A DNA stretch of 64,000 nt from a virus: IMG/VR virus record IMGVR_UViG_3300021178_000012, positions 1-64,000 of that record, one strand, 5' to 3'. Both the position numbers and the translations under genes were made by a program. This document shows, in pieces, positions 1 through 64,000 of the stretch. The notes beneath the pieces were generated by a model, which was not told the origin of the DNA, did no database searches, and saw nothing but the letters and a program-made list of their open reading frames with translations. Within the stretch, counting starts at the first letter, position 1, and every line of letters begins with the position of its first letter.

Positions 1-205
1 CGTCGGGCACGTCCATGTAGTCGCCGAGGACGAAGAGCGCCGCATCCGCCGGAACGTCGGCGCGCGAGGCGAACGCCTTCACGTCGATCGGGATGCGCGA
101 GTACGAGGGCGCGAGATGGAGCGTTTCCTGTGCGGCACATGCGGCGACACCGGCCTCGAAGTCGGCCAGCGCGACGTGCTTGGATTCATTAACGACGGCG
201 AACAT
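1..205 (-). CDS. Hypothetical protein, C-terminus outside window
   Basis: An open minus-strand frame starts at the ATG at 203-205 behind a good ribosome site (CGGAGG, 4 bases upstream) and runs off the left edge, giving 68 residues. No recognisable motif. It has the composition of a soluble protein. It is the last visible gene of the minus-strand virion/lysis block, separated by 80 bases from the lipoprotein gene, a gap in which I see nothing but the ribosome site. Confidence 0.6.
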   Translation of the reverse strand, partial: MFAVVNESKHVALADFEAGVAACAAQETLHLAPSYSRIPIDVKAFASRADVPADAALFVLGDYMDVPD

Positions 206-285
206 CAGTACCTCCGGTTCCGGTCGAACAGATACCTAATACTGTCGAGCACGAACCAGCGTGAGTGCTGCGACCCGGAACTCGT

Positions 286-561
286 TCACGGCGTCGGCGC
301 CCCGCCGCCATCCTTCACACAGCGGCCTTCGCCGAAGGCCTTCGCGTCGACCTTGCGCACCTTCGTGATGACCGTGTGAGCGACCGGCGAACCGGCTTCA
401 ATGATCGAGCACGTGAACTTCACGTACTCGGGCTCGTTCTGCATGTCCGCGTCGAGCGCCTTGCACGTCGCGTCCGTGAGGTCGACGCCGATGTTCGCGG
501 CGGTCTTACCGCCGGGGGTGCAGGCGGCAAGGAATAGTGAACAGAAGAGAAACCGGTTCAT
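286..561 (-). CDS. Small lipoprotein, spanin-like candidate
   Basis: 91 residues. The N-terminus is a lipoprotein signal: basic start, hydrophobic stretch, and the lipobox LAAC at residues 11-14, so the mature protein would begin at Cys14 and sit in the outer membrane. The rest is soluble with two further Cys. The start at 561 was chosen because it overlaps the stop of the upstream gene by ATGA and places the signal at the N-terminus. Position near a holin-like gene suggests a lysis role such as an outer-membrane spanin, but this is inference from context only. Confidence 0.65.
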   Translation of the reverse strand: MNRFLFCSLFLAACTPGGKTAANIGVDLTDATCKALDADMQNEPEYVKFTCSIIEAGSPVAHTVITKVRKVDAKAFGEGRCVKDGGGAPTP

Positions 562-854
562 GCGTATTCTCCGCGCTTGAGCGCCTGGTATTCGTGTACA
601 GCGTACTCCCGCGCGAGCATTTCGCGGAGCGTCTTCGGAAAGAGATCCTGCACGCGACCTCCGTACTCTTTCACGTACTTCTTGGCTCCCGCGTCGACGA
701 GGTAGAGCCAAAGCTTCGGCGCCTTCTTCGGGTCGTACATGCCCTTCGACGCGCGTCGCGCGACGTTCTGCAAGATCGACATCTTCTGCCGATAGAGCCC
801 GGCATCGTTTTCGATGTAAATCTCGAGCTCGCGCTTGGCTGCTTGGCCGATCAT
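558..854 (-). CDS. Hypothetical basic protein
   Basis: 98 residues, rich in Lys/Arg and mostly helical by composition, with no membrane segment or recognised motif. It overlaps both neighbours by ATGA (558-561 and 851-854), so it is translationally coupled between the phosphatase-like gene and the lipoprotein. Function unknown. Confidence 0.65.
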   Translation of the reverse strand: MIGQAAKRELEIYIENDAGLYRQKMSILQNVARRASKGMYDPKKAPKLWLYLVDAGAKKYVKEYGGRVQDLFPKTLREMLAREYAVHEYQALKRGEYA

Positions 855-1324
855 GGCTTGTACCCCTTAATGATTTCGACGAAGTACGGGTTCGTGAGGG
901 CGTTCTCGCGGCGCTCGCGGATTCGCTGGATGACCGGAGCTGCTGATTCTCCTAGCATGACCATGGCGAGGCCGGAAACGAGCCCAGAGCGGTTTCTCCC
1001 CTGCATGCAGGTCACGAGAACCTTCCTTCCCTTGAAGAGGCTCTTCGCGACCGTCTTGGCTGCCAGGTGTGCGATGAGGACCTCGTCAGCGGTCGGCGGC
1101 GGGCCCTTGGGGCGGTCATCGTTGGGCGCACGAACGACCGTCAGGCCGGGAAATTGCGAAGACGACGGCTGGTGCTCCTCAGCGCAGAGGACGAGCATAT
1201 CGAAGCCTTGCTCGGCAAGCGCGGTGCCCTCGGGTGGGGGCCCGCCCTGCCAGAGGTTGCCGGCGATGGGTGTCACTTCGCCGTTTCGTCCTTCGCCATG
1301 TCCTTGTCTCGATTCCGAAGGCAT
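851..1324 (-). CDS. Dual-specificity (Tyr/Ser) phosphatase-like protein
   Basis: 157 residues with the Cys-X5-Arg phosphatase loop CMQGRNR at about residues 106-112, preceded by a hydrophobic strand (KVLVT). An Asp pair near residue 70 could supply the general acid. This is the signature of the cysteine-based protein phosphatase superfamily, here near the minimal size. The ATG at 1324 is one start. A GTG at 1276, overlapping the TGA of an eight-codon ORF, is a plausible alternative giving 141 residues. Substrate unknown; it could act on host phosphoproteins or RNA 5' ends. Confidence 0.75.
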   Translation of the reverse strand: MPSESRQGHGEGRNGEVTPIAGNLWQGGPPPEGTALAEQGFDMLVLCAEEHQPSSSQFPGLTVVRAPNDDRPKGPPPTADEVLIAHLAAKTVAKSLFKGRKVLVTCMQGRNRSGLVSGLAMVMLGESAAPVIQRIRERRENALTNPYFVEIIKGYKP

Positions 1325-1339
1325 CGAGCTGCCCTGGCT
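1305..1339 (-). repeat. Leader repeat element, copy 1
   Basis: Thirty-five bases that match 9750-9784 with about five differences. The shared core reads GGGCAGCTCGA(T/C)GCCTTCG on the minus strand. It lies at or just before the start of the phosphatase-like gene, overlapping its first possible ATG. A shorter third copy precedes the Ro60 gene. Confidence 0.5.
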
Positions 1340-1340
1340 C

Positions 1341-1532
1341 TCATTTTGCTCCGTCCGACGTGATCTTCGCAGCGCCGAGCATCCCGACGCCGACGGTGAA
1401 CCCAGTTGCGACGTACTTCACGAGATCCACGGCCTCGGAGCCGGGGATGGACTTCGTGGCGGCGAGCGCGACGGCGGCGGCGACGACGCAGACGAGGAGT
1501 ACGACCTTGATGAGAAGTGCTTTGTCGAGCAT
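1341..1532 (-). CDS. Holin-like protein with two membrane segments
   Basis: 63 residues: a short N-terminus, a strongly hydrophobic segment at about 6-26, a turn containing Pro-Gly and charged residues, and a second hydrophobic segment at about 39-57, ending in a polar tail. Two short membrane helices in a small protein fit a class II holin, but small virion membrane proteins look the same. It sits three bases after the 55-residue gene and upstream of the phosphatase-like gene. Confidence 0.6.
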   Translation of the reverse strand: MLDKALLIKVVLLVCVVAAAVALAATKSIPGSEAVDLVKYVATGFTVGVGMLGAAKITSDGAK

Positions 1533-1535
1533 GAC

Positions 1536-1703
1536 CTATTCTACCCCGGCCGGCCCCTCGAGCCAAAGCGCAACGTATGCCAGCGCAACGAGGCACCGGC
1601 ACCGCCAGCACTTCGGCGGATCACGGAGGACCCTGAGGTACCGCTCGCTGTCGCCGTACTCACCTGGACGGAGCGTGTGCTTGTTGCACTTGATCGGGGT
1701 CAT
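1536..1703 (-). CDS. Small Cys-containing hypothetical protein
   Basis: 55 residues. It starts at the ATG 1701-1703, overlapping the upstream TGA by ATGA (1700-1703), and stops at TAG 1536-1538. A CWRCRC cluster lies at about residues 32-37, with a further Cys at residue 6, which could bind a metal. A short hydrophobic patch follows. The exact coupling to both neighbours supports it as a real gene. Confidence 0.6.
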   Translation of the reverse strand: MTPIKCNKHTLRPGEYGDSERYLRVLRDPPKCWRCRCLVALAYVALWLEGPAGVE

Positions 1704-1942
1704 CCGGAATGCACCAGCGTGTCGCCGAAGCGCCTCATGAACTCGAGCCTCGTTCGCTCGTGAGCCATCTGAACTTTCATGGCTTCAGCGAGGGACAGGT
1801 GAACGCGCGCAAAAAGGATTCGTTGCCAACCTCGCGGGCCGTCCTCTTTCGGAAGACCTCTCTCGTCGTATTCGGTCCACGACTCCCACCACCCGCAGGC
1901 GACGAGGAACGCTTTGGCCTCGTCCTCCGTCCACGGAGTCAC
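1700..1942 (-). CDS. Hypothetical protein downstream of GroES
   Basis: 80 residues, Trp-rich near the N-terminus and helical after that. No recognised family. It overlaps the groES-like stop by ATGA (1939-1942) and the next small gene by ATGA. Soluble by composition. Confidence 0.65.
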
Positions 1943-2238
1943 GTGTTGTTGACCACGGCGAGGATGTCGTCCTCGCGCACGAGAAGAAAGTCCTCGCCAT
2001 CGAGCTTGATTTCGGTGCCGCTGTACTTACCGAAAAGAACCGTCTCGCCGACGCGGACGTCTACTGCGCGCACGGTACCGTCATCGAGAGTCTTGCCCCT
2101 GCCAACGGCCACCACGCGGCCCTCGACTGGTTTCTCCTTCGCGTTGTCCGGGATGATGATCCCGCCCTTCGTGGTCTCGGCGGTATCGATGCGCTTCAAG
2201 ACGATGCGGTCATTCAGGGGTCGGATCTTGTCGTTCAT
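1939..2238 (-). CDS. groES: Co-chaperonin GroES (Hsp10) homologue
   Basis: 99 residues, the usual GroES length. It has the family's N-terminal [11 protein letters not shown] strand at residues 6-16, the mobile-loop region with [11 protein letters not shown] at about 23-33, the VVAVGRG strand, and the C-terminal region with [11 protein letters not shown] and a final DILAVV. By analogy with T4 gp31 it would cap host GroEL, possibly adapting it for capsid-protein folding. No GroEL gene lies in the window. Start chosen at the ATG aligned with family proteins. A terminator hairpin lies just upstream, so part of its transcription may be read-through. Confidence 0.95.
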
Positions 2239-2247
2239 GTCGGCCTC

Positions 2248-2295
2248 ATAAAAGGGCTCGTCCGGGATCTGGGGGGGATAGATCTCCGGACGAGC
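2248..2295 (-). terminator. Factor-independent terminator after the receptor-binding genes
   Basis: On the minus strand a stem formed by GCTCGTCCGG (arms 2286-2295 and 2256-2265), extended by GATCT/AGATC with one bulged base, encloses a C-rich loop of nine bases. The tract CCCTTTTAT follows. Stem plus T-run is the classical terminator shape. It falls in the 92-base gap between the lectin-like gene and groES. Confidence 0.75.
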
Positions 2296-2330
2296 GAGGA
2301 TTTAATCCTACATCAAACGAGAGGACTTGT

Positions 2331-3059
2331 TCAAGGCGGAATCGTTCCGAGGAGGTAGGCGACCATCTTGGCGCGCTGCGCGGAGTTAAGAGCGATACCG
2401 TGAAGCGTGATCTCGGCGATGTCGCGCGCTTGGTCGAGCGCCCCGGCCAGAGTGGATCCCCCAACCGTGTACGGCGCGCCGATCGCGTAGATAGGCAAGT
2501 TCGACACCGCGGCGGTGTTCTTGAGCGTGGTGCCTCGATACAGAGTCCCAGTGCCTGCGCCATCTTGGATGAGAATGTCGACGACCCATCCGACGGTTGC
2601 GCCATCATCCCAGAGCACGAATTCGGAGCCGTTGAAGTTCCCGCCGAGCACACGGCTGGGCGTTCCGTGCGCATCCGAGTCGAGCGCGAAGAGTGGCTGG
2701 TGGGACGGAAAGTCGAGATCAAACCACTTACCCGAGTTTCCCGCCACAGGGATGGACCTGAGGATACAGAGCGTCGCGGGCGTACCCGCAGCGATGCCGA
2801 CCGCCAAGGTTCCGTTGATGTGCGACGAAGCCCCTCCTGGATAGGTCAGGTGCGCGGGAACACCCGAGCTTGATGCGACCTTCGACCAGACCGTAGCGGG
2901 CTGCGCGCCGTCATTGTGGTTCCCGCTTTGGTCGAGCCACGTCAGGTTGCCGCCGCCGATCGTTGCCGAACTCGTCGGGAGCCAAATCTCGAGGTTCGGT
3001 AGACTCCTAGGTGTGAATGAAGAATCCGAACCAAGAAGAGCAGACGTTGCAGGAGTCAC
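2331..3059 (-). CDS. Concanavalin/LamG-like lectin protein, receptor-binding candidate
   Basis: 242 residues from the GTG at 3059, which overlaps the upstream stop as GTGA. The segment LPNLEIWLP, then WLDQSGNHND, then a chain of beta strands ending with a helix and SAQRAKMVAYL, is the pattern of LamG-like jelly-roll lectin domains found in phage fibres and spikes. It closes the receptor-binding block and is followed by a terminator. Carbohydrate target unknown. The longer open frame upstream to 3941 is only a shadow of the next gene. Confidence 0.7.
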   Translation of the reverse strand: MTPATSALLGSDSSFTPRSLPNLEIWLPTSSATIGGGNLTWLDQSGNHNDGAQPATVWSKVASSSGVPAHLTYPGGASSHINGTLAVGIAAGTPATLCILRSIPVAGNSGKWFDLDFPSHQPLFALDSDAHGTPSRVLGGNFNGSEFVLWDDGATVGWVVDILIQDGAGTGTLYRGTTLKNTAAVSNLPIYAIGAPYTVGGSTLAGALDQARDIAEITLHGIALNSAQRAKMVAYLLGTIPP

Positions 3060-3700
3060 GACAGACCTGGGTACCCTCGCCACACAGGGATCCCCGTGAC
3101 GGGCGAGGTGTACGCGAGGAACGTTGCGCTGTGCCAATTCCCAGAGATGGCATACGTCGCGGAGCCGTTGATGAGGTCCCCTGGCGTGGTGACGCCTACG
3201 GTGACGCCAGCCGCGACGTTCTCGAGACTGACCGTACAGAAACTCCCGAGGTTCGACGCCGCGTCGGGGAGCTTCGGCGTCGCTGCTGCGCCGAAAAGGA
3301 TCCATATCTCGTTCTGCGGCGAAGCCGTGAGGTTCTGCGAGACCGCGTTCGACGTGTGCGGCACCGTAGCGGCCGGCTGTCGCGGCAGCATCTCGATACT
3401 CGTCATTCCGGCGCTTCGGCCAACGAGCTGGAAAAGCGTCGGTGTCGACCCATTGGCCGCCAGGTCGCCCGTCGCGCCGAGCACCACCTGCCCGCCGGTC
3501 CACGTTACAACGTGACCTGCGACAATATCTTGAGCCGCTTCGATAGACACGGCATGTCCCGGCTTCACGTTCGATACGGCGAACACCGTGTCGCCGACCA
3601 ATGTGCAAAGGAAGTAATTGCCCTTGCTCGCGTCTACGGCTGTCGCACCCGAAACGTTTCCGAGAGCAACGACGCCGTAGATCTGTTTCTCGAGTCCCAT
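3056..3700 (-). CDS. Spike-family protein A (shared N-terminal module)
   Basis: 214 residues. Residues 1-75 form a module shared with the proteins at 4852-6258, 6267-7250 and 20323-20670: MGLEKQIYGVVALGN, DASKGNYF, a beta hairpin, VKPGH, then GHVVTW. The rest is Ala/Thr/Val-rich beta sequence unlike the other members. This fits a common virion-docking module carrying different tips. It starts directly after the stop of the beta-helix gene (TGAATG). Confidence 0.7.
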   Translation of the reverse strand: MGLEKQIYGVVALGNVSGATAVDASKGNYFLCTLVGDTVFAVSNVKPGHAVSIEAAQDIVAGHVVTWTGGQVVLGATGDLAANGSTPTLFQLVGRSAGMTSIEMLPRQPAATVPHTSNAVSQNLTASPQNEIWILFGAAATPKLPDAASNLGSFCTVSLENVAAGVTVGVTTPGDLINGSATYAISGNWHSATFLAYTSPVTGIPVWRGYPGLS

Positions 3701-4840
3701 TCAGTCGCCGAGGATGACGACGTTCGTGCTCGATGATTCGACGTCGACGCCAGCAGCGCCAACGAAGTTCGGCGGCTTCGCGCGGTCGTAGAAGATCCTC
3801 GCGCCTGGCGCGCGACGGATGCGCGGGGGAGCTACGTTCGTACCGAACATCCGCACGTCGTACCCGGACTCGAGGTCGGCGAGGACTTCGGAGCCGGGTC
3901 CGAGGTCGACCGCCGTCGTGACGTTCGAGATGGCGAGCCACCCCTTCGCGAGCGAGTACGTGCCCTTCCCTGCGCCCGTGCGGAGCTTCCCGCCAACGAT
4001 CGTATGGTTCATGTAGGCGATGTGTCCGCCACGGTCGACGATGGGCGAGGAGAGGGAGCCGCCTCGAGCGACGAGAACGATGGCCTGGTCATAGGCGCGG
4101 ATCGCCCCTTGGATGATGCAGCCGCACATCGCCCACTGCGAACCGCCCACGTACTGGTCCCAGTTCGAGAGAACGCACGTGTCGAAGAAGGCCGCCGAGA
4201 GGTCCGATTGCACGCCGTGGTCTCCCGTGCCTGCGCGACACATCTGAAGCCCGAAGCCGCCCGTGCCAGCGAGGATGAGCTCGTCACCGAATTTCGGGAA
4301 CGTCTTGAAGGCGAACGGATCGAGTGCGCTCACGGCATACGCGGATTGGAAGGCGGCATCATAGGACAGGGCGAGGTGTGGCGCGGAAATGATGGCGTTC
4401 CCAGAACCGAGATCCGCGAGTACACCCCAGCCGTTCCCGGAGTTCGGACCTGCCGTAATCTGCGCCCACTGGCCTACGTGCGGCGCGAAGTCGAAACCAG
4501 GGACGTCGATGCGCCACTCGGTCGGAACGGATGGGTCCGCGTGCGTCGCCGAGGCGATGACGCCCGTGGCTCCGGTCGTAACGGCCTGCGAGCCGTCGAT
4601 GGTCGCGAAAACGCTACCCTGTTCCGCCCACCCAGGGATCATCGTGATCGCGCCGTTGTAGTCACCGAGGATGGAGATCGTCACGCCCGCGCCGCCGCCG
4701 AAGTTCGGATCAGCGTCGCGGATCTGCGGGAAGATTTCTGTCTGAACGTGGAGCGGCGTTTGGAAGGCCGTAGCGGGCGTGAGCCCGTCGTTCGAATTGC
4801 TGCCGTTGGGTGAGAGATAATACTGGGTGGCGAGTGTCAT
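3701..4840 (-). CDS. Parallel beta-helix protein, spike/depolymerase candidate
   Basis: 379 residues. The opening QYYLSPNGSNSNDGLTPATA is the hallmark start of right-handed beta-helix (pectate-lyase-like, DUF1565-type) proteins, followed by many short strands and Gly/Asn turns. No active-site set can be assigned from sequence alone. A clear AAGGACG ribosome site precedes the ATG. Set among the spike-family genes, it probably binds or cuts a surface polysaccharide. Confidence 0.7.
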   Translation of the reverse strand: MTLATQYYLSPNGSNSNDGLTPATAFQTPLHVQTEIFPQIRDADPNFGGGAGVTISILGDYNGAITMIPGWAEQGSVFATIDGSQAVTTGATGVIASATHADPSVPTEWRIDVPGFDFAPHVGQWAQITAGPNSGNGWGVLADLGSGNAIISAPHLALSYDAAFQSAYAVSALDPFAFKTFPKFGDELILAGTGGFGLQMCRAGTGDHGVQSDLSAAFFDTCVLSNWDQYVGGSQWAMCGCIIQGAIRAYDQAIVLVARGGSLSSPIVDRGGHIAYMNHTIVGGKLRTGAGKGTYSLAKGWLAISNVTTAVDLGPGSEVLADLESGYDVRMFGTNVAPPRIRRAPGARIFYDRAKPPNFVGAAGVDVESSSTNVVILGD

Positions 4841-4851
4841 TGTTTCGTCCT

Positions 4852-6258
4852 TTACAGTGATGCGAGACAGGTGCCGCCAACACCCCCGATGCCGCCAGCT
4901 AAGCCAATGTGCGCCGCGCCAGCCGCTCCCGCTGTTCCGACCGTATTCACGATCGACCCAGCTACGATGTTCTCGAGCGTAATCGTCCCACCATCACCTC
5001 CGGCCCCTCCGTTCCCGCCGACGCCCGTTCCGAGGCCTGCGCCGCCGTTTCCGCCGGCTCCACCGGGGGCCGAGATGAGGTTTGTGACAACCGGCCCTTG
5101 AAGCGTCTCGAACGCGAGAACAACCCAACCGCCTCCGCCCGCGCTGCCTCCACCGCCGCCGCCTGCGTTTCCGCCTGCGGCTGCGCCGCCTGTTCCGCCA
5201 GAGCCCCCAGCTGCGACGATGGTGGCTACAGGATTGAGTGCCGTCTTGATGATCGTGCGCGCGTTGAGAGCGAGAATGGCACCGCCGTCGCCGCCGCCGC
5301 CGCCGCCACCACCCTTGGAAGCGCCATCGCCGCCGCCAGCAGATCCGCCGTTGCCGCCAATGCCACCTGCGATGGTCTGACCGTTGTTGGTTAGCGTGTC
5401 GACAAGCGCGCCGCGAATGTACGGGGACATGAAGCCGACGGGAGCCACGGCAGCTCCGCCTGCATTGCCGCCGGCATTCCCCGCCCCGCCCGCTCCTGAA
5501 TTGTGGGCGTTTCCACCCGTAAACCAGGGAACAGGAGCAGAGAAGCCGTCGACGGCTGCTGCCGACGTAAGATCGGCACCCTGTGTCCCAACCGCACCAG
5601 CGCCGACCGCGCCATTCGCACCAGCACCGCCTGTGTCAAGCAGGCCCGTGTCGCTGAAGAGGAATGCTCCACCTGCGCCGCCTGTAGCACCCGCTGCGTT
5701 GTTGCCGTTGCCGCCACCGACGAAGTTTGTGATTGCGCCTGCACCCGCGTTCGTGAGATCGAGCGTGCCCGAAATGTAGACCAGGTTACCGCCTGTATTG
5801 AGGATCGCTCCCCCGGGGGCGAACTTGACGTTCCGCCAATACATCGTGCGAATAACGGGTGTTACTCCAGCTGGAAGCGTGATGTCGCCGTCCTGACCGT
5901 TGCCAAAAAACTTCGACTCAACAGCTGCGCTGACGCCGGAGCCTGACGACGTTCCAGAGATCGTGTTCGAGGACATATCGGTCGTCGAGCCACGAAGTGT
6001 GACGATCGTCGTGGAGCTAGGAGCCGAACTAGGCGCCTGTCCGTTTGATACACCGACCCACGTTACCGCGTGCCCGCCGACGACATCTTGCGCGAGTGCA
6101 ATTGCTGTGGAATGGCCCGGCTTGATGTTCGTAACGGTGATTGTGCAATCGCCAGTCATCGTTCCGGTGAAGTAGTTGCCCTTGCTCGCATCGAGCGCGA
6201 CGGCTCCGGTGATGTTGCCAAGAGCGACGACGCCGTAGATCTGTTTTTCGAGTCCCAC
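4852..6258 (-). CDS. Spike-family protein B with long glycine-rich tip
   Basis: 468 residues from a GTG start. Residues 1-75 are the shared docking module (GVVALGNITGAVALDASKGN). After a Ser/Thr linker the last 300 residues are Gly/Ala-rich with repeated GGAGG and GGNGG runs broken by short hydrophobic strands. Such stretches resemble the glycine-rich adhesin tips of T2/S16-type gp38, where polyglycine helices set receptor specificity. The similarity is in pattern only. High G+C simple sequence makes this gene a likely site of recombination. Confidence 0.75.
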   Translation of the reverse strand: MGLEKQIYGVVALGNITGAVALDASKGNYFTGTMTGDCTITVTNIKPGHSTAIALAQDVVGGHAVTWVGVSNGQAPSSAPSSTTIVTLRGSTTDMSSNTISGTSSGSGVSAAVESKFFGNGQDGDITLPAGVTPVIRTMYWRNVKFAPGGAILNTGGNLVYISGTLDLTNAGAGAITNFVGGGNGNNAAGATGGAGGAFLFSDTGLLDTGGAGANGAVGAGAVGTQGADLTSAAAVDGFSAPVPWFTGGNAHNSGAGGAGNAGGNAGGAAVAPVGFMSPYIRGALVDTLTNNGQTIAGGIGGNGGSAGGGDGASKGGGGGGGGDGGAILALNARTIIKTALNPVATIVAAGGSGGTGGAAAGGNAGGGGGGSAGGGGWVVLAFETLQGPVVTNLISAPGGAGGNGGAGLGTGVGGNGGAGGDGGTITLENIVAGSIVNTVGTAGAAGAAHIGLAGGIGGVGGTCLASL

Positions 6259-6266
6259 AAGTCACC

Positions 6267-7250
6267 TCACGAATACTCTTCGATGATGAGCAAGCCGGGT
6301 GTGCCTGCGCCGCCGTTCTGTGCGGCCGATGCGCCCGTGGCCGCCCCGCCGCCGCCTGCTCCGAAGCCGAGCGCAACGTTGCCTGAGCCGACGACCGTCG
6401 TCGGAGCGCCACCGCCGCCGAAGGGCCCGGACCCTCCACCTCCGCCTTGGACGATCGGTGTCGCCACGACGAGCGTGAACCCGCTCTCACCCGGGGCGCC
6501 TGCCCCGTTGATGTCACCGCGGCCCGACTGAATCCCGCCCGCTCCGCCTGCATTGACCGTGAGCGTGTTCGCCGCCGTGCCGACGGTGCCGCCGGTCCCG
6601 CCGAAAGCCTGAATCGCTCCGGGCGGCCCGTTGAACGTCGTCGTGCCACCGTTGCCGCCGACTGCTCCGACACCGCCCCCGCCGAGCGCACCGATCGAAA
6701 AGGTGAAGGTCGTGTTCGGCGTGACGTTGTAGACGCCTTCGACATACCCGCCCGCACCGCCTCCGCCTGCGCCTGCGGCCGACGCAGCGACGTTTGTACA
6801 CCCGCCGCCGCCACCACCGCCGCCAACGGCGCGCACGCGGATCTTGTTCGTGTTCGGGCCTGTCGTGAATGGAGAGGATGCCGAGGAGGTGAACACACTG
6901 CGCGCAAGGAACGCCCCGCTAGAGACGCCTGTCCCGACGGACTGCCCGATGACCGATGACGTAGACTGGTTCGCAGTCGACCCCTGGATACAGAAGATGG
7001 ACACCGACGAAGCGGTGCTCGTGGGGGCACCACCGTTCGTAACACCGACCCACGTGACCGCGTGTCCGCCGACGACGTCTTGCGCGAGTTGCACAGTGAG
7101 GTCGTGGCCTGGTCGGACATTCGTCACAGTGACCGTGACGTCGCCCGTCATCGTGGCCGTGAAGTAATTGCCTTTGCTACCGTCCACGGCAACAGCACCG
7201 GTCACGTTGCCGAGTGCGACAACTCCGTGAATCTGTCTTTCGAGTCCCAT
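6267..7250 (-). CDS. Spike-family protein C with glycine-rich domain
   Basis: 327 residues. The docking module occupies 1-75 (GVVALGNVTGAVAVDGSKGN). From about residue 135 comes KIRVRAVGGGGGGGG and a Gly-rich beta domain typical of phage fibre and adhesin tips. It shows the closest N-terminal match to protein B. A good ribosome site (GGAGAAGAAC) precedes the ATG. Likely surface-exposed and host-binding. Confidence 0.75.
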   Translation of the reverse strand: MGLERQIHGVVALGNVTGAVAVDGSKGNYFTATMTGDVTVTVTNVRPGHDLTVQLAQDVVGGHAVTWVGVTNGGAPTSTASSVSIFCIQGSTANQSTSSVIGQSVGTGVSSGAFLARSVFTSSASSPFTTGPNTNKIRVRAVGGGGGGGGCTNVAASAAGAGGGGAGGYVEGVYNVTPNTTFTFSIGALGGGGVGAVGGNGGTTTFNGPPGAIQAFGGTGGTVGTAANTLTVNAGGAGGIQSGRGDINGAGAPGESGFTLVVATPIVQGGGGGSGPFGGGGAPTTVVGSGNVALGFGAGGGGAATGASAAQNGGAGTPGLLIIEEYS

Positions 7251-7289
7251 GTTCTTCTCCGACCTCGCGACCCGAGGCGATCAGTGGCT

Positions 7290-7499
7290 TCACGCCTTCG
7301 GTTTGCGCTTGCGCTTCGCGCGACACTTCGCGCACGGACACGCCTTCGGTTTCGCCTTGGGGCGCTTCTTCTTCGCCGCGAGCATCGACTTGTACACGGT
7401 CATAACCACAGCGTACGGCTCCTCGTACTTGTCGGCGTGCGGAGCGACCACACGCTTCGCCTCGTTCCAGAGCTTCTCGTCGACGCGACCGCGGGGCAT
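7290..7499 (-). CDS. Small Lys-rich protein with CPCAKC motif
   Basis: 69 residues. The N-terminal half is helical; the C-terminal third is a run of Lys/Arg/Pro/Ala broken by CPCAKC, suggesting DNA binding and perhaps one metal. The ATG at 7499 overlaps the upstream TGA (TGATG). First of four neighbouring very basic genes (7.3-8.8 kb) that look like virion DNA-condensing proteins. Confidence 0.65.
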   Translation of the reverse strand: MPRGRVDEKLWNEAKRVVAPHADKYEEPYAVVMTVYKSMLAAKKKRPKAKPKACPCAKCRAKRKRKPKA

Positions 7500-7717
7500 C
7501 AACCTCTCCCGAACAGAAATTCGATAACGCCTTGGTCGGAAGAACTTCGACCCCCTCTCTTCTTTCTCCCCATCAACCGGTCGAACTTCTTGACAATCGA
7601 CCGGTATTCTTCGACAGAGTCGGCAGCATTGAGTTCTCGACGCCTTCGTTCTTCAAGAGAAGCGCGTCGGTGTTTCGGTTTCGCCCGCGACTTCTTCTTC
7701 GTTTTCTTGACGGTCAT
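7499..7717 (-). CDS. Small basic protein
   Basis: 72 residues with a Lys/Arg-rich N-terminus (MTVKKTKKKSRAKPK) and a second basic cluster, GRKKRGG. The C-terminus EFLFGRG resembles the SYIFG end of the large basic protein at 7893-8660. It overlaps neighbours by ATGA and TGATG. Probably a nucleic-acid-binding virion component. Confidence 0.6.
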   Translation of the reverse strand: MTVKKTKKKSRAKPKHRRASLEERRRRELNAADSVEEYRSIVKKFDRLMGRKKRGGRSSSDQGVIEFLFGRG

Positions 7718-7896
7718 ACACCCTCGTCCTCCTTCGCCCGCGCCGACGCCACAAGAACCTGCACCGCGAAGGCGTCTGCTTCATTAGCTGGGAGAACTAC
7801 GTCGATACCGAGACCTCCGTCCACCGTGAGATGGAAGGCTACGAAGGGCTTGCCTTCGATCTCTCGAGCACCGACGTAGTCGACCTTGGCGCTCAT
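7714..7896 (-). CDS. Hypothetical protein between basic virion genes
   Basis: 60 residues, neutral to acidic, predicted alpha/beta, with no known motif. Coupled by ATGA on both sides. Confidence 0.6.
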   Translation of the reverse strand: MSAKVDYVGAREIEGKPFVAFHLTVDGGLGIDVVLPANEADAFAVQVLVASARAKEDEGV

Positions 7897-8660
7897 CCGA
7901 AGATGTACGAGAGAAGCCCTTGCCTCGATCGTCCCTTGTGCGGGCGCCCGCTCTTCGTCGCGCGCTTGTAGTTGTACTTCCCAGGCTTCACCGCGTGCGA
8001 CCAGTGCTGACGGGCCGTGTGGCTCTTGCCGCAGTGCGGGCAGTGGCCCTTGGCCGACTTGTGACCGGCGACCTTGTGCGCGTGCTTGCGGTGCTTCGCG
8101 TGCGGCCTCTTGGCCTTGCGCGTGTGCTTCGCATGGGTCTTCTTGGCGTGCGCCTTCCTCGTCGTCTTGCGACGCTTGGGGGCCTTCGCCTTGGTGTGCT
8201 TCCTCGTGCGCTTGGCCGAGGCCTTGCGCGCACGCTTGGCATGCACCCTCTTCGAGAGGATGCCGCTCGTCTTGCGGGGCTTTGCTCGCTTCGTCGAACG
8301 CTTCGAGCGTTTCGTCGAGCGTTTCGAACCTTTCTTCTTCGTGGCCTTGTGGTGCTTCGCCATCGCCTTGCCGACCGCCTTTCTAGCCTCGCGCCCGGCG
8401 GGCGTCGCCATGGCCGCCGCCATCGGCGACACCATGCTCGTCGGCACACCGAGGGCCGCTGCAAGCTTCTTCCGAGTCTTGGTCGTCACGACCATCGTCG
8501 TGCCCGCAGCCTTCGCTGCGCGGCGAATCTCGGCGTTGCGTCGACGTGTGGCGGCGGCCTTGGCCTTCGCTGCCGGCGTGTTCGCGAGCTTCCGGAGCTC
8601 TGCCATTCCGGCTGCATCGCGGGGCTTCAAGTGAGCACCCCTTCCTTTCTTCTTCGGCAT
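7893..8660 (-). CDS. Histone-like Lys/Arg-rich protein with C/H zinc motif
   Basis: 255 residues, about half Lys, Arg, Ala and His. An N-terminal part carries MATPAGREARKAVGKAMAK, a motif shared with the 40-residue protein next door. A central tail of KRSTKR, KAK and KHTKAK repeats resembles linker-histone tails. Near the C-terminus a Cys/His cluster (CPHCGKSH and a further HxxxxHxxH) could bind zinc. This is expected to neutralise packaged DNA. The ATG at 8660 overlaps the upstream stop (TGATG); a GTG at 8663 is equally possible. It ends in LLSYIFG, a tail partly shared with the 72-residue protein. Confidence 0.75.
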   Translation of the reverse strand: MPKKKGRGAHLKPRDAAGMAELRKLANTPAAKAKAAATRRRNAEIRRAAKAAGTTMVVTTKTRKKLAAALGVPTSMVSPMAAAMATPAGREARKAVGKAMAKHHKATKKKGSKRSTKRSKRSTKRAKPRKTSGILSKRVHAKRARKASAKRTRKHTKAKAPKRRKTTRKAHAKKTHAKHTRKAKRPHAKHRKHAHKVAGHKSAKGHCPHCGKSHTARQHWSHAVKPGKYNYKRATKSGRPHKGRSRQGLLSYIFG

Positions 8661-8782
8661 CACTTCTTCTCCGTCTTCTGCGATCGGACCTTACCGAGCG
8701 CCTCGCTGATCTTCTTTCGAGCCTCACGGCCCTCGGGGGTTGCCATAGCTTCCGCCAAGGCGAACTTCTTCGGCTTTTTCAT
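8660..8782 (-). CDS. 40-residue basic protein related to the histone-like protein
   Basis: 40 residues. AMATPEGREARKKISEALGK is a shorter version of a motif inside the 255-residue basic protein, flanked by Lys-rich ends. It has a strong ribosome site (GGAGGAGAG) and overlaps the next gene by TGATG. Likely a DNA-binding virion peptide. Confidence 0.65.
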   Translation of the reverse strand: MKKPKKFALAEAMATPEGREARKKISEALGKVRSQKTEKK

Positions 8783-8799
8783 CGTTCGCTCTCCTCCAC

Positions 8800-9282
8800 T
8801 CACGTAGACGCTTCGGCTTCGTCGAGGCGCTTGAGCCGCGCCTCTTCGTCGTCGAAAGATTCGACAGGCACGGGCGCTGTCACCACGACCGGATCGAGGC
8901 GCATCGCATCGGCCGTCGCGTCCTGCCTGCGCTTCGCCTCCGCAGCTTCCGCAGCGAGCCGAGCCTCGGCATCCGCCACGCGCTTCGCGTCTTCGGCGAT
9001 ACGCTGAAGGCGGGCTTCCTCGTCGTCCGGTGATTCGACTGGAACGACGACCGTTGTGGTTGTCCCCGGCCCGCCGAGTTCGACGCCAGCGCCGAGGCTC
9101 TTGAGGTACTGCATGCGCTCCTCGTCCGTCTTCAGCGCGAGTACCTTCTGGCCGACATGCGTCGCCTGTTGCTCGAGGCACGACGTGCGCTCACCCTCGA
9201 GACGACGCACGTCCTCGCGTGCAGATTCGAGGCGCTTGCGCGCGTCGTTGATGTCAGTGTCGATGTCTTGGATCGCTCTCAC
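8800..9282 (-). CDS. Coiled-coil protein with internal repeat
   Basis: 160 residues from a GTG start. Residues 1-60 form a heptad coiled coil. A linker PGTTTTVVVPVES leads to DDEEARLQRIAE, and a close copy VPVESFDDEEARLKRLDE ends the protein, so the C-terminal half contains a duplicated segment. Acidic and helical, with no membrane segment. Possibly a structural spacer or scaffold. Confidence 0.65.
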   Translation of the reverse strand: MRAIQDIDTDINDARKRLESAREDVRRLEGERTSCLEQQATHVGQKVLALKTDEERMQYLKSLGAGVELGGPGTTTTVVVPVESPDDEEARLQRIAEDAKRVADAEARLAAEAAEAKRRQDATADAMRLDPVVVTAPVPVESFDDEEARLKRLDEAEAST

Positions 9283-9289
9283 GATGTCC

Positions 9290-9733
9290 TCACCTTTTCT
9301 TCACGCCCGTAGCGACAGCGGCAACGGCCGCGAGAAGCCCGACGCCGACTGCCACTTTCCCCCAAACGGGGAAGTTTGACCAGAAACTTTGCCCGTACGC
9401 CTGGCCCGCCTGCTGCGCCGCGCGGTCGACCACGGGCTGCGCGACCGATGCGGCGGCCGATGAAACAGCCTGCGCCGCGGCTGCCGCGCCCTGCTGAAGG
9501 GCCTGCTGCGCTTGCTGCTGCTGTGCCTGTGTCGCGCCGGGGGGAGCGATGGGTGTTCCCTGCGCGAGCTTCTGCCCGGCCTGCGCGAGACCTTGAAGAG
9601 ACTTGCCAGGATCCTGCATCGCGCCGAAGAGCGCCTGCGTCGCGTTGTACGTCGCGTCGTAGATCGGGTTCGAGCTGAGATCGTCAGCGCCGACCGACGG
9701 CCTGCGCAACCTCACGTTGACCATTCTCTTCAT
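9290..9733 (-). CDS. Tail-anchored virion membrane protein, VRLxRP leader
   Basis: 147 residues. The N-terminus has VNVRLRRPSV, matching the start of the protein at 10145-10669. A Gln/Ala-rich central helix region follows, then one membrane helix at about 124-143 ending KKR. ATG at 9733 chosen for its position after the purine-rich AGAGGAAAG site. The upstream 58-base gap holds leader repeat copy 2. Confidence 0.65.
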   Translation of the reverse strand: MKRMVNVRLRRPSVGADDLSSNPIYDATYNATQALFGAMQDPGKSLQGLAQAGQKLAQGTPIAPPGATQAQQQQAQQALQQGAAAAAQAVSSAAASVAQPVVDRAAQQAGQAYGQSFWSNFPVWGKVAVGVGLLAAVAAVATGVKKR

Positions 9734-9749
9734 GACTTCTTTCCTCTCG

Positions 9750-9784
9750 TGTCTCGGCTTCGAAGGCGTCGAGCTGCCCTTGCT
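9750..9784 (-). repeat. Leader repeat element, copy 2
   Basis: Matches 1305-1339 over 35 bases with about five differences. Its inner 18 bases (9748-9765) match 29328-29345, upstream of the Ro60 gene, with one difference. In each case the element lies just 5' of a minus-strand gene, so it may be a processed leader or regulator site. Confidence 0.5.
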
Positions 9785-9791
9785 ATGTGAA

Positions 9792-10148
9792 TCACCGTCG
9801 CCTCCCAAAAAACCAAAGAACCGCCGCCCCGATGAACCCGAAGACGAGGACCATGGCCCCCGTTGAGGACGGTGGGTTCGGCTTCGAAACGGCCGTCGAC
9901 GTCGGCACAGACGGAACGGTTGCCGGTGCGGGCGGTGGCGTGCCTGTCGAGTCTTGCGCGGTTGTCTCAGGGGCTACAGTCGGTCGATCGACCAAGAGCG
10001 ACACAGGGCCAAGCGTCGCCTCCGTTGCCGTCTTAGTGGCGGAGTTCAACGATTCAGTCGCCGACTTCCAAGCGTTGTTCACGGAGTCGAGCACGCCACC
10101 CACCGGGGTGCGTCTCGCGTCGGCTTTCTTGACCCGTCGACGGCTCAT
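9792..10148 (-). CDS. Tail-anchored membrane protein
   Basis: 118 residues: basic N-terminus (MSRRRVKK), Ser/Thr-rich helix, Pro-rich linker, and a single C-terminal membrane helix at about 97-114 followed by GRRR. This is one of four consecutive C-terminally anchored proteins. It overlaps the upstream gene by ATGA (10145-10148). Confidence 0.65.
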   Translation of the reverse strand: MSRRRVKKADARRTPVGGVLDSVNNAWKSATESLNSATKTATEATLGPVSLLVDRPTVAPETTAQDSTGTPPPAPATVPSVPTSTAVSKPNPPSSTGAMVLVFGFIGAAVLWFFGRRR

Positions 10149-10669
10149 CTTGACCTCGGCATGTACGCTTTAACACCGAGCACTACAGCACCCACGAGTA
10201 CGACACCGATGCCTGCCTTGACGTACCAAGGGATCGGAACGACCAGACCGCCCGGCCCGCTATCGGAACCAAGCATCCCGAGCACGCCGAAGAGACCGGA
10301 CTCGGCCGCCTTCTTCACTGTCGTCTTGGCAGCATCCGCGGCGGCTGCGATGTTCTCGTTCGCGATCTGGTTCACGGTCGAAGTGTTCCCGGTCGCGTTG
10401 ACGCCGATGCTCGCGATGGGGTTTATTCCGGTGAGCACATCGACCGGTGTGACGCCATCGCTTGCACCCTTCGCGACAGGATCCATGAGACCGCCGCGCG
10501 AGAGATCGATCCCCTGCTCAGCAGATCGGAGATCGGCGGCAGCCTTGGCGATTGCGGTTTGGTCTCCGCTTATTTGAGCGGTGGTCAACGCCTTCGCAGC
10601 AGCCTTCACTACGTTGGGATCGACGAGGCCTGCGACGACAGCAGGTCTCGAAAGTCTCACGTACTTCAT
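10145..10669 (-). CDS. Tail-anchored membrane protein, VRLxRP leader
   Basis: 174 residues. MKYVRLSRPAVVAG at the start parallels the protein at 9290-9733. An Ala-rich region follows, then one membrane helix at about 148-167 with a basic end. The ATG at 10669 overlaps the upstream stop by ATGA; the GTG-type start three codons earlier is less likely. Confidence 0.65.
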   Translation of the reverse strand: MKYVRLSRPAVVAGLVDPNVVKAAAKALTTAQISGDQTAIAKAAADLRSAEQGIDLSRGGLMDPVAKGASDGVTPVDVLTGINPIASIGVNATGNTSTVNQIANENIAAAADAAKTTVKKAAESGLFGVLGMLGSDSGPGGLVVPIPWYVKAGIGVVLVGAVVLGVKAYMPRSR

Positions 10670-11115
10670 TTGGCGCACCCGTGAACGAGAAGGGTAACGA
10701 GAGCGGGCATCACAATCCCGTAGAATGCCGCGATGCCGCCGAGGATGAAGCGGTTCCTCGTCACGCGCTTCCGACGCTTCTCTTCAACGTCCTCGAGCCC
10801 AGCTTCGGAAGCGAGCTTGAGGCTCGTCTTCGCCGCTTCGTGCGCAAACTCATCGGTCCAGCTTGCACGAGAACTCTGCTCGTTCGCAGCCTTCGCACTG
10901 CGTGCTGCGCGGTTGGCCGTCGACTCAGCGCCACGCGCAATCGAGAGGAGCTCGAACATGCCGGTTTCGATGCGGCCTTGCGTGTCTGCGATCTCGTCGA
11001 CCTTTTTCTCGAGCCGATCTTGGCGCAAGCGCATGCCGCGGGTGTCCGAAAGGACCCCGTCCACCTTCCCGTGAAGGAGACTCAGCTCGCTTTGCTCTTC
11101 GTCGGCCGTTCGCAT
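10666..11115 (-). CDS. Coiled-coil protein with C-terminal membrane anchor
   Basis: 149 residues: a heptad-rich region at about 5-110, basic patch EKRRKRVTRNR, then one membrane helix at about 125-145 ending HGCAK. The layout (long exposed coil, C-terminal anchor) suits a virion membrane protein projecting towards the capsid or the DNA. Confidence 0.65.
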   Translation of the reverse strand: MRTADEEQSELSLLHGKVDGVLSDTRGMRLRQDRLEKKVDEIADTQGRIETGMFELLSIARGAESTANRAARSAKAANEQSSRASWTDEFAHEAAKTSLKLASEAGLEDVEEKRRKRVTRNRFILGGIAAFYGIVMPALVTLLVHGCAK

Positions 11116-11118
11116 GGC

Positions 11119-11709
11119 TCAGCGTGGTACTCGGTGCGCCGTGCTCATTCGCACAGGAGCAGAAAACGCGGAATGTTGCGGGTCCGCGATCGGGGTCGGC
11201 GAGAAGACGGAATGTCCTGGGTCAGCAAACTGCGATGTCGGAACGTCGGTTCTTGACTGGTGAATCTTGGCATGAGGCATTTGGGCAGCAACAGCCAGGG
11301 CGACCGCATTGGCCTGGTCAACTGAAGCTTCAGGCACTTCGCTACTCACCTTTTTGAAGATATAGGAAATGCGGTCCATCATGACTGCCGCATTTTTCTC
11401 CTTGGTCGTATCAAATCCGTATTTGTCTCCTAATTTTGCCCAGGCTACCGACTCGCTGCCGGCCCAGATAGCGTACTGGTCCGTGCTCATGCCACCAGGT
11501 GGCTCGCTAACCAAGACAACGGCGCCTTCAAATGGGTGAAGATCCCATTGAGGGGTTCCTATTCTTCCAATTGAGATCTTTTTGGCGTCGGGGTCATGGT
11601 CCACTCCGCTGGCCCATCCGGTCTTCATCGACGCCGGAGAACTTCGCCCGGCCACGTACCCGACCAGAAGGCCGATGCTTCCAGCCACGAATGTTCCTAG
11701 GTGTTTCAT
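11119..11709 (-). CDS. N-terminally anchored virion membrane protein
   Basis: 196 residues: membrane helix at about 4-22 (LGTFVAGSIGLLVGYVAG), then a globular domain, then two copies of a short motif (FADPGHSVFSPTP and IADPQHSAFSAP) near the C-terminus. The ATG at 11709 lies one base after the stop of the upstream gene. The region 11.1-11.7 kb is visibly lower in G+C than its neighbours. Confidence 0.65.
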   Translation of the reverse strand: MKHLGTFVAGSIGLLVGYVAGRSSPASMKTGWASGVDHDPDAKKISIGRIGTPQWDLHPFEGAVVLVSEPPGGMSTDQYAIWAGSESVAWAKLGDKYGFDTTKEKNAAVMMDRISYIFKKVSSEVPEASVDQANAVALAVAAQMPHAKIHQSRTDVPTSQFADPGHSVFSPTPIADPQHSAFSAPVRMSTAHRVPR

Positions 11710-11710
11710 G

Positions 11711-12994
11711 TTAGAAGTCCTCTCCCCATGCATCAGGATCCTTCTTCGGTGGGGGATCATCTTTCGGCAAGGACTTCGGCGGCGGTTTCACGAACCCTGC
11801 GGTCTGCAACATCGCCGGATCGATCTGCGTGCCGTCCGCGAGGAAGTAGTTCCCCTGGTCGTCGGTGTAGATCGTGTTCGGATCCGATGCTGCCGGTGAG
11901 TTCGGGTCGGGCATCGTGAGGTATACGTTCCCCTGCTCGTCTTGCGAGAGCATGCTCGGATCGATCGGGGTCCCGTCCGCGAGGAAGTAGTTGCCTTGAC
12001 CGTCGGTGTAGATGTCCGTGGCCGAGGTCGTGTCCGATGCAGGCGAGTAGCCAGGCTGCAGCTGGGCAAACCCCGGATCTCTCGGGGCCACGGGGAGAAG
12101 ATCTGGCGACGGCGCCGAACTCGGCGGCGTGAACACGCTCGACAGGAACGGCGACTTCGCCGCTGGTGCAGGCGAAGGCTGGGCGTTCATTGCATCGAGC
12201 ACGCTCGACATCGCACGCGACGGCGCCTTGAGCAACGACAGGACCGGGTGAGGGATCGACTTCGTGAGAGCCTGCGCTGCCTTCGCTGCGTTGTCTGCGA
12301 GGAGGTGCGGCGTGTACGTCGGGTGAGCGTTCGCGGTGTCAGTCACGCATCCAGCGATCTGGCTTGCGGAGCACTGCGGGCACGCGACGGCGACGGCCTT
12401 CAAGACGAAGGACGCCCGGTCGGCGAGAACGAGGGAGTTCGTGCGGCTCGAGCCCATAGGGAAACCCGTGGCCTCTTGATAGACCTGCGCGTTGGTCTGG
12501 TAATCCTGCTTCGGAAGACCTTGCGAAATAGATGCAAGGTGACCCGCCCGCATCGGACTCCCGTTGTTGTTGGTGACATCGTTACCGACGCTGTCCGTAA
12601 TAGGCGTCTGTGGATCTGGTCCAATCACGATCGAGCCGTTGATAGTGACGGACGGCATGTTCCGGTCCATCGGATTCACACCCTGCGCCGCCGAGATGAT
12701 GTTGTCGGCGATACGCTGCGGCTCGTCGTTCGGCGACTCGCTGCACGCGGCAGCGATCACGGCGGCGACGTCATACGCGAGGGGCTCCTCCTTCGCCGTC
12801 GACGGATCGATGCGCGGCGTACTCTTGGCCCCCTGCGCGATGGCATCCGAAGTTGCTCCAGCACCGACGTCGCCCGCGGTCTTCGCAGCCATGCGCGCCT
12901 TAGCCATGTCGACGGCCCGAACGACGCGTCCCTTGAGAAGAACCCCTGCGGCGACGACGGCACCGAGAACATAGAGACCGGTGTGCTTTTTCAT
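11711..12994 (-). CDS. Large membrane-anchored virion protein with repeats
   Basis: 427 residues: membrane helix at about 6-22 and a long soluble part. A Pro/Ser-rich linker follows, then two copies of IYTD(G/D)QGNYFLADGT, at about 328-343 and 375-390, separated by a related QGNVYL unit. The tail is Pro/Lys/Asp-rich. Several Cys (residues 80-220) could form disulfides. Likely a major membrane-associated virion protein; no family recognised. Confidence 0.65.
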   Translation of the reverse strand: MKKHTGLYVLGAVVAAGVLLKGRVVRAVDMAKARMAAKTAGDVGAGATSDAIAQGAKSTPRIDPSTAKEEPLAYDVAAVIAAACSESPNDEPQRIADNIISAAQGVNPMDRNMPSVTINGSIVIGPDPQTPITDSVGNDVTNNNGSPMRAGHLASISQGLPKQDYQTNAQVYQEATGFPMGSSRTNSLVLADRASFVLKAVAVACPQCSASQIAGCVTDTANAHPTYTPHLLADNAAKAAQALTKSIPHPVLSLLKAPSRAMSSVLDAMNAQPSPAPAAKSPFLSSVFTPPSSAPSPDLLPVAPRDPGFAQLQPGYSPASDTTSATDIYTDGQGNYFLADGTPIDPSMLSQDEQGNVYLTMPDPNSPAASDPNTIYTDDQGNYFLADGTQIDPAMLQTAGFVKPPPKSLPKDDPPPKKDPDAWGEDF

Positions 12995-13185
12995 GAGACC
13001 CTTCTTTGCAATCGAATCGGCATGGCAACGAAACCACGCTGTCGACGCTCGAACTCTGGAACGATGCCGCCTTCGACGCCAGGCGAAGCGTGTTGCCGTT
13101 GAAGCGTCTCGGCCGACTTCTTGATGAAGTAGTACGCACCATAGCCGAGGACGCCAAGTGTTCCGAGCATGACGGCGAGTTTCAT
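12991..13185 (-). CDS. Small N-terminal-anchor membrane protein
   Basis: 64 residues with a membrane helix at about 3-21 followed by KKSAETLQRQ and a short basic tail. ATGA overlaps on both sides (12991-12994 and 13182-13185). Confidence 0.65.
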   Translation of the reverse strand: MKLAVMLGTLGVLGYGAYYFIKKSAETLQRQHASPGVEGGIVPEFERRQRGFVAMPIRLQRRVS

Positions 13186-13841
13186 GCAGCCTCCGCTTGG
13201 GCGAGCTTCTCGACGTTTACCCATCCTGTGATGACGTGCACGTTGCCGATGCTCGGATGGTCGATGATCTTGTCGCCTTGGATTGTCCACTTTCGCGTGC
13301 GCGCGGCGACGCTCTGGTGACCACCGATGTCAACGACACCGCCATCGACCGAGGTGAAGGACATCGTCGCTGGATCGACGCTCGTGATCGTCCACACATG
13401 ACCAGTTGGCTTGTCGACGTCACCCATGACGACGTCGCCGGGCTCGGGCAGAAGCCCGGGCTTCCCTTCGACCCAAGCGCCGAGCTTGATGGCGAGGTTC
13501 CTGAGCGCCGAGATCGCTGTGCCGTTCTGGTAGGGCGCGTGGAAGCTCGCGTCGGTGAACCCTGCCATGCGAAGGATGGCCCGCGCGACAAGGCCACACG
13601 TCGAGACCTTCGGATAGAGGGCCATGTCGTGCTTGACGTTGGCCGCTTCGCCGGGGCCTCCGAGGAAGTCCTCGAACGCGGTCGGATCGCCAGATGCGGT
13701 CATGCCGACCGCGCCCTTGGCAATCGAGACGATCTTCGCTCGCAGGGGACTCAATGAAGAGCCGCTGTTTCTGAACGCCGCAATGAGCCCGGTGACAGTG
13801 GCAGCGATGGCGACGCCGAGCATGACGTGGAATGGCTTCAT
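13182..13841 (-). CDS. Membrane-anchored Cys/His peptidoglycan hydrolase (CHAP/NlpC-like)
   Basis: 219 residues. Residues 1-24 are a membrane anchor nearly identical to that of the next gene (MKPxHVM, then a hydrophobic run, then AAFR). The soluble domain has STCGLVARAIL around Cys82 and a PGDVVMGD strand before TGHVWTI around His148. That Cys then His order, with the strand between, is the pattern of CHAP and NlpC/P60 amidases. Probably cuts peptide bonds in the cell wall during entry, from the virion membrane. Confidence 0.75.
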   Translation of the reverse strand: MKPFHVMLGVAIAATVTGLIAAFRNSGSSLSPLRAKIVSIAKGAVGMTASGDPTAFEDFLGGPGEAANVKHDMALYPKVSTCGLVARAILRMAGFTDASFHAPYQNGTAISALRNLAIKLGAWVEGKPGLLPEPGDVVMGDVDKPTGHVWTITSVDPATMSFTSVDGGVVDIGGHQSVAARTRKWTIQGDKIIDHPSIGNVHVITGWVNVEKLAQAEAA

Positions 13842-14467
13842 ACGAGCACCCCGCCATCGCCCACGCGCTTACCCGCAACAGAGGAGAGTCGCCCGTACAC
13901 CGCAGCACGCACGTCGCCGACGGTGATCGAGCCCTTGCCGGCCTTGTCGTAGACCTTGTTCAAGGTATAGGCCTGCTCCGGGTCAGTCGCGATGACCGTC
14001 GCATCGGGCGCGTTGATGTGCGAGCCCCATCCCTGCATGGCTGGGTCGGTCTTGTACCCGGGCGCGTGAAGGATCGCCGTCTTCACGTCATCGAGTTCCT
14101 GGAGGCCGGTCTCGCCGGCGATCTCGTCGGACGTGTGGCCCGTGCTTCCGACGGCATACTTCGGGACCCATTGAAGGAATCCCGCGGCACCGATGCCGTT
14201 ACGCGCCTGCGGATTCCACCCGCTCTCCTCGTCGATGAGTGACGCAAGTCTGTCGCCGTTGGCGCCCGTTTCGCGGATGACCTTAAGGAGCTTGCGGATG
14301 AACCCCGGCTCGAGCTTCTCACGCGCGAGAAGCCGAGGGAACGCGGGAAGCGTTCCGCTCTCGGGCGAGCTCAGGACTGCGGATGACGTCGAACCACGGA
14401 ACGCCGCGACCAACCCCGCAAGGGCGGCTGTCACTGCGACGGCGATCATGACGTGGAGCGGTTTCAT
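13838..14467 (-). CDS. Membrane-anchored lytic transglycosylase
   Basis: 209 residues. The anchor at 1-24 matches the previous protein. The domain at about 65-200 carries SLIDEESGWNPQARN, with catalytic Glu81 in the E-S-G motif, then GAAGFLQW, the second conserved block of SLT-type transglycosylases. Cleaves the glycan backbone of peptidoglycan. PRD1 P7 is a membrane-associated virion transglycosylase of similar role. ATGA overlaps on both sides. Confidence 0.85.
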   Translation of the reverse strand: MKPLHVMIAVAVTAALAGLVAAFRGSTSSAVLSSPESGTLPAFPRLLAREKLEPGFIRKLLKVIRETGANGDRLASLIDEESGWNPQARNGIGAAGFLQWVPKYAVGSTGHTSDEIAGETGLQELDDVKTAILHAPGYKTDPAMQGWGSHINAPDATVIATDPEQAYTLNKVYDKAGKGSITVGDVRAAVYGRLSSVAGKRVGDGGVLV

Positions 14468-14562
14468 CGGTACTTGAGGTAGATGGCGACAACGATAGCG
14501 GCGGTAACGACCACGATGGGCACGCGGAGATGCACGAGGGCCGCTCTCGTGCGCGCGGTCAT
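14464..14562 (-). CDS. 32-residue single-pass membrane peptide
   Basis: 32 residues: basic N-terminus and one hydrophobic helix at about 14-29 ending KYR. It overlaps the transglycosylase start (14464-14467) and the next upstream stop (14559-14562) by ATGA. That exact double coupling, and its neighbours, support it as real despite its size. Confidence 0.6.
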   Translation of the reverse strand: MTARTRAALVHLRVPIVVVTAAIVVAIYLKYR

Positions 14563-14732
14563 GCGAACCTCTTACCAATGACGTAGATGGTCCCGGCAAC
14601 GATCGCGAAGGCGAAGGCCATCGTGATGGCCACCGACGTGCGGAGGTTTTTCTCTTCGGAAGTTTCGCCACCTACGAACGGTCGGCAACTCCCGTCAGGG
14701 TAAAGAGCCCATCCGATAGGAGTTCGAGTCAT
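14559..14732 (-). CDS. Small C-terminally anchored membrane protein
   Basis: 57 residues with a short soluble N-terminus (IGWALYPDGSCRPF) and one membrane helix at about 36-54 ending GKRFA. The ATG at 14732 overlaps the upstream stop by ATGA; a GTG 39 bases earlier is an alternative. Confidence 0.6.
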   Translation of the reverse strand: MTRTPIGWALYPDGSCRPFVGGETSEEKNLRTSVAITMAFAFAIVAGTIYVIGKRFA

Positions 14733-14821
14733 GCCGGCTCCTGTGGCTTGCTTGCGTTGACGAGTGCCCACGCGAAGGCGCCGATCACGAGAATCACGAC
14801 GAGCGGAGCGACGGTTTTCAC
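14729..14821 (-). CDS. 30-residue single-pass membrane peptide
   Basis: 30 residues from a GTG at 14819-14821 (GTGA overlap with the upstream stop) to TGA 14729-14731 (ATGA overlap with the next gene). Hydrophobic at about 4-21, then a short polar tail NASKPQEPA. Confidence 0.55.
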   Translation of the reverse strand: MKTVAPLVVILVIGAFAWALVNASKPQEPA

Positions 14822-15006
14822 TTCGACCCCGCCTTGAGGCGCACGTACCCGCGACTACCAGACGTCTCCATCGGCCCGTAGAGGCTGACGAACGCGGAGC
14901 GCGTCACGTTGCGACCGCTCTTCGTGAGGAAGAGATAGGCGCCGAGAGCGACGAGCCCATAGGGACCATACTTCCTGGCGTTGGCTACGAGCACCGGGAA
15001 CTCCAC
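14818..15006 (-). CDS. Small membrane protein
   Basis: 62 residues with a hydrophobic segment at about 13-28 (YGLVALGAYLFL) and a basic C-terminal part. Its start lies 22 bases inside the upstream gene. Confidence 0.6.
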   Translation of the reverse strand: MEFPVLVANARKYGPYGLVALGAYLFLTKSGRNVTRSAFVSLYGPMETSGSRGYVRLKAGSK

Positions 15007-15404
15007 GACTTCCCCATCGCCAAGAGCGATTGCGCGAGCTGCGAGGTGGCGTTGACCGCACCGGACGCAGCCGAGTTCGGGTCAGACGCCGCCTGTTGCG
15101 CCATCTGCGCGGCCGTTGCGGCGGCCTGCGCTACGGCAGCGGTACCCTCGGCGACCGCTGCACTAGGAGATGCGCTAGGTGGCGGAATGGCTGCCCCCTG
15201 CGGTGCACTCGGCTGCGCCTGTGCGGGGGTGGGCTTCGAGAAGCCGAGCGGATGCGCCCTGAAGTACGCCGCGATTGCCGATGCGTCGTCCATCGGAGGC
15301 GATCCCGGCGGCAGCGCTGCATGCGCCTTTTTCTTCACATAGTACCCGAGACCGAGAACGGCCGTGATCCCGGCAACGATGGCTGCGATGACAGGCTTCT
15401 TCAT
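14985..15404 (-). CDS. N-terminal-anchor membrane protein, AAYF motif
   Basis: 139 residues: membrane helix at about 4-22, then DDASAIAAYFRAHPLGF, then a Pro/Ala/Gln-rich low-complexity tail. The segment after the anchor is shared with the next protein (DDNAAIAAYFKAHPFTF), so the two are paralogues that differ in their tails. Confidence 0.65.
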   Translation of the reverse strand: MKKPVIAAIVAGITAVLGLGYYVKKKAHAALPPGSPPMDDASAIAAYFRAHPLGFSKPTPAQAQPSAPQGAAIPPPSASPSAAVAEGTAAVAQAAATAAQMAQQAASDPNSAASGAVNATSQLAQSLLAMGKSWSSRCS

Positions 15405-15634
15405 GACGACACCCTGGCATTCTCCATTGCGTTCTGCTTCGCACGGACAGCATCCTCGAGCACGCCTGGAGTGAACGTGAACGGATGCGCCTTGAAGTAC
15501 GCGGCGATCGCCGCGTTGTCATCTGTCGCCGTGGCGGGCACACCCGGCGCGTGGCGCTTCTTCAGCCAGAGGTACCCAGCGCCCAGGAGCGCGACGACGC
15601 CCGCTCCGACGATGAGTGTCGCGTGCCTTTTCAT
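15401..15634 (-). CDS. Short paralogue of the AAYF-motif membrane protein
   Basis: 77 residues: membrane helix at about 6-23, then DDNAAIAAYFKAHPFTF and a short polar tail. Paralogue of the 14985-15404 product without the low-complexity region. ATGA overlaps on both sides. Confidence 0.65.
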   Translation of the reverse strand: MKRHATLIVGAGVVALLGAGYLWLKKRHAPGVPATATDDNAAIAAYFKAHPFTFTPGVLEDAVRAKQNAMENARVSS

Positions 15635-17586
15635 GGTCCACCTTTTCGTGTGAGCAAAAACGTTCCGAAGCCGATCAGCCCGACGCCGGCCGCGACGAGT
15701 CCTCCGAGGAGAGTGACCTTAGGCTTCGGCGGCGCAAGCGTCATAGAGGCTCGCACGGGTACGCTGCCGAACCTTGACAGGAACGGGTTGGCTGAAGCGA
15801 GAACGGTCTTCATGGCGCGAATCGGGACGGTGAACGTCGGCAAAAAAAGCTTCGCTGTTCGCTCCGGAGGAACGTAGCCCGGTTTCGCGCACCCTGCCTG
15901 CAACTTGACTGCATCAGGAGCAGACGATGCCGCGGCCGTATCTTCGTTCTTCTTGTGGATGTCGATGAGCGCGTCGAGTCGCTTCGCGAGCTGATCGACC
16001 GAGAGGATCGTTCCGTAGTTGATCGTCGCCCACCTCCAATTGAAAGGGGCGACCTTTCTCGCGTACGTGAGCGACTCCGAGACGCTCGCGCCAAGGCGAC
16101 GACGTTGCACGTACGCACACATCGCGTCTGGCGGAACCATCGGCACGTAGTACGTTCCACCCTTCGCGTTGTTCGGTGGGTTCGCATACTCCTTGAGCGC
16201 CTCCGCGAGACCGCCGCCGTTCGCCCATTTGTTGTACTGCCCGCTTGCGATTTCTTCACTCGTAAGTGGAGTCGTGCCGGGGATGTCTGCTCCTCCCTTG
16301 TCGACGAGCTGAATGTCCGGCATCCGAATATCTTCGATGCGGTACGGCACCGCAAGCGCGAAGTGGGAAAGGTAGATGCCAGCGTCCTTGCCTGACACTT
16401 GCGTCGCCGTGCCGATTGTGATTCCTGACACCGAAGAAATGGTCGAGGCGGCCTTCTGAATCATGTCGATGCCGGCGGCGACGCCTGCTTGAGAGACGTT
16501 CGAGATAGCCGTTCCGATGTCGGGCGCGTTCTTTACCGCGTTCGCCCCCATCGTCGCGGCATCGCTTGCCGCATTGAACATCGCCGTGACCCCTTGCTGT
16601 CCGGCTGCTCCCGAGATACTTGCGCCGAGCTTGGCTCCTGTCTGTGCAAGGCCTGTTGCAGTATCGACGGTCGTCGACGCCTTCAGCGAAGCGTCGGCCC
16701 CCGATGCCGTATCTTGCGCCATCGCTCCCGCTTGCTGCATTCCTGCGCCGGCCTTAGCCGCATCGGAACCGGGTGGTGCGAAATGCTCAATGAGCCCGCC
16801 AGCAATCGAAACGGCTGTCCCGACAGAACCAATGACACCGAGAACGCCGCCGACGGAGATGCCTCCCGCGGCGGCTGCTGTGACTACCGGGGCAATGATC
16901 CCCGACGTTGTAGCTGCCACGGTAAAACCACCGCCCGTCGCGCCGAGGATCGCGCCACTTGCTCCGCCGGCAGCGGCCCCGCCAGCAATCGCAGCCGTAG
17001 CGCCGCCAGCCACAGCAGCGCCGGCAGCGGCCCCGCACGTGCATGCGATAGCGATGGCGATCCCGACGCCCGTGAAGATGGCTGCGAGCCAGGGCGGGTG
17101 CTCCTTCAGTGGATCCTCCCACACGGAGTCGCCCATATTCGCCGACCACTCGATGATGAGCCCAGAAAAAAGGAGGTCGTTGTAGGTGCCGAGGTTGAAG
17201 TGAGAGATCGACTTGCAGAGACTAACAGGAAGGCTTCCCGACGGGGCTCCGTCTGCAATGTCCTCTGGAATGGCGGTATTGCCAGCCCAATCTCCTCCGC
17301 CTTCAACCGCGTTGCGTTGCTCCTCGATGTAGAACTTCCCGCCCGGATCGGCGAACGTGACTGCACCGAAGCGCCACGGATTCGCACGGTAGGCGTCCTT
17401 CGTGGCAGCGTCCTTGATGATCCGCCCGTGCACGTTACCCGTGTCACTGCCTGAAGCCCCCGGAAGAGACTCCCACTTCATCCCACGGGCAATCCAGTCG
17501 TCGCTTGAGTAGATGAGCGGAACGTTGACCGTGCGGCCATACTGAATGTCGCCGCCGACGACGATCTTTCGCTTGAGGGAGATCAC
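15631..17586 (-). CDS. Large multi-segment virion membrane protein
   Basis: 651 residues. An N-terminal soluble domain of about 160 residues is followed by Gly/Ala-rich hydrophobic segments at about 165-290, a polar Ala/Gly-rich helical stretch, a second soluble domain (about 395-600) containing AKVAPFNWRWATINYG-like sequence, and a final membrane helix at about 629-646. The largest virion-type gene here. Such glycine-zipper membrane regions could form a channel or tube for DNA delivery, but no family is recognised. Confidence 0.65.
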   Translation of the reverse strand: MISLKRKIVVGGDIQYGRTVNVPLIYSSDDWIARGMKWESLPGASGSDTGNVHGRIIKDAATKDAYRANPWRFGAVTFADPGGKFYIEEQRNAVEGGGDWAGNTAIPEDIADGAPSGSLPVSLCKSISHFNLGTYNDLLFSGLIIEWSANMGDSVWEDPLKEHPPWLAAIFTGVGIAIAIACTCGAAAGAAVAGGATAAIAGGAAAGGASGAILGATGGGFTVAATTSGIIAPVVTAAAAGGISVGGVLGVIGSVGTAVSIAGGLIEHFAPPGSDAAKAGAGMQQAGAMAQDTASGADASLKASTTVDTATGLAQTGAKLGASISGAAGQQGVTAMFNAASDAATMGANAVKNAPDIGTAISNVSQAGVAAGIDMIQKAASTISSVSGITIGTATQVSGKDAGIYLSHFALAVPYRIEDIRMPDIQLVDKGGADIPGTTPLTSEEIASGQYNKWANGGGLAEALKEYANPPNNAKGGTYYVPMVPPDAMCAYVQRRRLGASVSESLTYARKVAPFNWRWATINYGTILSVDQLAKRLDALIDIHKKNEDTAAASSAPDAVKLQAGCAKPGYVPPERTAKLFLPTFTVPIRAMKTVLASANPFLSRFGSVPVRASMTLAPPKPKVTLLGGLVAAGVGLIGFGTFLLTRKGGP

Positions 17587-17915
17587 GGCAGCACCCCAAA
17601 GAGGAACGCGAAAAGCCCTCGGCGGTCGCGGCGAGACATTAGTGTGCGCGAGGCGCGGCTTCTGCTGGCGTCGTGCTCACGAACGAGTTTCTCGGCCAAC
17701 TTGTCGCTCTCCCTCATGCGCTTGAGGGCAAGCTGCTCGAACTTGTGCGCCGGCGTGCCTTTGTACCAACCACTCCCGGGCCCAACCATCTCGGGCATAT
17801 GAAGATGGTACCTGTCGCGGAGTTCGCGAAGCTGATGCAGCTCGGCCGTTGTCAACCATCGGCAGAGGCCGTCTTTTCCTGCGCGCGGGAAGGTCACGAC
17901 AAGAACCCGAACCAT
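17583..17915 (-). CDS. Hypothetical basic protein
   Basis: 110 residues, helical and Arg/Lys-rich, ending with a hydrophobic LFAFLFGVLP. No known motif. It overlaps the large membrane protein by ATGA and the upstream gene by 22 bases. Confidence 0.6.
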   Translation of the reverse strand: MVRVLVVTFPRAGKDGLCRWLTTAELHQLRELRDRYHLHMPEMVGPGSGWYKGTPAHKFEQLALKRMRESDKLAEKLVREHDASRSRASRTLMSRRDRRGLFAFLFGVLP

Positions 17916-18688
17916 CCGCTGCCGGATGCCTTCTTGAGCATCGTCACCTGCGAGTAGTCGATGTGCGTGTTGTGACCCGTCGAGTCGATGTGCATCCCGC
18001 CCTTCGACTGAATGAGCGGATTCCCGTCGACATCGCGACCCGTCGCGTTCTTGTCGTACCAGCCGAAGTTGTACCCGCCCTCGAGCCAGTACTTACCGAC
18101 GTTCGACACGGGCACCGACCCGCTCCACCCCTTCGCCGTGAGCTGCTCGTGCACCTTCTGGTCGTGCTTCTTCGCGAACGCGAGCGAGGCCATCTTCAAC
18201 GTGTCGGCGCTCGTCGCCACAAGAGTGACAGGCACAATCTCGAGCGCCTCTCCGGTCTTCGCAGCCTCGTGGATGTGCGCGAAGTCCTTCTCCTCAAGAA
18301 GCTCGGCTCCAAGACGCGCGGCGACGGCCTTCGCGTCATCGTACTTGAGACGCGCGAAAAGACCTGTGCGCGAGTCGGTCAACGGGAGCGCCGTGACCTG
18401 CATGCCTTGAAAGTCGACCCAGCCACCGGGGTCGGAAAGCACCGCGTACTCTGGCGGCGTAAAATACACGTCCGAGTCGTCGGGCTTACTCTGTACGGTG
18501 CTCGGTCCGGTCGACGGTGGAAGCGGCGTCGAAGCAGGCGTCGCGGCCCTGACTGGTGGCGGAACGGGTCCTGGTCGGGGGGCTGTCGGCGTCGTGGCTG
18601 TAGCAGCCTTCGCAGTGCGCGAAAACGCAATGAGCCCGGCGATCACAACCGCCGCGCCTACAGCCAGTAAAGCTCCCAACTTGCCCAT
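17894..18688 (-). CDS. Membrane-anchored soluble protein, virion enzyme candidate
   Basis: 264 residues: membrane helix at about 5-21, Pro/Thr-rich stalk to about 70, then a compact alpha/beta domain. Features include EYAVLSDPGGWVDF, LGAELLEEKDF and, at the C-terminus, GGMHIDSTGHNTHIDYSQV with several His and Asp that could bind a metal. The stalk-plus-domain build matches the two cell-wall hydrolases nearby, but no active site is certain. Confidence 0.6.
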   Translation of the reverse strand: MGKLGALLAVGAAVVIAGLIAFSRTAKAATATTPTAPRPGPVPPPVRAATPASTPLPPSTGPSTVQSKPDDSDVYFTPPEYAVLSDPGGWVDFQGMQVTALPLTDSRTGLFARLKYDDAKAVAARLGAELLEEKDFAHIHEAAKTGEALEIVPVTLVATSADTLKMASLAFAKKHDQKVHEQLTAKGWSGSVPVSNVGKYWLEGGYNFGWYDKNATGRDVDGNPLIQSKGGMHIDSTGHNTHIDYSQVTMLKKASGSGWFGFLS

Positions 18689-18722
18689 AGAAGAACACCT
18701 ACCAAAACGAGACTGCTTGAAA

Positions 18723-19637
18723 TCAGACGAAAGACATGTGCCATTGCACGAACCCGTTGACGTTGGTCGTACCCGCCGTAACTTGAACACGCTGCGCGTT
18801 GTGATGACCGACGCGCGTCATGAATGCCGATTGATCCGACGTGCCCGTGAGTTGCACAAGCGTATCGACAGGCACAGCCCCTGGACCAACGACCTTTGCG
18901 AGAGATCCGCCTGCGGTCTCCTGAGAGATCGCGATCGTTGGCGCAACGAACGGTGCGGCGGCGTTGTCGTTGTACGTGAAGGAATGGGCGCCGAGGGGGA
19001 CCGCGTTGAACGTCCTAGTAGTTGCGGTCGCGTCCCCGGTGCGCGCGAGTCGAAGAGAGAGCGTCGCATCAGCTTCCAACGGAGACCCTCGACGTACAGC
19101 GTGCTCGTGTGAGCGCTGCATCGGATGTCCGGCTATGGCCATTGCAATGTCGTACTCGCTCTCGACGAGAAAGTACTCGAAGGTCCAAGAGCCGGGGTAT
19201 TGCGAGATGACCGAAAGCTTCCCCGGATACGGAAGAAGCATCATCCGGTTGCCGACGATGTCGAAGAAGAACTTCATCGTGTCGGTGCTGGTGTTGATCC
19301 CATTGATCTTCACCTTGTCCGGGTCGACGAGGTCCGAAGACGTCGCGGCGATCTCGTACCGCAGAAACGGGCCTTCGAGCGTGAACCCTGTCCGTGCGCC
19401 TGAGAACACCGGATCTGGATCGAGTGCGTTCTGTGCGGCGGCACCGTACTGCGGCGTGAGACCTGCACCGCCAGCGTTGTCGAATGCCGTGACGTCAAAG
19501 CTCCCCGACTTGAGCTTCATGAGGAGCTTGGAGGGTCGACAGATGTTGGCGATCGTCTGCTCAGCAAGATTGAGCACACACGTCGCCGCACCGGTCTTCG
19601 TGACCTTTGCTCCTCCGACTGTGACGTCTCGTGACAC
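18723..19637 (-). CDS. Beta-rich virion protein, second capsid/vertex candidate
   Basis: 304 residues from a GTG with AAGGAA ribosome site. Dominated by alternating beta patterns and Gly/Asn turns, with no membrane segment. Located between the membrane-protein run and the main capsid candidate. It could be a second capsid protein or a vertex protein; no family is recognised by eye. Confidence 0.6.
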   Translation of the reverse strand: MSRDVTVGGAKVTKTGAATCVLNLAEQTIANICRPSKLLMKLKSGSFDVTAFDNAGGAGLTPQYGAAAQNALDPDPVFSGARTGFTLEGPFLRYEIAATSSDLVDPDKVKINGINTSTDTMKFFFDIVGNRMMLLPYPGKLSVISQYPGSWTFEYFLVESEYDIAMAIAGHPMQRSHEHAVRRGSPLEADATLSLRLARTGDATATTRTFNAVPLGAHSFTYNDNAAAPFVAPTIAISQETAGGSLAKVVGPGAVPVDTLVQLTGTSDQSAFMTRVGHHNAQRVQVTAGTTNVNGFVQWHMSFV

Positions 19638-19646
19638 GCGATTCCT

Positions 19647-20315
19647 TTAGTGCGGGGCCGGAACGATTTCCGTCTCCGCCGGCAGCTCAGGCAAACGGAA
19701 CTCGTCCATCTGCGTCAACTTCTCGAAGAGATGGTTGGCCATCTTTCGATCTTCCTCGTTGAGCTTGGGAAAGGCTCGGTTCACCCGAGCTTGGAGTTGA
19801 TCCATGAAGTCCTTGGCCTGCCACGCATACATAGCTTCTCGGCCGAGCTTGATCCCCTCCTCGATCCACTTGTCCTCACGCTCGCTGTCGAGGTGCGCGA
19901 TCGTCATGTTGCGCATCTCGTCCTTGAGACGGTGGTTCTCGTCGCGAATGCGGTCGTAGTCCTTCTCCCGCTCGCACTTGACTTCGCGCTCACGAGCGAG
20001 CTCGGTCTGGAGCCGATCGTTCTGACTGAGGAGACTGTCAAGCGCCCCAGTCGTTGCTTGCTTCGAAGCCCGCGCCTGGATGAGAAACATGTCGTCATCT
20101 CGGTTCGCTGACCTCTTGCCGACGACGGTCTCGAAATAGATCGTGTCGTTGTGCCGAAGCTCGTACTTGCCAGGGTTGGCTTCTACGTACTCGGCGTCCA
20201 CGGGCACCGGCTCCGACGGATCATCTATGCAGAAGATGACCCATGTCGGATCGTCGTCGTGTTTTTGTGCCTCGCGAATGAACTTCAGAGGCGCTTGTGT
20301 TCGAGGCGGCGGCAT
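19647..20315 (-). CDS. Coiled-coil protein, scaffold or assembly candidate
   Basis: 222 residues. A compact N-terminal domain (about 1-75) is followed by an acidic/basic coiled coil at about 85-150 (ELAREREVKCEREKDYDRIR) and a helical C-terminal region. Its position near the capsid candidates fits an assembly factor. GAGG ribosome site before the ATG. Confidence 0.6.
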   Translation of the reverse strand: MPPPRTQAPLKFIREAQKHDDDPTWVIFCIDDPSEPVPVDAEYVEANPGKYELRHNDTIYFETVVGKRSANRDDDMFLIQARASKQATTGALDSLLSQNDRLQTELAREREVKCEREKDYDRIRDENHRLKDEMRNMTIAHLDSEREDKWIEEGIKLGREAMYAWQAKDFMDQLQARVNRAFPKLNEEDRKMANHLFEKLTQMDEFRLPELPAETEIVPAPH

Positions 20316-20322
20316 GCCGACC

Positions 20323-20670
20323 TCACTGCGCGAACTTGTTCACGACGTCGGCAGTTCCCATATTGACGGCACTGCCGACGATGTGAAACACCGTTACGGC
20401 CGCAGCGCCGGCTGCCGGGGTCGTCTTGTTCGTCGCCGTGAAGGCGTTGAGCGTCTGGCCTGCCCACGTGATCGTCCGTCCGCCGCCGCCGTCTTGCGTG
20501 ACGATGACGTCGATCGAGTGACCTGGCTTCACGTTGGAAAGCGTGAACGTTGCGTTGCCAGCCGGGAATGTGAACGTGAACACGTTGCCCAGACTCGCAT
20601 CGATTGCCGCAGTGGCTCCTGTGACAAGCGCCACGACGCCACGAACCGGAATATCGCCCTTTTGTCCCAT
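20323..20670 (-). CDS. Small member of the spike N-terminal module family
   Basis: 115 residues. GVVALVTGATAAIDASLGN, then VKPGH, then RTITWAG align with the docking module of the three spike-family proteins at 3-7 kb. It is almost only the module plus a short C-terminus. It could be the base protein on which the spikes assemble or a decoration protein. AAGGAAGAGG ribosome site. Confidence 0.7.
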   Translation of the reverse strand: MGQKGDIPVRGVVALVTGATAAIDASLGNVFTFTFPAGNATFTLSNVKPGHSIDVIVTQDGGGGRTITWAGQTLNAFTATNKTTPAAGAAAVTVFHIVGSAVNMGTADVVNKFAQ

Positions 20671-20717
20671 GACTTCCTCTTCCTTCTCAGACGGTTTTCG
20701 AAACTTTGCCGATGCGC

Positions 20718-21878
20718 TCAGCGTCGGCGACGCGGAACCGGAACGTTGCACCCTGTCGTGCAACCCTGGAGTTGCGGATCCATCCAGTGCGCTACGGGGA
20801 GAGACTCCACCGATCCTTTGAAGGAGAGATCCTCCGCCGGAACATCGTCGTCACTCCACTGACCAACGACCTCTTGCACCCCGGCGACGAGCGTCGGCGA
20901 CTTGTCGTCGTCATCCCATCCTGTTTCCGCAGGGCCGGCGACAGGCGCTGGCGCATGCGAGTGAGGCGCAGGCAGTGGTGCGGCTTCGACTTCGTCGTCG
21001 GCCCATCCGTCGCCCACGCTCGATGCGTCGGGCGCTGCGCTGCTCTTCCCGAGCGCCGCCTTGCACGAGCCGCACGACCCGCCGCAGTGACAAGCACCGC
21101 CGTGATCATGACCAGCTGTGTCGGTGGTATCAGCCACGTCGGTGGGGCCGTCGTAGGAGTTCGCCATCACGTAGCGGTCGGCGAGCACTTCGTAGTCGGG
21201 CTCCTGGTCTCGATTGATCGCATCGATGATGTACGTGATCGATGACTTCTCTTGACCGGACACTTCCTCGGAGGCGAGTACGTCACGCGGATCCGTCGGC
21301 GGGTTCAGCGAAGCCTCCGCAGCGTCGAGCGCTGCCAGCGCGTAGTTCTTGTGGTTCGCCATGTTCGCGGCGGACAATGCCGAAGCGCTTCCGCTCACAG
21401 TCGTGGCCGCCTTCCTCGAGCGGTGCTCGAGCACGCGAGAAAGATGAGCGAGGCGCTGACCCGCACGCGCCATGTTCGCCATCTCGACCTGCTCTCGGCT
21501 GCCGGTCATGTACCCGGTGGCTCGCGCGTGACGACGCCTCGAAACCTGCGCGCTCTCTTTGCGCTTCGAGTCGGCCTCTCGGAGGGCCTTCACCGTGGGC
21601 AGCTCGATGGCCGACGCTCCGACCACCGCGGGGTCGCGCGGAAGGTTGCTCGACGTGAGCAACGACGCAGCGCCTTCCATCCCGGCGACGACAGGACCGG
21701 CGACGTTCTTGAACGTGTCCTTGCAGTCGTCGATGATCGTCTGGAGAAAGCAGTCGGCGACGGTGTGCACCGGGATCGACGTGATCTCTTCGACACCCTG
21801 AAGGATGAGCTTGCTTCCCTGGTACGCGACGCCGATGTTTCCGGCAGTCATGAGAGCTGGCAAAAGTGCGGGCAACAT
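20718..21878 (-). CDS. Hypothetical virion protein with Cys/His cluster
   Basis: 386 residues. The first 28 are hydrophobic (MLPALLPALMTAGNIG). A basic helical middle region follows. Around residue 275-290 lies HDHGGACHCGGSCGSC, a dense metal-binding cluster. The last 100 residues are acidic with repeated WxDDD/E motifs. Strong AAGGAG ribosome site. Confidence 0.6.
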   Translation of the reverse strand: MLPALLPALMTAGNIGVAYQGSKLILQGVEEITSIPVHTVADCFLQTIIDDCKDTFKNVAGPVVAGMEGAASLLTSSNLPRDPAVVGASAIELPTVKALREADSKRKESAQVSRRRHARATGYMTGSREQVEMANMARAGQRLAHLSRVLEHRSRKAATTVSGSASALSAANMANHKNYALAALDAAEASLNPPTDPRDVLASEEVSGQEKSSITYIIDAINRDQEPDYEVLADRYVMANSYDGPTDVADTTDTAGHDHGGACHCGGSCGSCKAALGKSSAAPDASSVGDGWADDEVEAAPLPAPHSHAPAPVAGPAETGWDDDDKSPTLVAGVQEVVGQWSDDDVPAEDLSFKGSVESLPVAHWMDPQLQGCTTGCNVPVPRRRR

Positions 21879-21897
21879 TCGTTTCTCCTTGGACTCC

Positions 21898-22362
21898 TCA
21901 GAGTCGCCTGACTCGCATCCACGCGATCCCGTCGTAGGTCGGTAGCGGGGGCATCCCGCAGTCGACCGAGGGATCAATCACCGACTTTGGGGTGCCGATC
22001 TTCGTCGGCGTTCCACCTGGACCCTCGATGCCGCACACACAGTGGGCGATGCTCCGACCTGGACGGAGTCCGACGAGCGCTGGCTTGTTCTCGCCGACGA
22101 GAAGGTACGCCGCATGAGCACATGCGATGTCCTCGCAGTCGAGCGGGATGGGACCGACGGGGTACCTGTCTCGGAGGCCTAGGAAGGTGCTCCAACAGTC
22201 GGGCAGTCCGCACGTATCCGGATCTGGAACGTAGCGGAACCTGCCCGACCGCAGAGCTTGCTGATAGGCGCCGAGGAGTGAGGGACTGGCCTCGAAATCC
22301 GATCGGTTTGCCTCCGCGAGCCCACGAAGACTCGTGAGAGTCTCCCTGACGCGCGAGTCCAT
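21898..22362 (-). CDS. Transglutaminase-fold cysteine protease-like protein
   Basis: 154 residues. PLDCEDIACAHAAYLL places Cys76 at the start of a helix, SIAHCVCGIEG gives His107, and IDPSVDCG gives Asp130. The Cys-His-Asp order and spacing fit the transglutaminase-like (papain-fold) peptidases seen in several phages. Next to the capsid candidate it may process virion proteins. Confidence 0.7.
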   Translation of the reverse strand: MDSRVRETLTSLRGLAEANRSDFEASPSLLGAYQQALRSGRFRYVPDPDTCGLPDCWSTFLGLRDRYPVGPIPLDCEDIACAHAAYLLVGENKPALVGLRPGRSIAHCVCGIEGPGGTPTKIGTPKSVIDPSVDCGMPPLPTYDGIAWMRVRRL

Positions 22363-22370
22363 GGCTGGGT

Positions 22371-23204
22371 TCAGCCGCCGTAGATCGAGTGGAAACCGAC
22401 CTGCTTGCGGATGAGGTTCGCCATGTTCGCCGCACTGTTGACGACCTGCGCCGAGTTCTGGCCACAGGGATCTGTCTGCGACGGGATGAGGAAGCGCGGG
22501 TTCAGCGTGATCGCATCACCCGTGCCGGCGACCGACATGTTGGCGATCGTGCCGGTGACCTGCACCGAGTTGTCGAACACCTGGCCGGTCCACGGCTGGA
22601 TGTTGAACTTCTGACCGTCGCCACGAGCGACGAAGCCCATCCAGCCTGTCGCGTTCGCGATCGGCGCGGTAGGCGTCGCCTGCGTCGCGAAGATCTGGTC
22701 GAGACCGCCGCACTTGAGGCTGGTGAAACCGAAGATCTGAGCCTGGTCGTCGCCCGCGAGGAAGGCGAGAAGGCGGTACCACGACGTACCGCCTGAGGGC
22801 GTGATCGTGAACGCGAGCGTGGCGCCGGGGGCGACCGTGGTGCCGTACACGCCGACGAGTAGGTTCGGGCGTCGGAGGTAGTCCGCATCGAGCACACCGA
22901 GCTGGCTGTGGATCATCTGCGCGACGTTGGAGAGATGCGTGATCGCGGCAGCGTGCGACGTCGAAACGCCGTTCTGCACGAGGGCCTGGTTCCCGATGCG
23001 AGCCATCGCGGCCTGCGCCACGAACTTGTTCGGATCGACGGCGGCGCCGACCGCGAAATGCTGGAGCCGAGCGTAGAGCTGGCTGAGGTCCTGCTTGGTG
23101 TTGACCTCCAGCGGGATCGGGTCGTCGTCGGACTGGTAGGCACCGTAGGGTCGGTTGGGCATGTAGCCGCCGACGATGGGACGATTGAACTGGTCTCGCA
23201 GCAT
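22371..23204 (-). CDS. Major capsid protein candidate
   Basis: 277 residues with a strong AAGGAG ribosome site. About 110 mainly helical residues precede about 160 residues of beta-rich sequence (for example LLVGVYGTTVAPGATLAFTI) that could form a jelly roll. The size is close to small jelly-roll capsid proteins such as PM2 P2. Its place near the start of the virion operon and its composition support a capsid role. I see no HK97-fold features, but the fold is not proven. Confidence 0.5.
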   Translation of the reverse strand: MLRDQFNRPIVGGYMPNRPYGAYQSDDDPIPLEVNTKQDLSQLYARLQHFAVGAAVDPNKFVAQAAMARIGNQALVQNGVSTSHAAAITHLSNVAQMIHSQLGVLDADYLRRPNLLVGVYGTTVAPGATLAFTITPSGGTSWYRLLAFLAGDDQAQIFGFTSLKCGGLDQIFATQATPTAPIANATGWMGFVARGDGQKFNIQPWTGQVFDNSVQVTGTIANMSVAGTGDAITLNPRFLIPSQTDPCGQNSAQVVNSAANMANLIRKQVGFHSIYGG

Positions 23205-23244
23205 GAGAAACTCCTTCTTTTCTGTGTCTGGTGGAGGGCGCCCT

Positions 23245-23619
23245 CTATGGCGGCGACCCTCCCCAAAAAGGTTCGGGCGGAATGCCCTTGTCGGCCGGTT
23301 CCTCTCTTGAGCCCGGAAGCTTGAACGAGGTCGTGCTCACCCATCGAGTGATGAGCGCGTGGCCTGCGCCGAAGAGAATGGAACGCGAAGACTTGCGACC
23401 CTTCCACTTGACCGCAGTGCCGAGGAGGGCGCCCGCGAGGACGACCCAGTCGGGCTTCAGCGCCTGAACGCCGAAGATGCCCTTTTCCATGTTCTTGGAA
23501 GCGAGCGCGACGAGAGCGTGCGTACCGAACTCGAGGGTTCGAGTGCCGAGATGGCTGAGGTGCTCTTTCCCTTGCGCCTTCGCGAGATGGCCGTTGAACT
23601 TTTCGATTCCGAAACCCAT
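23245..23619 (-). CDS. Hypothetical protein with one hydrophobic segment
   Basis: 124 residues, the first gene of the minus-strand virion block. A hydrophobic stretch near residues 57-70 (DWVVLAGALLGTAVKW) could cross or lie on a membrane. The tail is Pro/Gly-rich. The ATG at 23619 follows the divergent control region. Confidence 0.6.
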   Translation of the reverse strand: MGFGIEKFNGHLAKAQGKEHLSHLGTRTLEFGTHALVALASKNMEKGIFGVQALKPDWVVLAGALLGTAVKWKGRKSSRSILFGAGHALITRWVSTTSFKLPGSREEPADKGIPPEPFWGGSPP

Positions 23620-23774
23620 TTGAGAGCCTCCCGGCTGGTTCGTTTGGACGTGCTCAACGATGACAGCGCGTTGGAGTGCTTGACAACGAATTAGAACCGG
23701 ACGAGACTTGTTTGCATAACGTTATGGCCATCACGACGTGATGTGGGTCACGTCTTGACGAGTGGAGAGAAAGA
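23620..23774. promoter_or_regulatory. Divergent control region with two adjacent palindromes
   Basis: This 155-base gap separates the leftward virion genes from the rightward operon. It contains a perfect 12-base palindrome CATAACGTTATG at 23715-23726 and, two bases later, CATCAC-GAC-GTGATG at 23729-23743. A TTGACA at 23680-23685 could be a plus-strand -35 box, but the matching -10 is weak. The paired dyads look like operators for one or two regulators. Confidence 0.6.
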
Positions 23775-24101
23775 GTGCCGACGGACAACTACTTCAAGGC
23801 GACCAAGTGGCGTGCGACCGAGACCGGGTTCGGGCCCGACGACTTCATCGTCTGCTTCAACTCGAGCGACGAGATCGCGACAAGGAACGCGTGGGAGCGT
23901 GTCTCGACGTTCGCTTCAAGAAACAGTCTGCATGTCACAATGTGGAAACGTATCCACCGCACGGGACCGTGGTCAGAGTCGAAGGTGATCGGCGACTCGC
24001 CTAAGCCGATGCGCGTGATCTCGCAGAACGATGCGGAGCGGTTGACGAGAGAGTTCGGTGTCTTCTCCTTGACGCCGAAGGAAGAGGAGAAGCCATCCTA
24101 G
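23775..24101 (+). CDS. Hypothetical protein, first gene of the rightward operon
   Basis: 108 residues from a GTG with GGAGAG upstream. Polar alpha/beta composition, no recognised motif. Its stop overlaps the next GTG start (TAGTG). Confidence 0.65.
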   Translation: MPTDNYFKATKWRATETGFGPDDFIVCFNSSDEIATRNAWERVSTFASRNSLHVTMWKRIHRTGPWSESKVIGDSPKPMRVISQNDAERLTREFGVFSLTPKEEEKPS

Positions 24102-24499
24102 TGCCCATCCTCCGCACTTCCGACGGCAAGGACGTCGAGTGGCCGTGGCCCACCGACGTGAAGACTATCTCGCTGTCGGCGAAGCGACTCGCGGCTCTTC
24201 GTTCGAGGAGTGCGGTCGTCCGAATCATCGGACATGCAGACCTCTACGATTTTCAGATCGGTAGGCTCTACCCGCACCCGACAAGACGGGATCGCGCCGT
24301 TCGCATGCGCAAGATCGCGAAGCGGATCATTCACCACAAGATGGAAGACCTCTGCGTTGGCATCGGTGAGGTTCGGATCATGGAGATTTTTTATTCGACC
24401 GACGACCCGTCCGTGCTCCGGCACAAGCTCATGAACGCACCCTACAACGAACGTCGCGCCCTCGACGACATCGAGGCCCTCAAGGAGATGACATGCTGA
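24101..24499 (+). CDS. Hypothetical protein
   Basis: 132 residues, basic N-terminal half, no known motif. Coupled to both neighbours. Confidence 0.6.
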   Translation: MPILRTSDGKDVEWPWPTDVKTISLSAKRLAALRSRSAVVRIIGHADLYDFQIGRLYPHPTRRDRAVRMRKIAKRIIHHKMEDLCVGIGEVRIMEIFYSTDDPSVLRHKLMNAPYNERRALDDIEALKEMTC

Positions 24500-30583: not shown

Positions 30584-31284
30584 GCGGATTGCCATTCCTC
30601 GGCTTCATTGACCAACTGATCCCAACGAAAGGACGCCTCGCTATTGATCTTCTCGTCGATCCCCCACGCCTCACGCTGAGAATCATAGAGGCCGTATTCC
30701 GCGTCGAGCGAGATACCCCGTGCTTCGACGGTCGTGCAAGCCCAAGGGCCGTCAGGCGGACCCGGAAGCGCTTCCGCCTCGCGTTCGGCCCATTCCCTGC
30801 CAGCTGCCGTCGCACCTGCTTCGATCGCATCGCGCCAACGTGCGACGTCGTCCACGTATTGATCCGTGTCATATTCCACGGAATCAAGGCCTTGCTCTCC
30901 GTTCGACGGGTTTTGCGCCCATCCGTTGTGGATTCGGGCACAACCGCACACGACGCACACCGAAGTGCAGATGACGCCTCCCCCGTGACCGCGCACACCG
31001 GGGTTCTCTTTCAGTCCTCCCACGATGGCATGCGGCGTTTGCCAGTCGTGCTCGCATCCGCGTTCGCAGGGCGGCTCATCGGGGTCGACTCGAACGTCAC
31101 CGTTTGCAACGTCGTCCTCATCCGCGACGTTGACCGCGTACACGGTGACCCAGATCGTTTTGGTCCGGTCAGGGTAGTTTGCCGAGTCGACGTTGCTCTC
31201 CGCTTCGTCGAGCGCATCGTCAGCGGATGCCGCCTCAATGGTGTCGTAGGCGCAACCTTCTTCGAGCAATCTATAGGTGGCCAT
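30580..31284 (-). CDS. Hypothetical protein with Cys motifs
   Basis: 234 residues. Acidic N-terminus of alpha/beta type, then CERGCEHDW and CTSVCVVCGCARIHNGW, a likely zinc site, then a helical C-terminal part. ATG 31284 has GGAGAG upstream; a TTG four codons earlier is an alternative. The leader contains the hairpin described at 31295-31331. Confidence 0.6.
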   Translation of the reverse strand: MATYRLLEEGCAYDTIEAASADDALDEAESNVDSANYPDRTKTIWVTVYAVNVADEDDVANGDVRVDPDEPPCERGCEHDWQTPHAIVGGLKENPGVRGHGGGVICTSVCVVCGCARIHNGWAQNPSNGEQGLDSVEYDTDQYVDDVARWRDAIEAGATAAGREWAEREAEALPGPPDGPWACTTVEARGISLDAEYGLYDSQREAWGIDEKINSEASFRWDQLVNEAEEWQSA

Positions 31285-31294
31285 ATGTCTCTCC

Positions 31295-31331
31295 AACGCC
31301 CCAAGGCCCGGGGCTCGAAGCCTACCGGGCC
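31295..31331 (-). promoter_or_regulatory. Leader hairpin A with conserved CGGGCCTTGGGGCGTT
   Basis: Arms GGCCCGG and CCGGGCC (31325-31331, 31305-31311) enclose 13 bases, 20 bases before the start of the 234-residue gene. The 17 bases at 31295-31311 match 32034-32050, in the same place before another gene, with one difference. Possibly a protein-binding or translational control element. Confidence 0.5.
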
Positions 31332-31349
31332 GGGGTGGAGTTGCCGCGC

Positions 31350-31532
31350 CTAACCGAAAAACATCTCTCGCGTGAATCCGCGGTATTTCTGATAGTGTCT
31401 AAACCACGATTCGGGGTCTTCGGGCGTGTTCCCCTGTCCTCTACAGCCGAACCACGCCCTTGCTGGGCACCCTTGGAAGGTGTGTTCCCAGCAACAACAG
31501 CGACAGGGAGCTATCTCGTGCAAAAGATCCAC
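31350..31532 (-). CDS. Small Cys-rich protein
   Basis: 60 residues with seven Cys, including CRCCCWEHTFQGCPARAW and GCRG; a zinc-binding protein by composition. Start GTG at 31532 with a weak ribosome site. Confidence 0.55.
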   Translation of the reverse strand: MDLLHEIAPCRCCCWEHTFQGCPARAWFGCRGQGNTPEDPESWFRHYQKYRGFTREMFFG

Positions 31533-31574
31533 GTCCCGCCCAAACAGCTACCGCGATGCGCGGATCCTCGGCAC

Positions 31575-32033
31575 TCACGACGCTTCCGCTTCGTCCGTCT
31601 CCTCGTCCGCGTTCTCCCGCCACGCTTCGATCATGGCGTACGTGATTCGCTGGATCGCACAATACTGGATCGCCTTGATACGGTCCTCCGTGGACGCGTC
31701 CGCGGAAACTAGGTCGCTCGCCTCGCTCTCCGCGTCCGCGTAGATGCCCGAGTTGCACATGTCCGCGGCCCATGCGAAGAGCTTGGACGTGTAGACGTCA
31801 ACCTGACCGTCCGCGTGCTCGTGCACCACGTCCTCGGGATACCGCCCCGAGAAGCGGTCCTCGTCGATCTCGCCGCACGCCGCGCGGCACTCGTCGTAGA
31901 TCCAGTCATTCGGAAGACTCCCACCGTGCGCCTCGCGCACCGCGTCTCGGAGCCACTCCGGAGCGGAGTCTTTCAAGCAAACGACCTCGCCGTCGGAGCG
32001 CTTGCAGGTCTCGAAACAGTTGTACAGTTTCAT
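31575..32033 (-). CDS. Hypothetical acidic protein
   Basis: 152 residues, acidic, mainly helical, six Cys spread along the chain. ATG 32033 chosen; the leader upstream carries hairpin B. No family recognised. Confidence 0.6.
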   Translation of the reverse strand: MKLYNCFETCKRSDGEVVCLKDSAPEWLRDAVREAHGGSLPNDWIYDECRAACGEIDEDRFSGRYPEDVVHEHADGQVDVYTSKLFAWAADMCNSGIYADAESEASDLVSADASTEDRIKAIQYCAIQRITYAMIEAWRENADEETDEAEAS

Positions 32034-32073
32034 AACGCCCGAAGGCCCGGCCCCCAAGAAGGAGGTGCGGGCC
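32034..32073 (-). promoter_or_regulatory. Leader hairpin B, second copy of the CGGGCCTTnGGGCGTT element
   Basis: Arms GGCCCG (32068-32073) and CGGGCC (32044-32049). The 17 bases next to the start codon (32034-32050) match hairpin A at 31295-31311 with one difference, while the loop differs. Confidence 0.5.
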
Positions 32074-32093
32074 GGAACTGGCGGGGAACGGGG

Positions 32094-32390
32094 CTAGGGC
32101 GTCCAACCAAGCTCCCCGACACTCGGAACGATCTCCGGTTCAGGTTGCCAAGAATCTACGATCTCGTGGCGATACTCATTCCGTCGAGCATCGAAAAGAT
32201 CGTAAGACGGAGCGCGGGAAACATCGCGGTGGTAACACCAGTTCGTGGTAACGATCGGATTACGTTTCGCGTGGTGTTCAATGGCCCTCAGAGCATTCGC
32301 CACGGTCGAGAACGATCCGAGCGAATGAGCAACGAAAGCGCGTTGCTGGTAGGAATGCAGCCAGACCACGGGGCGATAGCGACGAATCAC
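32094..32390 (-). CDS. Hypothetical protein
   Basis: 98 residues, Arg/His-rich N-terminal half, Trp and Tyr scattered; no motif recognised. It overlaps the upstream gene by ATGA. Confidence 0.55.
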   Translation of the reverse strand: MIRRYRPVVWLHSYQQRAFVAHSLGSFSTVANALRAIEHHAKRNPIVTTNWCYHRDVSRAPSYDLFDARRNEYRHEIVDSWQPEPEIVPSVGELGWTP

Positions 32391-32602
32391 GATTCTCTCC
32401 TTGCACAGTCGGAAGCATGCTCACGGGCAAGATCCATAGCCTTGCTCCACATCTCTACAGCTTGGTTAGCCTTCTCGGAACCTGGCGATGTAATACAAAG
32501 CCTTTCCGCAGCAAAGCGAGCCTTCTCGCACTCCGCTTGGAGCTTTTGCCCTTCCTTGCAAAGGGCTCGTCGAGAGCAGCGGCGAATCTTCTCTTTTCGC
32601 AT
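32387..32602 (-). CDS. Small basic helical protein, first gene of the minus block
   Basis: 71 residues, basic N-terminus (MRKEKIRRCSRR) and helical remainder with four Cys. It is the promoter-proximal gene of the 27.1-32.6 kb minus block and so could be a regulator. Confidence 0.55.
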   Translation of the reverse strand: MRKEKIRRCSRRALCKEGQKLQAECEKARFAAERLCITSPGSEKANQAVEMWSKAMDLAREHASDCARRES

Positions 32603-32843
32603 CGTGCAAAGGGACCTTGCAGCGCCCGTGCCACTCGGAAACCCGCGAAGATCCGCGAGCTCCGCGAAGAGCTCTTCGCCCTAAGTGCGAAGGAAAACCC
32701 GGGTTTGCTGGCGACTTTCCTTCGCACCCCCGTGTTTTCGGGGAAAAACAGGGTGGCACGGTTCCCGCAAGGTAGGGTTTCAAGGGGCTAGATGGCCCTT
32801 CGGAAACCTCCCTAGAGGGGGTAGAGGAAACTAGGAAACCTCG
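32603..32843. promoter_or_regulatory. Divergent control region with dyads and sigma-54-like site
   Basis: The 241-base gap between divergent blocks holds a 16-base perfect palindrome GCGAAGAGCTCTTCGC (32664-32679), an inverted repeat GTGCGAAGGAAA/TTTCCTTCGCAC (32685-32696, 32716-32727), and AACCCGGGTT between its arms. On the plus strand TGGCACGGTTCCCGCA (32754-32769) has GG and GC at the -24/-12 spacing of sigma-54 promoters. A hairpin with GGTTTC/GAAACC arms (32777-32809) lies in the likely leader of the rightward operon. Confidence 0.55.
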
Positions 32844-33026
32844 ATGTACTACACCAACTGGATCCCCCGCCCGCGCTTCGCTGTGATGTACGGGCTCGAC
32901 CACGCGACGTCGGACGCGGCACGCAACGAAGCCAAGCAAACGCTTCGCGACCATTCCGAGGTTTCCAAGGTCGAGATCACTGACGGCACGATTCGTGTTT
33001 ACGAGACGATCACGAGGGAGCCATGA
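32844..33026 (+). CDS. Small hypothetical protein, first gene of the right arm
   Basis: 60 residues, alpha/beta, no motif. First of the long rightward gene chain, and coupled to the next gene by ATGA. Confidence 0.6.
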   Translation: MYYTNWIPRPRFAVMYGLDHATSDAARNEAKQTLRDHSEVSKVEITDGTIRVYETITREP

Positions 33027-33232
33027 TTACGACGGACGCGACTCTGATTCAAGAATTGAATCCCGGCGACGAAGTATTGATTGACGAAACGGCGTGGACC
33101 GTTGTCGAGATCATTCCGCGCGCCACCGATTCGTGGCGTCAAGTCAAGCTTCACAGCGCTTCCGACGTAGACTTCGTCACGGGCGGCTGGGGGTGGATGC
33201 GTGCCGCAACATTGGGGATCCAGGCAACATGA
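33023..33232 (+). CDS. Small beta-rich hypothetical protein
   Basis: 69 residues; the sequence LNPGDEVLIDETAWTVVEII looks like a small beta barrel. ATGA overlaps on both sides. Confidence 0.6.
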   Translation: MITTDATLIQELNPGDEVLIDETAWTVVEIIPRATDSWRQVKLHSASDVDFVTGGWGWMRAATLGIQAT

Positions 33233-33834
33233 AAACCTCTAACGTCGCTGAGACCGATCTCCCTCCGGACCATCATACGTTCGCGCTCTCACGCGTCCGT
33301 ATCCGCAAAGACGACCACCCTGCTTTCGCGGCAATGGTGAAGCTTGCCAAGGAGCTGCCCTTGCGAGACTACGTCAAGGATCTGACCTTCCACGATCGCA
33401 ACGCGCTTCGCCATGTCCCGCGCGAACGTGGATTCGCGTGGATGCTTCGCCCAACGGGCGCGACGCTGTTCTGGCAAGGTGCCAAAGTCGAGGCGGATAC
33501 CATCGCCAGCGCTTCCGAAGGTGGCGCGGCGTTTTGGTGGGATGGCGTGTCGCTTACAAAGCGAACACCTGAGCAAGTCAAGGAGCGCCTCGACGCCCCG
33601 AGCTTCGACGGAGCAAACGAGATTCTCAAAAGGTACGGATTGGTGCTTCGCGCCGTGCCGTTGCAGCTAACAGGCACTGGACGGGCACTTCCCGGATTCA
33701 AGTGGAGCACGGGTAGCCTGTATGGTTCACGCGCTTCTCGCGTGGCAAGTGACCTTCGCGACGCGGGTTTCGTTGCTGAGACCGTCGAAACGGATACGAA
33801 AGACCTCTACCAGCTGTTAGTGGAGATCCCATGA
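33229..33834 (+). CDS. Hypothetical protein
   Basis: 201 residues from the ATG that overlaps the upstream stop. Mixed alpha/beta, with no recognised motif or membrane segment. Confidence 0.6.
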   Translation: MKTSNVAETDLPPDHHTFALSRVRIRKDDHPAFAAMVKLAKELPLRDYVKDLTFHDRNALRHVPRERGFAWMLRPTGATLFWQGAKVEADTIASASEGGAAFWWDGVSLTKRTPEQVKERLDAPSFDGANEILKRYGLVLRAVPLQLTGTGRALPGFKWSTGSLYGSRASRVASDLRDAGFVAETVETDTKDLYQLLVEIP

Positions 33835-34232
33835 GCACGCTCACGTGGAAAGACCACGGCTATATCTTCACGGCACATTCCAAAGAAGGAATGTGGACCA
33901 TTGACAAGCGTTACGACTTTCACGTGACGCTCATGCTCGACGGCACGACCACAGAGCAAGCCTTCGGATCGTATCCCTCGCTCGCCAAGGCGAAAGCCGG
34001 AGCTGAGCGCGACCACTGCAAGATCGCGCCTCCGTGGGCCGTCTACGTGTACTGTGTCGAAGTACAGGACGAGCAGGGGTGCTATCATTGGAGCCCCGAG
34101 CCGTCGGGCGGCTACGTCGTTCGGGAGAACGGCTACTATCGCGGCGTCGAGCCCGTGAAGCTTTTCCAGCGGCGAAGCGCCGCGGACCGTCTCTCGCACC
34201 GTCTCACGTTCGGAGAGGAGTTGGATCCGTGA
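33831..34232 (+). CDS. Hypothetical protein
   Basis: 133 residues, rich in Tyr and Trp, soluble. Coupled on both sides. Confidence 0.6.
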   Translation: MSTLTWKDHGYIFTAHSKEGMWTIDKRYDFHVTLMLDGTTTEQAFGSYPSLAKAKAGAERDHCKIAPPWAVYVYCVEVQDEQGCYHWSPEPSGGYVVRENGYYRGVEPVKLFQRRSAADRLSHRLTFGEELDP

Positions 34233-34495
34233 AAGTCATCGTCGACAACATGTGGTTTTGTATCGATTGCACCATGCTAGCCGTCAATGGCGATGCATCG
34301 GGCATGAGCGACGAACAGGAGAAGCGCTCGACGGAAGGCCTTGACGATCTCGGGGCGCACATCGTGCCAGACTTCGACTCGGAAACCGGCGAGGGATACC
34401 AGGACTTCGCGCGGCCCGCCCGCGGATGCGATTGTTGCGGCTCGGGGCTCGCTGGGACGTTTCATCGCTTTGCGCAACTAGGAGAAGACTCGTGA
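34229..34495 (+). CDS. Small protein with CDCCGSG zinc-type motif
   Basis: 88 residues from GTG (GTGA overlap). An N-terminal FCIDC and a C-terminal CDCCGSGLAGTFHRF give two Cys pairs, a pattern common in small phage zinc proteins. Confidence 0.6.
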   Translation: MKVIVDNMWFCIDCTMLAVNGDASGMSDEQEKRSTEGLDDLGAHIVPDFDSETGEGYQDFARPARGCDCCGSGLAGTFHRFAQLGEDS

Positions 34496-34938
34496 ACCTC
34501 GACCAAGAATACCGCCGGCTCCGTGCCAAAGGTTGGGCCGCTAAGGAAGCCAAGCGCACCGCAAAGGTCAACGTAGCTTTCGCCGCGTACGAAGCGCGAG
34601 GGCTCGTGAAGATCGAAGCGGAGCCGGATGAGTGCGCATTCATCGAAGACGTTATGGGCGACTATTCCGACCTCGACGAAGACCAGCGCCAAGAATATCG
34701 AGCGGACGATTACAAAACCGCCTACCGGGAGGGGATATGGGTCTACTTCACGTCCTACCGCGTCTCGGAAAACGCGGCGTGGCAAGTAGCGGACAGCATC
34801 GGGGCGTGCGTCGGACGTCTTGACGATTCGTACGGCGAGGACCTCAGAAAGGGGGCACTCGACGCCCTTGACGCCGCGTTCGCGGCGGAAGCGGAAGCCT
34901 TGCAGGAACGCGGTACATACGCAGCGGGAGGAATGTAA
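34492..34938 (+). CDS. Hypothetical helical protein
   Basis: 148 residues from GTG; acidic, helical. Stop and next start share bases (TAATG). Confidence 0.6.
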   Translation: MNLDQEYRRLRAKGWAAKEAKRTAKVNVAFAAYEARGLVKIEAEPDECAFIEDVMGDYSDLDEDQRQEYRADDYKTAYREGIWVYFTSYRVSENAAWQVADSIGACVGRLDDSYGEDLRKGALDALDAAFAAEAEALQERGTYAAGGM

Positions 34939-35303
34939 TGATTGCCGCCAAGCTTCAAGACTTCGAAGGGCGCCTGTACGTCGTTTGGGACAACGTCAGC
35001 GAACTGCACCCGGTCATCACTCGAATGTGGTGGCCCGTCGAGCAGTCCGCGGGATGCGCGTATAACGCCAACCGTCCGTCGAGCGGTGATATTGCCGTGA
35101 ATCAGCACGACGGCCGATGGGTCACACATCGGGAATCGCCTACAATCTCTAGGACGGGCTCCGTCTACGTCGACGGCAAAAAGCAGGCTGAGCGCGTCGA
35201 GACTATCAATGTCCCATGCCCGAAGGTCCGCGCCGGCGTCGAAACCCGCTGGTACCAAGGGGAGTGGCAAAAGCTCCTCAAGAAAGGATGGGTGCCAGCG
35301 TGA
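34938..35303 (+). CDS. Hypothetical protein
   Basis: 121 residues, beta-rich, no recognised motif. Coupled on both sides. Confidence 0.6.
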   Translation: MIAAKLQDFEGRLYVVWDNVSELHPVITRMWWPVEQSAGCAYNANRPSSGDIAVNQHDGRWVTHRESPTISRTGSVYVDGKKQAERVETINVPCPKVRAGVETRWYQGEWQKLLKKGWVPA

Positions 35304-35596
35304 AAACCTACGCACAAGCCAAGCTCGACATGCTCGCCTACCTCAAGTCGAAGGGTTGGGCCGTCTCGGGCGCATTAAAGATTCCCCATGCGACCTCGCC
35401 GGATGGCGATCTTCGGTTGTGGTTCAAGCCGCAAGCGGTGTACTTCACTGAAAGCGGCCCGCGGGACTTGAACCGTCACCAGTTCGGCAACGCACGGACC
35501 GCGTACTGGCCCGGCGAATCGCAGTACGACACACGCGCGATGACCGGCGAAGAAGCCGTGGCGCGCATTTTGGGGGGATTCGGGAGGACGGCGTGA
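35300..35596 (+). CDS. Hypothetical protein
   Basis: 98 residues from GTG (GTGA overlap); alpha/beta, basic N-terminus. No known motif. Confidence 0.6.
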   Translation: MKTYAQAKLDMLAYLKSKGWAVSGALKIPHATSPDGDLRLWFKPQAVYFTESGPRDLNRHQFGNARTAYWPGESQYDTRAMTGEEAVARILGGFGRTA

Positions 35597-35805
35597 AACG
35601 CCTAGCCCGAGGCTTCCGCCGAGGTCACGACGACTCGCTTGCGTGCAAACACCGCGACGTCTCGTGCTGCCCTGAGTGCGCCAAGGCCCACGAAGAGATC
35701 GTGAACGTCTGCGGCCAGCATTATTGGGTGCCGGATGCCGCGGAACGAAAGGCGCTCATTGCCGAAATGGACGCCTTCGTCGCCGGTCAAACGAGGCTCG
35801 TGTGA
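35593..35805 (+). CDS. Small Cys/His protein
   Basis: 70 residues from GTG. CKHRDVSCCPECAKAH with a further CGQHYW suggests one zinc site. Confidence 0.6.
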   Translation: MKRLARGFRRGHDDSLACKHRDVSCCPECAKAHEEIVNVCGQHYWVPDAAERKALIAEMDAFVAGQTRLV

Positions 35806-36317
35806 CCTGGTTACTCTCTTCCTCATCGGACCGCCGAGCGCTTGACGTCGTGGACGGGCACGGCCTTTGCGAAGGTCTCGGTCCGCACTACTCGCGACGG
35901 ACGCCCGGATCCAACACGTTCACCGGGGTAGGCCGCGAGGTCGTTCTCGTGCACGGCACGGGACTAGCGGTATGGGCTTGCGTCTACCAGCGCACTCCGT
36001 CAGCGAAAGGAAGCGGAGGGAGCCGCGGACGCGTCGGAGTCGCCGATCCGAAACCTCGATACCTGTGGCGAAACATGCTCTTTCGGAACGAAGGCGCTGA
36101 CCTCTCGTCTGACCTGATTCGAGAGGCGACCGAGCGAACCTACGAAGAATGGATCGAGCGCTATGGTGCCCTTCCCGAGGAGCGCCTGCGCACCGAGATC
36201 GGCGTAAAGGAGATTCGCTCGAGTAATCCTGGCTTCTGTTACATCGCTGCGGGCTGGGAGCCGGGACCAACTGTGCGAGGGAAACGCTTTCTGTACGCGC
36301 CTGAGAGGAATCAATGA
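35802..36317 (+). CDS. Conserved phage protein, acyltransferase-like end
   Basis: 171 residues from GTG. The C-terminal SSNPGFCYIAAGWEPGPTVRGK resembles the last strand-loop-strand of GNAT-like phage proteins (SxNPGYCFxxAGW pattern). The acetyl-CoA loop is not evident. Function uncertain. Confidence 0.55.
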   Translation: MTWLLSSSSDRRALDVVDGHGLCEGLGPHYSRRTPGSNTFTGVGREVVLVHGTGLAVWACVYQRTPSAKGSGGSRGRVGVADPKPRYLWRNMLFRNEGADLSSDLIREATERTYEEWIERYGALPEERLRTEIGVKEIRSSNPGFCYIAAGWEPGPTVRGKRFLYAPERNQ

Positions 36318-36499
36318 CCAATCGACAAGATTTTCTCGAGCGCGTTCTCGACCGCCAAATAAAGGATCTTCGCGCCGAACTCGCCCGCGTCGAAGCCGAA
36401 CGCGATGCCCTCCTCGCCGAGGCCTTCGCCTTTTCTGAGAAGGTCCGCGAGCTCACGGACGCTCTGGACGCCGCGCGCGGGACTGTAGGGAAGCCGTGA
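36314..36499 (+). CDS. Small coiled-coil protein
   Basis: 61 residues forming one continuous heptad helix (DLRAELARVEAERDALLAEA). ATGA and GTGA overlaps. Confidence 0.6.
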   Translation: MTNRQDFLERVLDRQIKDLRAELARVEAERDALLAEAFAFSEKVRELTDALDAARGTVGKP

Positions 36500-36672
36500 A
36501 AGGACCGAAGGAGTTGTTAGGAAAACGAGTCTTGTTCAACGGCGAAGAATGGCTCGTGTGGCGAATCGAAAACAGCCGCGCAACGCTTCTTTTATGCAAG
36601 CGCGGACGCATAGAGCGCTATGTCGATCTTTCAGATCTCGCTGATGCTGTTCTTACGGAGGGATCCCCATGA
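36496..36672 (+). CDS. Small beta-rich protein
   Basis: 58 residues from GTG 36496 (GTGA overlap) to TGA 36670-36672 (ATGA overlap). KRVLFNGEEWLVWRIENSRA suggests a small barrel. Supported by coupling on both sides. Confidence 0.55.
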   Translation: MKGPKELLGKRVLFNGEEWLVWRIENSRATLLLCKRGRIERYVDLSDLADAVLTEGSP

Positions 36673-37019
36673 AATGCTCCTGTTGCGGCAACCCATGCCG
36701 CGTTCGAACCAAGGCCGTCATCGTCGGGAAGGGCACCGGGCTCGTGTGCGCCACGTGCGTCAGTGCCGGTCTCACGGTCGTAGCGCCGAAAGCCGTCGCG
36801 AAGTGCGCGTGCGGCAAGGCCGCGACCGTGTGCGGCGCGTGCGCGGACAAGCGCGCGAAGCGGCCCGACGACTTTCGGAAGAAGCTCGCGGCGCACTTGA
36901 GGAAGCTGGCGAAGGCGTACGCCGGATCTTCGTTGAACGTGATGGGACAACTCATCCCCGACGATCGCGCCGCGGGGCTTCTTCAGGCCGCTGACCTCGT
37001 GGAAGGGTGGAATCCGTGA
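36669..37019 (+). CDS. Zinc-ribbon protein
   Basis: 116 residues. CSCCGNPC, CATC, CACGKA and CGAC give two zinc sites in the first 60 residues; the rest is helical. Confidence 0.65.
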   Translation: MKCSCCGNPCRVRTKAVIVGKGTGLVCATCVSAGLTVVAPKAVAKCACGKAATVCGACADKRAKRPDDFRKKLAAHLRKLAKAYAGSSLNVMGQLIPDDRAAGLLQAADLVEGWNP

Positions 37020-37336
37020 GCGACGCGCACCGATTGCTCTCCTCAAACGATCCCGATCCTACGGTGCCGGCCCCCGGTCAACGTTGGCAGGCCCGAGGGG
37101 ACGTGTATCGCGGCAATGGCGGTGGGGAGGTGGCCAAGATCTGCTTCATCGATACGGGCGTTGTCCACTTCAGGCCCGACCGTACGTTTTACGTTCTCAT
37201 CGAAAACCTCGTAACGCATTGGTGGTGCGTCGATCATCTGCCGCTTTATGCCCTCATGGTCTATGGTCGCCCGGTCAAGACGTGGCGCGAGATGTGTCTC
37301 GCACTGATCGATTCTCTTCCGAAGGAGGGGCCGTGA
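37016..37336 (+). CDS. Hypothetical protein
   Basis: 106 residues from GTG. GQRWQARGDVYRGNG then a beta-rich core; the pattern of a short barrel followed by a helix recurs in several nearby genes. Confidence 0.6.
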   Translation: MSDAHRLLSSNDPDPTVPAPGQRWQARGDVYRGNGGGEVAKICFIDTGVVHFRPDRTFYVLIENLVTHWWCVDHLPLYALMVYGRPVKTWREMCLALIDSLPKEGP

Positions 37337-37440
37337 AAACGACCGATCAAGTGCACCGCGAGCAAGCGGAACACTGCGAGCCGGAGCTGCTCGAGCATGC
37401 CGTCCGACACGCTCGAGGAGGACCACCCCGACATCTTTAG
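37333..37440 (+). CDS. 35-residue peptide
   Basis: 35 residues from GTG 37333 (GTGA overlap) to TAG 37440, His/Glu-rich. It overlaps the next gene by 44 bases, so it may only be a bridge for translation. Low certainty. Confidence 0.35.
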   Translation: MKTTDQVHREQAEHCEPELLEHAVRHARGGPPRHL

Positions 37441-37714
37441 CGGCGGCGCCTCCGACAAGATGTGGGCGGCGTACGATACTGAGGTATCGCAGTACGGCGG
37501 CCGTGACGTGTGGACCGGCGAATGGCCCGGCACGGCCGAATGCCGCGAGTACGGCCTTTGGTCGCGATGGGTCGGCAGCACATGGCCCGAGCCAGGCGGG
37601 CGGTGGGTCAAGTGCGCAGCAACCGACGAGGGCGCCGGCCCGAACCTCAATGCGCTCAATGCGTGGGGTGGGTTCGTGTGGGATCGCACTGCGCGAAAGT
37701 GGAGAAAGCCGTGA
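37397..37714 (+). CDS. Trp-rich hypothetical protein
   Basis: 105 residues with nine Trp; the sequence WTGEWPGTAECREYGLW, then CAATDEGAGPNLN, is compact and conserved-looking. No family recognised. Confidence 0.6.
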   Translation: MPSDTLEEDHPDIFSGGASDKMWAAYDTEVSQYGGRDVWTGEWPGTAECREYGLWSRWVGSTWPEPGGRWVKCAATDEGAGPNLNALNAWGGFVWDRTARKWRKP

Positions 37715-37884
37715 AGATCGTCCTCTATACCGCCGACGAGAAGGTCAAGGTGGAGACCTACTCCCGCTCGATCCCGCAAAAGGGCCACACGGTGGCCATC
37801 GCCGGCAAGACCTACGAGATCATGCAGGTCCGTTGGGTCAACGGCGCCAAGACGTTCAGCCAGGTAGAGATACTCATTCGATAA
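37711..37884 (+). CDS. Small beta-rich protein
   Basis: 57 residues from GTG (GTGA overlap); alternating strands (IVLYTADEKVKVETYSR). Followed by a 9-base gap before parB. Confidence 0.55.
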   Translation: MKIVLYTADEKVKVETYSRSIPQKGHTVAIAGKTYEIMQVRWVNGAKTFSQVEILIR

Positions 37885-37893
37885 GGAGAACGC

Positions 37894-38778
37894 ATGAGCA
37901 ACCGAAAAGAAACGTACGGATTCGAAGGGCAGTTCGCGGGCGGAGACAAGTACCCGGAGGACCTCGTCATCGTCGGAATCGATTGCCCCGTCGAGGACTT
38001 TCCGGAGCTCTCCGACGACCGTATCAACGACCCGTTGGATCCGGAGATGGTCCAATCGGTCAGGGATCACGGGGTGCGCATCCCGATCGAGATCCGCCGT
38101 CTCCGGGGCGATACCCGCAACTTCGTCAGCTACGGACGTCACCGCGTGAGGTGGGCGCGCGAGGTGAACAAAAACCTCAAAGGCAAGATGCGTATCTTAG
38201 TCCCCTGCCTGATCGCGGAGGTGGGCTCCGATCCGCTCACGGCAGCAATCATCGAGAACGCGCGGAAGAAGGCCCTCACGCCGCTCCAGTGCGCGAGGCT
38301 TGCCCAGCGCATGCGCGAGCGAAAGCGCCCCGAGCGGGAGATCGCCTCGGCGTTCGGTGTGAGCACGGCAACCCTCGCGGGGTGGGCCAAGCTCACCGAC
38401 GCTGGCGACGAAGCGCTCAATGCAGTCGAAGCCGGCGACGTGACAACCGAGGCCGCGAAGGCCATTGCCGAGGTCGCTCCGCCGAAGCGAGCTGCGGCCA
38501 TCGCAGCCGCGAAGGGTAAGAAGGGTACGAAGGCCGTCGAGGCGGTGAAGCGCGTCGCTCGAGGGGAAACCGAGCCCGAGGAGCGCGGTCCGCTCAGCCG
38601 GGCGAAGGTCCGCGCCGTGTGCGAAGCCCTTGCGCCGACGAAGGACGACGACGTGGATCCGGAATCGCCAGAGGAGCTCGCGCATCGCCTGATGCGCATC
38701 GTTACCGGCGACGGAACGGCTGCGTTGCTCAAGGCGTGGCCGAACGTGGCGAGGGCCGTGAGGGAGGCGTTGCGATGA
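37894..38778 (+). CDS. parB: ParB-like DNA-binding protein
   Basis: 294 residues, AAGGAGAA ribosome site. The N-terminal ParB/Srx domain has VGIDCPVEDFPE, DDRINDPLD, GVRIPIEIRR and SYGRHRVRWARE (the nucleotide-binding GxxR box). A helix-turn-helix follows at about 145-175 (REIASAFGVSTATLAGWAKL), then an Ala/Lys-rich part. There is no parA beside it. It could act in genome partition, DNA condensation or transcription control. Confidence 0.85.
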   Translation: MSNRKETYGFEGQFAGGDKYPEDLVIVGIDCPVEDFPELSDDRINDPLDPEMVQSVRDHGVRIPIEIRRLRGDTRNFVSYGRHRVRWAREVNKNLKGKMRILVPCLIAEVGSDPLTAAIIENARKKALTPLQCARLAQRMRERKRPEREIASAFGVSTATLAGWAKLTDAGDEALNAVEAGDVTTEAAKAIAEVAPPKRAAAIAAAKGKKGTKAVEAVKRVARGETEPEERGPLSRAKVRAVCEALAPTKDDDVDPESPEELAHRLMRIVTGDGTAALLKAWPNVARAVREALR

Positions 38779-39212
38779 AAACAAAAAAACCTAAGGCTCA
38801 TCGGCCATCACCGGGTGCCTTCATCAAGTCGCTGCCGTTGTCCGTCGAACCGGAAGCGGTCATCAGTCAGGGTCGCAGAGAAGGCTTCGAGATCACACGA
38901 CAGCAGGTCGGCGTCGTGCGTCACCATATGCGCAAGCGCGCGGTGATGAACTTGCCGAAGAAAGCGAAGGTCCCGCCGTCGACTCTGCCGAAGCTCGAAT
39001 CACCTCCCGGGTTCACCGACTTGCAAAAGCGGCTCGACAGACTCTCGCAATCGCGCCCGTTCTTTACTCCGTTCGCTGGAGGTTTAGCGACCGCGTTCTC
39101 GTTAAGCGGCGACCACGAGGTTCAGTTCCTCCAGGCAGCTGCGAACATCGGGCTTGATAGAGCCTGCGCGCTCATCGAGGAAGCGCGACGTCGGATCGTG
39201 GGTACAAAATGA
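38775..39212 (+). CDS. Hypothetical protein with short HTH-like N-terminus
   Basis: 145 residues. FIKSLPLSVEPEAVISQGRREGFEITRQQVGVVRHHMRKR follows the pattern of a short winged or HTH module seen in phage proteins (FxRxLP then a helix pair then YV/VRxxxxK). The C-terminal part is helical. Likely DNA-binding. Confidence 0.55.
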   Translation: MKTKKPKAHRPSPGAFIKSLPLSVEPEAVISQGRREGFEITRQQVGVVRHHMRKRAVMNLPKKAKVPPSTLPKLESPPGFTDLQKRLDRLSQSRPFFTPFAGGLATAFSLSGDHEVQFLQAAANIGLDRACALIEEARRRIVGTK

Positions 39213-39379
39213 GTGACCTACAATGCGCCGATGAGCGTCTTCTCGGCGACGAACCAAGCGTTCGTGGAACCGGCATCTACGTCCGCGCATCGGGCATCGT
39301 GAGAGGGTGCGCTGCGCCCGACCGAAGGGGCACGAAGGTCGGTGCCGGGACGGGGGCGGGTGGGAGTTCTAGCGCTTGA
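39209..39379 (+). CDS. Small hypothetical protein
   Basis: 56 residues from the ATG that overlaps the upstream stop by ATGA. Gly/Ala/Ser-rich end. Its stop lies inside the promoter described next. Modest support. Confidence 0.4.
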   Translation: MSDLQCADERLLGDEPSVRGTGIYVRASGIVRGCAAPDRRGTKVGAGTGAGGSSSA

Positions 39380-39405
39380 CTTCGGCGTGATCCTGGTCGT
39401 ATAAA
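39376..39405 (+). promoter_or_regulatory. Sigma-70-type promoter
   Basis: TTGACT (39376-39381), 18-base spacer, TATAAA (39400-39405). Both boxes are near consensus and the position, about 50 bases before the PC4-like gene, suits a promoter that splits the long right arm. The region 39380-39457 holds no gene. CGGAGGAGC at 39430-39438 is too far from the ATG to be its ribosome site. Confidence 0.75.
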
Positions 39406-39457
39406 AGCGAAACGCCCGCTCAACTCTCGCGGAGGAGCAGGCGTCAATGGAGTCTTG

Positions 39458-39874
39458 ATGACGAGAAAGATCGTATTCGACGTCGTTCCTGAAGGCAAGC
39501 CCGCTCGTAAGCCGACGCCTGCTTCGGTTCCTATCGTAACGCCTCCAGTGGAGCCGAAGGAGCCGAAGGAGCCGAAAGGCCCGATAGTTCACCCAAGGGA
39601 CCCCAACTCGAACAAGTCGAAGCGCCGAGCTGCGTGGGCCGCGAAGCACAGCCCCCGGCCGTACGACGACCCCGGCGAGACGCTCTGGATCGGCGAGCGC
39701 CACGAGAACGTGCGTGTGCGGCTCTTCCAACACACGAAGCGGCGCTTCCTTGAGCTGCGCATCGAGCGACTGATCGATGGCGAATGGTGCTGGACGCAGA
39801 AGGGGTGCTCGATTCAGCAGAACGAGATCGACGCGGTGGTGAGCGGCTTCCAGGCGGCGAAGGGGGCGATGTGA
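39458..39874 (+). CDS. PC4/p15-like ssDNA-binding protein
   Basis: 138 residues. A Pro/Lys-rich N-terminal part (PVEPKEPKEPKGP) precedes a domain at about 75-135: NVRVRLFQHTKRRFLELRIE, DGEWCWTQKGCSI, then a helix. This is the beta-beta-beta-beta-alpha pattern of PC4-type transcription cofactors, which bind single-stranded DNA. It is first after a strong promoter, so it is probably abundant early. Confidence 0.7.
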   Translation: MTRKIVFDVVPEGKPARKPTPASVPIVTPPVEPKEPKEPKGPIVHPRDPNSNKSKRRAAWAAKHSPRPYDDPGETLWIGERHENVRVRLFQHTKRRFLELRIERLIDGEWCWTQKGCSIQQNEIDAVVSGFQAAKGAM

Positions 39875-40542
39875 CGCAGACTCACGAAGAGCGGACAATC
39901 TCCGCGCTTCACTCGGTGACATCGAGCGAGTGGTTCTCGCCGGAGCCCATCTGCAACGCCGCTCGAGAAGCCATGGGTGGCGAGATCGACCTCGACCCCG
40001 CGTCTTGCTCGGTAGCGAATCGTCTCGTGAAGGCGAAGAAGTTCTACTCACTCAAGAACGGTCAGGACGGACTACGACTGCCGTGGCGTGGTCGCGTCTT
40101 CCACAACCCACCGTCACCACCTCGAGAATGGTGGGGAAAAGCCATGGTGGAGCGTGACACGGAGGCAGAGTTACGCTCGGTTTCAGAACGACGATTCCAA
40201 CTTTGCTACGTCGCGTACAGCGTAGAGAGCCTCCAGCAGGCGCAAGGTTGGTCGGTCTCCATGATGGGGTTTCCCTTCTGCATTCCGAAGGGTCGAGTCC
40301 GTTATATGTGTACGGCCGCCGACGCCATTGCTGCTCTAGTGCGAAAGCAGGCCAAGAGGAAGCTATCGAGCACAGAGGCCCGCCGAATGGCGCAACTTGC
40401 CGGGATGCCGGCTGACGAGATCGTGCAAGGCGACTCGCCTACGCATTCTAGCGCCATTGTGGCCGTTGGGATCGAGCTTTCAAAATTCACCAAGGCATTC
40501 CGATCCATCGGCGAATGCGTCGGAGGTTCCGACAATGGCTAG
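39871..40542 (+). CDS. dam: DNA N6-adenine methyltransferase, phage Dam family
   Basis: 223 residues from GTG 39871 (GTGA overlap). SEWFSPEPICNAARE, then IDLDPASC, then VFHNPPS at about 76-81, then YVAYSVESLQ and GFPFCIPKGR follow the phage Dam family (NPPY-type catalytic motif, here NPPS). Transfers methyl from S-adenosylmethionine to adenine in DNA, probably protecting phage DNA from restriction. Confidence 0.85.
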   Translation: MTQTHEERTISALHSVTSSEWFSPEPICNAAREAMGGEIDLDPASCSVANRLVKAKKFYSLKNGQDGLRLPWRGRVFHNPPSPPREWWGKAMVERDTEAELRSVSERRFQLCYVAYSVESLQQAQGWSVSMMGFPFCIPKGRVRYMCTAADAIAALVRKQAKRKLSSTEARRMAQLAGMPADEIVQGDSPTHSSAIVAVGIELSKFTKAFRSIGECVGGSDNG

Positions 40543-40813
40543 CAAAAAAAACCTCAAGTGCGAGCGCTGCGAAAAGCTCTGCACGGCTCGTCTGCCGGAT
40601 CCGCTCGTCGAGGTGGACCGCTTCGACGGCTTCGGCAAGCTGGTAGGCAAGTCGGCGCAACTCATATGCCTGAAGTGTGTCGACAAGGCTCGGAAACTCG
40701 CCGGCTACAAGCCGCCGCCGACGAAGCAGGCCATCAAAAGGGCCGATGCAGCGAAGAACCTTTTGGTGTTTGGAGGCGCCTATAATGAGCGCAGCGCGAA
40801 GGGGGCAAAGTAA
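40535..40813 (+). CDS. Small zinc-ribbon protein
   Basis: 92 residues. CERCEKLC and CLKCVDK form one zinc ribbon; the ends are Lys-rich. CGGAGG ribosome site. Its stop abuts the RNA ligase start (TAAATG). Confidence 0.6.
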   Translation: MASKKNLKCERCEKLCTARLPDPLVEVDRFDGFGKLVGKSAQLICLKCVDKARKLAGYKPPPTKQAIKRADAAKNLLVFGGAYNERSAKGAK

Positions 40814-41674
40814 ATGGGCTACATGCATATCAATAATCTCTACAAGGACCAGCGGATCCTTCTTTTTCGCGAATGCTACGCGCTCGAAAAGATCCACGGT
40901 ACGTCAGCGCACCTATCGTGGAATCAAGGCACGCTCACGTTCTCACCCGGAGGTGAGAGCCAGAGCCGATTCGTCAAGGCCGTCGATCACGTGGGCCTCA
41001 TACCAGCGTTCGAGAAGATGGGTCACCCGTCCGTCACTGTCTACGGTGAAGCGTACGGTGGAAGCCAGCAGAAGCAGGCGTGGCGGTACGGATCGTCGCT
41101 GAAGTTCGTCGCCTTCGACGTGAAGGTTGGCGACGTATGGCTCGCAGTCCCGCAAGCGGTACAACTCGTGACGGAACAACTCACACTAGAGTTCGTACAC
41201 TTCGTCAAGGTGGCAACCGATCTTGCGGCGTTAGATGCCGAGCGTGACGCCCCGTCTGAGCAGGCTCGGCGCAACGGCATCGAAGGGAGCAAACCGCGCG
41301 AAGGTGTCGTCTTGCGTCCGCTCATCGAGGTGCGCTTCAATGACGACGAGCGGGTCATCGCAAAGCACAAGCGAGCCGAGGAGCGCGAGACGGTGACACC
41401 TCGCGAAGTGGTCGACCCGGAGAAGATGAAGATTCTATCGGACGCCGAAGCCATCGCCTTCGAATGGGTGACTCCGACGCGGCTTCAGCATGTTCTCGAT
41501 AAGATCGGCGATGTGGACATGCGTCGCATGCGAGACGTGATCTCGGCGATGACGGATGATGTGTTGCGCGAGGGTGCCGGAGAGATCGTTGACAGCCGAG
41601 AGGCGCGCGCAGCGATCGGTAAGAAGACGGCCCAGATCTTCAAGTCATACCTGGAAGCAGCGTTGCGAACATGA
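40814..41674 (+). CDS. RNA ligase (Rnl2/nucleotidyltransferase type)
   Basis: 286 residues. Motif I is EKIHGT with the adenylated Lys26, a mid-protein GEAYGG follows (motif III region), motif IV is EGVVLRP at about 163-169, and motif V is IAKHKR at about 182-187. This order and spacing define ATP-dependent RNA ligases of the T4 Rnl2 family, which seal nicked or broken RNA. With a phage Ro60, Y RNAs and tRNA in the same genome, repair of host-cleaved RNA is a plausible use. Confidence 0.85.
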   Translation: MGYMHINNLYKDQRILLFRECYALEKIHGTSAHLSWNQGTLTFSPGGESQSRFVKAVDHVGLIPAFEKMGHPSVTVYGEAYGGSQQKQAWRYGSSLKFVAFDVKVGDVWLAVPQAVQLVTEQLTLEFVHFVKVATDLAALDAERDAPSEQARRNGIEGSKPREGVVLRPLIEVRFNDDERVIAKHKRAEERETVTPREVVDPEKMKILSDAEAIAFEWVTPTRLQHVLDKIGDVDMRRMRDVISAMTDDVLREGAGEIVDSREARAAIGKKTAQIFKSYLEAALRT

Positions 41675-41889
41675 AGACTACCATCGAACGCGCCATCCTT
41701 GCGGCCCGCGCTGTGGCCGCAACCGACGAAGCGAAGCGCGTTGCCAGGACTTCACGAGGCCGACATGGCGTATGGAGCGCCAGCGACGAGAAGGCGCTTC
41801 GACAGGGTCGCGTGCGGACAGAGTACGGCGACATCCGCCTGCCTGTAGAAGCGGCAGAGAAGTGGTTCCGTGATTGGGGGAAGCCGTGA
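41671..41889 (+). CDS. Small basic protein
   Basis: 72 residues, helical and Arg-rich, with no motif. Coupled to the RNA ligase stop by ATGA. Confidence 0.55.
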   Translation: MKTTIERAILAARAVAATDEAKRVARTSRGRHGVWSASDEKALRQGRVRTEYGDIRLPVEAAEKWFRDWGKP

Positions 41890-42101
41890 CCGCGAAGGAC
41901 CTGTATCCGCATGTGTCGCAGCCGACCGGGGCGGTTGAGACATGGCGGTTCAAGTGCAAGCACATGGGCACGGTCTACGATGCCGAGGCAAGGAACTGGT
42001 TCGATGCGCGAGCCATTGCGTGCGTGGCGATCGGGTGCGAACCACGCGCGGCGGAACTGGTGGGCACGGTGGCGGAGCTTATGGGGAGGATGGGGGAATG
42101 A
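41886..42101 (+). CDS. Small hypothetical protein
   Basis: 71 residues from GTG. WRFKCKHMGTVYDAEARNWFDARAIAC is a compact beta-alpha unit also seen in other small phage proteins. Function unknown. Confidence 0.55.
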   Translation: MTAKDLYPHVSQPTGAVETWRFKCKHMGTVYDAEARNWFDARAIACVAIGCEPRAAELVGTVAELMGRMGE

Positions 42102-42319
42102 GCGCGGTCCACATCTACACCACACCTTCGCAACCCGCCACGAGGTTCGTGTTTGATGCGTGGTCCCACGGTCCGGTTGTAACGGAGTATAGCCCACGCA
42201 AACTGATCCAATGCTGGAATTGCAAGCGCCGCCGATGGGCTAAGAACCTCATTGCGAAGCCATATTACGACTGCACGCAGTTCTTTTGTCTTGAGCGGTG
42301 CAAGTGGAGGTCGCGGTGA
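42098..42319 (+). CDS. Small Cys-containing protein
   Basis: 73 residues. CWNCKRRRW and CTQFFCLERC suggest one zinc site. ATGA and GTGA overlaps. Confidence 0.55.
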   Translation: MSAVHIYTTPSQPATRFVFDAWSHGPVVTEYSPRKLIQCWNCKRRRWAKNLIAKPYYDCTQFFCLERCKWRSR

Positions 42320-43107
42320 TCCACACCGAGCAGTCGATCATGTCGCTCATCCGGAAGAAGTTCTCCGGGAGCGCCTACGTCGTCCTGTCACAGGTACGCA
42401 ACCAAACGGGGTACGGCCCGCGCACGCGTACCGCAGACGCCATCGTCATGTCGCTGTGGCCGTCACGTGGGCTCACGCTATCCGGCTTCGAGATCAAGCG
42501 TTCAAGAAGCGATTGGAAGGCGGAGCTCGACCAGCCCGAAAAGGCTGAGGAGATCAGCAGGTTCTGCGACTTCTGGAACGTGGCCGCAGCCCCTGGCGTC
42601 GTGGAACTCGGGGAGCTTCCGCCAACATGGGGGCTCTACGTCGTCCAAGAAAAAAGAGAGGAACTGAGGCTGACCCGCGAGGCGGTCATGTCGAAAGAGG
42701 TGCAACCGATCACGCGCGGGTTCCTGGGCGCTCTTCTACGGGCGGCGACGTCGAACACGGTCCCGAAGAGCGAGGTGGACAAGACGATTTGCGATGCGGT
42801 TGATCTCGAAGTCGAGAACCGCATGAGGCGTCAGTCGGTCGACTACACGGCAGAATCGTTCAAGAGGTCGCTCGACTCGGCGTTGAAGCGTATTCAGGAC
42901 TTCGAAGAGGCTTCAGGCGTCCACATCGACGAGTACAACAGCGGACGCATCGGCAAGGCTGTAGCCGGCGTCCTCGGGCGCAGACCGCTGTATGTCGCTG
43001 ACGCGCTCGAGTCCAATTCTCTGTCCCTTCAGAAGGCTGCGCAACTCGTCGCCGACGGAGTTCGAGAGCTTCGAGCACTCGAGCAAGGACTGGAGGAGTC
43101 GGCATGA
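42316..43107 (+). CDS. MmcB-like PD-(D/E)XK nuclease-family protein
   Basis: 263 residues from GTG. RTADAIVMSLWPSRG then FEIKRSRSDWKAEL gives the Asp ... Glu-X-Lys core of the PD-(D/E)XK fold, in the form seen in MmcB-type DNA repair proteins. The C-terminal half is helical. Probably acts on DNA in repair or recombination. Confidence 0.65.
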   Translation: MIHTEQSIMSLIRKKFSGSAYVVLSQVRNQTGYGPRTRTADAIVMSLWPSRGLTLSGFEIKRSRSDWKAELDQPEKAEEISRFCDFWNVAAAPGVVELGELPPTWGLYVVQEKREELRLTREAVMSKEVQPITRGFLGALLRAATSNTVPKSEVDKTICDAVDLEVENRMRRQSVDYTAESFKRSLDSALKRIQDFEEASGVHIDEYNSGRIGKAVAGVLGRRPLYVADALESNSLSLQKAAQLVADGVRELRALEQGLEESA

Positions 43108-43475
43108 ACAAAGTTCTCGCCATCACAGGCTCCCGCCACTGGACATGCCACCTCACGATCGAGGCATGGCTTCGCACCGTGCCGAAGGGCGTGCACGTCA
43201 TCCACGGCGCGTGCCCAGATGGCGCCGACGCCATCGCTGACGAGGTGGCGCAGAGCCTTGGGTTCAAGGTGGTGCGGTTCCCCGTGGAAGAGCAGGACGG
43301 CCGCTGGCCTTCAGCGGGACCCATGCGCAACGAGCGCATGCTCAGGATAGGACGGCCAGGTCGGGTGTGGGCTTTCAGGGCGGGTGGCAAGTCGTCGGGA
43401 ACCGACGATTGCGTGAGACGGGCCCTAGCCCGTCGGATCGCGTGCACGACGATTCCGGAGGGGTCGAGGCCGTGA
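43104..43475 (+). CDS. DUF2493/SLOG-fold nucleotide-binding protein
   Basis: 123 residues. VLAITGSRHW, then VIHGACPDGADAIADEVA, then a PMRNERML end form the DUF2493 (YspA-like) signature in the SLOG Rossmann superfamily, which binds nucleotide-derived ligands. Confidence 0.8.
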   Translation: MNKVLAITGSRHWTCHLTIEAWLRTVPKGVHVIHGACPDGADAIADEVAQSLGFKVVRFPVEEQDGRWPSAGPMRNERMLRIGRPGRVWAFRAGGKSSGTDDCVRRALARRIACTTIPEGSRP

Positions 43476-43720
43476 CGGGCGAGGTTCTGAAGGAGCGGCT
43501 GATGCGGCGTGGTCTTCTCCAGCAGGTGGAGAAGATCGCGATTGTTCATGCGACGACTATTCACGAGATCGCGTCGTCGAGCCGAATGGCTCACGTAGCC
43601 CGAGCCCGTCACGAAACGATGCGTCTTCTGCGAGCAAAAGGGCTCAGCTACCCGGCAATCGGTCTCATTATGGACAGAGATCACACCACTGTCATGGCCG
43701 CATTAAGGAGGAAACTGTGA
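43472..43720 (+). CDS. DnaA domain IV-like protein
   Basis: 82 residues from GTG. ARHETMRLLRAKGLSYPAIG then DRDHTTVMAALRR is the DnaA C-terminal domain including its DHTTV signature loop, which binds DnaA boxes. Without an ATPase domain it could block or redirect host DnaA, or mark the phage origin. Confidence 0.8.
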   Translation: MTGEVLKERLMRRGLLQQVEKIAIVHATTIHEIASSSRMAHVARARHETMRLLRAKGLSYPAIGLIMDRDHTTVMAALRRKL

Positions 43721-44223
43721 GCGGATCGGTCTACTTCATTCGCGCATCGGAAACCGGCCCGATCAAAATAGGATTTACGTCAGGAAACCCTCACGATCGG
43801 TCAGCGTCGTTACAGACAGGAAATCATGAGAAGCTTGTAATTGTGGCGGTTATTTTTGATGTACTCCCATCAAGGGAGCGTGAACTGCATGAACGGTTTT
43901 CCAAGTATAGGCGCCACGGAGAATGGTTTGATCCTGGCCCAGAACTTGTTGCCTTTATCGATGGCGTCATGGCAGGAGACCCAAAATGTAGGCAGAACTT
44001 CTGGCCAGACAATCATTACGAAATTTCACACGACGAAATGGAAGAAATATTGGCCGAGGTAGTTTCACGTCGCGAATACAAGATCGCTTCGGAAGAACTG
44101 ACCTCAGATCTGTCTGAGGGCAATGACCCAACAGACTCGATAGAGGAAGGTCTCCAAGACAGTCTGGATAAGTATTCACTTGAGCTTGAGCAGCAGGATG
44201 TTGACCATCGGAAGGCCAACTAA
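43717..44223 (+). CDS. GIY-YIG/T5orf172-like protein
   Basis: 168 residues from GTG. SVYFIRASETGPIKIGFTSG, then ERELHERFSKYRRHGEWFD, match the MUG113/T5orf172 branch of the GIY-YIG nuclease fold. The C-terminal 70 residues are acidic. Base composition is clearly more A+T-rich than in neighbours, suggesting recent transfer. Could be a stand-alone mobile nuclease. Confidence 0.7.
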   Translation: MSGSVYFIRASETGPIKIGFTSGNPHDRSASLQTGNHEKLVIVAVIFDVLPSRERELHERFSKYRRHGEWFDPGPELVAFIDGVMAGDPKCRQNFWPDNHYEISHDEMEEILAEVVSRREYKIASEELTSDLSEGNDPTDSIEEGLQDSLDKYSLELEQQDVDHRKAN

Positions 44224-45228
44224 ATGGCTGGCCGCATCCGCACCATCAAGCCCGAGGTCCTCGAAGACGAGGAAGCCTGCGCGCTCACCGACACGGCCTG
44301 GAGGCTCTGGGTCGGCAGTTGGGTGCTCGCGGACGACCACGGCCGCTTCAGGGCGGCTGCGCGCTTCCTTGCGTCGAATATCTGGCAAGACACCGGCCGG
44401 ATGGGCGACGTCGACAAGGCGTTGGTCGAGCTCGCCCACAAGGGGTTCATCCGAAGGTACAAGGTAGGTGGGCAGGTATATGCCCAGATCAAAGAGAAGG
44501 GCTGGAAGACTCACCAGAAGATACACAATCCGGGCCAACCTCGTGTTCCTGTCCCGACCGATGACTGCTTCATCGACGGAGAGCGACTCTCAGGACGCGT
44601 TGCGGATCTGAACTTCAACAAAAACGATGACTTAGAAGAAGTTTCTCGTGATGTCTCAGAGGTTCTCGAGCTTCCTCCGAGAAATTACGAGGACCTCGAA
44701 GTCTCTCAACCTTCCCCTTCCCTCGCGCGTACGCGCGCGCTACGTAGCGCGAGACCTCCGACCTCCGACCTCCGACCTCCGACCTCCGACCAACAAACAA
44801 AGGGTCAAGAAGCCACGGAGGTCGACCAGGACCCAGGCTCACCTGCCACCGCCGTCTTCAACGCCTACATCGAAGGGTGGAGACGACACGTCGGCAAGGG
44901 AGCCGAGCCTAAGCTCACCGACGCCCGTCGCCGTCTTGTTAGGACCAGGCTGAAGGAGGGCCACTCCATGGAGACGCTCAAGAGCGCCGCCTCCGGCCTA
45001 TGGGTCTCGACCTTCCACGTCGAGAACGGTCACACATCATTCGACCTGGCCATGCGCGACTCCAAGCATGTGGAGATGTTCTCTACGGTGAAGCAAAAGC
45101 CAACCGGATCTAGAGCTCCATGGCTTCCACCGGTTCAGCCTGGCGGCAACTCCACCGCCAAACATGTGACCGGCGAGAATCCGGATCTAACCCGTCTCGA
45201 CAAGGACACCGATGAACGACCTTTCTGA
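44224..45228 (+). CDS. Replication initiator-like protein
   Basis: 334 residues. Residues 1-120 form a winged-helix domain of the phage replisome-organiser type (GRIRTIKPEVLEDEEAC, then WLLADDHGR-like sequence, then IWQDTG). A low-complexity linker around 175-195 (RPPTSDLRPPTSD) is encoded by seven-base tandem repeats. The C-terminal part is helical. The next gene is a DnaC-like loader, as in the lambda O-P arrangement, where the origin lies inside gene O. Confidence 0.7.
   Translation: MAGRIRTIKPEVLEDEEACALTDTAWRLWVGSWVLADDHGRFRAAARFLASNIWQDTGRMGDVDKALVELAHKGFIRRYKVGGQVYAQIKEKGWKTHQKIHNPGQPRVPVPTDDCFIDGERLSGRVADLNFNKNDDLEEVSRDVSEVLELPPRNYEDLEVSQPSPSLARTRALRSARPPTSDLRPPTSDQQTKGQEATEVDQDPGSPATAVFNAYIEGWRRHVGKGAEPKLTDARRRLVRTRLKEGHSMETLKSAASGLWVSTFHVENGHTSFDLAMRDSKHVEMFSTVKQKPTGSRAPWLPPVQPGGNSTAKHVTGENPDLTRLDKDTDERPF
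44724..44791 (+). other. Candidate replication origin inside the initiator gene
   Basis: Two overlapping perfect palindromes, CGCGCGTACGCGCG (44724-44737) and CGCGCTACGTAGCGCG (44736-44751), are followed at once by five tandem copies of ACCTCCG (44754-44788) plus a partial copy. Iteron-like repeats in the linker region of an initiator gene parallel the lambda origin in gene O. No DnaA box or strong A+T-rich stretch is clear. Confidence 0.5.
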
Positions 45229-45913
45229 AACCGAAGCACATACTCCTGGTCTCACCGGCCTTCTTGGACGCAGAGGTCCGTTCACATGTCGCTGCGGGGC
45301 AGCGGTAGGACATCCTGGTGCTTGCGACGCGTGCTCTGCCGAGTGGGACCGACAAGCCTTCGAGAAAACGATGCGTCCAGCTCGGGAATCGATTCCGCCG
45401 CATTTCCAATGGGCAAAATTCGGAAACGAGCTTCTGTTGAAGCGGTGTGGACCCAAATCGATTCGAGCGGTCCTGGACCTCCCTAAACCGCTTGGTATCG
45501 GAACGGTGTTCGTGGGTCCGAAGAACAGCGGCAAGACATCGCTTGCGTGCGCCGTCCTTCGACGACTTCACGACTGGGCTCGACATGATCGTCCATTCTC
45601 TGAAGTGGAGCATGCCCGACGTGCGTACTTCGTGTCGGCTCCGGAGCTTATTGAAGCCGCCAATAGATGGGCGGCTGACGAAGATAGAGACGCTGGTCTT
45701 CTTCGCCGGGCTCGAAACGCGAGCCTGCTTGTACTCGACAACGTGGAACCCGGAAAGCTATCTGATCCGGTTGGCAGAATAGTCATGGGCCGCCATAACG
45801 CAGATCGCCCAACCATCATTACGACCTGGATGACCGAATCTGAGGCCGAGTCTTCTTACGGAGGCGGATGGGCACGTCGTGCGTACGACGCGGTTGTGGA
45901 GATGGGCTCATGA
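45212..45913 (+). CDS. DnaC/IstB-like helicase loader ATPase
   Basis: 233 residues. An N-terminal zinc site (CRCGAAVGHPGACDAC) is followed by an AAA+ domain with Walker A VGPKNSGKTS at about 99-108 and Walker B LLVLDNVE. The build matches DnaC and IstB-type loaders. It overlaps the initiator gene by 17 bases. Likely delivers the host replicative helicase to the phage origin. Confidence 0.75.
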   Translation: MNDLSETEAHTPGLTGLLGRRGPFTCRCGAAVGHPGACDACSAEWDRQAFEKTMRPARESIPPHFQWAKFGNELLLKRCGPKSIRAVLDLPKPLGIGTVFVGPKNSGKTSLACAVLRRLHDWARHDRPFSEVEHARRAYFVSAPELIEAANRWAADEDRDAGLLRRARNASLLVLDNVEPGKLSDPVGRIVMGRHNADRPTIITTWMTESEAESSYGGGWARRAYDAVVEMGS

Positions 45914-46155
45914 TCGACGACGACCGAGACCCGTACTGGCCATCACAGGAGGCGCAGCGTATTTCTATGGCTGCCGGCGCTCGAGGGATCCTTGCGAGAC
46001 TAGGTCCGGCGCCGACCCAATCGAAGGACACCGCATATCGAGAGCACTTGATGAAACGTCAGTGCACGTGTCCTGTGTGCGTCAGGTTTTCGGATCTTTG
46101 CAAGACCTCTTCTTGCGAGGAAGCGATTCAAGAGATACTGAGAGGACTCAAGTGA
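45910..46155 (+). CDS. Small Cys-containing protein
   Basis: 81 residues; CTCPVC and a later CKTSSC give a possible zinc site. Coupled between loader and helicase by ATGA and GTGA. Confidence 0.55.
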   Translation: MIDDDRDPYWPSQEAQRISMAAGARGILARLGPAPTQSKDTAYREHLMKRQCTCPVCVRFSDLCKTSSCEEAIQEILRGLK

Positions 46156-47570
46156 CCGACGAACGAGAGTGGAGCGCGTACCAGCAAGCAATCTTCCGCG
46201 ACGTGGCTGAAGGCGTCGGTCACACGGTCGTGGTCGCGAGAGCCGGAAGCGGCAAGACGTCGACCATTATGAAGGCGCTCACCTTCGTTCCACCTGGACT
46301 CTCAGCCTTCATGGCTGCGTTCAACAAATCGATCGCCGATGAGTTGAGGGGCCGTGCTCCGCGAAGCGTCTACGTATCCACGCTTCATTCGTTCGGACTC
46401 AAGGCATGCGTTAGCGCCTTTGGTCGTCTTCAGGTAGACAGCCGTCGTGTCGACGTCTTCTGCGATGAGATTCGCGGGACAGCGTTCGGGACCGTTCCGA
46501 TTAAGAGATCGCTTGCGAAGTGCGTGTCGCTCGCCAAGGGGTGCCTAGCAACGACGCCAGAAGAGATCGACTGCATCATCGACAGATTCCAACTCGATAC
46601 CGGGACAACCGCAAAAGAACGGGATGAGTTCATCGTCGACGTTCTCGAGATCATGGCGATGTGCAAGAAGGTCGACGGCTCGATCGACTTTGATGACATG
46701 GTCTGGCTGCCTGTGGTCCACGACCTGAAGACGTTGCAGTTCGACCGTGTCTTCATTGACGAGACGCAGGATCTGAACCCGAACCAGATTTCTCTCGCTC
46801 TCAAGGCCGTCAAAACGACCGGACGAATATGCGCCGTGGGCGACGACAGGCAGGCCATCTACGGATTCCGTGGAGCTGACGAGAACGCGGTTCAGAACGT
46901 CATCGATCGCCTCGACGCTCACGTGCTGCCTCTATCGGTAACCTACCGGTGCGCGAAGTCTATTACTGCGGAGGCGAGGACCATCGTTCCAGACATCGAA
47001 TGGGCCCCCAACGCCGAAGAGGGTCAAGTCTTCAGGTACGTACCGGCTCAACTAATGCTGAACGAAGCCACGCCGGGCGACTTCGTCCTGTCGAGAGCCA
47101 ACTCGCCGCTTATCTCGATCTGTATGTACTTCCTGAAAGCGGGGCGTCGCGCAAACATCCAGGGCCGGGACATCGGCGCTTCGCTTGCGTCGTTCGTGAA
47201 GCGATCGAAGTGTTGCGACGTGTCGGAATTTATCGCCTACGTTGTCGAATGGCGAACGGAGGAATGTAAGCGGCTCGTCCTGAAAAACAGGGACACGACG
47301 ACCGCGGACGACAGAGCCGAGACGCTTTTCGCTCTTTGCGAAGGAGCCAGGACGGTTCAGGAGGTTCTTGACCGAATTGAGAACCTGTTTTCTGATGACG
47401 GCGGGGAGAAGATTGTTCTGTCGTCGACGCACAAGGCGAAGGGCCTCGAGAGGGACCGGGTGTTCGTTCTTGAATCGACGTACCGGAAACGGCCCAGTGT
47501 CGAGGAAGACAACCTGTACTACGTGGCCGTCACGAGGGCGCGTAGGTCGCTCTTTTTGGTGGCCTCATGA
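46152..47570 (+). CDS. UvrD/Rep-like SF1 helicase
   Basis: 472 residues from GTG. Q-motif region YQQAIF, Walker A ARAGSGKTST (about 28-37), FNKSIADEL, STLHSFG (motif Ic), Walker B VFIDETQD (about 200-207), GDDRQAIYGFRGA (motif III), SSTHKAKGLE (motif V) and YVAVTRARR (motif VI). All SF1A motifs are present in a compact form lacking large 1B/2B insertions. Unwinds DNA in replication or recombination. Confidence 0.9.
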   Translation: MTDEREWSAYQQAIFRDVAEGVGHTVVVARAGSGKTSTIMKALTFVPPGLSAFMAAFNKSIADELRGRAPRSVYVSTLHSFGLKACVSAFGRLQVDSRRVDVFCDEIRGTAFGTVPIKRSLAKCVSLAKGCLATTPEEIDCIIDRFQLDTGTTAKERDEFIVDVLEIMAMCKKVDGSIDFDDMVWLPVVHDLKTLQFDRVFIDETQDLNPNQISLALKAVKTTGRICAVGDDRQAIYGFRGADENAVQNVIDRLDAHVLPLSVTYRCAKSITAEARTIVPDIEWAPNAEEGQVFRYVPAQLMLNEATPGDFVLSRANSPLISICMYFLKAGRRANIQGRDIGASLASFVKRSKCCDVSEFIAYVVEWRTEECKRLVLKNRDTTTADDRAETLFALCEGARTVQEVLDRIENLFSDDGGEKIVLSSTHKAKGLERDRVFVLESTYRKRPSVEEDNLYYVAVTRARRSLFLVAS

Positions 47571-47752
47571 CTCCCCCGCTCACCAAGGCGCAGCGCGCCG
47601 CCCTGGCCCGGTGCCTCGACGAGCCAGGCAAGGTCCCGTTCAATGTGGCGGTGTGCCTCGTGCCGACAGGCCTCCTTGAGCAGCATGACGTGCTGGCGGG
47701 GACCTACCGAACAACGCAGGTGGGCAGAGCAGAACTGGAGAAGAGCAGATGA
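47567..47752 (+). CDS. Small hypothetical protein
   Basis: 61 residues; LTKAQRAALARCL then a beta hairpin suggests a small winged helix. ATGA overlaps. Confidence 0.5.
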   Translation: MTPPLTKAQRAALARCLDEPGKVPFNVAVCLVPTGLLEQHDVLAGTYRTTQVGRAELEKSR

Positions 47753-48018
47753 AGACCCACCGTGAGGACGACATTATCGCGGCGCTCAATAGGTGCGGCG
47801 CCTTTCTTGACCGCGGCAGGTTCGTTGAGGAACTTCGTGCTGCCAGGCTCGACCGGCTCATTCGTGAGAACCAAGCGAAGCAGAAGGCGGAACTCGCCCA
47901 AATCAAAAAGCCGCTTGATGGCTCTGCAACTGCATGGGCCATTCATATGGCCGCACAAGCTGAATTGACCAAACTGTTCGCCGAGAACGACCGGCTCAGC
48001 ATGGAGCTTTTCGGATGA
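47749..48018 (+). CDS. Hypothetical helical protein
   Basis: 89 residues, charged and helical (ENQAKQKAELAQIKK). Coupled on both sides. Confidence 0.55.
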   Translation: MKTHREDDIIAALNRCGAFLDRGRFVEELRAARLDRLIRENQAKQKAELAQIKKPLDGSATAWAIHMAAQAELTKLFAENDRLSMELFG

Positions 48019-48197
48019 GCGGCGCCGGCATCGCAAAGAAGCCGCCGATTCGCTGGTGCTGGGTGTGCTCACGTAAGTTGCACGCCAACTTCCACCGCGT
48101 CGTCCGTGGGCCCGATGGGCACGATCACGTCGTGCATGCGCAGTGTGCTGAGGAAGAGCGTCTCGAGATCGTGGACGACGGAAGGAAGAAGCTGTGA
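48015..48197 (+). CDS. Small zinc-type protein
   Basis: 60 residues with CWVCSRKLH and HDHVVHAQC, one likely C2H2/C-type zinc site. Confidence 0.55.
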   Translation: MSGAGIAKKPPIRWCWVCSRKLHANFHRVVRGPDGHDHVVHAQCAEEERLEIVDDGRKKL

Positions 48198-48406
48198 GCC
48201 TCAGCTATCGAGAGGTGTCGCCCGGCGTGATCGCGCGTCGTGACGAGTGCACGGACTGCGGCGGCACAGGCCGAGACGATCGCAACCAACCTATGGGATA
48301 CTGCCATTACTGCGATGATGGCATCGTAGAGACGTACGAGACGCAGTGCTCGTACTGCGGCGAGTATTGGTGTCAGTGCGACGACGAACAGGAGGCATAC
48401 CCGTGA
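48194..48406 (+). CDS. DnaJ-type zinc-ribbon protein
   Basis: 70 residues from GTG. CTDCGGTG and CHYCDDGIV form the CxxCxGxG pattern of DnaJ-like zinc fingers; CSYCGEYWCQC adds a second cluster. Confidence 0.65.
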   Translation: MSLSYREVSPGVIARRDECTDCGGTGRDDRNQPMGYCHYCDDGIVETYETQCSYCGEYWCQCDDEQEAYP

Positions 48407-48906
48407 ATTACGACGACGATGAGGAAATGGGCGGACTGAATTGCCACGTCAGCACCAAAGAGGAAGGGACCACCGTCTCGGCCACGGCTGACATTACCCA
48501 CGTGCGTGAGCACGTGATCGATCAGGCCATCAGGCGCGCCGTCAAGGCTGAGATCGAGAAGAGAGTTGCCTCGCATGTCGACGAGATCGCCAAGGAGGAG
48601 ATTCGAGCCCGACTCGCACCGCGTATCGAAAAAATCCTCGACGACGGGTGGCCGATGTTTTCCAACTATGGCCAGCCGTGTGGCACCAAAAGGCTCCCGG
48701 AGATGATCGCGGACTGGATCAAGGGGTCGGACGGTTACCAGCGCACCAACATGCAGGGCCTCATCGCGGAGGCCATCCGTAAGCAGCTCGAGAAACCGTT
48801 TGCTGACGAGATCGAGGCGGCCAAGAAGAGGTTCCGTCAGCAGTGCGATGAACTCCTCGGCGGGCAGATCGCGCAGGGCCTTCGTTCGGCCTTTGGGTTG
48901 CGATGA
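48403..48906 (+). CDS. Hypothetical helical protein
   Basis: 167 residues from GTG. Acidic N-terminus then long helices; no motif. Confidence 0.6.
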   Translation: MNYDDDEEMGGLNCHVSTKEEGTTVSATADITHVREHVIDQAIRRAVKAEIEKRVASHVDEIAKEEIRARLAPRIEKILDDGWPMFSNYGQPCGTKRLPEMIADWIKGSDGYQRTNMQGLIAEAIRKQLEKPFADEIEAAKKRFRQQCDELLGGQIAQGLRSAFGLR

Positions 48907-49139
48907 CCGCCGTAGACGAGCCGCTCAGCGAGATCTGTCAGCAGCTCCATATGAGCGGGAACGGTTCCTCCGACCTCATGTTCGCCGACGAGCGTGAAGC
49001 GATGGTCGCCTATCTACTGAAACGGATCGCCGACTGGAAGCTGTCGGACCCGGCGTCAGACGCGTACGACAACGCCGTCAAGGCATTGTTGCGAGCAACA
49101 ATTGCTGAAGAACCGTACGCGCAGAGGTGTTCGCGATGA
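48903..49139 (+). CDS. Hypothetical acidic protein
   Basis: 78 residues, helical. ATGA overlaps on both sides. Confidence 0.55.
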   Translation: MTAVDEPLSEICQQLHMSGNGSSDLMFADEREAMVAYLLKRIADWKLSDPASDAYDNAVKALLRATIAEEPYAQRCSR

Positions 49140-49333
49140 GAGCGTGGCGATCCCCGTCAGAGGAGCGCGAATGCGCCGCCGAGTACATCCACACGTGGGC
49201 GATGGCGCTCAAGGGACGCGGATGGTCCGGCGAGCAGGTCGCCGACAAGATGTTCGACCTGGCGCGAGACATCCGGAACGGAGCAGCGGTTACTGACTCG
49301 GTTGTGGCCGAGAGATTGGGGAAGATGAGATGA
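49136..49333 (+). CDS. Small helical protein
   Basis: 65 residues with two or three helices (AAEYIHTWAMALKGRGWSGE). No family recognised. Confidence 0.55.
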   Translation: MRAWRSPSEERECAAEYIHTWAMALKGRGWSGEQVADKMFDLARDIRNGAAVTDSVVAERLGKMR

Positions 49334-50070
49334 GAGTCAACGTGTACGCAGAAGAGATGACCGAGCGCGTCGAGATCATCTCGAAGACTATCGACGGTCA
49401 CGAGTTCACCGGGCTACGGATCTACCTGGAGCTTCCGGCGTCCCTGCCGAAAGACGTGTACCTCGCGGGCCCAACGCCAGCGGTCAACAGCGCTTACGCG
49501 GAGCCTCCCACTGAGACCACGCGGAACGTCCAGGGACCGTTCATGCACCGGCCTGGCGACGACGACTCGTCTGCCGTCACGTTCTGGGGCAAGCGCGACC
49601 TGCGCGCGGTGCTCCGGAAGATGCTCGCGCAGCTCGATACGCATTACGGACCTGGCACGCAGAAGAAGGTCGTTTACATCGCACATGCGCTAGGCGCCGG
49701 TCCGGACCGCGAGTCAAACCGCGCCAAGGCCTCACGCTGGGTGGCATGGGCCGCAGAGACGCAGGGTGTCGCACCGGTAGCAGATTGGATCATCCTCTCT
49801 GGGCAATGGGACGAGTCTCACCGTGACTTCACCGGGCTACGGATCTACCTGGAGCTTCCGGCGTCGATCGATGTAGCTCTCGTCGCTCGCTGCGACGAGG
49901 TATGGCTCTGTGGCGGGCGCGTGTCGCCGGGGATGACCGTCGAGGGGAAAGAAGCGAAGCGGCTCGGTAAGCCGGTCTTCGACCTGAGCGACCTTGGGTC
50001 CGAGCCGCCAACCGGTCTCGGGCCTAACGAGATGCTAGTCATGACGACAGAATGGGAGGTGCCGCAATGA
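49330..50070 (+). CDS. Fusion of a conserved phage domain with a DUF4406-like domain
   Basis: 246 residues. Residues 1-100 are a conserved phage protein type (MRVNVYAEEMTERVEII, GDDDSSAVTFWGKRDLR). From about 115 comes a DUF4406/deoxyribosyltransferase-like domain (VVYIAHALGAGPDRESNRAKA, then DVALVARCDEVWLCGGR). The sequence FTGLRIYLELPAS occurs in both halves, because 38 bases are exactly duplicated. Both halves look intact. Confidence 0.65.
   Translation: MRVNVYAEEMTERVEIISKTIDGHEFTGLRIYLELPASLPKDVYLAGPTPAVNSAYAEPPTETTRNVQGPFMHRPGDDDSSAVTFWGKRDLRAVLRKMLAQLDTHYGPGTQKKVVYIAHALGAGPDRESNRAKASRWVAWAAETQGVAPVADWIILSGQWDESHRDFTGLRIYLELPASIDVALVARCDEVWLCGGRVSPGMTVEGKEAKRLGKPVFDLSDLGSEPPTGLGPNEMLVMTTEWEVPQ
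49405..49442 (+). repeat. 38-base exact direct repeat, copy 1
   Basis: Identical to 49828-49865 in the same gene and frame; it encodes FTGLRIYLELPAS. Copy 1 is in the context expected for the N-terminal domain, so it is probably the source. Confidence 0.9.
49828..49865 (+). repeat. 38-base exact direct repeat, copy 2
   Basis: Exact copy of 49405-49442 placed inside the DUF4406-like domain, between DESHR and IDVALVARC, where related proteins would have only a few residues. Signs of recent gene conversion or insertion. Confidence 0.9.
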
Positions 50071-50282
50071 TCGCCACCATCGACGCCGACGAGTTGGCCT
50101 CCCTGCGCGAGGAACTGAAACGCCTCACCGACCGCGAGACGGAGCTGCTCGAGAAGAACAGTGAGCTCCGGTTCGAGCTTCAGTCGATGCGTTCCATCTC
50201 GGTCTTCATGCGCGACCTCGAGAAGCATCTCGCCGAAGGACTCGAGCAATGCATCACCGAGTGCGCGAAGGGGCGGCCGTGA
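50067..50282 (+). CDS. Small coiled-coil protein
   Basis: 71 residues in a continuous heptad helix (ELASLREELKRLTDRETELL). Coupled by ATGA and GTGA. Confidence 0.55.
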   Translation: MIATIDADELASLREELKRLTDRETELLEKNSELRFELQSMRSISVFMRDLEKHLAEGLEQCITECAKGRP

Positions 50283-50854
50283 GTATCCTGGCCGACTCCG
50301 CAATCCGCGCCGCGATAGACCGAGGCGACATCGTCATCGACCCCATGGCGCCGTGGGCGATCGGCTCGAACAGCGTCGACCTGCATCTGTCTAGGCACCT
50401 CGCGACGATCGAATGCGACGACCACATCACTGGCACGCTGACGACCGAGCGCGAACAGAAGCTCCACCACTTCGACATCGACGACTGCTTCGAGTTGCTT
50501 CCTGGCACGCTATACCTTGGCTCGACGGTCGAGTGGACGAGTTCGGGCCCGTATGTACCTGTACTCGAAGGAACAAGCGGAGCTGCACGCCTCGGAATAT
50601 CGGTGCATTGCACGGCCGGCGTCGGGGATCTTGGATTCGTCGGGGCATGGACATTAGAGATTACGGTGGTAGAGCCGGTCATCGTTTTCGGCGGTGAGCC
50701 AATCGCACAACTGCTCTTCCATATTGTGCAGGGCAAGGTAGAGCATCCGTACGACAAGAAAGTAGGCGGAAGCGGTTACGGCGCCAACCGCGACCCACGC
50801 CCGCAGGCTTCGCGCATGTGGCGGAAGCGCCGATGGCCGGAGCCGTCACGATGA
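50279..50854 (+). CDS. dcd: dCTP deaminase/dUTPase-family protein
   Basis: 191 residues from GTG. NSVDLHLSRH, LLPGTLYLGSTVEW, LEGTSGAARLGISVH, GDLGFVGAWTLEITV (with the catalytic Glu) and PIAQLLFHIV follow the order of motifs in dCTP deaminases. The C-terminal tail contains SRMWRKRR. It would make dUTP precursors for thymidylate synthesis or adjust pools for DNA modification. Confidence 0.8.
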   Translation: MSILADSAIRAAIDRGDIVIDPMAPWAIGSNSVDLHLSRHLATIECDDHITGTLTTEREQKLHHFDIDDCFELLPGTLYLGSTVEWTSSGPYVPVLEGTSGAARLGISVHCTAGVGDLGFVGAWTLEITVVEPVIVFGGEPIAQLLFHIVQGKVEHPYDKKVGGSGYGANRDPRPQASRMWRKRRWPEPSR

Positions 50855-51060
50855 CCTACGCCTCCTGCCCCGAGCAATGCGGCGGCTGCTCCCGCTGCCG
50901 TCCTGAGTTGGGGGACCACTGCGAGGCGCACGGCCCCGGCTATTCGCCGGACCCGCTGTGCTGCGAGGCCTGCCTCGGCATTGTGGGCCCGACCCCCGCT
51001 CTCCGTCTCTCTCTACGAGAGACGCAGAATGAGGAAGGATCAGACAAATGCCCGTTCTAG
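50851..51060 (+). CDS. Small Cys-rich protein
   Basis: 69 residues from the ATG overlapping the upstream stop. CPEQCGGCSRCRPE and CCEACLG suggest two zinc sites. Its end overlaps the HNH gene by 13 bases. Confidence 0.5.
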   Translation: MTYASCPEQCGGCSRCRPELGDHCEAHGPGYSPDPLCCEACLGIVGPTPALRLSLRETQNEEGSDKCPF

Positions 51061-51659
51061 CAAACCTGATCGGCGAAACGTTTGGTAGACTAACGGTTGT
51101 CTCTCTTGCCGGGAAAGAGAGAGGCGCATGGCTGTGGTTATGCTTTTGCGAATGCGGCAAGTACACAACGAGTGAGACGCGTGTCTTGAGGTATGGTCGA
51201 AAAAGATCTTGCGGATGTCTTCACTCCGAATCTTCAAGAGAAAACGTCAAGAAGACCAAAATCGACCCCTGGCATACACATGGTATGACCAAGACCCCGA
51301 CGTATCGTATTTGGGGTGGCATGATTGCTCGCGCCACTGGATCTGGCGGTATAGTTGGACGTGAGTGGTACAAGAACGTCACCGTCTGCGAACGGTGGCG
51401 TAAGTTCGAGAACTTCTTGACTGACATGGGCGAAAGGCCGCCTGGGCTGAGTATCGAGAGAATTGACAACTATAGGGGTTACAGTCCGGACAATTGTCGT
51501 TGGGCAACGCCGGCAGAACAGGCTCTCAATCGGAGGAAGCGCCGATCTAGCCAAGAAGTGAGAGAGGCTCGGGCTCGCATCGAAGAAATGATCCAATCCG
51601 GTGAGCTGAAGCCAATCTCTAGGACAATAGGTCGGCCACGAAAGGTGAGACATTCATGA
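51048..51659 (+). CDS. HNH-type homing endonuclease
   Basis: 203 residues. FGRLTVVSLAGKERGAWLWL, then CGKYTT and CGCLHSE, then HGMTKTPTYRIWGGMI, then SIERIDNYRGYSPDNCRWAT is the signature of stand-alone phage HNH/AP2-linked endonucleases. Base composition is clearly lower in G+C than neighbours, as expected of a mobile gene. It has its own GGAAGGA ribosome site. It lies beside the exonuclease-ATPase gene, a typical replication-module target. Confidence 0.85.
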   Translation: MPVLANLIGETFGRLTVVSLAGKERGAWLWLCFCECGKYTTSETRVLRYGRKRSCGCLHSESSRENVKKTKIDPWHTHGMTKTPTYRIWGGMIARATGSGGIVGREWYKNVTVCERWRKFENFLTDMGERPPGLSIERIDNYRGYSPDNCRWATPAEQALNRRKRRSSQEVREARARIEEMIQSGELKPISRTIGRPRKVRHS

Positions 51660-53857
51660 CCTTAACTGTGGACGATGTCTCAGAGCCGCTTCGTCTTTCG
51701 TTTACCGAAACGAAGAATCAGACGCTATTTTTGGTTGATCTAAGTGCGGTATTTTGGCACGCATGGCACGCCACCAACAAGGAGTCGGCTCCCGACGAAG
51801 CGGCCGAGGCAACCATCTCTCGTATCCATCGGTGGGCGGAGGACTACCCGTGCATCGGGATCTGCTGCGACGATCCGAACGGCAACTGGAGGTACGAGCT
51901 GTACCCCGAGTACAAGGCGACTCGGAAGGCGAAGCCGCCAGGCGCAAAGGAGCAACTCGCACGCACCATCGAAGTCCTGACGCGTGAGGGGTTCCCGGTG
52001 TGGATGGCGACGAATCACGAGGGCGACGACGTGATTGCGAGCGCAGCCACGACGGCAGCGGAGAAGCGGAAGGTCGACGTCATAATTTGCGGAGCGGACA
52101 AGGACCTTGCCGCCCTGATCTGTGATCGCGTTTCAATGCTCAACGAGCGCACAGGCCTCCTGATGCGTGAGGCTGATGTGCGGGCGAAGTTCGGCGTGCG
52201 ACCCAGCCAGATTGGGGACTGGCTCGCCATTGTGGGCGATACGTCCGACAATATCCCAGGCGTCCCAGGAATCGGCGAAAAAGGAGCGGCGAATCTGCTG
52301 ACGCGGTTCTGGTCGCTCACCCAGGTGGTTGCGGCAGCGAAAGATCCTGGCGTTGACCTAAGCGCGTCAGTGCGGTCGCATAAGCAAGCGAAGCGGTCGC
52401 TCATCGATAGCGAGGAGCGGCTGAAACTGACGCGTCAACTTGTGTCGCTGAGGTACAACCTGCCTATTCCGATCGATGAGGCACTATCTAGGACGCGCGT
52501 GGTGAAGGTGGAGCCGACCGAGCCGGCGAATGATGCGGAGATGGAGGATGCGCCACACGTATGTCCGGGATGCAGCGCGGTGGCGGAGCCGTGTGCGCCA
52601 GGATGTCCGGATGAACTGCGCCGTCGCGAGGAGCAGGATGCATACGACACGGGACCGCAGGATGGAGGCGACGGCGACAACTACCCTGAGCGATGCCTGG
52701 CGTCGGCCAGCGATGTTGCCGAAGAGCCGCCGCCGCTAAAGTCCATCGCACCTACCGAGGAGCAGAAAGCCAGGTTCGATAATGCGCTCAAGAGACTTGT
52801 GGAGGAGCAGAGACCAATGACAACGACGACTAACGGAACAGCAGCACAGGCGCCAGCACGCAAGGTACGCAACGCAGTCGTGAAGGGTGCGCCGAAGCAA
52901 CCGCACGCGTTCATCCTCACTGGACGAAGTGGCATCGGGAAGACGTTCCTAGCGTCCACCATTCCGAAATGTTTTTTCGAGTCCATCGAGCAGGGCCTTG
53001 AGGGTGCATCGAAGGCTCACGTCGACGACATTGCTAGGTTCGCGAATCGACCGACCAGGTACGGCGACCTGATCGCGGACATGCAGGACTTTCGCGAAAA
53101 CTATGCCAAACAAGATGGGTTCCGACACTTCGTGACTGATGGGCTCACCGGCATAGAACGGCTCGTCAATAAGCAGGCCTGCGACAGCGAGAACGTGTCA
53201 AGCATGGGCGGCAAGGAGTTCAGTCAGGTATGGCTGGCTGCGGTCCCGCTGTGGCAGCGCGTCCAAGACGAACTCGACCTCATCCGAGCGGCCGGCGTTC
53301 ACGTATGGGTCATCGCTCACTCTTCGGAAGTGACCGAGACCATCGGCGAGACCGGAGAGACTTGGACGAAGTACGACCTGCAACTTCAGGGCAACGGCAA
53401 GGCTCTCGCTGCTCTCCGCAATATGTGGCGAGCTTGGTCCGATCATTGCTTATTCGTAGATTGGGACGCCAAGGTCACGATCGCCAAGAGCAAGAAATCA
53501 GTGGCCAGCTACAAGGCGCGCATCCTGCGTACGCGCGAGACACCGCAGCACTACGCAAAGAACCGCGCCAACCTGCCGCCCATTCTGCCGGCAACGTGGG
53601 TCGACCTCGAGCGAGCGATGCGGGCTGGTGCCGCTGGAGGAGGCCCGGCACCGGACTTAAAGCTCCGGCAGGACATCGAGACGCTTCTGCCTCAGGTGCC
53701 GGACGACGGTGATCGTGAGGGTCTCATTGCGGAGACGAAGGCGGCAAAGAACGGGGCCATACTGTCGGCGATTCTCTCCAGAGTGCAGGGACTCATTGCG
53801 GCAGCGCGTGATGAGGATGCGCCGGAAGAGACGCAGAGCGAGGAGGTTTCGACATGA
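51656..53857 (+). CDS. 5'-3' exonuclease fused to RecA-like ATPase
   Basis: 733 residues. Residues about 20-260 are a Pol I-type 5'-nuclease: NQTLFLVDLSAVFWHAW, EGDDVIA (about 122-128), GADKDLAA (about 147), GDTSDNIPGVPGIG helix-hairpin (about 194-207). A Cys-rich linker (CPGCSAVAEPCAPGC) and acidic stretch follow. From about 410 comes an AAA_24/Sak4-type RecA-like domain with Walker A GRSGIGKT and HSSEVTETIGETGE. This couples flap/primer removal to recombination or ssDNA handling. No polymerase is in the window. Confidence 0.85.
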   Translation: MTLTVDDVSEPLRLSFTETKNQTLFLVDLSAVFWHAWHATNKESAPDEAAEATISRIHRWAEDYPCIGICCDDPNGNWRYELYPEYKATRKAKPPGAKEQLARTIEVLTREGFPVWMATNHEGDDVIASAATTAAEKRKVDVIICGADKDLAALICDRVSMLNERTGLLMREADVRAKFGVRPSQIGDWLAIVGDTSDNIPGVPGIGEKGAANLLTRFWSLTQVVAAAKDPGVDLSASVRSHKQAKRSLIDSEERLKLTRQLVSLRYNLPIPIDEALSRTRVVKVEPTEPANDAEMEDAPHVCPGCSAVAEPCAPGCPDELRRREEQDAYDTGPQDGGDGDNYPERCLASASDVAEEPPPLKSIAPTEEQKARFDNALKRLVEEQRPMTTTTNGTAAQAPARKVRNAVVKGAPKQPHAFILTGRSGIGKTFLASTIPKCFFESIEQGLEGASKAHVDDIARFANRPTRYGDLIADMQDFRENYAKQDGFRHFVTDGLTGIERLVNKQACDSENVSSMGGKEFSQVWLAAVPLWQRVQDELDLIRAAGVHVWVIAHSSEVTETIGETGETWTKYDLQLQGNGKALAALRNMWRAWSDHCLFVDWDAKVTIAKSKKSVASYKARILRTRETPQHYAKNRANLPPILPATWVDLERAMRAGAAGGGPAPDLKLRQDIETLLPQVPDDGDREGLIAETKAAKNGAILSAILSRVQGLIAAARDEDAPEETQSEEVST

Positions 53858-54354
53858 ACGGACTAAATAAAGTATTGCTGTACGGGAACCTAACCGCCGA
53901 TGGCGATCTCCGATACACCCAGGCTGGCCAGGCTGTTCTCAACTTCCGAATGGCCACGAACGAGACCTATCTTGACAAGAACCGGGAGCGTCAGGAACGA
54001 GTTGACTATCATGCCTGCGTTTGCTGGGGGAAGCGCGGAGAGGCCCTCGCGAAGATCCTGGTGAAGGGCTCCACGATCTTCGTCGAAGGCTCTCTGCGCA
54101 CGTCGAGCTACGACGACAAGGAAGGCGTCAAGCGCTACAAGACCGAGGTCAACGTGATCAACGTGGTTCTCGCCGGAGGGAAGAGACTTGGCGGCGATTC
54201 CGCTGAGCATGAGCGGCGGAACTATGGCACATCCGGCGGTGGATCGGTCAAGCATACGACGACGCCTGAAAAGGAAGACGACGAGTTCGGTGGCGGCGAC
54301 GATAACGGAGACATCCCGTTCATTACATCGGAACCGAACCGGTTCGGTCTGTAA
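53854..54354 (+). CDS. ssb: Single-stranded DNA-binding protein (SSB)
   Basis: 166 residues. The OB fold spans 1-110: NKVLLYGNLTADGDLRYTQ, NFRMATNE, YHACVCWGKRGEALAKIL, GSTIFVEGSLRT. A disordered Gly/Asp-rich tail ends in DIPFITSEPNRFGL, an acidic-hydrophobic tip for partner binding. Coats ssDNA at the fork. Confidence 0.95.
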   Translation: MNGLNKVLLYGNLTADGDLRYTQAGQAVLNFRMATNETYLDKNRERQERVDYHACVCWGKRGEALAKILVKGSTIFVEGSLRTSSYDDKEGVKRYKTEVNVINVVLAGGKRLGGDSAEHERRNYGTSGGGSVKHTTTPEKEDDEFGGGDDNGDIPFITSEPNRFGL

Positions 54355-54359
54355 GATCG

Positions 54360-54755
54360 ATGGCCGAGAACCCATACCTCCTTGAAGCGCTCTGCACGCA
54401 CGAGGTGCTCCGGCGCCTCGGGTTCAAGGCCGCGGACATCTTCTTCGCTGCGAGCGTGCCGCTCGTTGAAGCGCCTGAATCGCACAAGCACCTCCTCGGC
54501 TCGGTGCAGATGAGCGTAGTACTCCGTACGCAGTGCCGCGAGTTCACGATCACGATCGGCTTCTTCATGGACGTCAAGGACCGCGAGGCGATCTTCGCCG
54601 AGTGGACGTCGCTCGTGGAGCGCTTCAACCGCGAAGAGGGTGGCAAGGACAAGTGGGAGGATATCTACGCCGCAAGTGAGGCGCTGAGGAATGCGCCGGG
54701 CATCGCACTGCGGCTCATCGAGCGAGGCTTCGTTTTACCGAAGGCGATGAACTAG
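54360..54755 (+). CDS. Hypothetical protein
   Basis: 131 residues, alpha/beta, no motif. Starts six bases after ssb. Confidence 0.6.
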   Translation: MAENPYLLEALCTHEVLRRLGFKAADIFFAASVPLVEAPESHKHLLGSVQMSVVLRTQCREFTITIGFFMDVKDREAIFAEWTSLVERFNREEGGKDKWEDIYAASEALRNAPGIALRLIERGFVLPKAMN

Positions 54756-54764
54756 GAGAACGTG

Positions 54765-55067
54765 ATGAAGAAGAACGGACCGAAGGTAGTGACAGGGCTA
54801 TTCGAAGCAGCGGGGCTCGAGGACACGATAAAGACCCAAATGCAGGAGGCCGCTGCGACAGTGGAAGCTTTCGCCAAGCTTCCGATCGTAGCCGATCGCA
54901 TCCGGGAGTATCGCCGCGACATCTTCGCCGCGCATGCAATGGCGGCACTGATCATTGCTTCGAAAGGCAATCGCGAAGTCGCAGCCATTGCTGATGATGC
55001 CTTCACCTTTGCTGACGCGATGTTCGAGTCTAGCGAGAACGCCGTACTCAGGGCCATCGAACGATGA
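54765..55067 (+). CDS. Hypothetical helical protein
   Basis: 100 residues; AGGAGA lies upstream of a GTG-ATG pair and the ATG has the better spacing. Helical, no motif. Confidence 0.55.
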   Translation: MKKNGPKVVTGLFEAAGLEDTIKTQMQEAAATVEAFAKLPIVADRIREYRRDIFAAHAMAALIIASKGNREVAAIADDAFTFADAMFESSENAVLRAIER

Positions 55068-55282
55068 GGGTCATCCGACACCAGACCGCCCCATGCCCCG
55101 CCTGTCACGCGCAGCGCTTCTGCGACGACTGCGGCATCTGCGACGCGTGCAAGTTCGCTCCGCCGCTCGTCGACCTGCCGCACTCTCCTCCGCCAGCCCC
55201 CGCGCTTCGGTGCGATGAATGTGGCCACGCCGTGCTACATGCGCGGACTTGCTCGGTCACGCTGGCGACGTTGCGATCTTGA
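55064..55282 (+). CDS. Double zinc-ribbon protein, paralogue of the 30 kb copy
   Basis: 72 residues. CPACHAQRFCDDCGICDACK and CDECGH; aligns with the 30380-30583 product over its full length, but lies on the other strand 25 kb away. ATGA overlap with the upstream gene. Confidence 0.7.
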   Translation: MRVIRHQTAPCPACHAQRFCDDCGICDACKFAPPLVDLPHSPPPAPALRCDECGHAVLHARTCSVTLATLRS

Positions 55283-55306
55283 CAACGTATACTTCTCGTA
55301 TACTAT
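55279..55306 (+). promoter_or_regulatory. Promoter with GTATAC operator pair before RHH gene
   Basis: TTGACA (55279-55284) is followed 16 bases later by TACTAT as -10. Overlapping both is GTATAC-TTCTC-GTATAC, two copies of a palindromic hexamer, typical of operators for ribbon-helix-helix dimers. The next gene encodes such a protein, so self-repression is likely. Confidence 0.65.
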
Positions 55307-55315
55307 AGGGGACAC

Positions 55316-55486
55316 ATGCCGAGGGACAACGTGATCCACCTCCGACTCGACGACGCGGAGAAAGAGCGCTTCAGACGCGTGGCCGAGCACCACGAACTTG
55401 AGGTGGCGCAGGTCATTCGCAAAGTCCTGCGCGAGGAGGAAGAGCGCCTCGGGCTCGGGCCGAAGAAGGGACGGGTGAAGCCGTGA
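55316..55486 (+). CDS. Ribbon-helix-helix (CopG/Arc-type) regulator
   Basis: 56 residues. NVIHLRLDDAEKERFRRVAE then HELEVAQVIRKVLREEEE is a beta strand followed by two helices, the RHH fold. It has its own promoter with a hexamer-pair operator. Confidence 0.75.
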   Translation: MPRDNVIHLRLDDAEKERFRRVAEHHELEVAQVIRKVLREEEERLGLGPKKGRVKP

Positions 55487-55716
55487 GGAAGCTCGAAGAA
55501 CACGCAATGGATAAGAACGGGCCGGCGCTCTATCTCCTGCCCGTGTGCCGACGTTGCGGTCACTCGGTGTGCCCATGCTGCCTGGTTTGGTGCGACCGTC
55601 TCGTGAGCGGCGAAGAGTCCGACGATGAAATGTGCTGCGACGGTGAGTGCGACCTTCACGAAGGCGAAGCGGTTGAGCGGATCGCGGCGTTCGATGCGGA
55701 GGCGCTTTATGGATAG
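55483..55716 (+). CDS. Small Cys-rich protein
   Basis: 77 residues from GTG (GTGA overlap). CRRCGHSVCPCCLVWC and CCDGEC suggest two zinc sites. Confidence 0.6.
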   Translation: MRKLEEHAMDKNGPALYLLPVCRRCGHSVCPCCLVWCDRLVSGEESDDEMCCDGECDLHEGEAVERIAAFDAEALYG

Positions 55717-55993
55717 TTGCAACTGCGACTCATGCCTCTTGCGCCGAGCCTTGGCGCGGGCGCGCGAGGAGAACCGCGAGCTTCGGGCGCGAGTCGCCGA
55801 ACTTGAAGACGAAGCGAAGACGTTGTCGAAAGCCGTCTTGGACGGACACGGCATCCCGTGTCTCCTCTGCGGCGAGGATTGCAACGCACTCGTCGGCAAT
55901 CCTGGAAGATGGCCGATTGGGTTTTGTTACCGAAGCGAGCCAGGCGTCGTGAAGTATCATTGCACAACGTGCGTCGAAAAGAGGATGTCGTGA
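55709..55993 (+). CDS. Coiled coil with zinc ribbon
   Basis: 94 residues: CNCDSC start, heptad helix (ARAREENRELRARVAELE), then CLLCGEDC and CTTC. It overlaps the next gene by GTGA. Confidence 0.6.
   Translation: MDSCNCDSCLLRRALARAREENRELRARVAELEDEAKTLSKAVLDGHGIPCLLCGEDCNALVGNPGRWPIGFCYRSEPGVVKYHCTTCVEKRMS

Positions 55994-64000: not shown

What the first reader, a model, noticed from the sequence alone, without database searches (positions are those of the whole stretch)
9290..18688. Run of about 18 single-anchor membrane proteins and no tail genes: a large internal-membrane phage?
Nearly every gene from 9.3 to 18.7 kb has one hydrophobic helix at the N- or C-terminus, and the whole 23 kb virion arm shows no terminase, portal, tail tube, tape measure or baseplate. 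Membrane-containing phages (PRD1, PM2) have this gene style, but their genomes are 10-18 kb, while this one exceeds 64 kb. This could be an undescribed lineage of large tailless phages.
Basis: partly seen in the sequence, partly recalled or inferred. Interest (0 to 1): 0.85.

Follow-up and report, generated by a model that had tools for sequence, protein, structure and literature searches.

The report
Large tailless membrane-phage candidate genome
This stretch belongs to an essentially complete circular phage genome of about 84,000 bases that has a long block of membrane-anchored virion-type proteins but no detectable tail, portal, terminase or DNA-packaging motor, so it is probably a large tailless, membrane-containing bacterial virus, about twice the size of the largest such phage I could compare it with.

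Summary
The observation mostly holds. Of 16 late genes at 9,290-18,688, 12 (strict) to 14 (relaxed) carry a hydrophobic anchor, nearly all single; "about 18" is an overcount. The density equals PRD1 and P23-77 and exceeds the tailed controls (0-8 of 16). The record is 83,579 bp. Its two ends encode the N- and C-terminal parts of one protein family with about 28 residues missing between them, so the genome is very probably a circle of about 83.7 kb. Absence of TerL, portal, HK97 capsid and tail genes is therefore probably real. The positive alternative, an FtsK/HerA packaging ATPase, is also absent: only three real Walker-A proteins exist, all replication or repair enzymes. No capsid fold could be shown (AF2 pLDDT 33). 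A second soil genome, G017 (77.6 kb, also closing on itself), has the same style: single anchors, anchored lytic enzymes, a basic protein, no TerL, no motor. Best reading: a large tailless membrane-containing phage, probably a new lineage with an unrecognised way of packaging DNA. Virion type remains inferred.

The parts
22371..23204 (-). Capsid-protein candidate, 277 aa. No detectable relatives.
   Evidence: Second gene of the late operon; no hit in IMG/VR, GTDB contigs, phages, PHROGs, PDB; AF2 single-sequence model unusable, pLDDT 33.
21898..22362 (-). Cys/His-containing protein, possibly a transglutaminase-like peptidase (by eye only), next to the capsid candidate
   Evidence: DCEDIACAHAAYLL ... 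SIAHCVCG; no Pfam/PHROG hit; G017 36477-37223 looks similar by eye.
20718..21878 (-). 386-aa late protein of unknown fold
   Evidence: No convincing family hit.
20323..20670 (-). Stand-alone 115-aa copy of the domain that heads the spike-like proteins
   Evidence: Homologous to N-termini of 6267, 4852, 3056; AF2 with 17 sequences, pLDDT 70; weak Foldseek matches to a phage capsid spike and tailspikes.
18723..19637 (-). Second capsid/spike candidate, 304 aa
   Evidence: No relatives.
17894..18688 (-). 264-aa protein with N-terminal anchor
   Evidence: TM at residue 4, mean KD 2.59; no relatives among phages.
15631..17586 (-). 651-aa protein with two central glycine-rich hydrophobic stretches and a C-terminal anchor; possible membrane-insertion or DNA-delivery protein (inference)
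   Evidence: TM at 167, 234, 626; no relatives.
14818..15634 (-). Three small anchored proteins (14818-14994 borderline; 14985-15404; 15401-15634); the last two are paralogues
14559..14732 (-). 57-aa protein with C-terminal anchor
   Evidence: TM at residue 34, mean KD 2.32.
13838..14467 (-). Membrane-anchored transglycosylase (N-terminal anchor + SLT-like domain), like PRD1 P7 in function
   Evidence: Pfam SLT E 3e-4, just below cut-off; PRD1 P7 E 0.0027; TM at residue 4.
13182..13841 (-). Membrane-anchored CHAP-like peptidase candidate sharing its anchor with 13838
   Evidence: CHAP E 0.03; similar to 13838, E 7e-7.
9290..13185 (-). Seven further late genes with N- or C-terminal anchors (9290, 9792, 10145, 10666, 11119, 11711, 12991)
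   Evidence: 11119 and 12991 pass only the relaxed cut.
7290..8782 (-). Cluster of very basic proteins (7290, 7499, 7893, 8660); 7893-8660 is 255 aa, net charge +78; DNA-condensing candidates
   Evidence: Composition; 7893 and 8660 are related.
2331..7250 (-). Spike / receptor-binding genes; three share the N-terminal domain of 20323-20670 and carry different C-terminal parts
   Evidence: the domain also occurs in tailed phages.
1939..2238 (-). GroES-like co-chaperonin
   Evidence: Pfam Cpn10 E 3.5e-33.
1341..1532 (-). 63-aa one-anchor protein, holin candidate
   Evidence: TM mean KD 2.96.
2..205 (-). N-terminal part (68 aa) of a protein that runs off the left contig end; its C-terminal part is at the right end of the 83,579-bp record

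Best explanation
The window is most of an essentially complete circular dsDNA phage genome of about 83.7 kb whose late operon (23.6 kb down to 0.3 kb, then across the contig join to 78 kb) encodes a tailless, membrane-containing virion. Proposed working: capsid and vertex proteins come from 23.6-18.7 kb; the 9.3-18.7 kb block encodes single-anchor proteins of a virion membrane, including an anchored transglycosylase and a CHAP-like peptidase that open the cell wall at entry and a 651-aa hydrophobic protein that may build the delivery channel; basic proteins at 7.3-8.8 kb condense the DNA; several spikes with a common base domain (2.3-7.25 kb) sit at vertices; endolysin and holin release progeny. 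DNA enters the particle without a recognisable virus-coded motor, either by condensation and membrane wrapping or by a host or moonlighting ATPase. Shown: anchors, gene order, circular closure (by homology), absence of TerL/portal/HK97/HerA-type matches, spike paralogy. Inferred: the virion membrane, taillessness of the particle, capsid identity, packaging mode.
For: Anchor density equal to PRD1 and P23-77, above the tailed controls. Ends join within one gene: left fragment = profile positions 7-68, right = 97-236 of a family seen whole in plasmid-borne proteins; left fragment E 4e-5 at Z=180. No TerL (PF03237, PF04466, phrog_2), portal PF04860, HK97 PF05065 or DUF87 match, with working controls. 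Only three true Walker-A proteins: DnaC-like loader, UvrD, exonuclease-AAA_24. Virion-arm PHROG scan: only fibre-type hits plus weak tape-measure-type hits to short proteins. Anchored transglycosylase and CHAP-like genes. Second genome G017 of the same style without TerL or motor, also closing on itself within a repeat.
Against: No capsid protein identified by homology or fold. No packaging ATPase, which most known varidnaviruses share (PMC8328091, abstract). Other phage genomes can reach 8 of 16 TM genes. The spike domain and the 80406-80969 protein also occur in TerL-bearing phages, and replication genes resemble those of tailed phages. The transglycosylase hit is below the Pfam cut-off. Circular closure rests on homology, not reads.
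Confidence: 0.57

Rival explanations
1. A tailed phage (Caudoviricetes) whose terminase, portal, capsid and tail genes are too divergent to be recognised; the anchored proteins are accessory.
For: Tail-fibre-type spike domain, replication genes and integrase like those of tailed phages; weak tape-measure-type PHROG hits.
Against: TerL is among the most conserved phage proteins and needs an ATPase motif; no unassigned Walker-A protein exists in six frames; no long tape-measure gene; profiles that match working controls find nothing.
Confidence: 0.15
2. A membrane-vesicle or spindle-type virus without an icosahedral capsid (plasmavirus-, pleolipovirus- or bicaudavirus-like), which needs no packaging motor.
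For: No motor, many membrane proteins, basic DNA-binding proteins.
Against: An endolysin-type gene suggests lysis rather than budding; no short two-TM major protein typical of those groups was seen; soluble late proteins at 18.7-23.2 kb look like capsid or spike components.
Confidence: 0.16
3. The two contig ends belong to one gene family by chance or duplication and several kb with ordinary head-tail genes are missing.
For: IMG/VR classes the record as linear; the left fragment match is modest (16.7 bits).
Against: Correct order, strand and non-overlapping halves; one tblastn piece covers both in a Streptomyces plasmid protein; no other G000 protein matches the family.
Confidence: 0.08
4. A satellite or other element that borrows a helper's capsid and motor, or a non-viral plasmid.
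For: No own capsid or motor recognised; ParB-like protein without a ParA-type ATPase.
Against: Large spike, anchor and lysis set of its own; no relaxase among the listed family hits and no spare ATPase for conjugation.
Confidence: 0.04

Closest known systems
[quoted passage not shown]
   Same: Large circular dsDNA tailless phage with internal membrane, few relatives (PMC6356626)
   Different: 43.8 kb; has a virion ATPase (gp40); no sequence similarity to G000 beyond chance; lower anchor density (5/16)
PRD1 (Tectiviridae)
   Same: Run of small single-anchor virion proteins, transglycosylase P7, penton P31 sharing its domain with spike P5
   Different: 14.9 kb linear genome, packaging ATPase P9, double-jelly-roll P3; none matched here except the transglycosylase weakly
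Thermus phage P23-77 (Matsushitaviridae)
   Same: Anchor density 10/16, transglycosylase and lysozyme in the virion arm
   Different: 17 kb, two single-jelly-roll MCPs, packaging ATPase; none matched
FLiP / PhiCjT23 (Finnlakevirus-like)
   Same: Internal-membrane phages; the PhiCjT23 paper never mentions an ATPase
   Different: ssDNA, 7.6-9.2 kb
G017, IMGVR_UViG_3300005440_000009 (unclassified)
   Same: About 77.6 kb, closes on itself, integrase, single C-terminal anchors, anchored lytic enzymes, basic protein, no TerL or motor; shares the 80406-80969 protein at 68%
   Different: No other virion gene recognisably shared; carries a rolling-circle Rep-like protein; its N-terminal MxxLRWxG motif is not in G000

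Membership tests
Varidnaviria (Tectiliviricetes / Helvetiavirae) | Double or paired single jelly-roll major capsid protein | tested here: inconclusive
   No sequence match to PRD1 P3, P23-77 VP16/17, SSIP-1 candidates or PDB; AF2 model unusable
Varidnaviria (Tectiliviricetes / Helvetiavirae) | FtsK/HerA-type packaging ATPase | tested here: not met
   No DUF87 match, no unassigned Walker-A protein
Varidnaviria (Tectiliviricetes / Helvetiavirae) | Virion membrane with small anchored proteins | tested here: inconclusive
   Genes for them present at PRD1 density; the membrane itself cannot be tested here
Caudoviricetes | Large terminase subunit | tested here: not met
   PF03237, PF04466, phrog_2 negative, controls positive
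Caudoviricetes | Portal and HK97-fold capsid | tested here: not met
   PF04860, PF05065 negative; virion-arm PHROG scans negative; the fold itself was not tested
Caudoviricetes | Tail tube, tape measure, baseplate | tested here: not met
   Only fibre-type hits and weak tape-measure-type hits at E 0.006-0.03; a baseplate-hub PHROG hit to 13838-14467 is its lysozyme-like domain
SSIP-1 group | Homologous structural proteins and gp40 ATPase | tested here: not met
Membrane-containing virion | Lipid in purified particles, chloroform sensitivity | not testable with these tools
   Needs particles

The most novel reading that the evidence does not exclude
A new high-rank lineage (or several convergent ones, with G017) of 75-85 kb tailless membrane-containing bacterial viruses that encode neither terminase nor FtsK/HerA motor and enclose their DNA by protein condensation and membrane wrapping.
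Probability: 0.25. Interest if true: 0.92.

Novelty: new variant of a known kind. Interest (0 to 1): 0.72.

Why it matters
Tailless membrane phages are thought of as small; SSIP-1 at 44 kb is the largest compared here. A complete 84-kb genome of this style with no recognisable packaging motor would about double that, show that such viruses are missed by hallmark-gene screens (which look for TerL, HK97, jelly-roll MCP and ATPase), and make the question of how a long dsDNA genome is packaged without a virus-coded motor directly testable.

Tried and rejected
Relatives of the two capsid candidates, the 651-aa protein, the transglycosylase, the 264-aa anchored protein and the exonuclease fusion: none found; the collection scans rest on exact short peptide patterns and so reach only close relatives. 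AF2 without an alignment for 22371-23204: pLDDT 33, not used. Spike domain as evidence of kinship: rejected, it also occurs in TerL-bearing phages. TROVE relatives: do not share virion genes. Virus Rctr197k as kin (best UvrD hit, from a reactor with tailless internal-membrane particles, PMC5099504): rejected, shares only four non-virion genes and carries a terminase-like gene. L018 as kin: by gene content a phage of another group. Other carriers of the 80406-80969 family: two carry TerL and the others lack the anchor run; only G017 fits. Homology to tectiviruses or SSIP-1: none beyond the weak transglycosylase match. Not resolved: which late protein matches phrog_863 (tail fibre assembly). Host not identified.
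Full report
What was checked. The window is bases 1-64,000 of an IMG/VR virus record of 83,579 bp; I read the rest as L001. A simple codon-based gene caller gave 177 genes: an early, mostly plus-strand arm (about 24-78 kb) and a late minus-strand arm running from 23.6 kb down to 0.3 kb and, if the ends join, on through 83.5-78 kb to an endolysin-like gene.

The anchor run. Between 9,290 and 18,688 there are 16 late genes (one, 9792-10148, missed by the caller and added by hand). Twelve carry a strict transmembrane segment, fourteen at a relaxed cut; one of these has two additional central stretches. Label shuffling over the genome never reproduces the cluster (0 of 20,000). The same method gives 11 of 16 for PRD1, 10 of 16 for P23-77, 5 for SSIP-1, 6 for Mx8 and N4, and 0-8 for other loci. 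So the run is real and PRD1-like, but some other phage genomes come near, and it is not proof alone.

Completeness. The left end codes for the first 68 residues of a protein that runs off the contig; the right end, same strand, codes for the last 137 residues of a protein that enters from outside. Joined with a spacer of X they match single plasmid-encoded proteins of Streptomyces (query 2-210 in one piece) and Rhizobium (3-181). A profile from five such proteins places the left piece at 7-68 and the right at 97-236; no other protein of the genome matches. The simplest reading is a circle missing about 28 codons, about 83.7 kb in all. The left match is modest (16.7 bits, E 4e-5), so this is strong inference, not proof.

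What is absent. Six-frame searches with PF03237, PF04466, phrog_2, PF04860, PF05065 and DUF87 find nothing, while control genomes respond. PHROG scans of late and early proteins show no terminase, portal or capsid; the tail-type hits are fibre-like, plus weak tape-measure-type hits to short proteins and lysozyme-domain hits of 13838-14467. Plausible Walker-A motifs occur in only three proteins: a DnaC-like helicase loader, UvrD, and a 5'-3' exonuclease fused to an AAA_24 domain. So both the tailed-phage motor and the varidnavirus motor seem to be missing. Sequence comparison alone is weak here (PRD1 and P23-77 ATPases find each other only at E 0.08-0.09), so the motif scan carries the argument.

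What is present. 13838-14467 is an anchored transglycosylase-like protein (SLT E 3e-4; PRD1 P7 E 0.0027) that resembles the CHAP-like 13182-13841, their N-terminal anchors being nearly the same by eye. Four proteins share a base domain, one of them consisting of it alone (20323-20670), as PRD1 P31 and P5 share theirs. AF2 with 17 sequences gives a beta domain of moderate confidence (pLDDT 70) that weakly resembles phage spikes; it also occurs in tailed phages. A cluster of very basic proteins follows, one with net charge +78. Three proteins (7499, 7893, 17583) end in a similar peptide, G-[LV]-[LIF]-x-[FY]-[LI]-F-G; shuffled proteins give 0.01 C-terminal hits on average, but the pattern was chosen after seeing the sequences and also catches the C-terminal anchor of 15631.

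A second genome. The 80406-80969 protein has 14 relatives in IMG/VR. Two of their contigs carry TerL. One, G017 (77.6 kb, GC 0.63), does not, and is strikingly alike in style: integrase-bearing plus arm, long minus late arm, ten proteins beginning MxxLRWxG-like of which nine carry an anchor, lytic-enzyme genes (glucosaminidase-like and endolysin-type hits) one of them anchored, an Arg/Lys-rich 613-aa protein, no motor. Its two ends lie in one repeated gene in register, so it too seems circular. Apart from the 187-aa protein, an HNH-type protein and a distant integrase, little is clearly shared with G000, so it supports the kind, not close kinship. Its 42162-43670 product has motifs of a rolling-circle Rep (FLTLT, HVHIH, KYLTK; by eye).

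Reading. I favour a large tailless membrane-containing phage (0.57). Known relatives by function are PRD1, P23-77 and SSIP-1, but it cannot be filed with any: the packaging ATPase test fails and the capsid test is inconclusive. Tailless viruses found in a 2023 archaeal virome are around 10 kb, while the roughly 80-kb ones there are head-tailed (PMC9894754).

Noticed in passing
window 27431-27548 (-) and 27624-29312 (-): A Ro60 (TROVE + vWA) gene lies next to a tRNA-like RNA in which about 54 nt replace the anticodon arm, as in bacterial YrlA-type Y RNAs (recalled, not tested); a normal tRNA-Asn is at 27217-27289.
   Followed up: partly
L001:15271-15744 (record 78871-79344, outside the window): 157-aa truncated N-terminal part of a TnpB/Cas12-like protein; a match in Virus Rctr197k (L040:12351-14219) lies directly beside an annotated CRISPR repeat array.
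   Followed up: partly
window 63166-63942: DpdA-like protein (Pfam DpdA E 1.7e-58 among the scanned set; gene assigned by eye), suggesting 7-deazaguanine DNA modification or a tRNA-guanine transglycosylase role.
   Followed up: no
window 51656-53857: 5'-3' exonuclease fused to a Sak4/RecA-like AAA_24 domain in one 733-aa protein; phage matches cover only about half or less of it.
   Followed up: partly
L001, record 70474-71964 and 72179-73349: Tandem duplication of a three-gene block.
   Followed up: no
window 7499-7717, 7893-8660, 17583-17798 (-): Three late proteins share a C-terminal peptide G-[LV]-[LIF]-x-[FY]-[LI]-F-G, a possible docking or virion-targeting tag.
   Followed up: partly
L065:2162-3670 (G017 42162-43670, -): Rep-like protein with rolling-circle motifs FLTLT, HVHIH and KYLTK in the TerL-less genome G017.
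   Followed up: partly
L001:16806-17369 (record 80406-80969): 187-aa protein found at 50-73% identity across otherwise different phages, both with and without TerL; a mobile virion component?
   Followed up: partly
window 851-1276 (-): Dual-specificity phosphatase-like protein inside the late operon.
   Followed up: no
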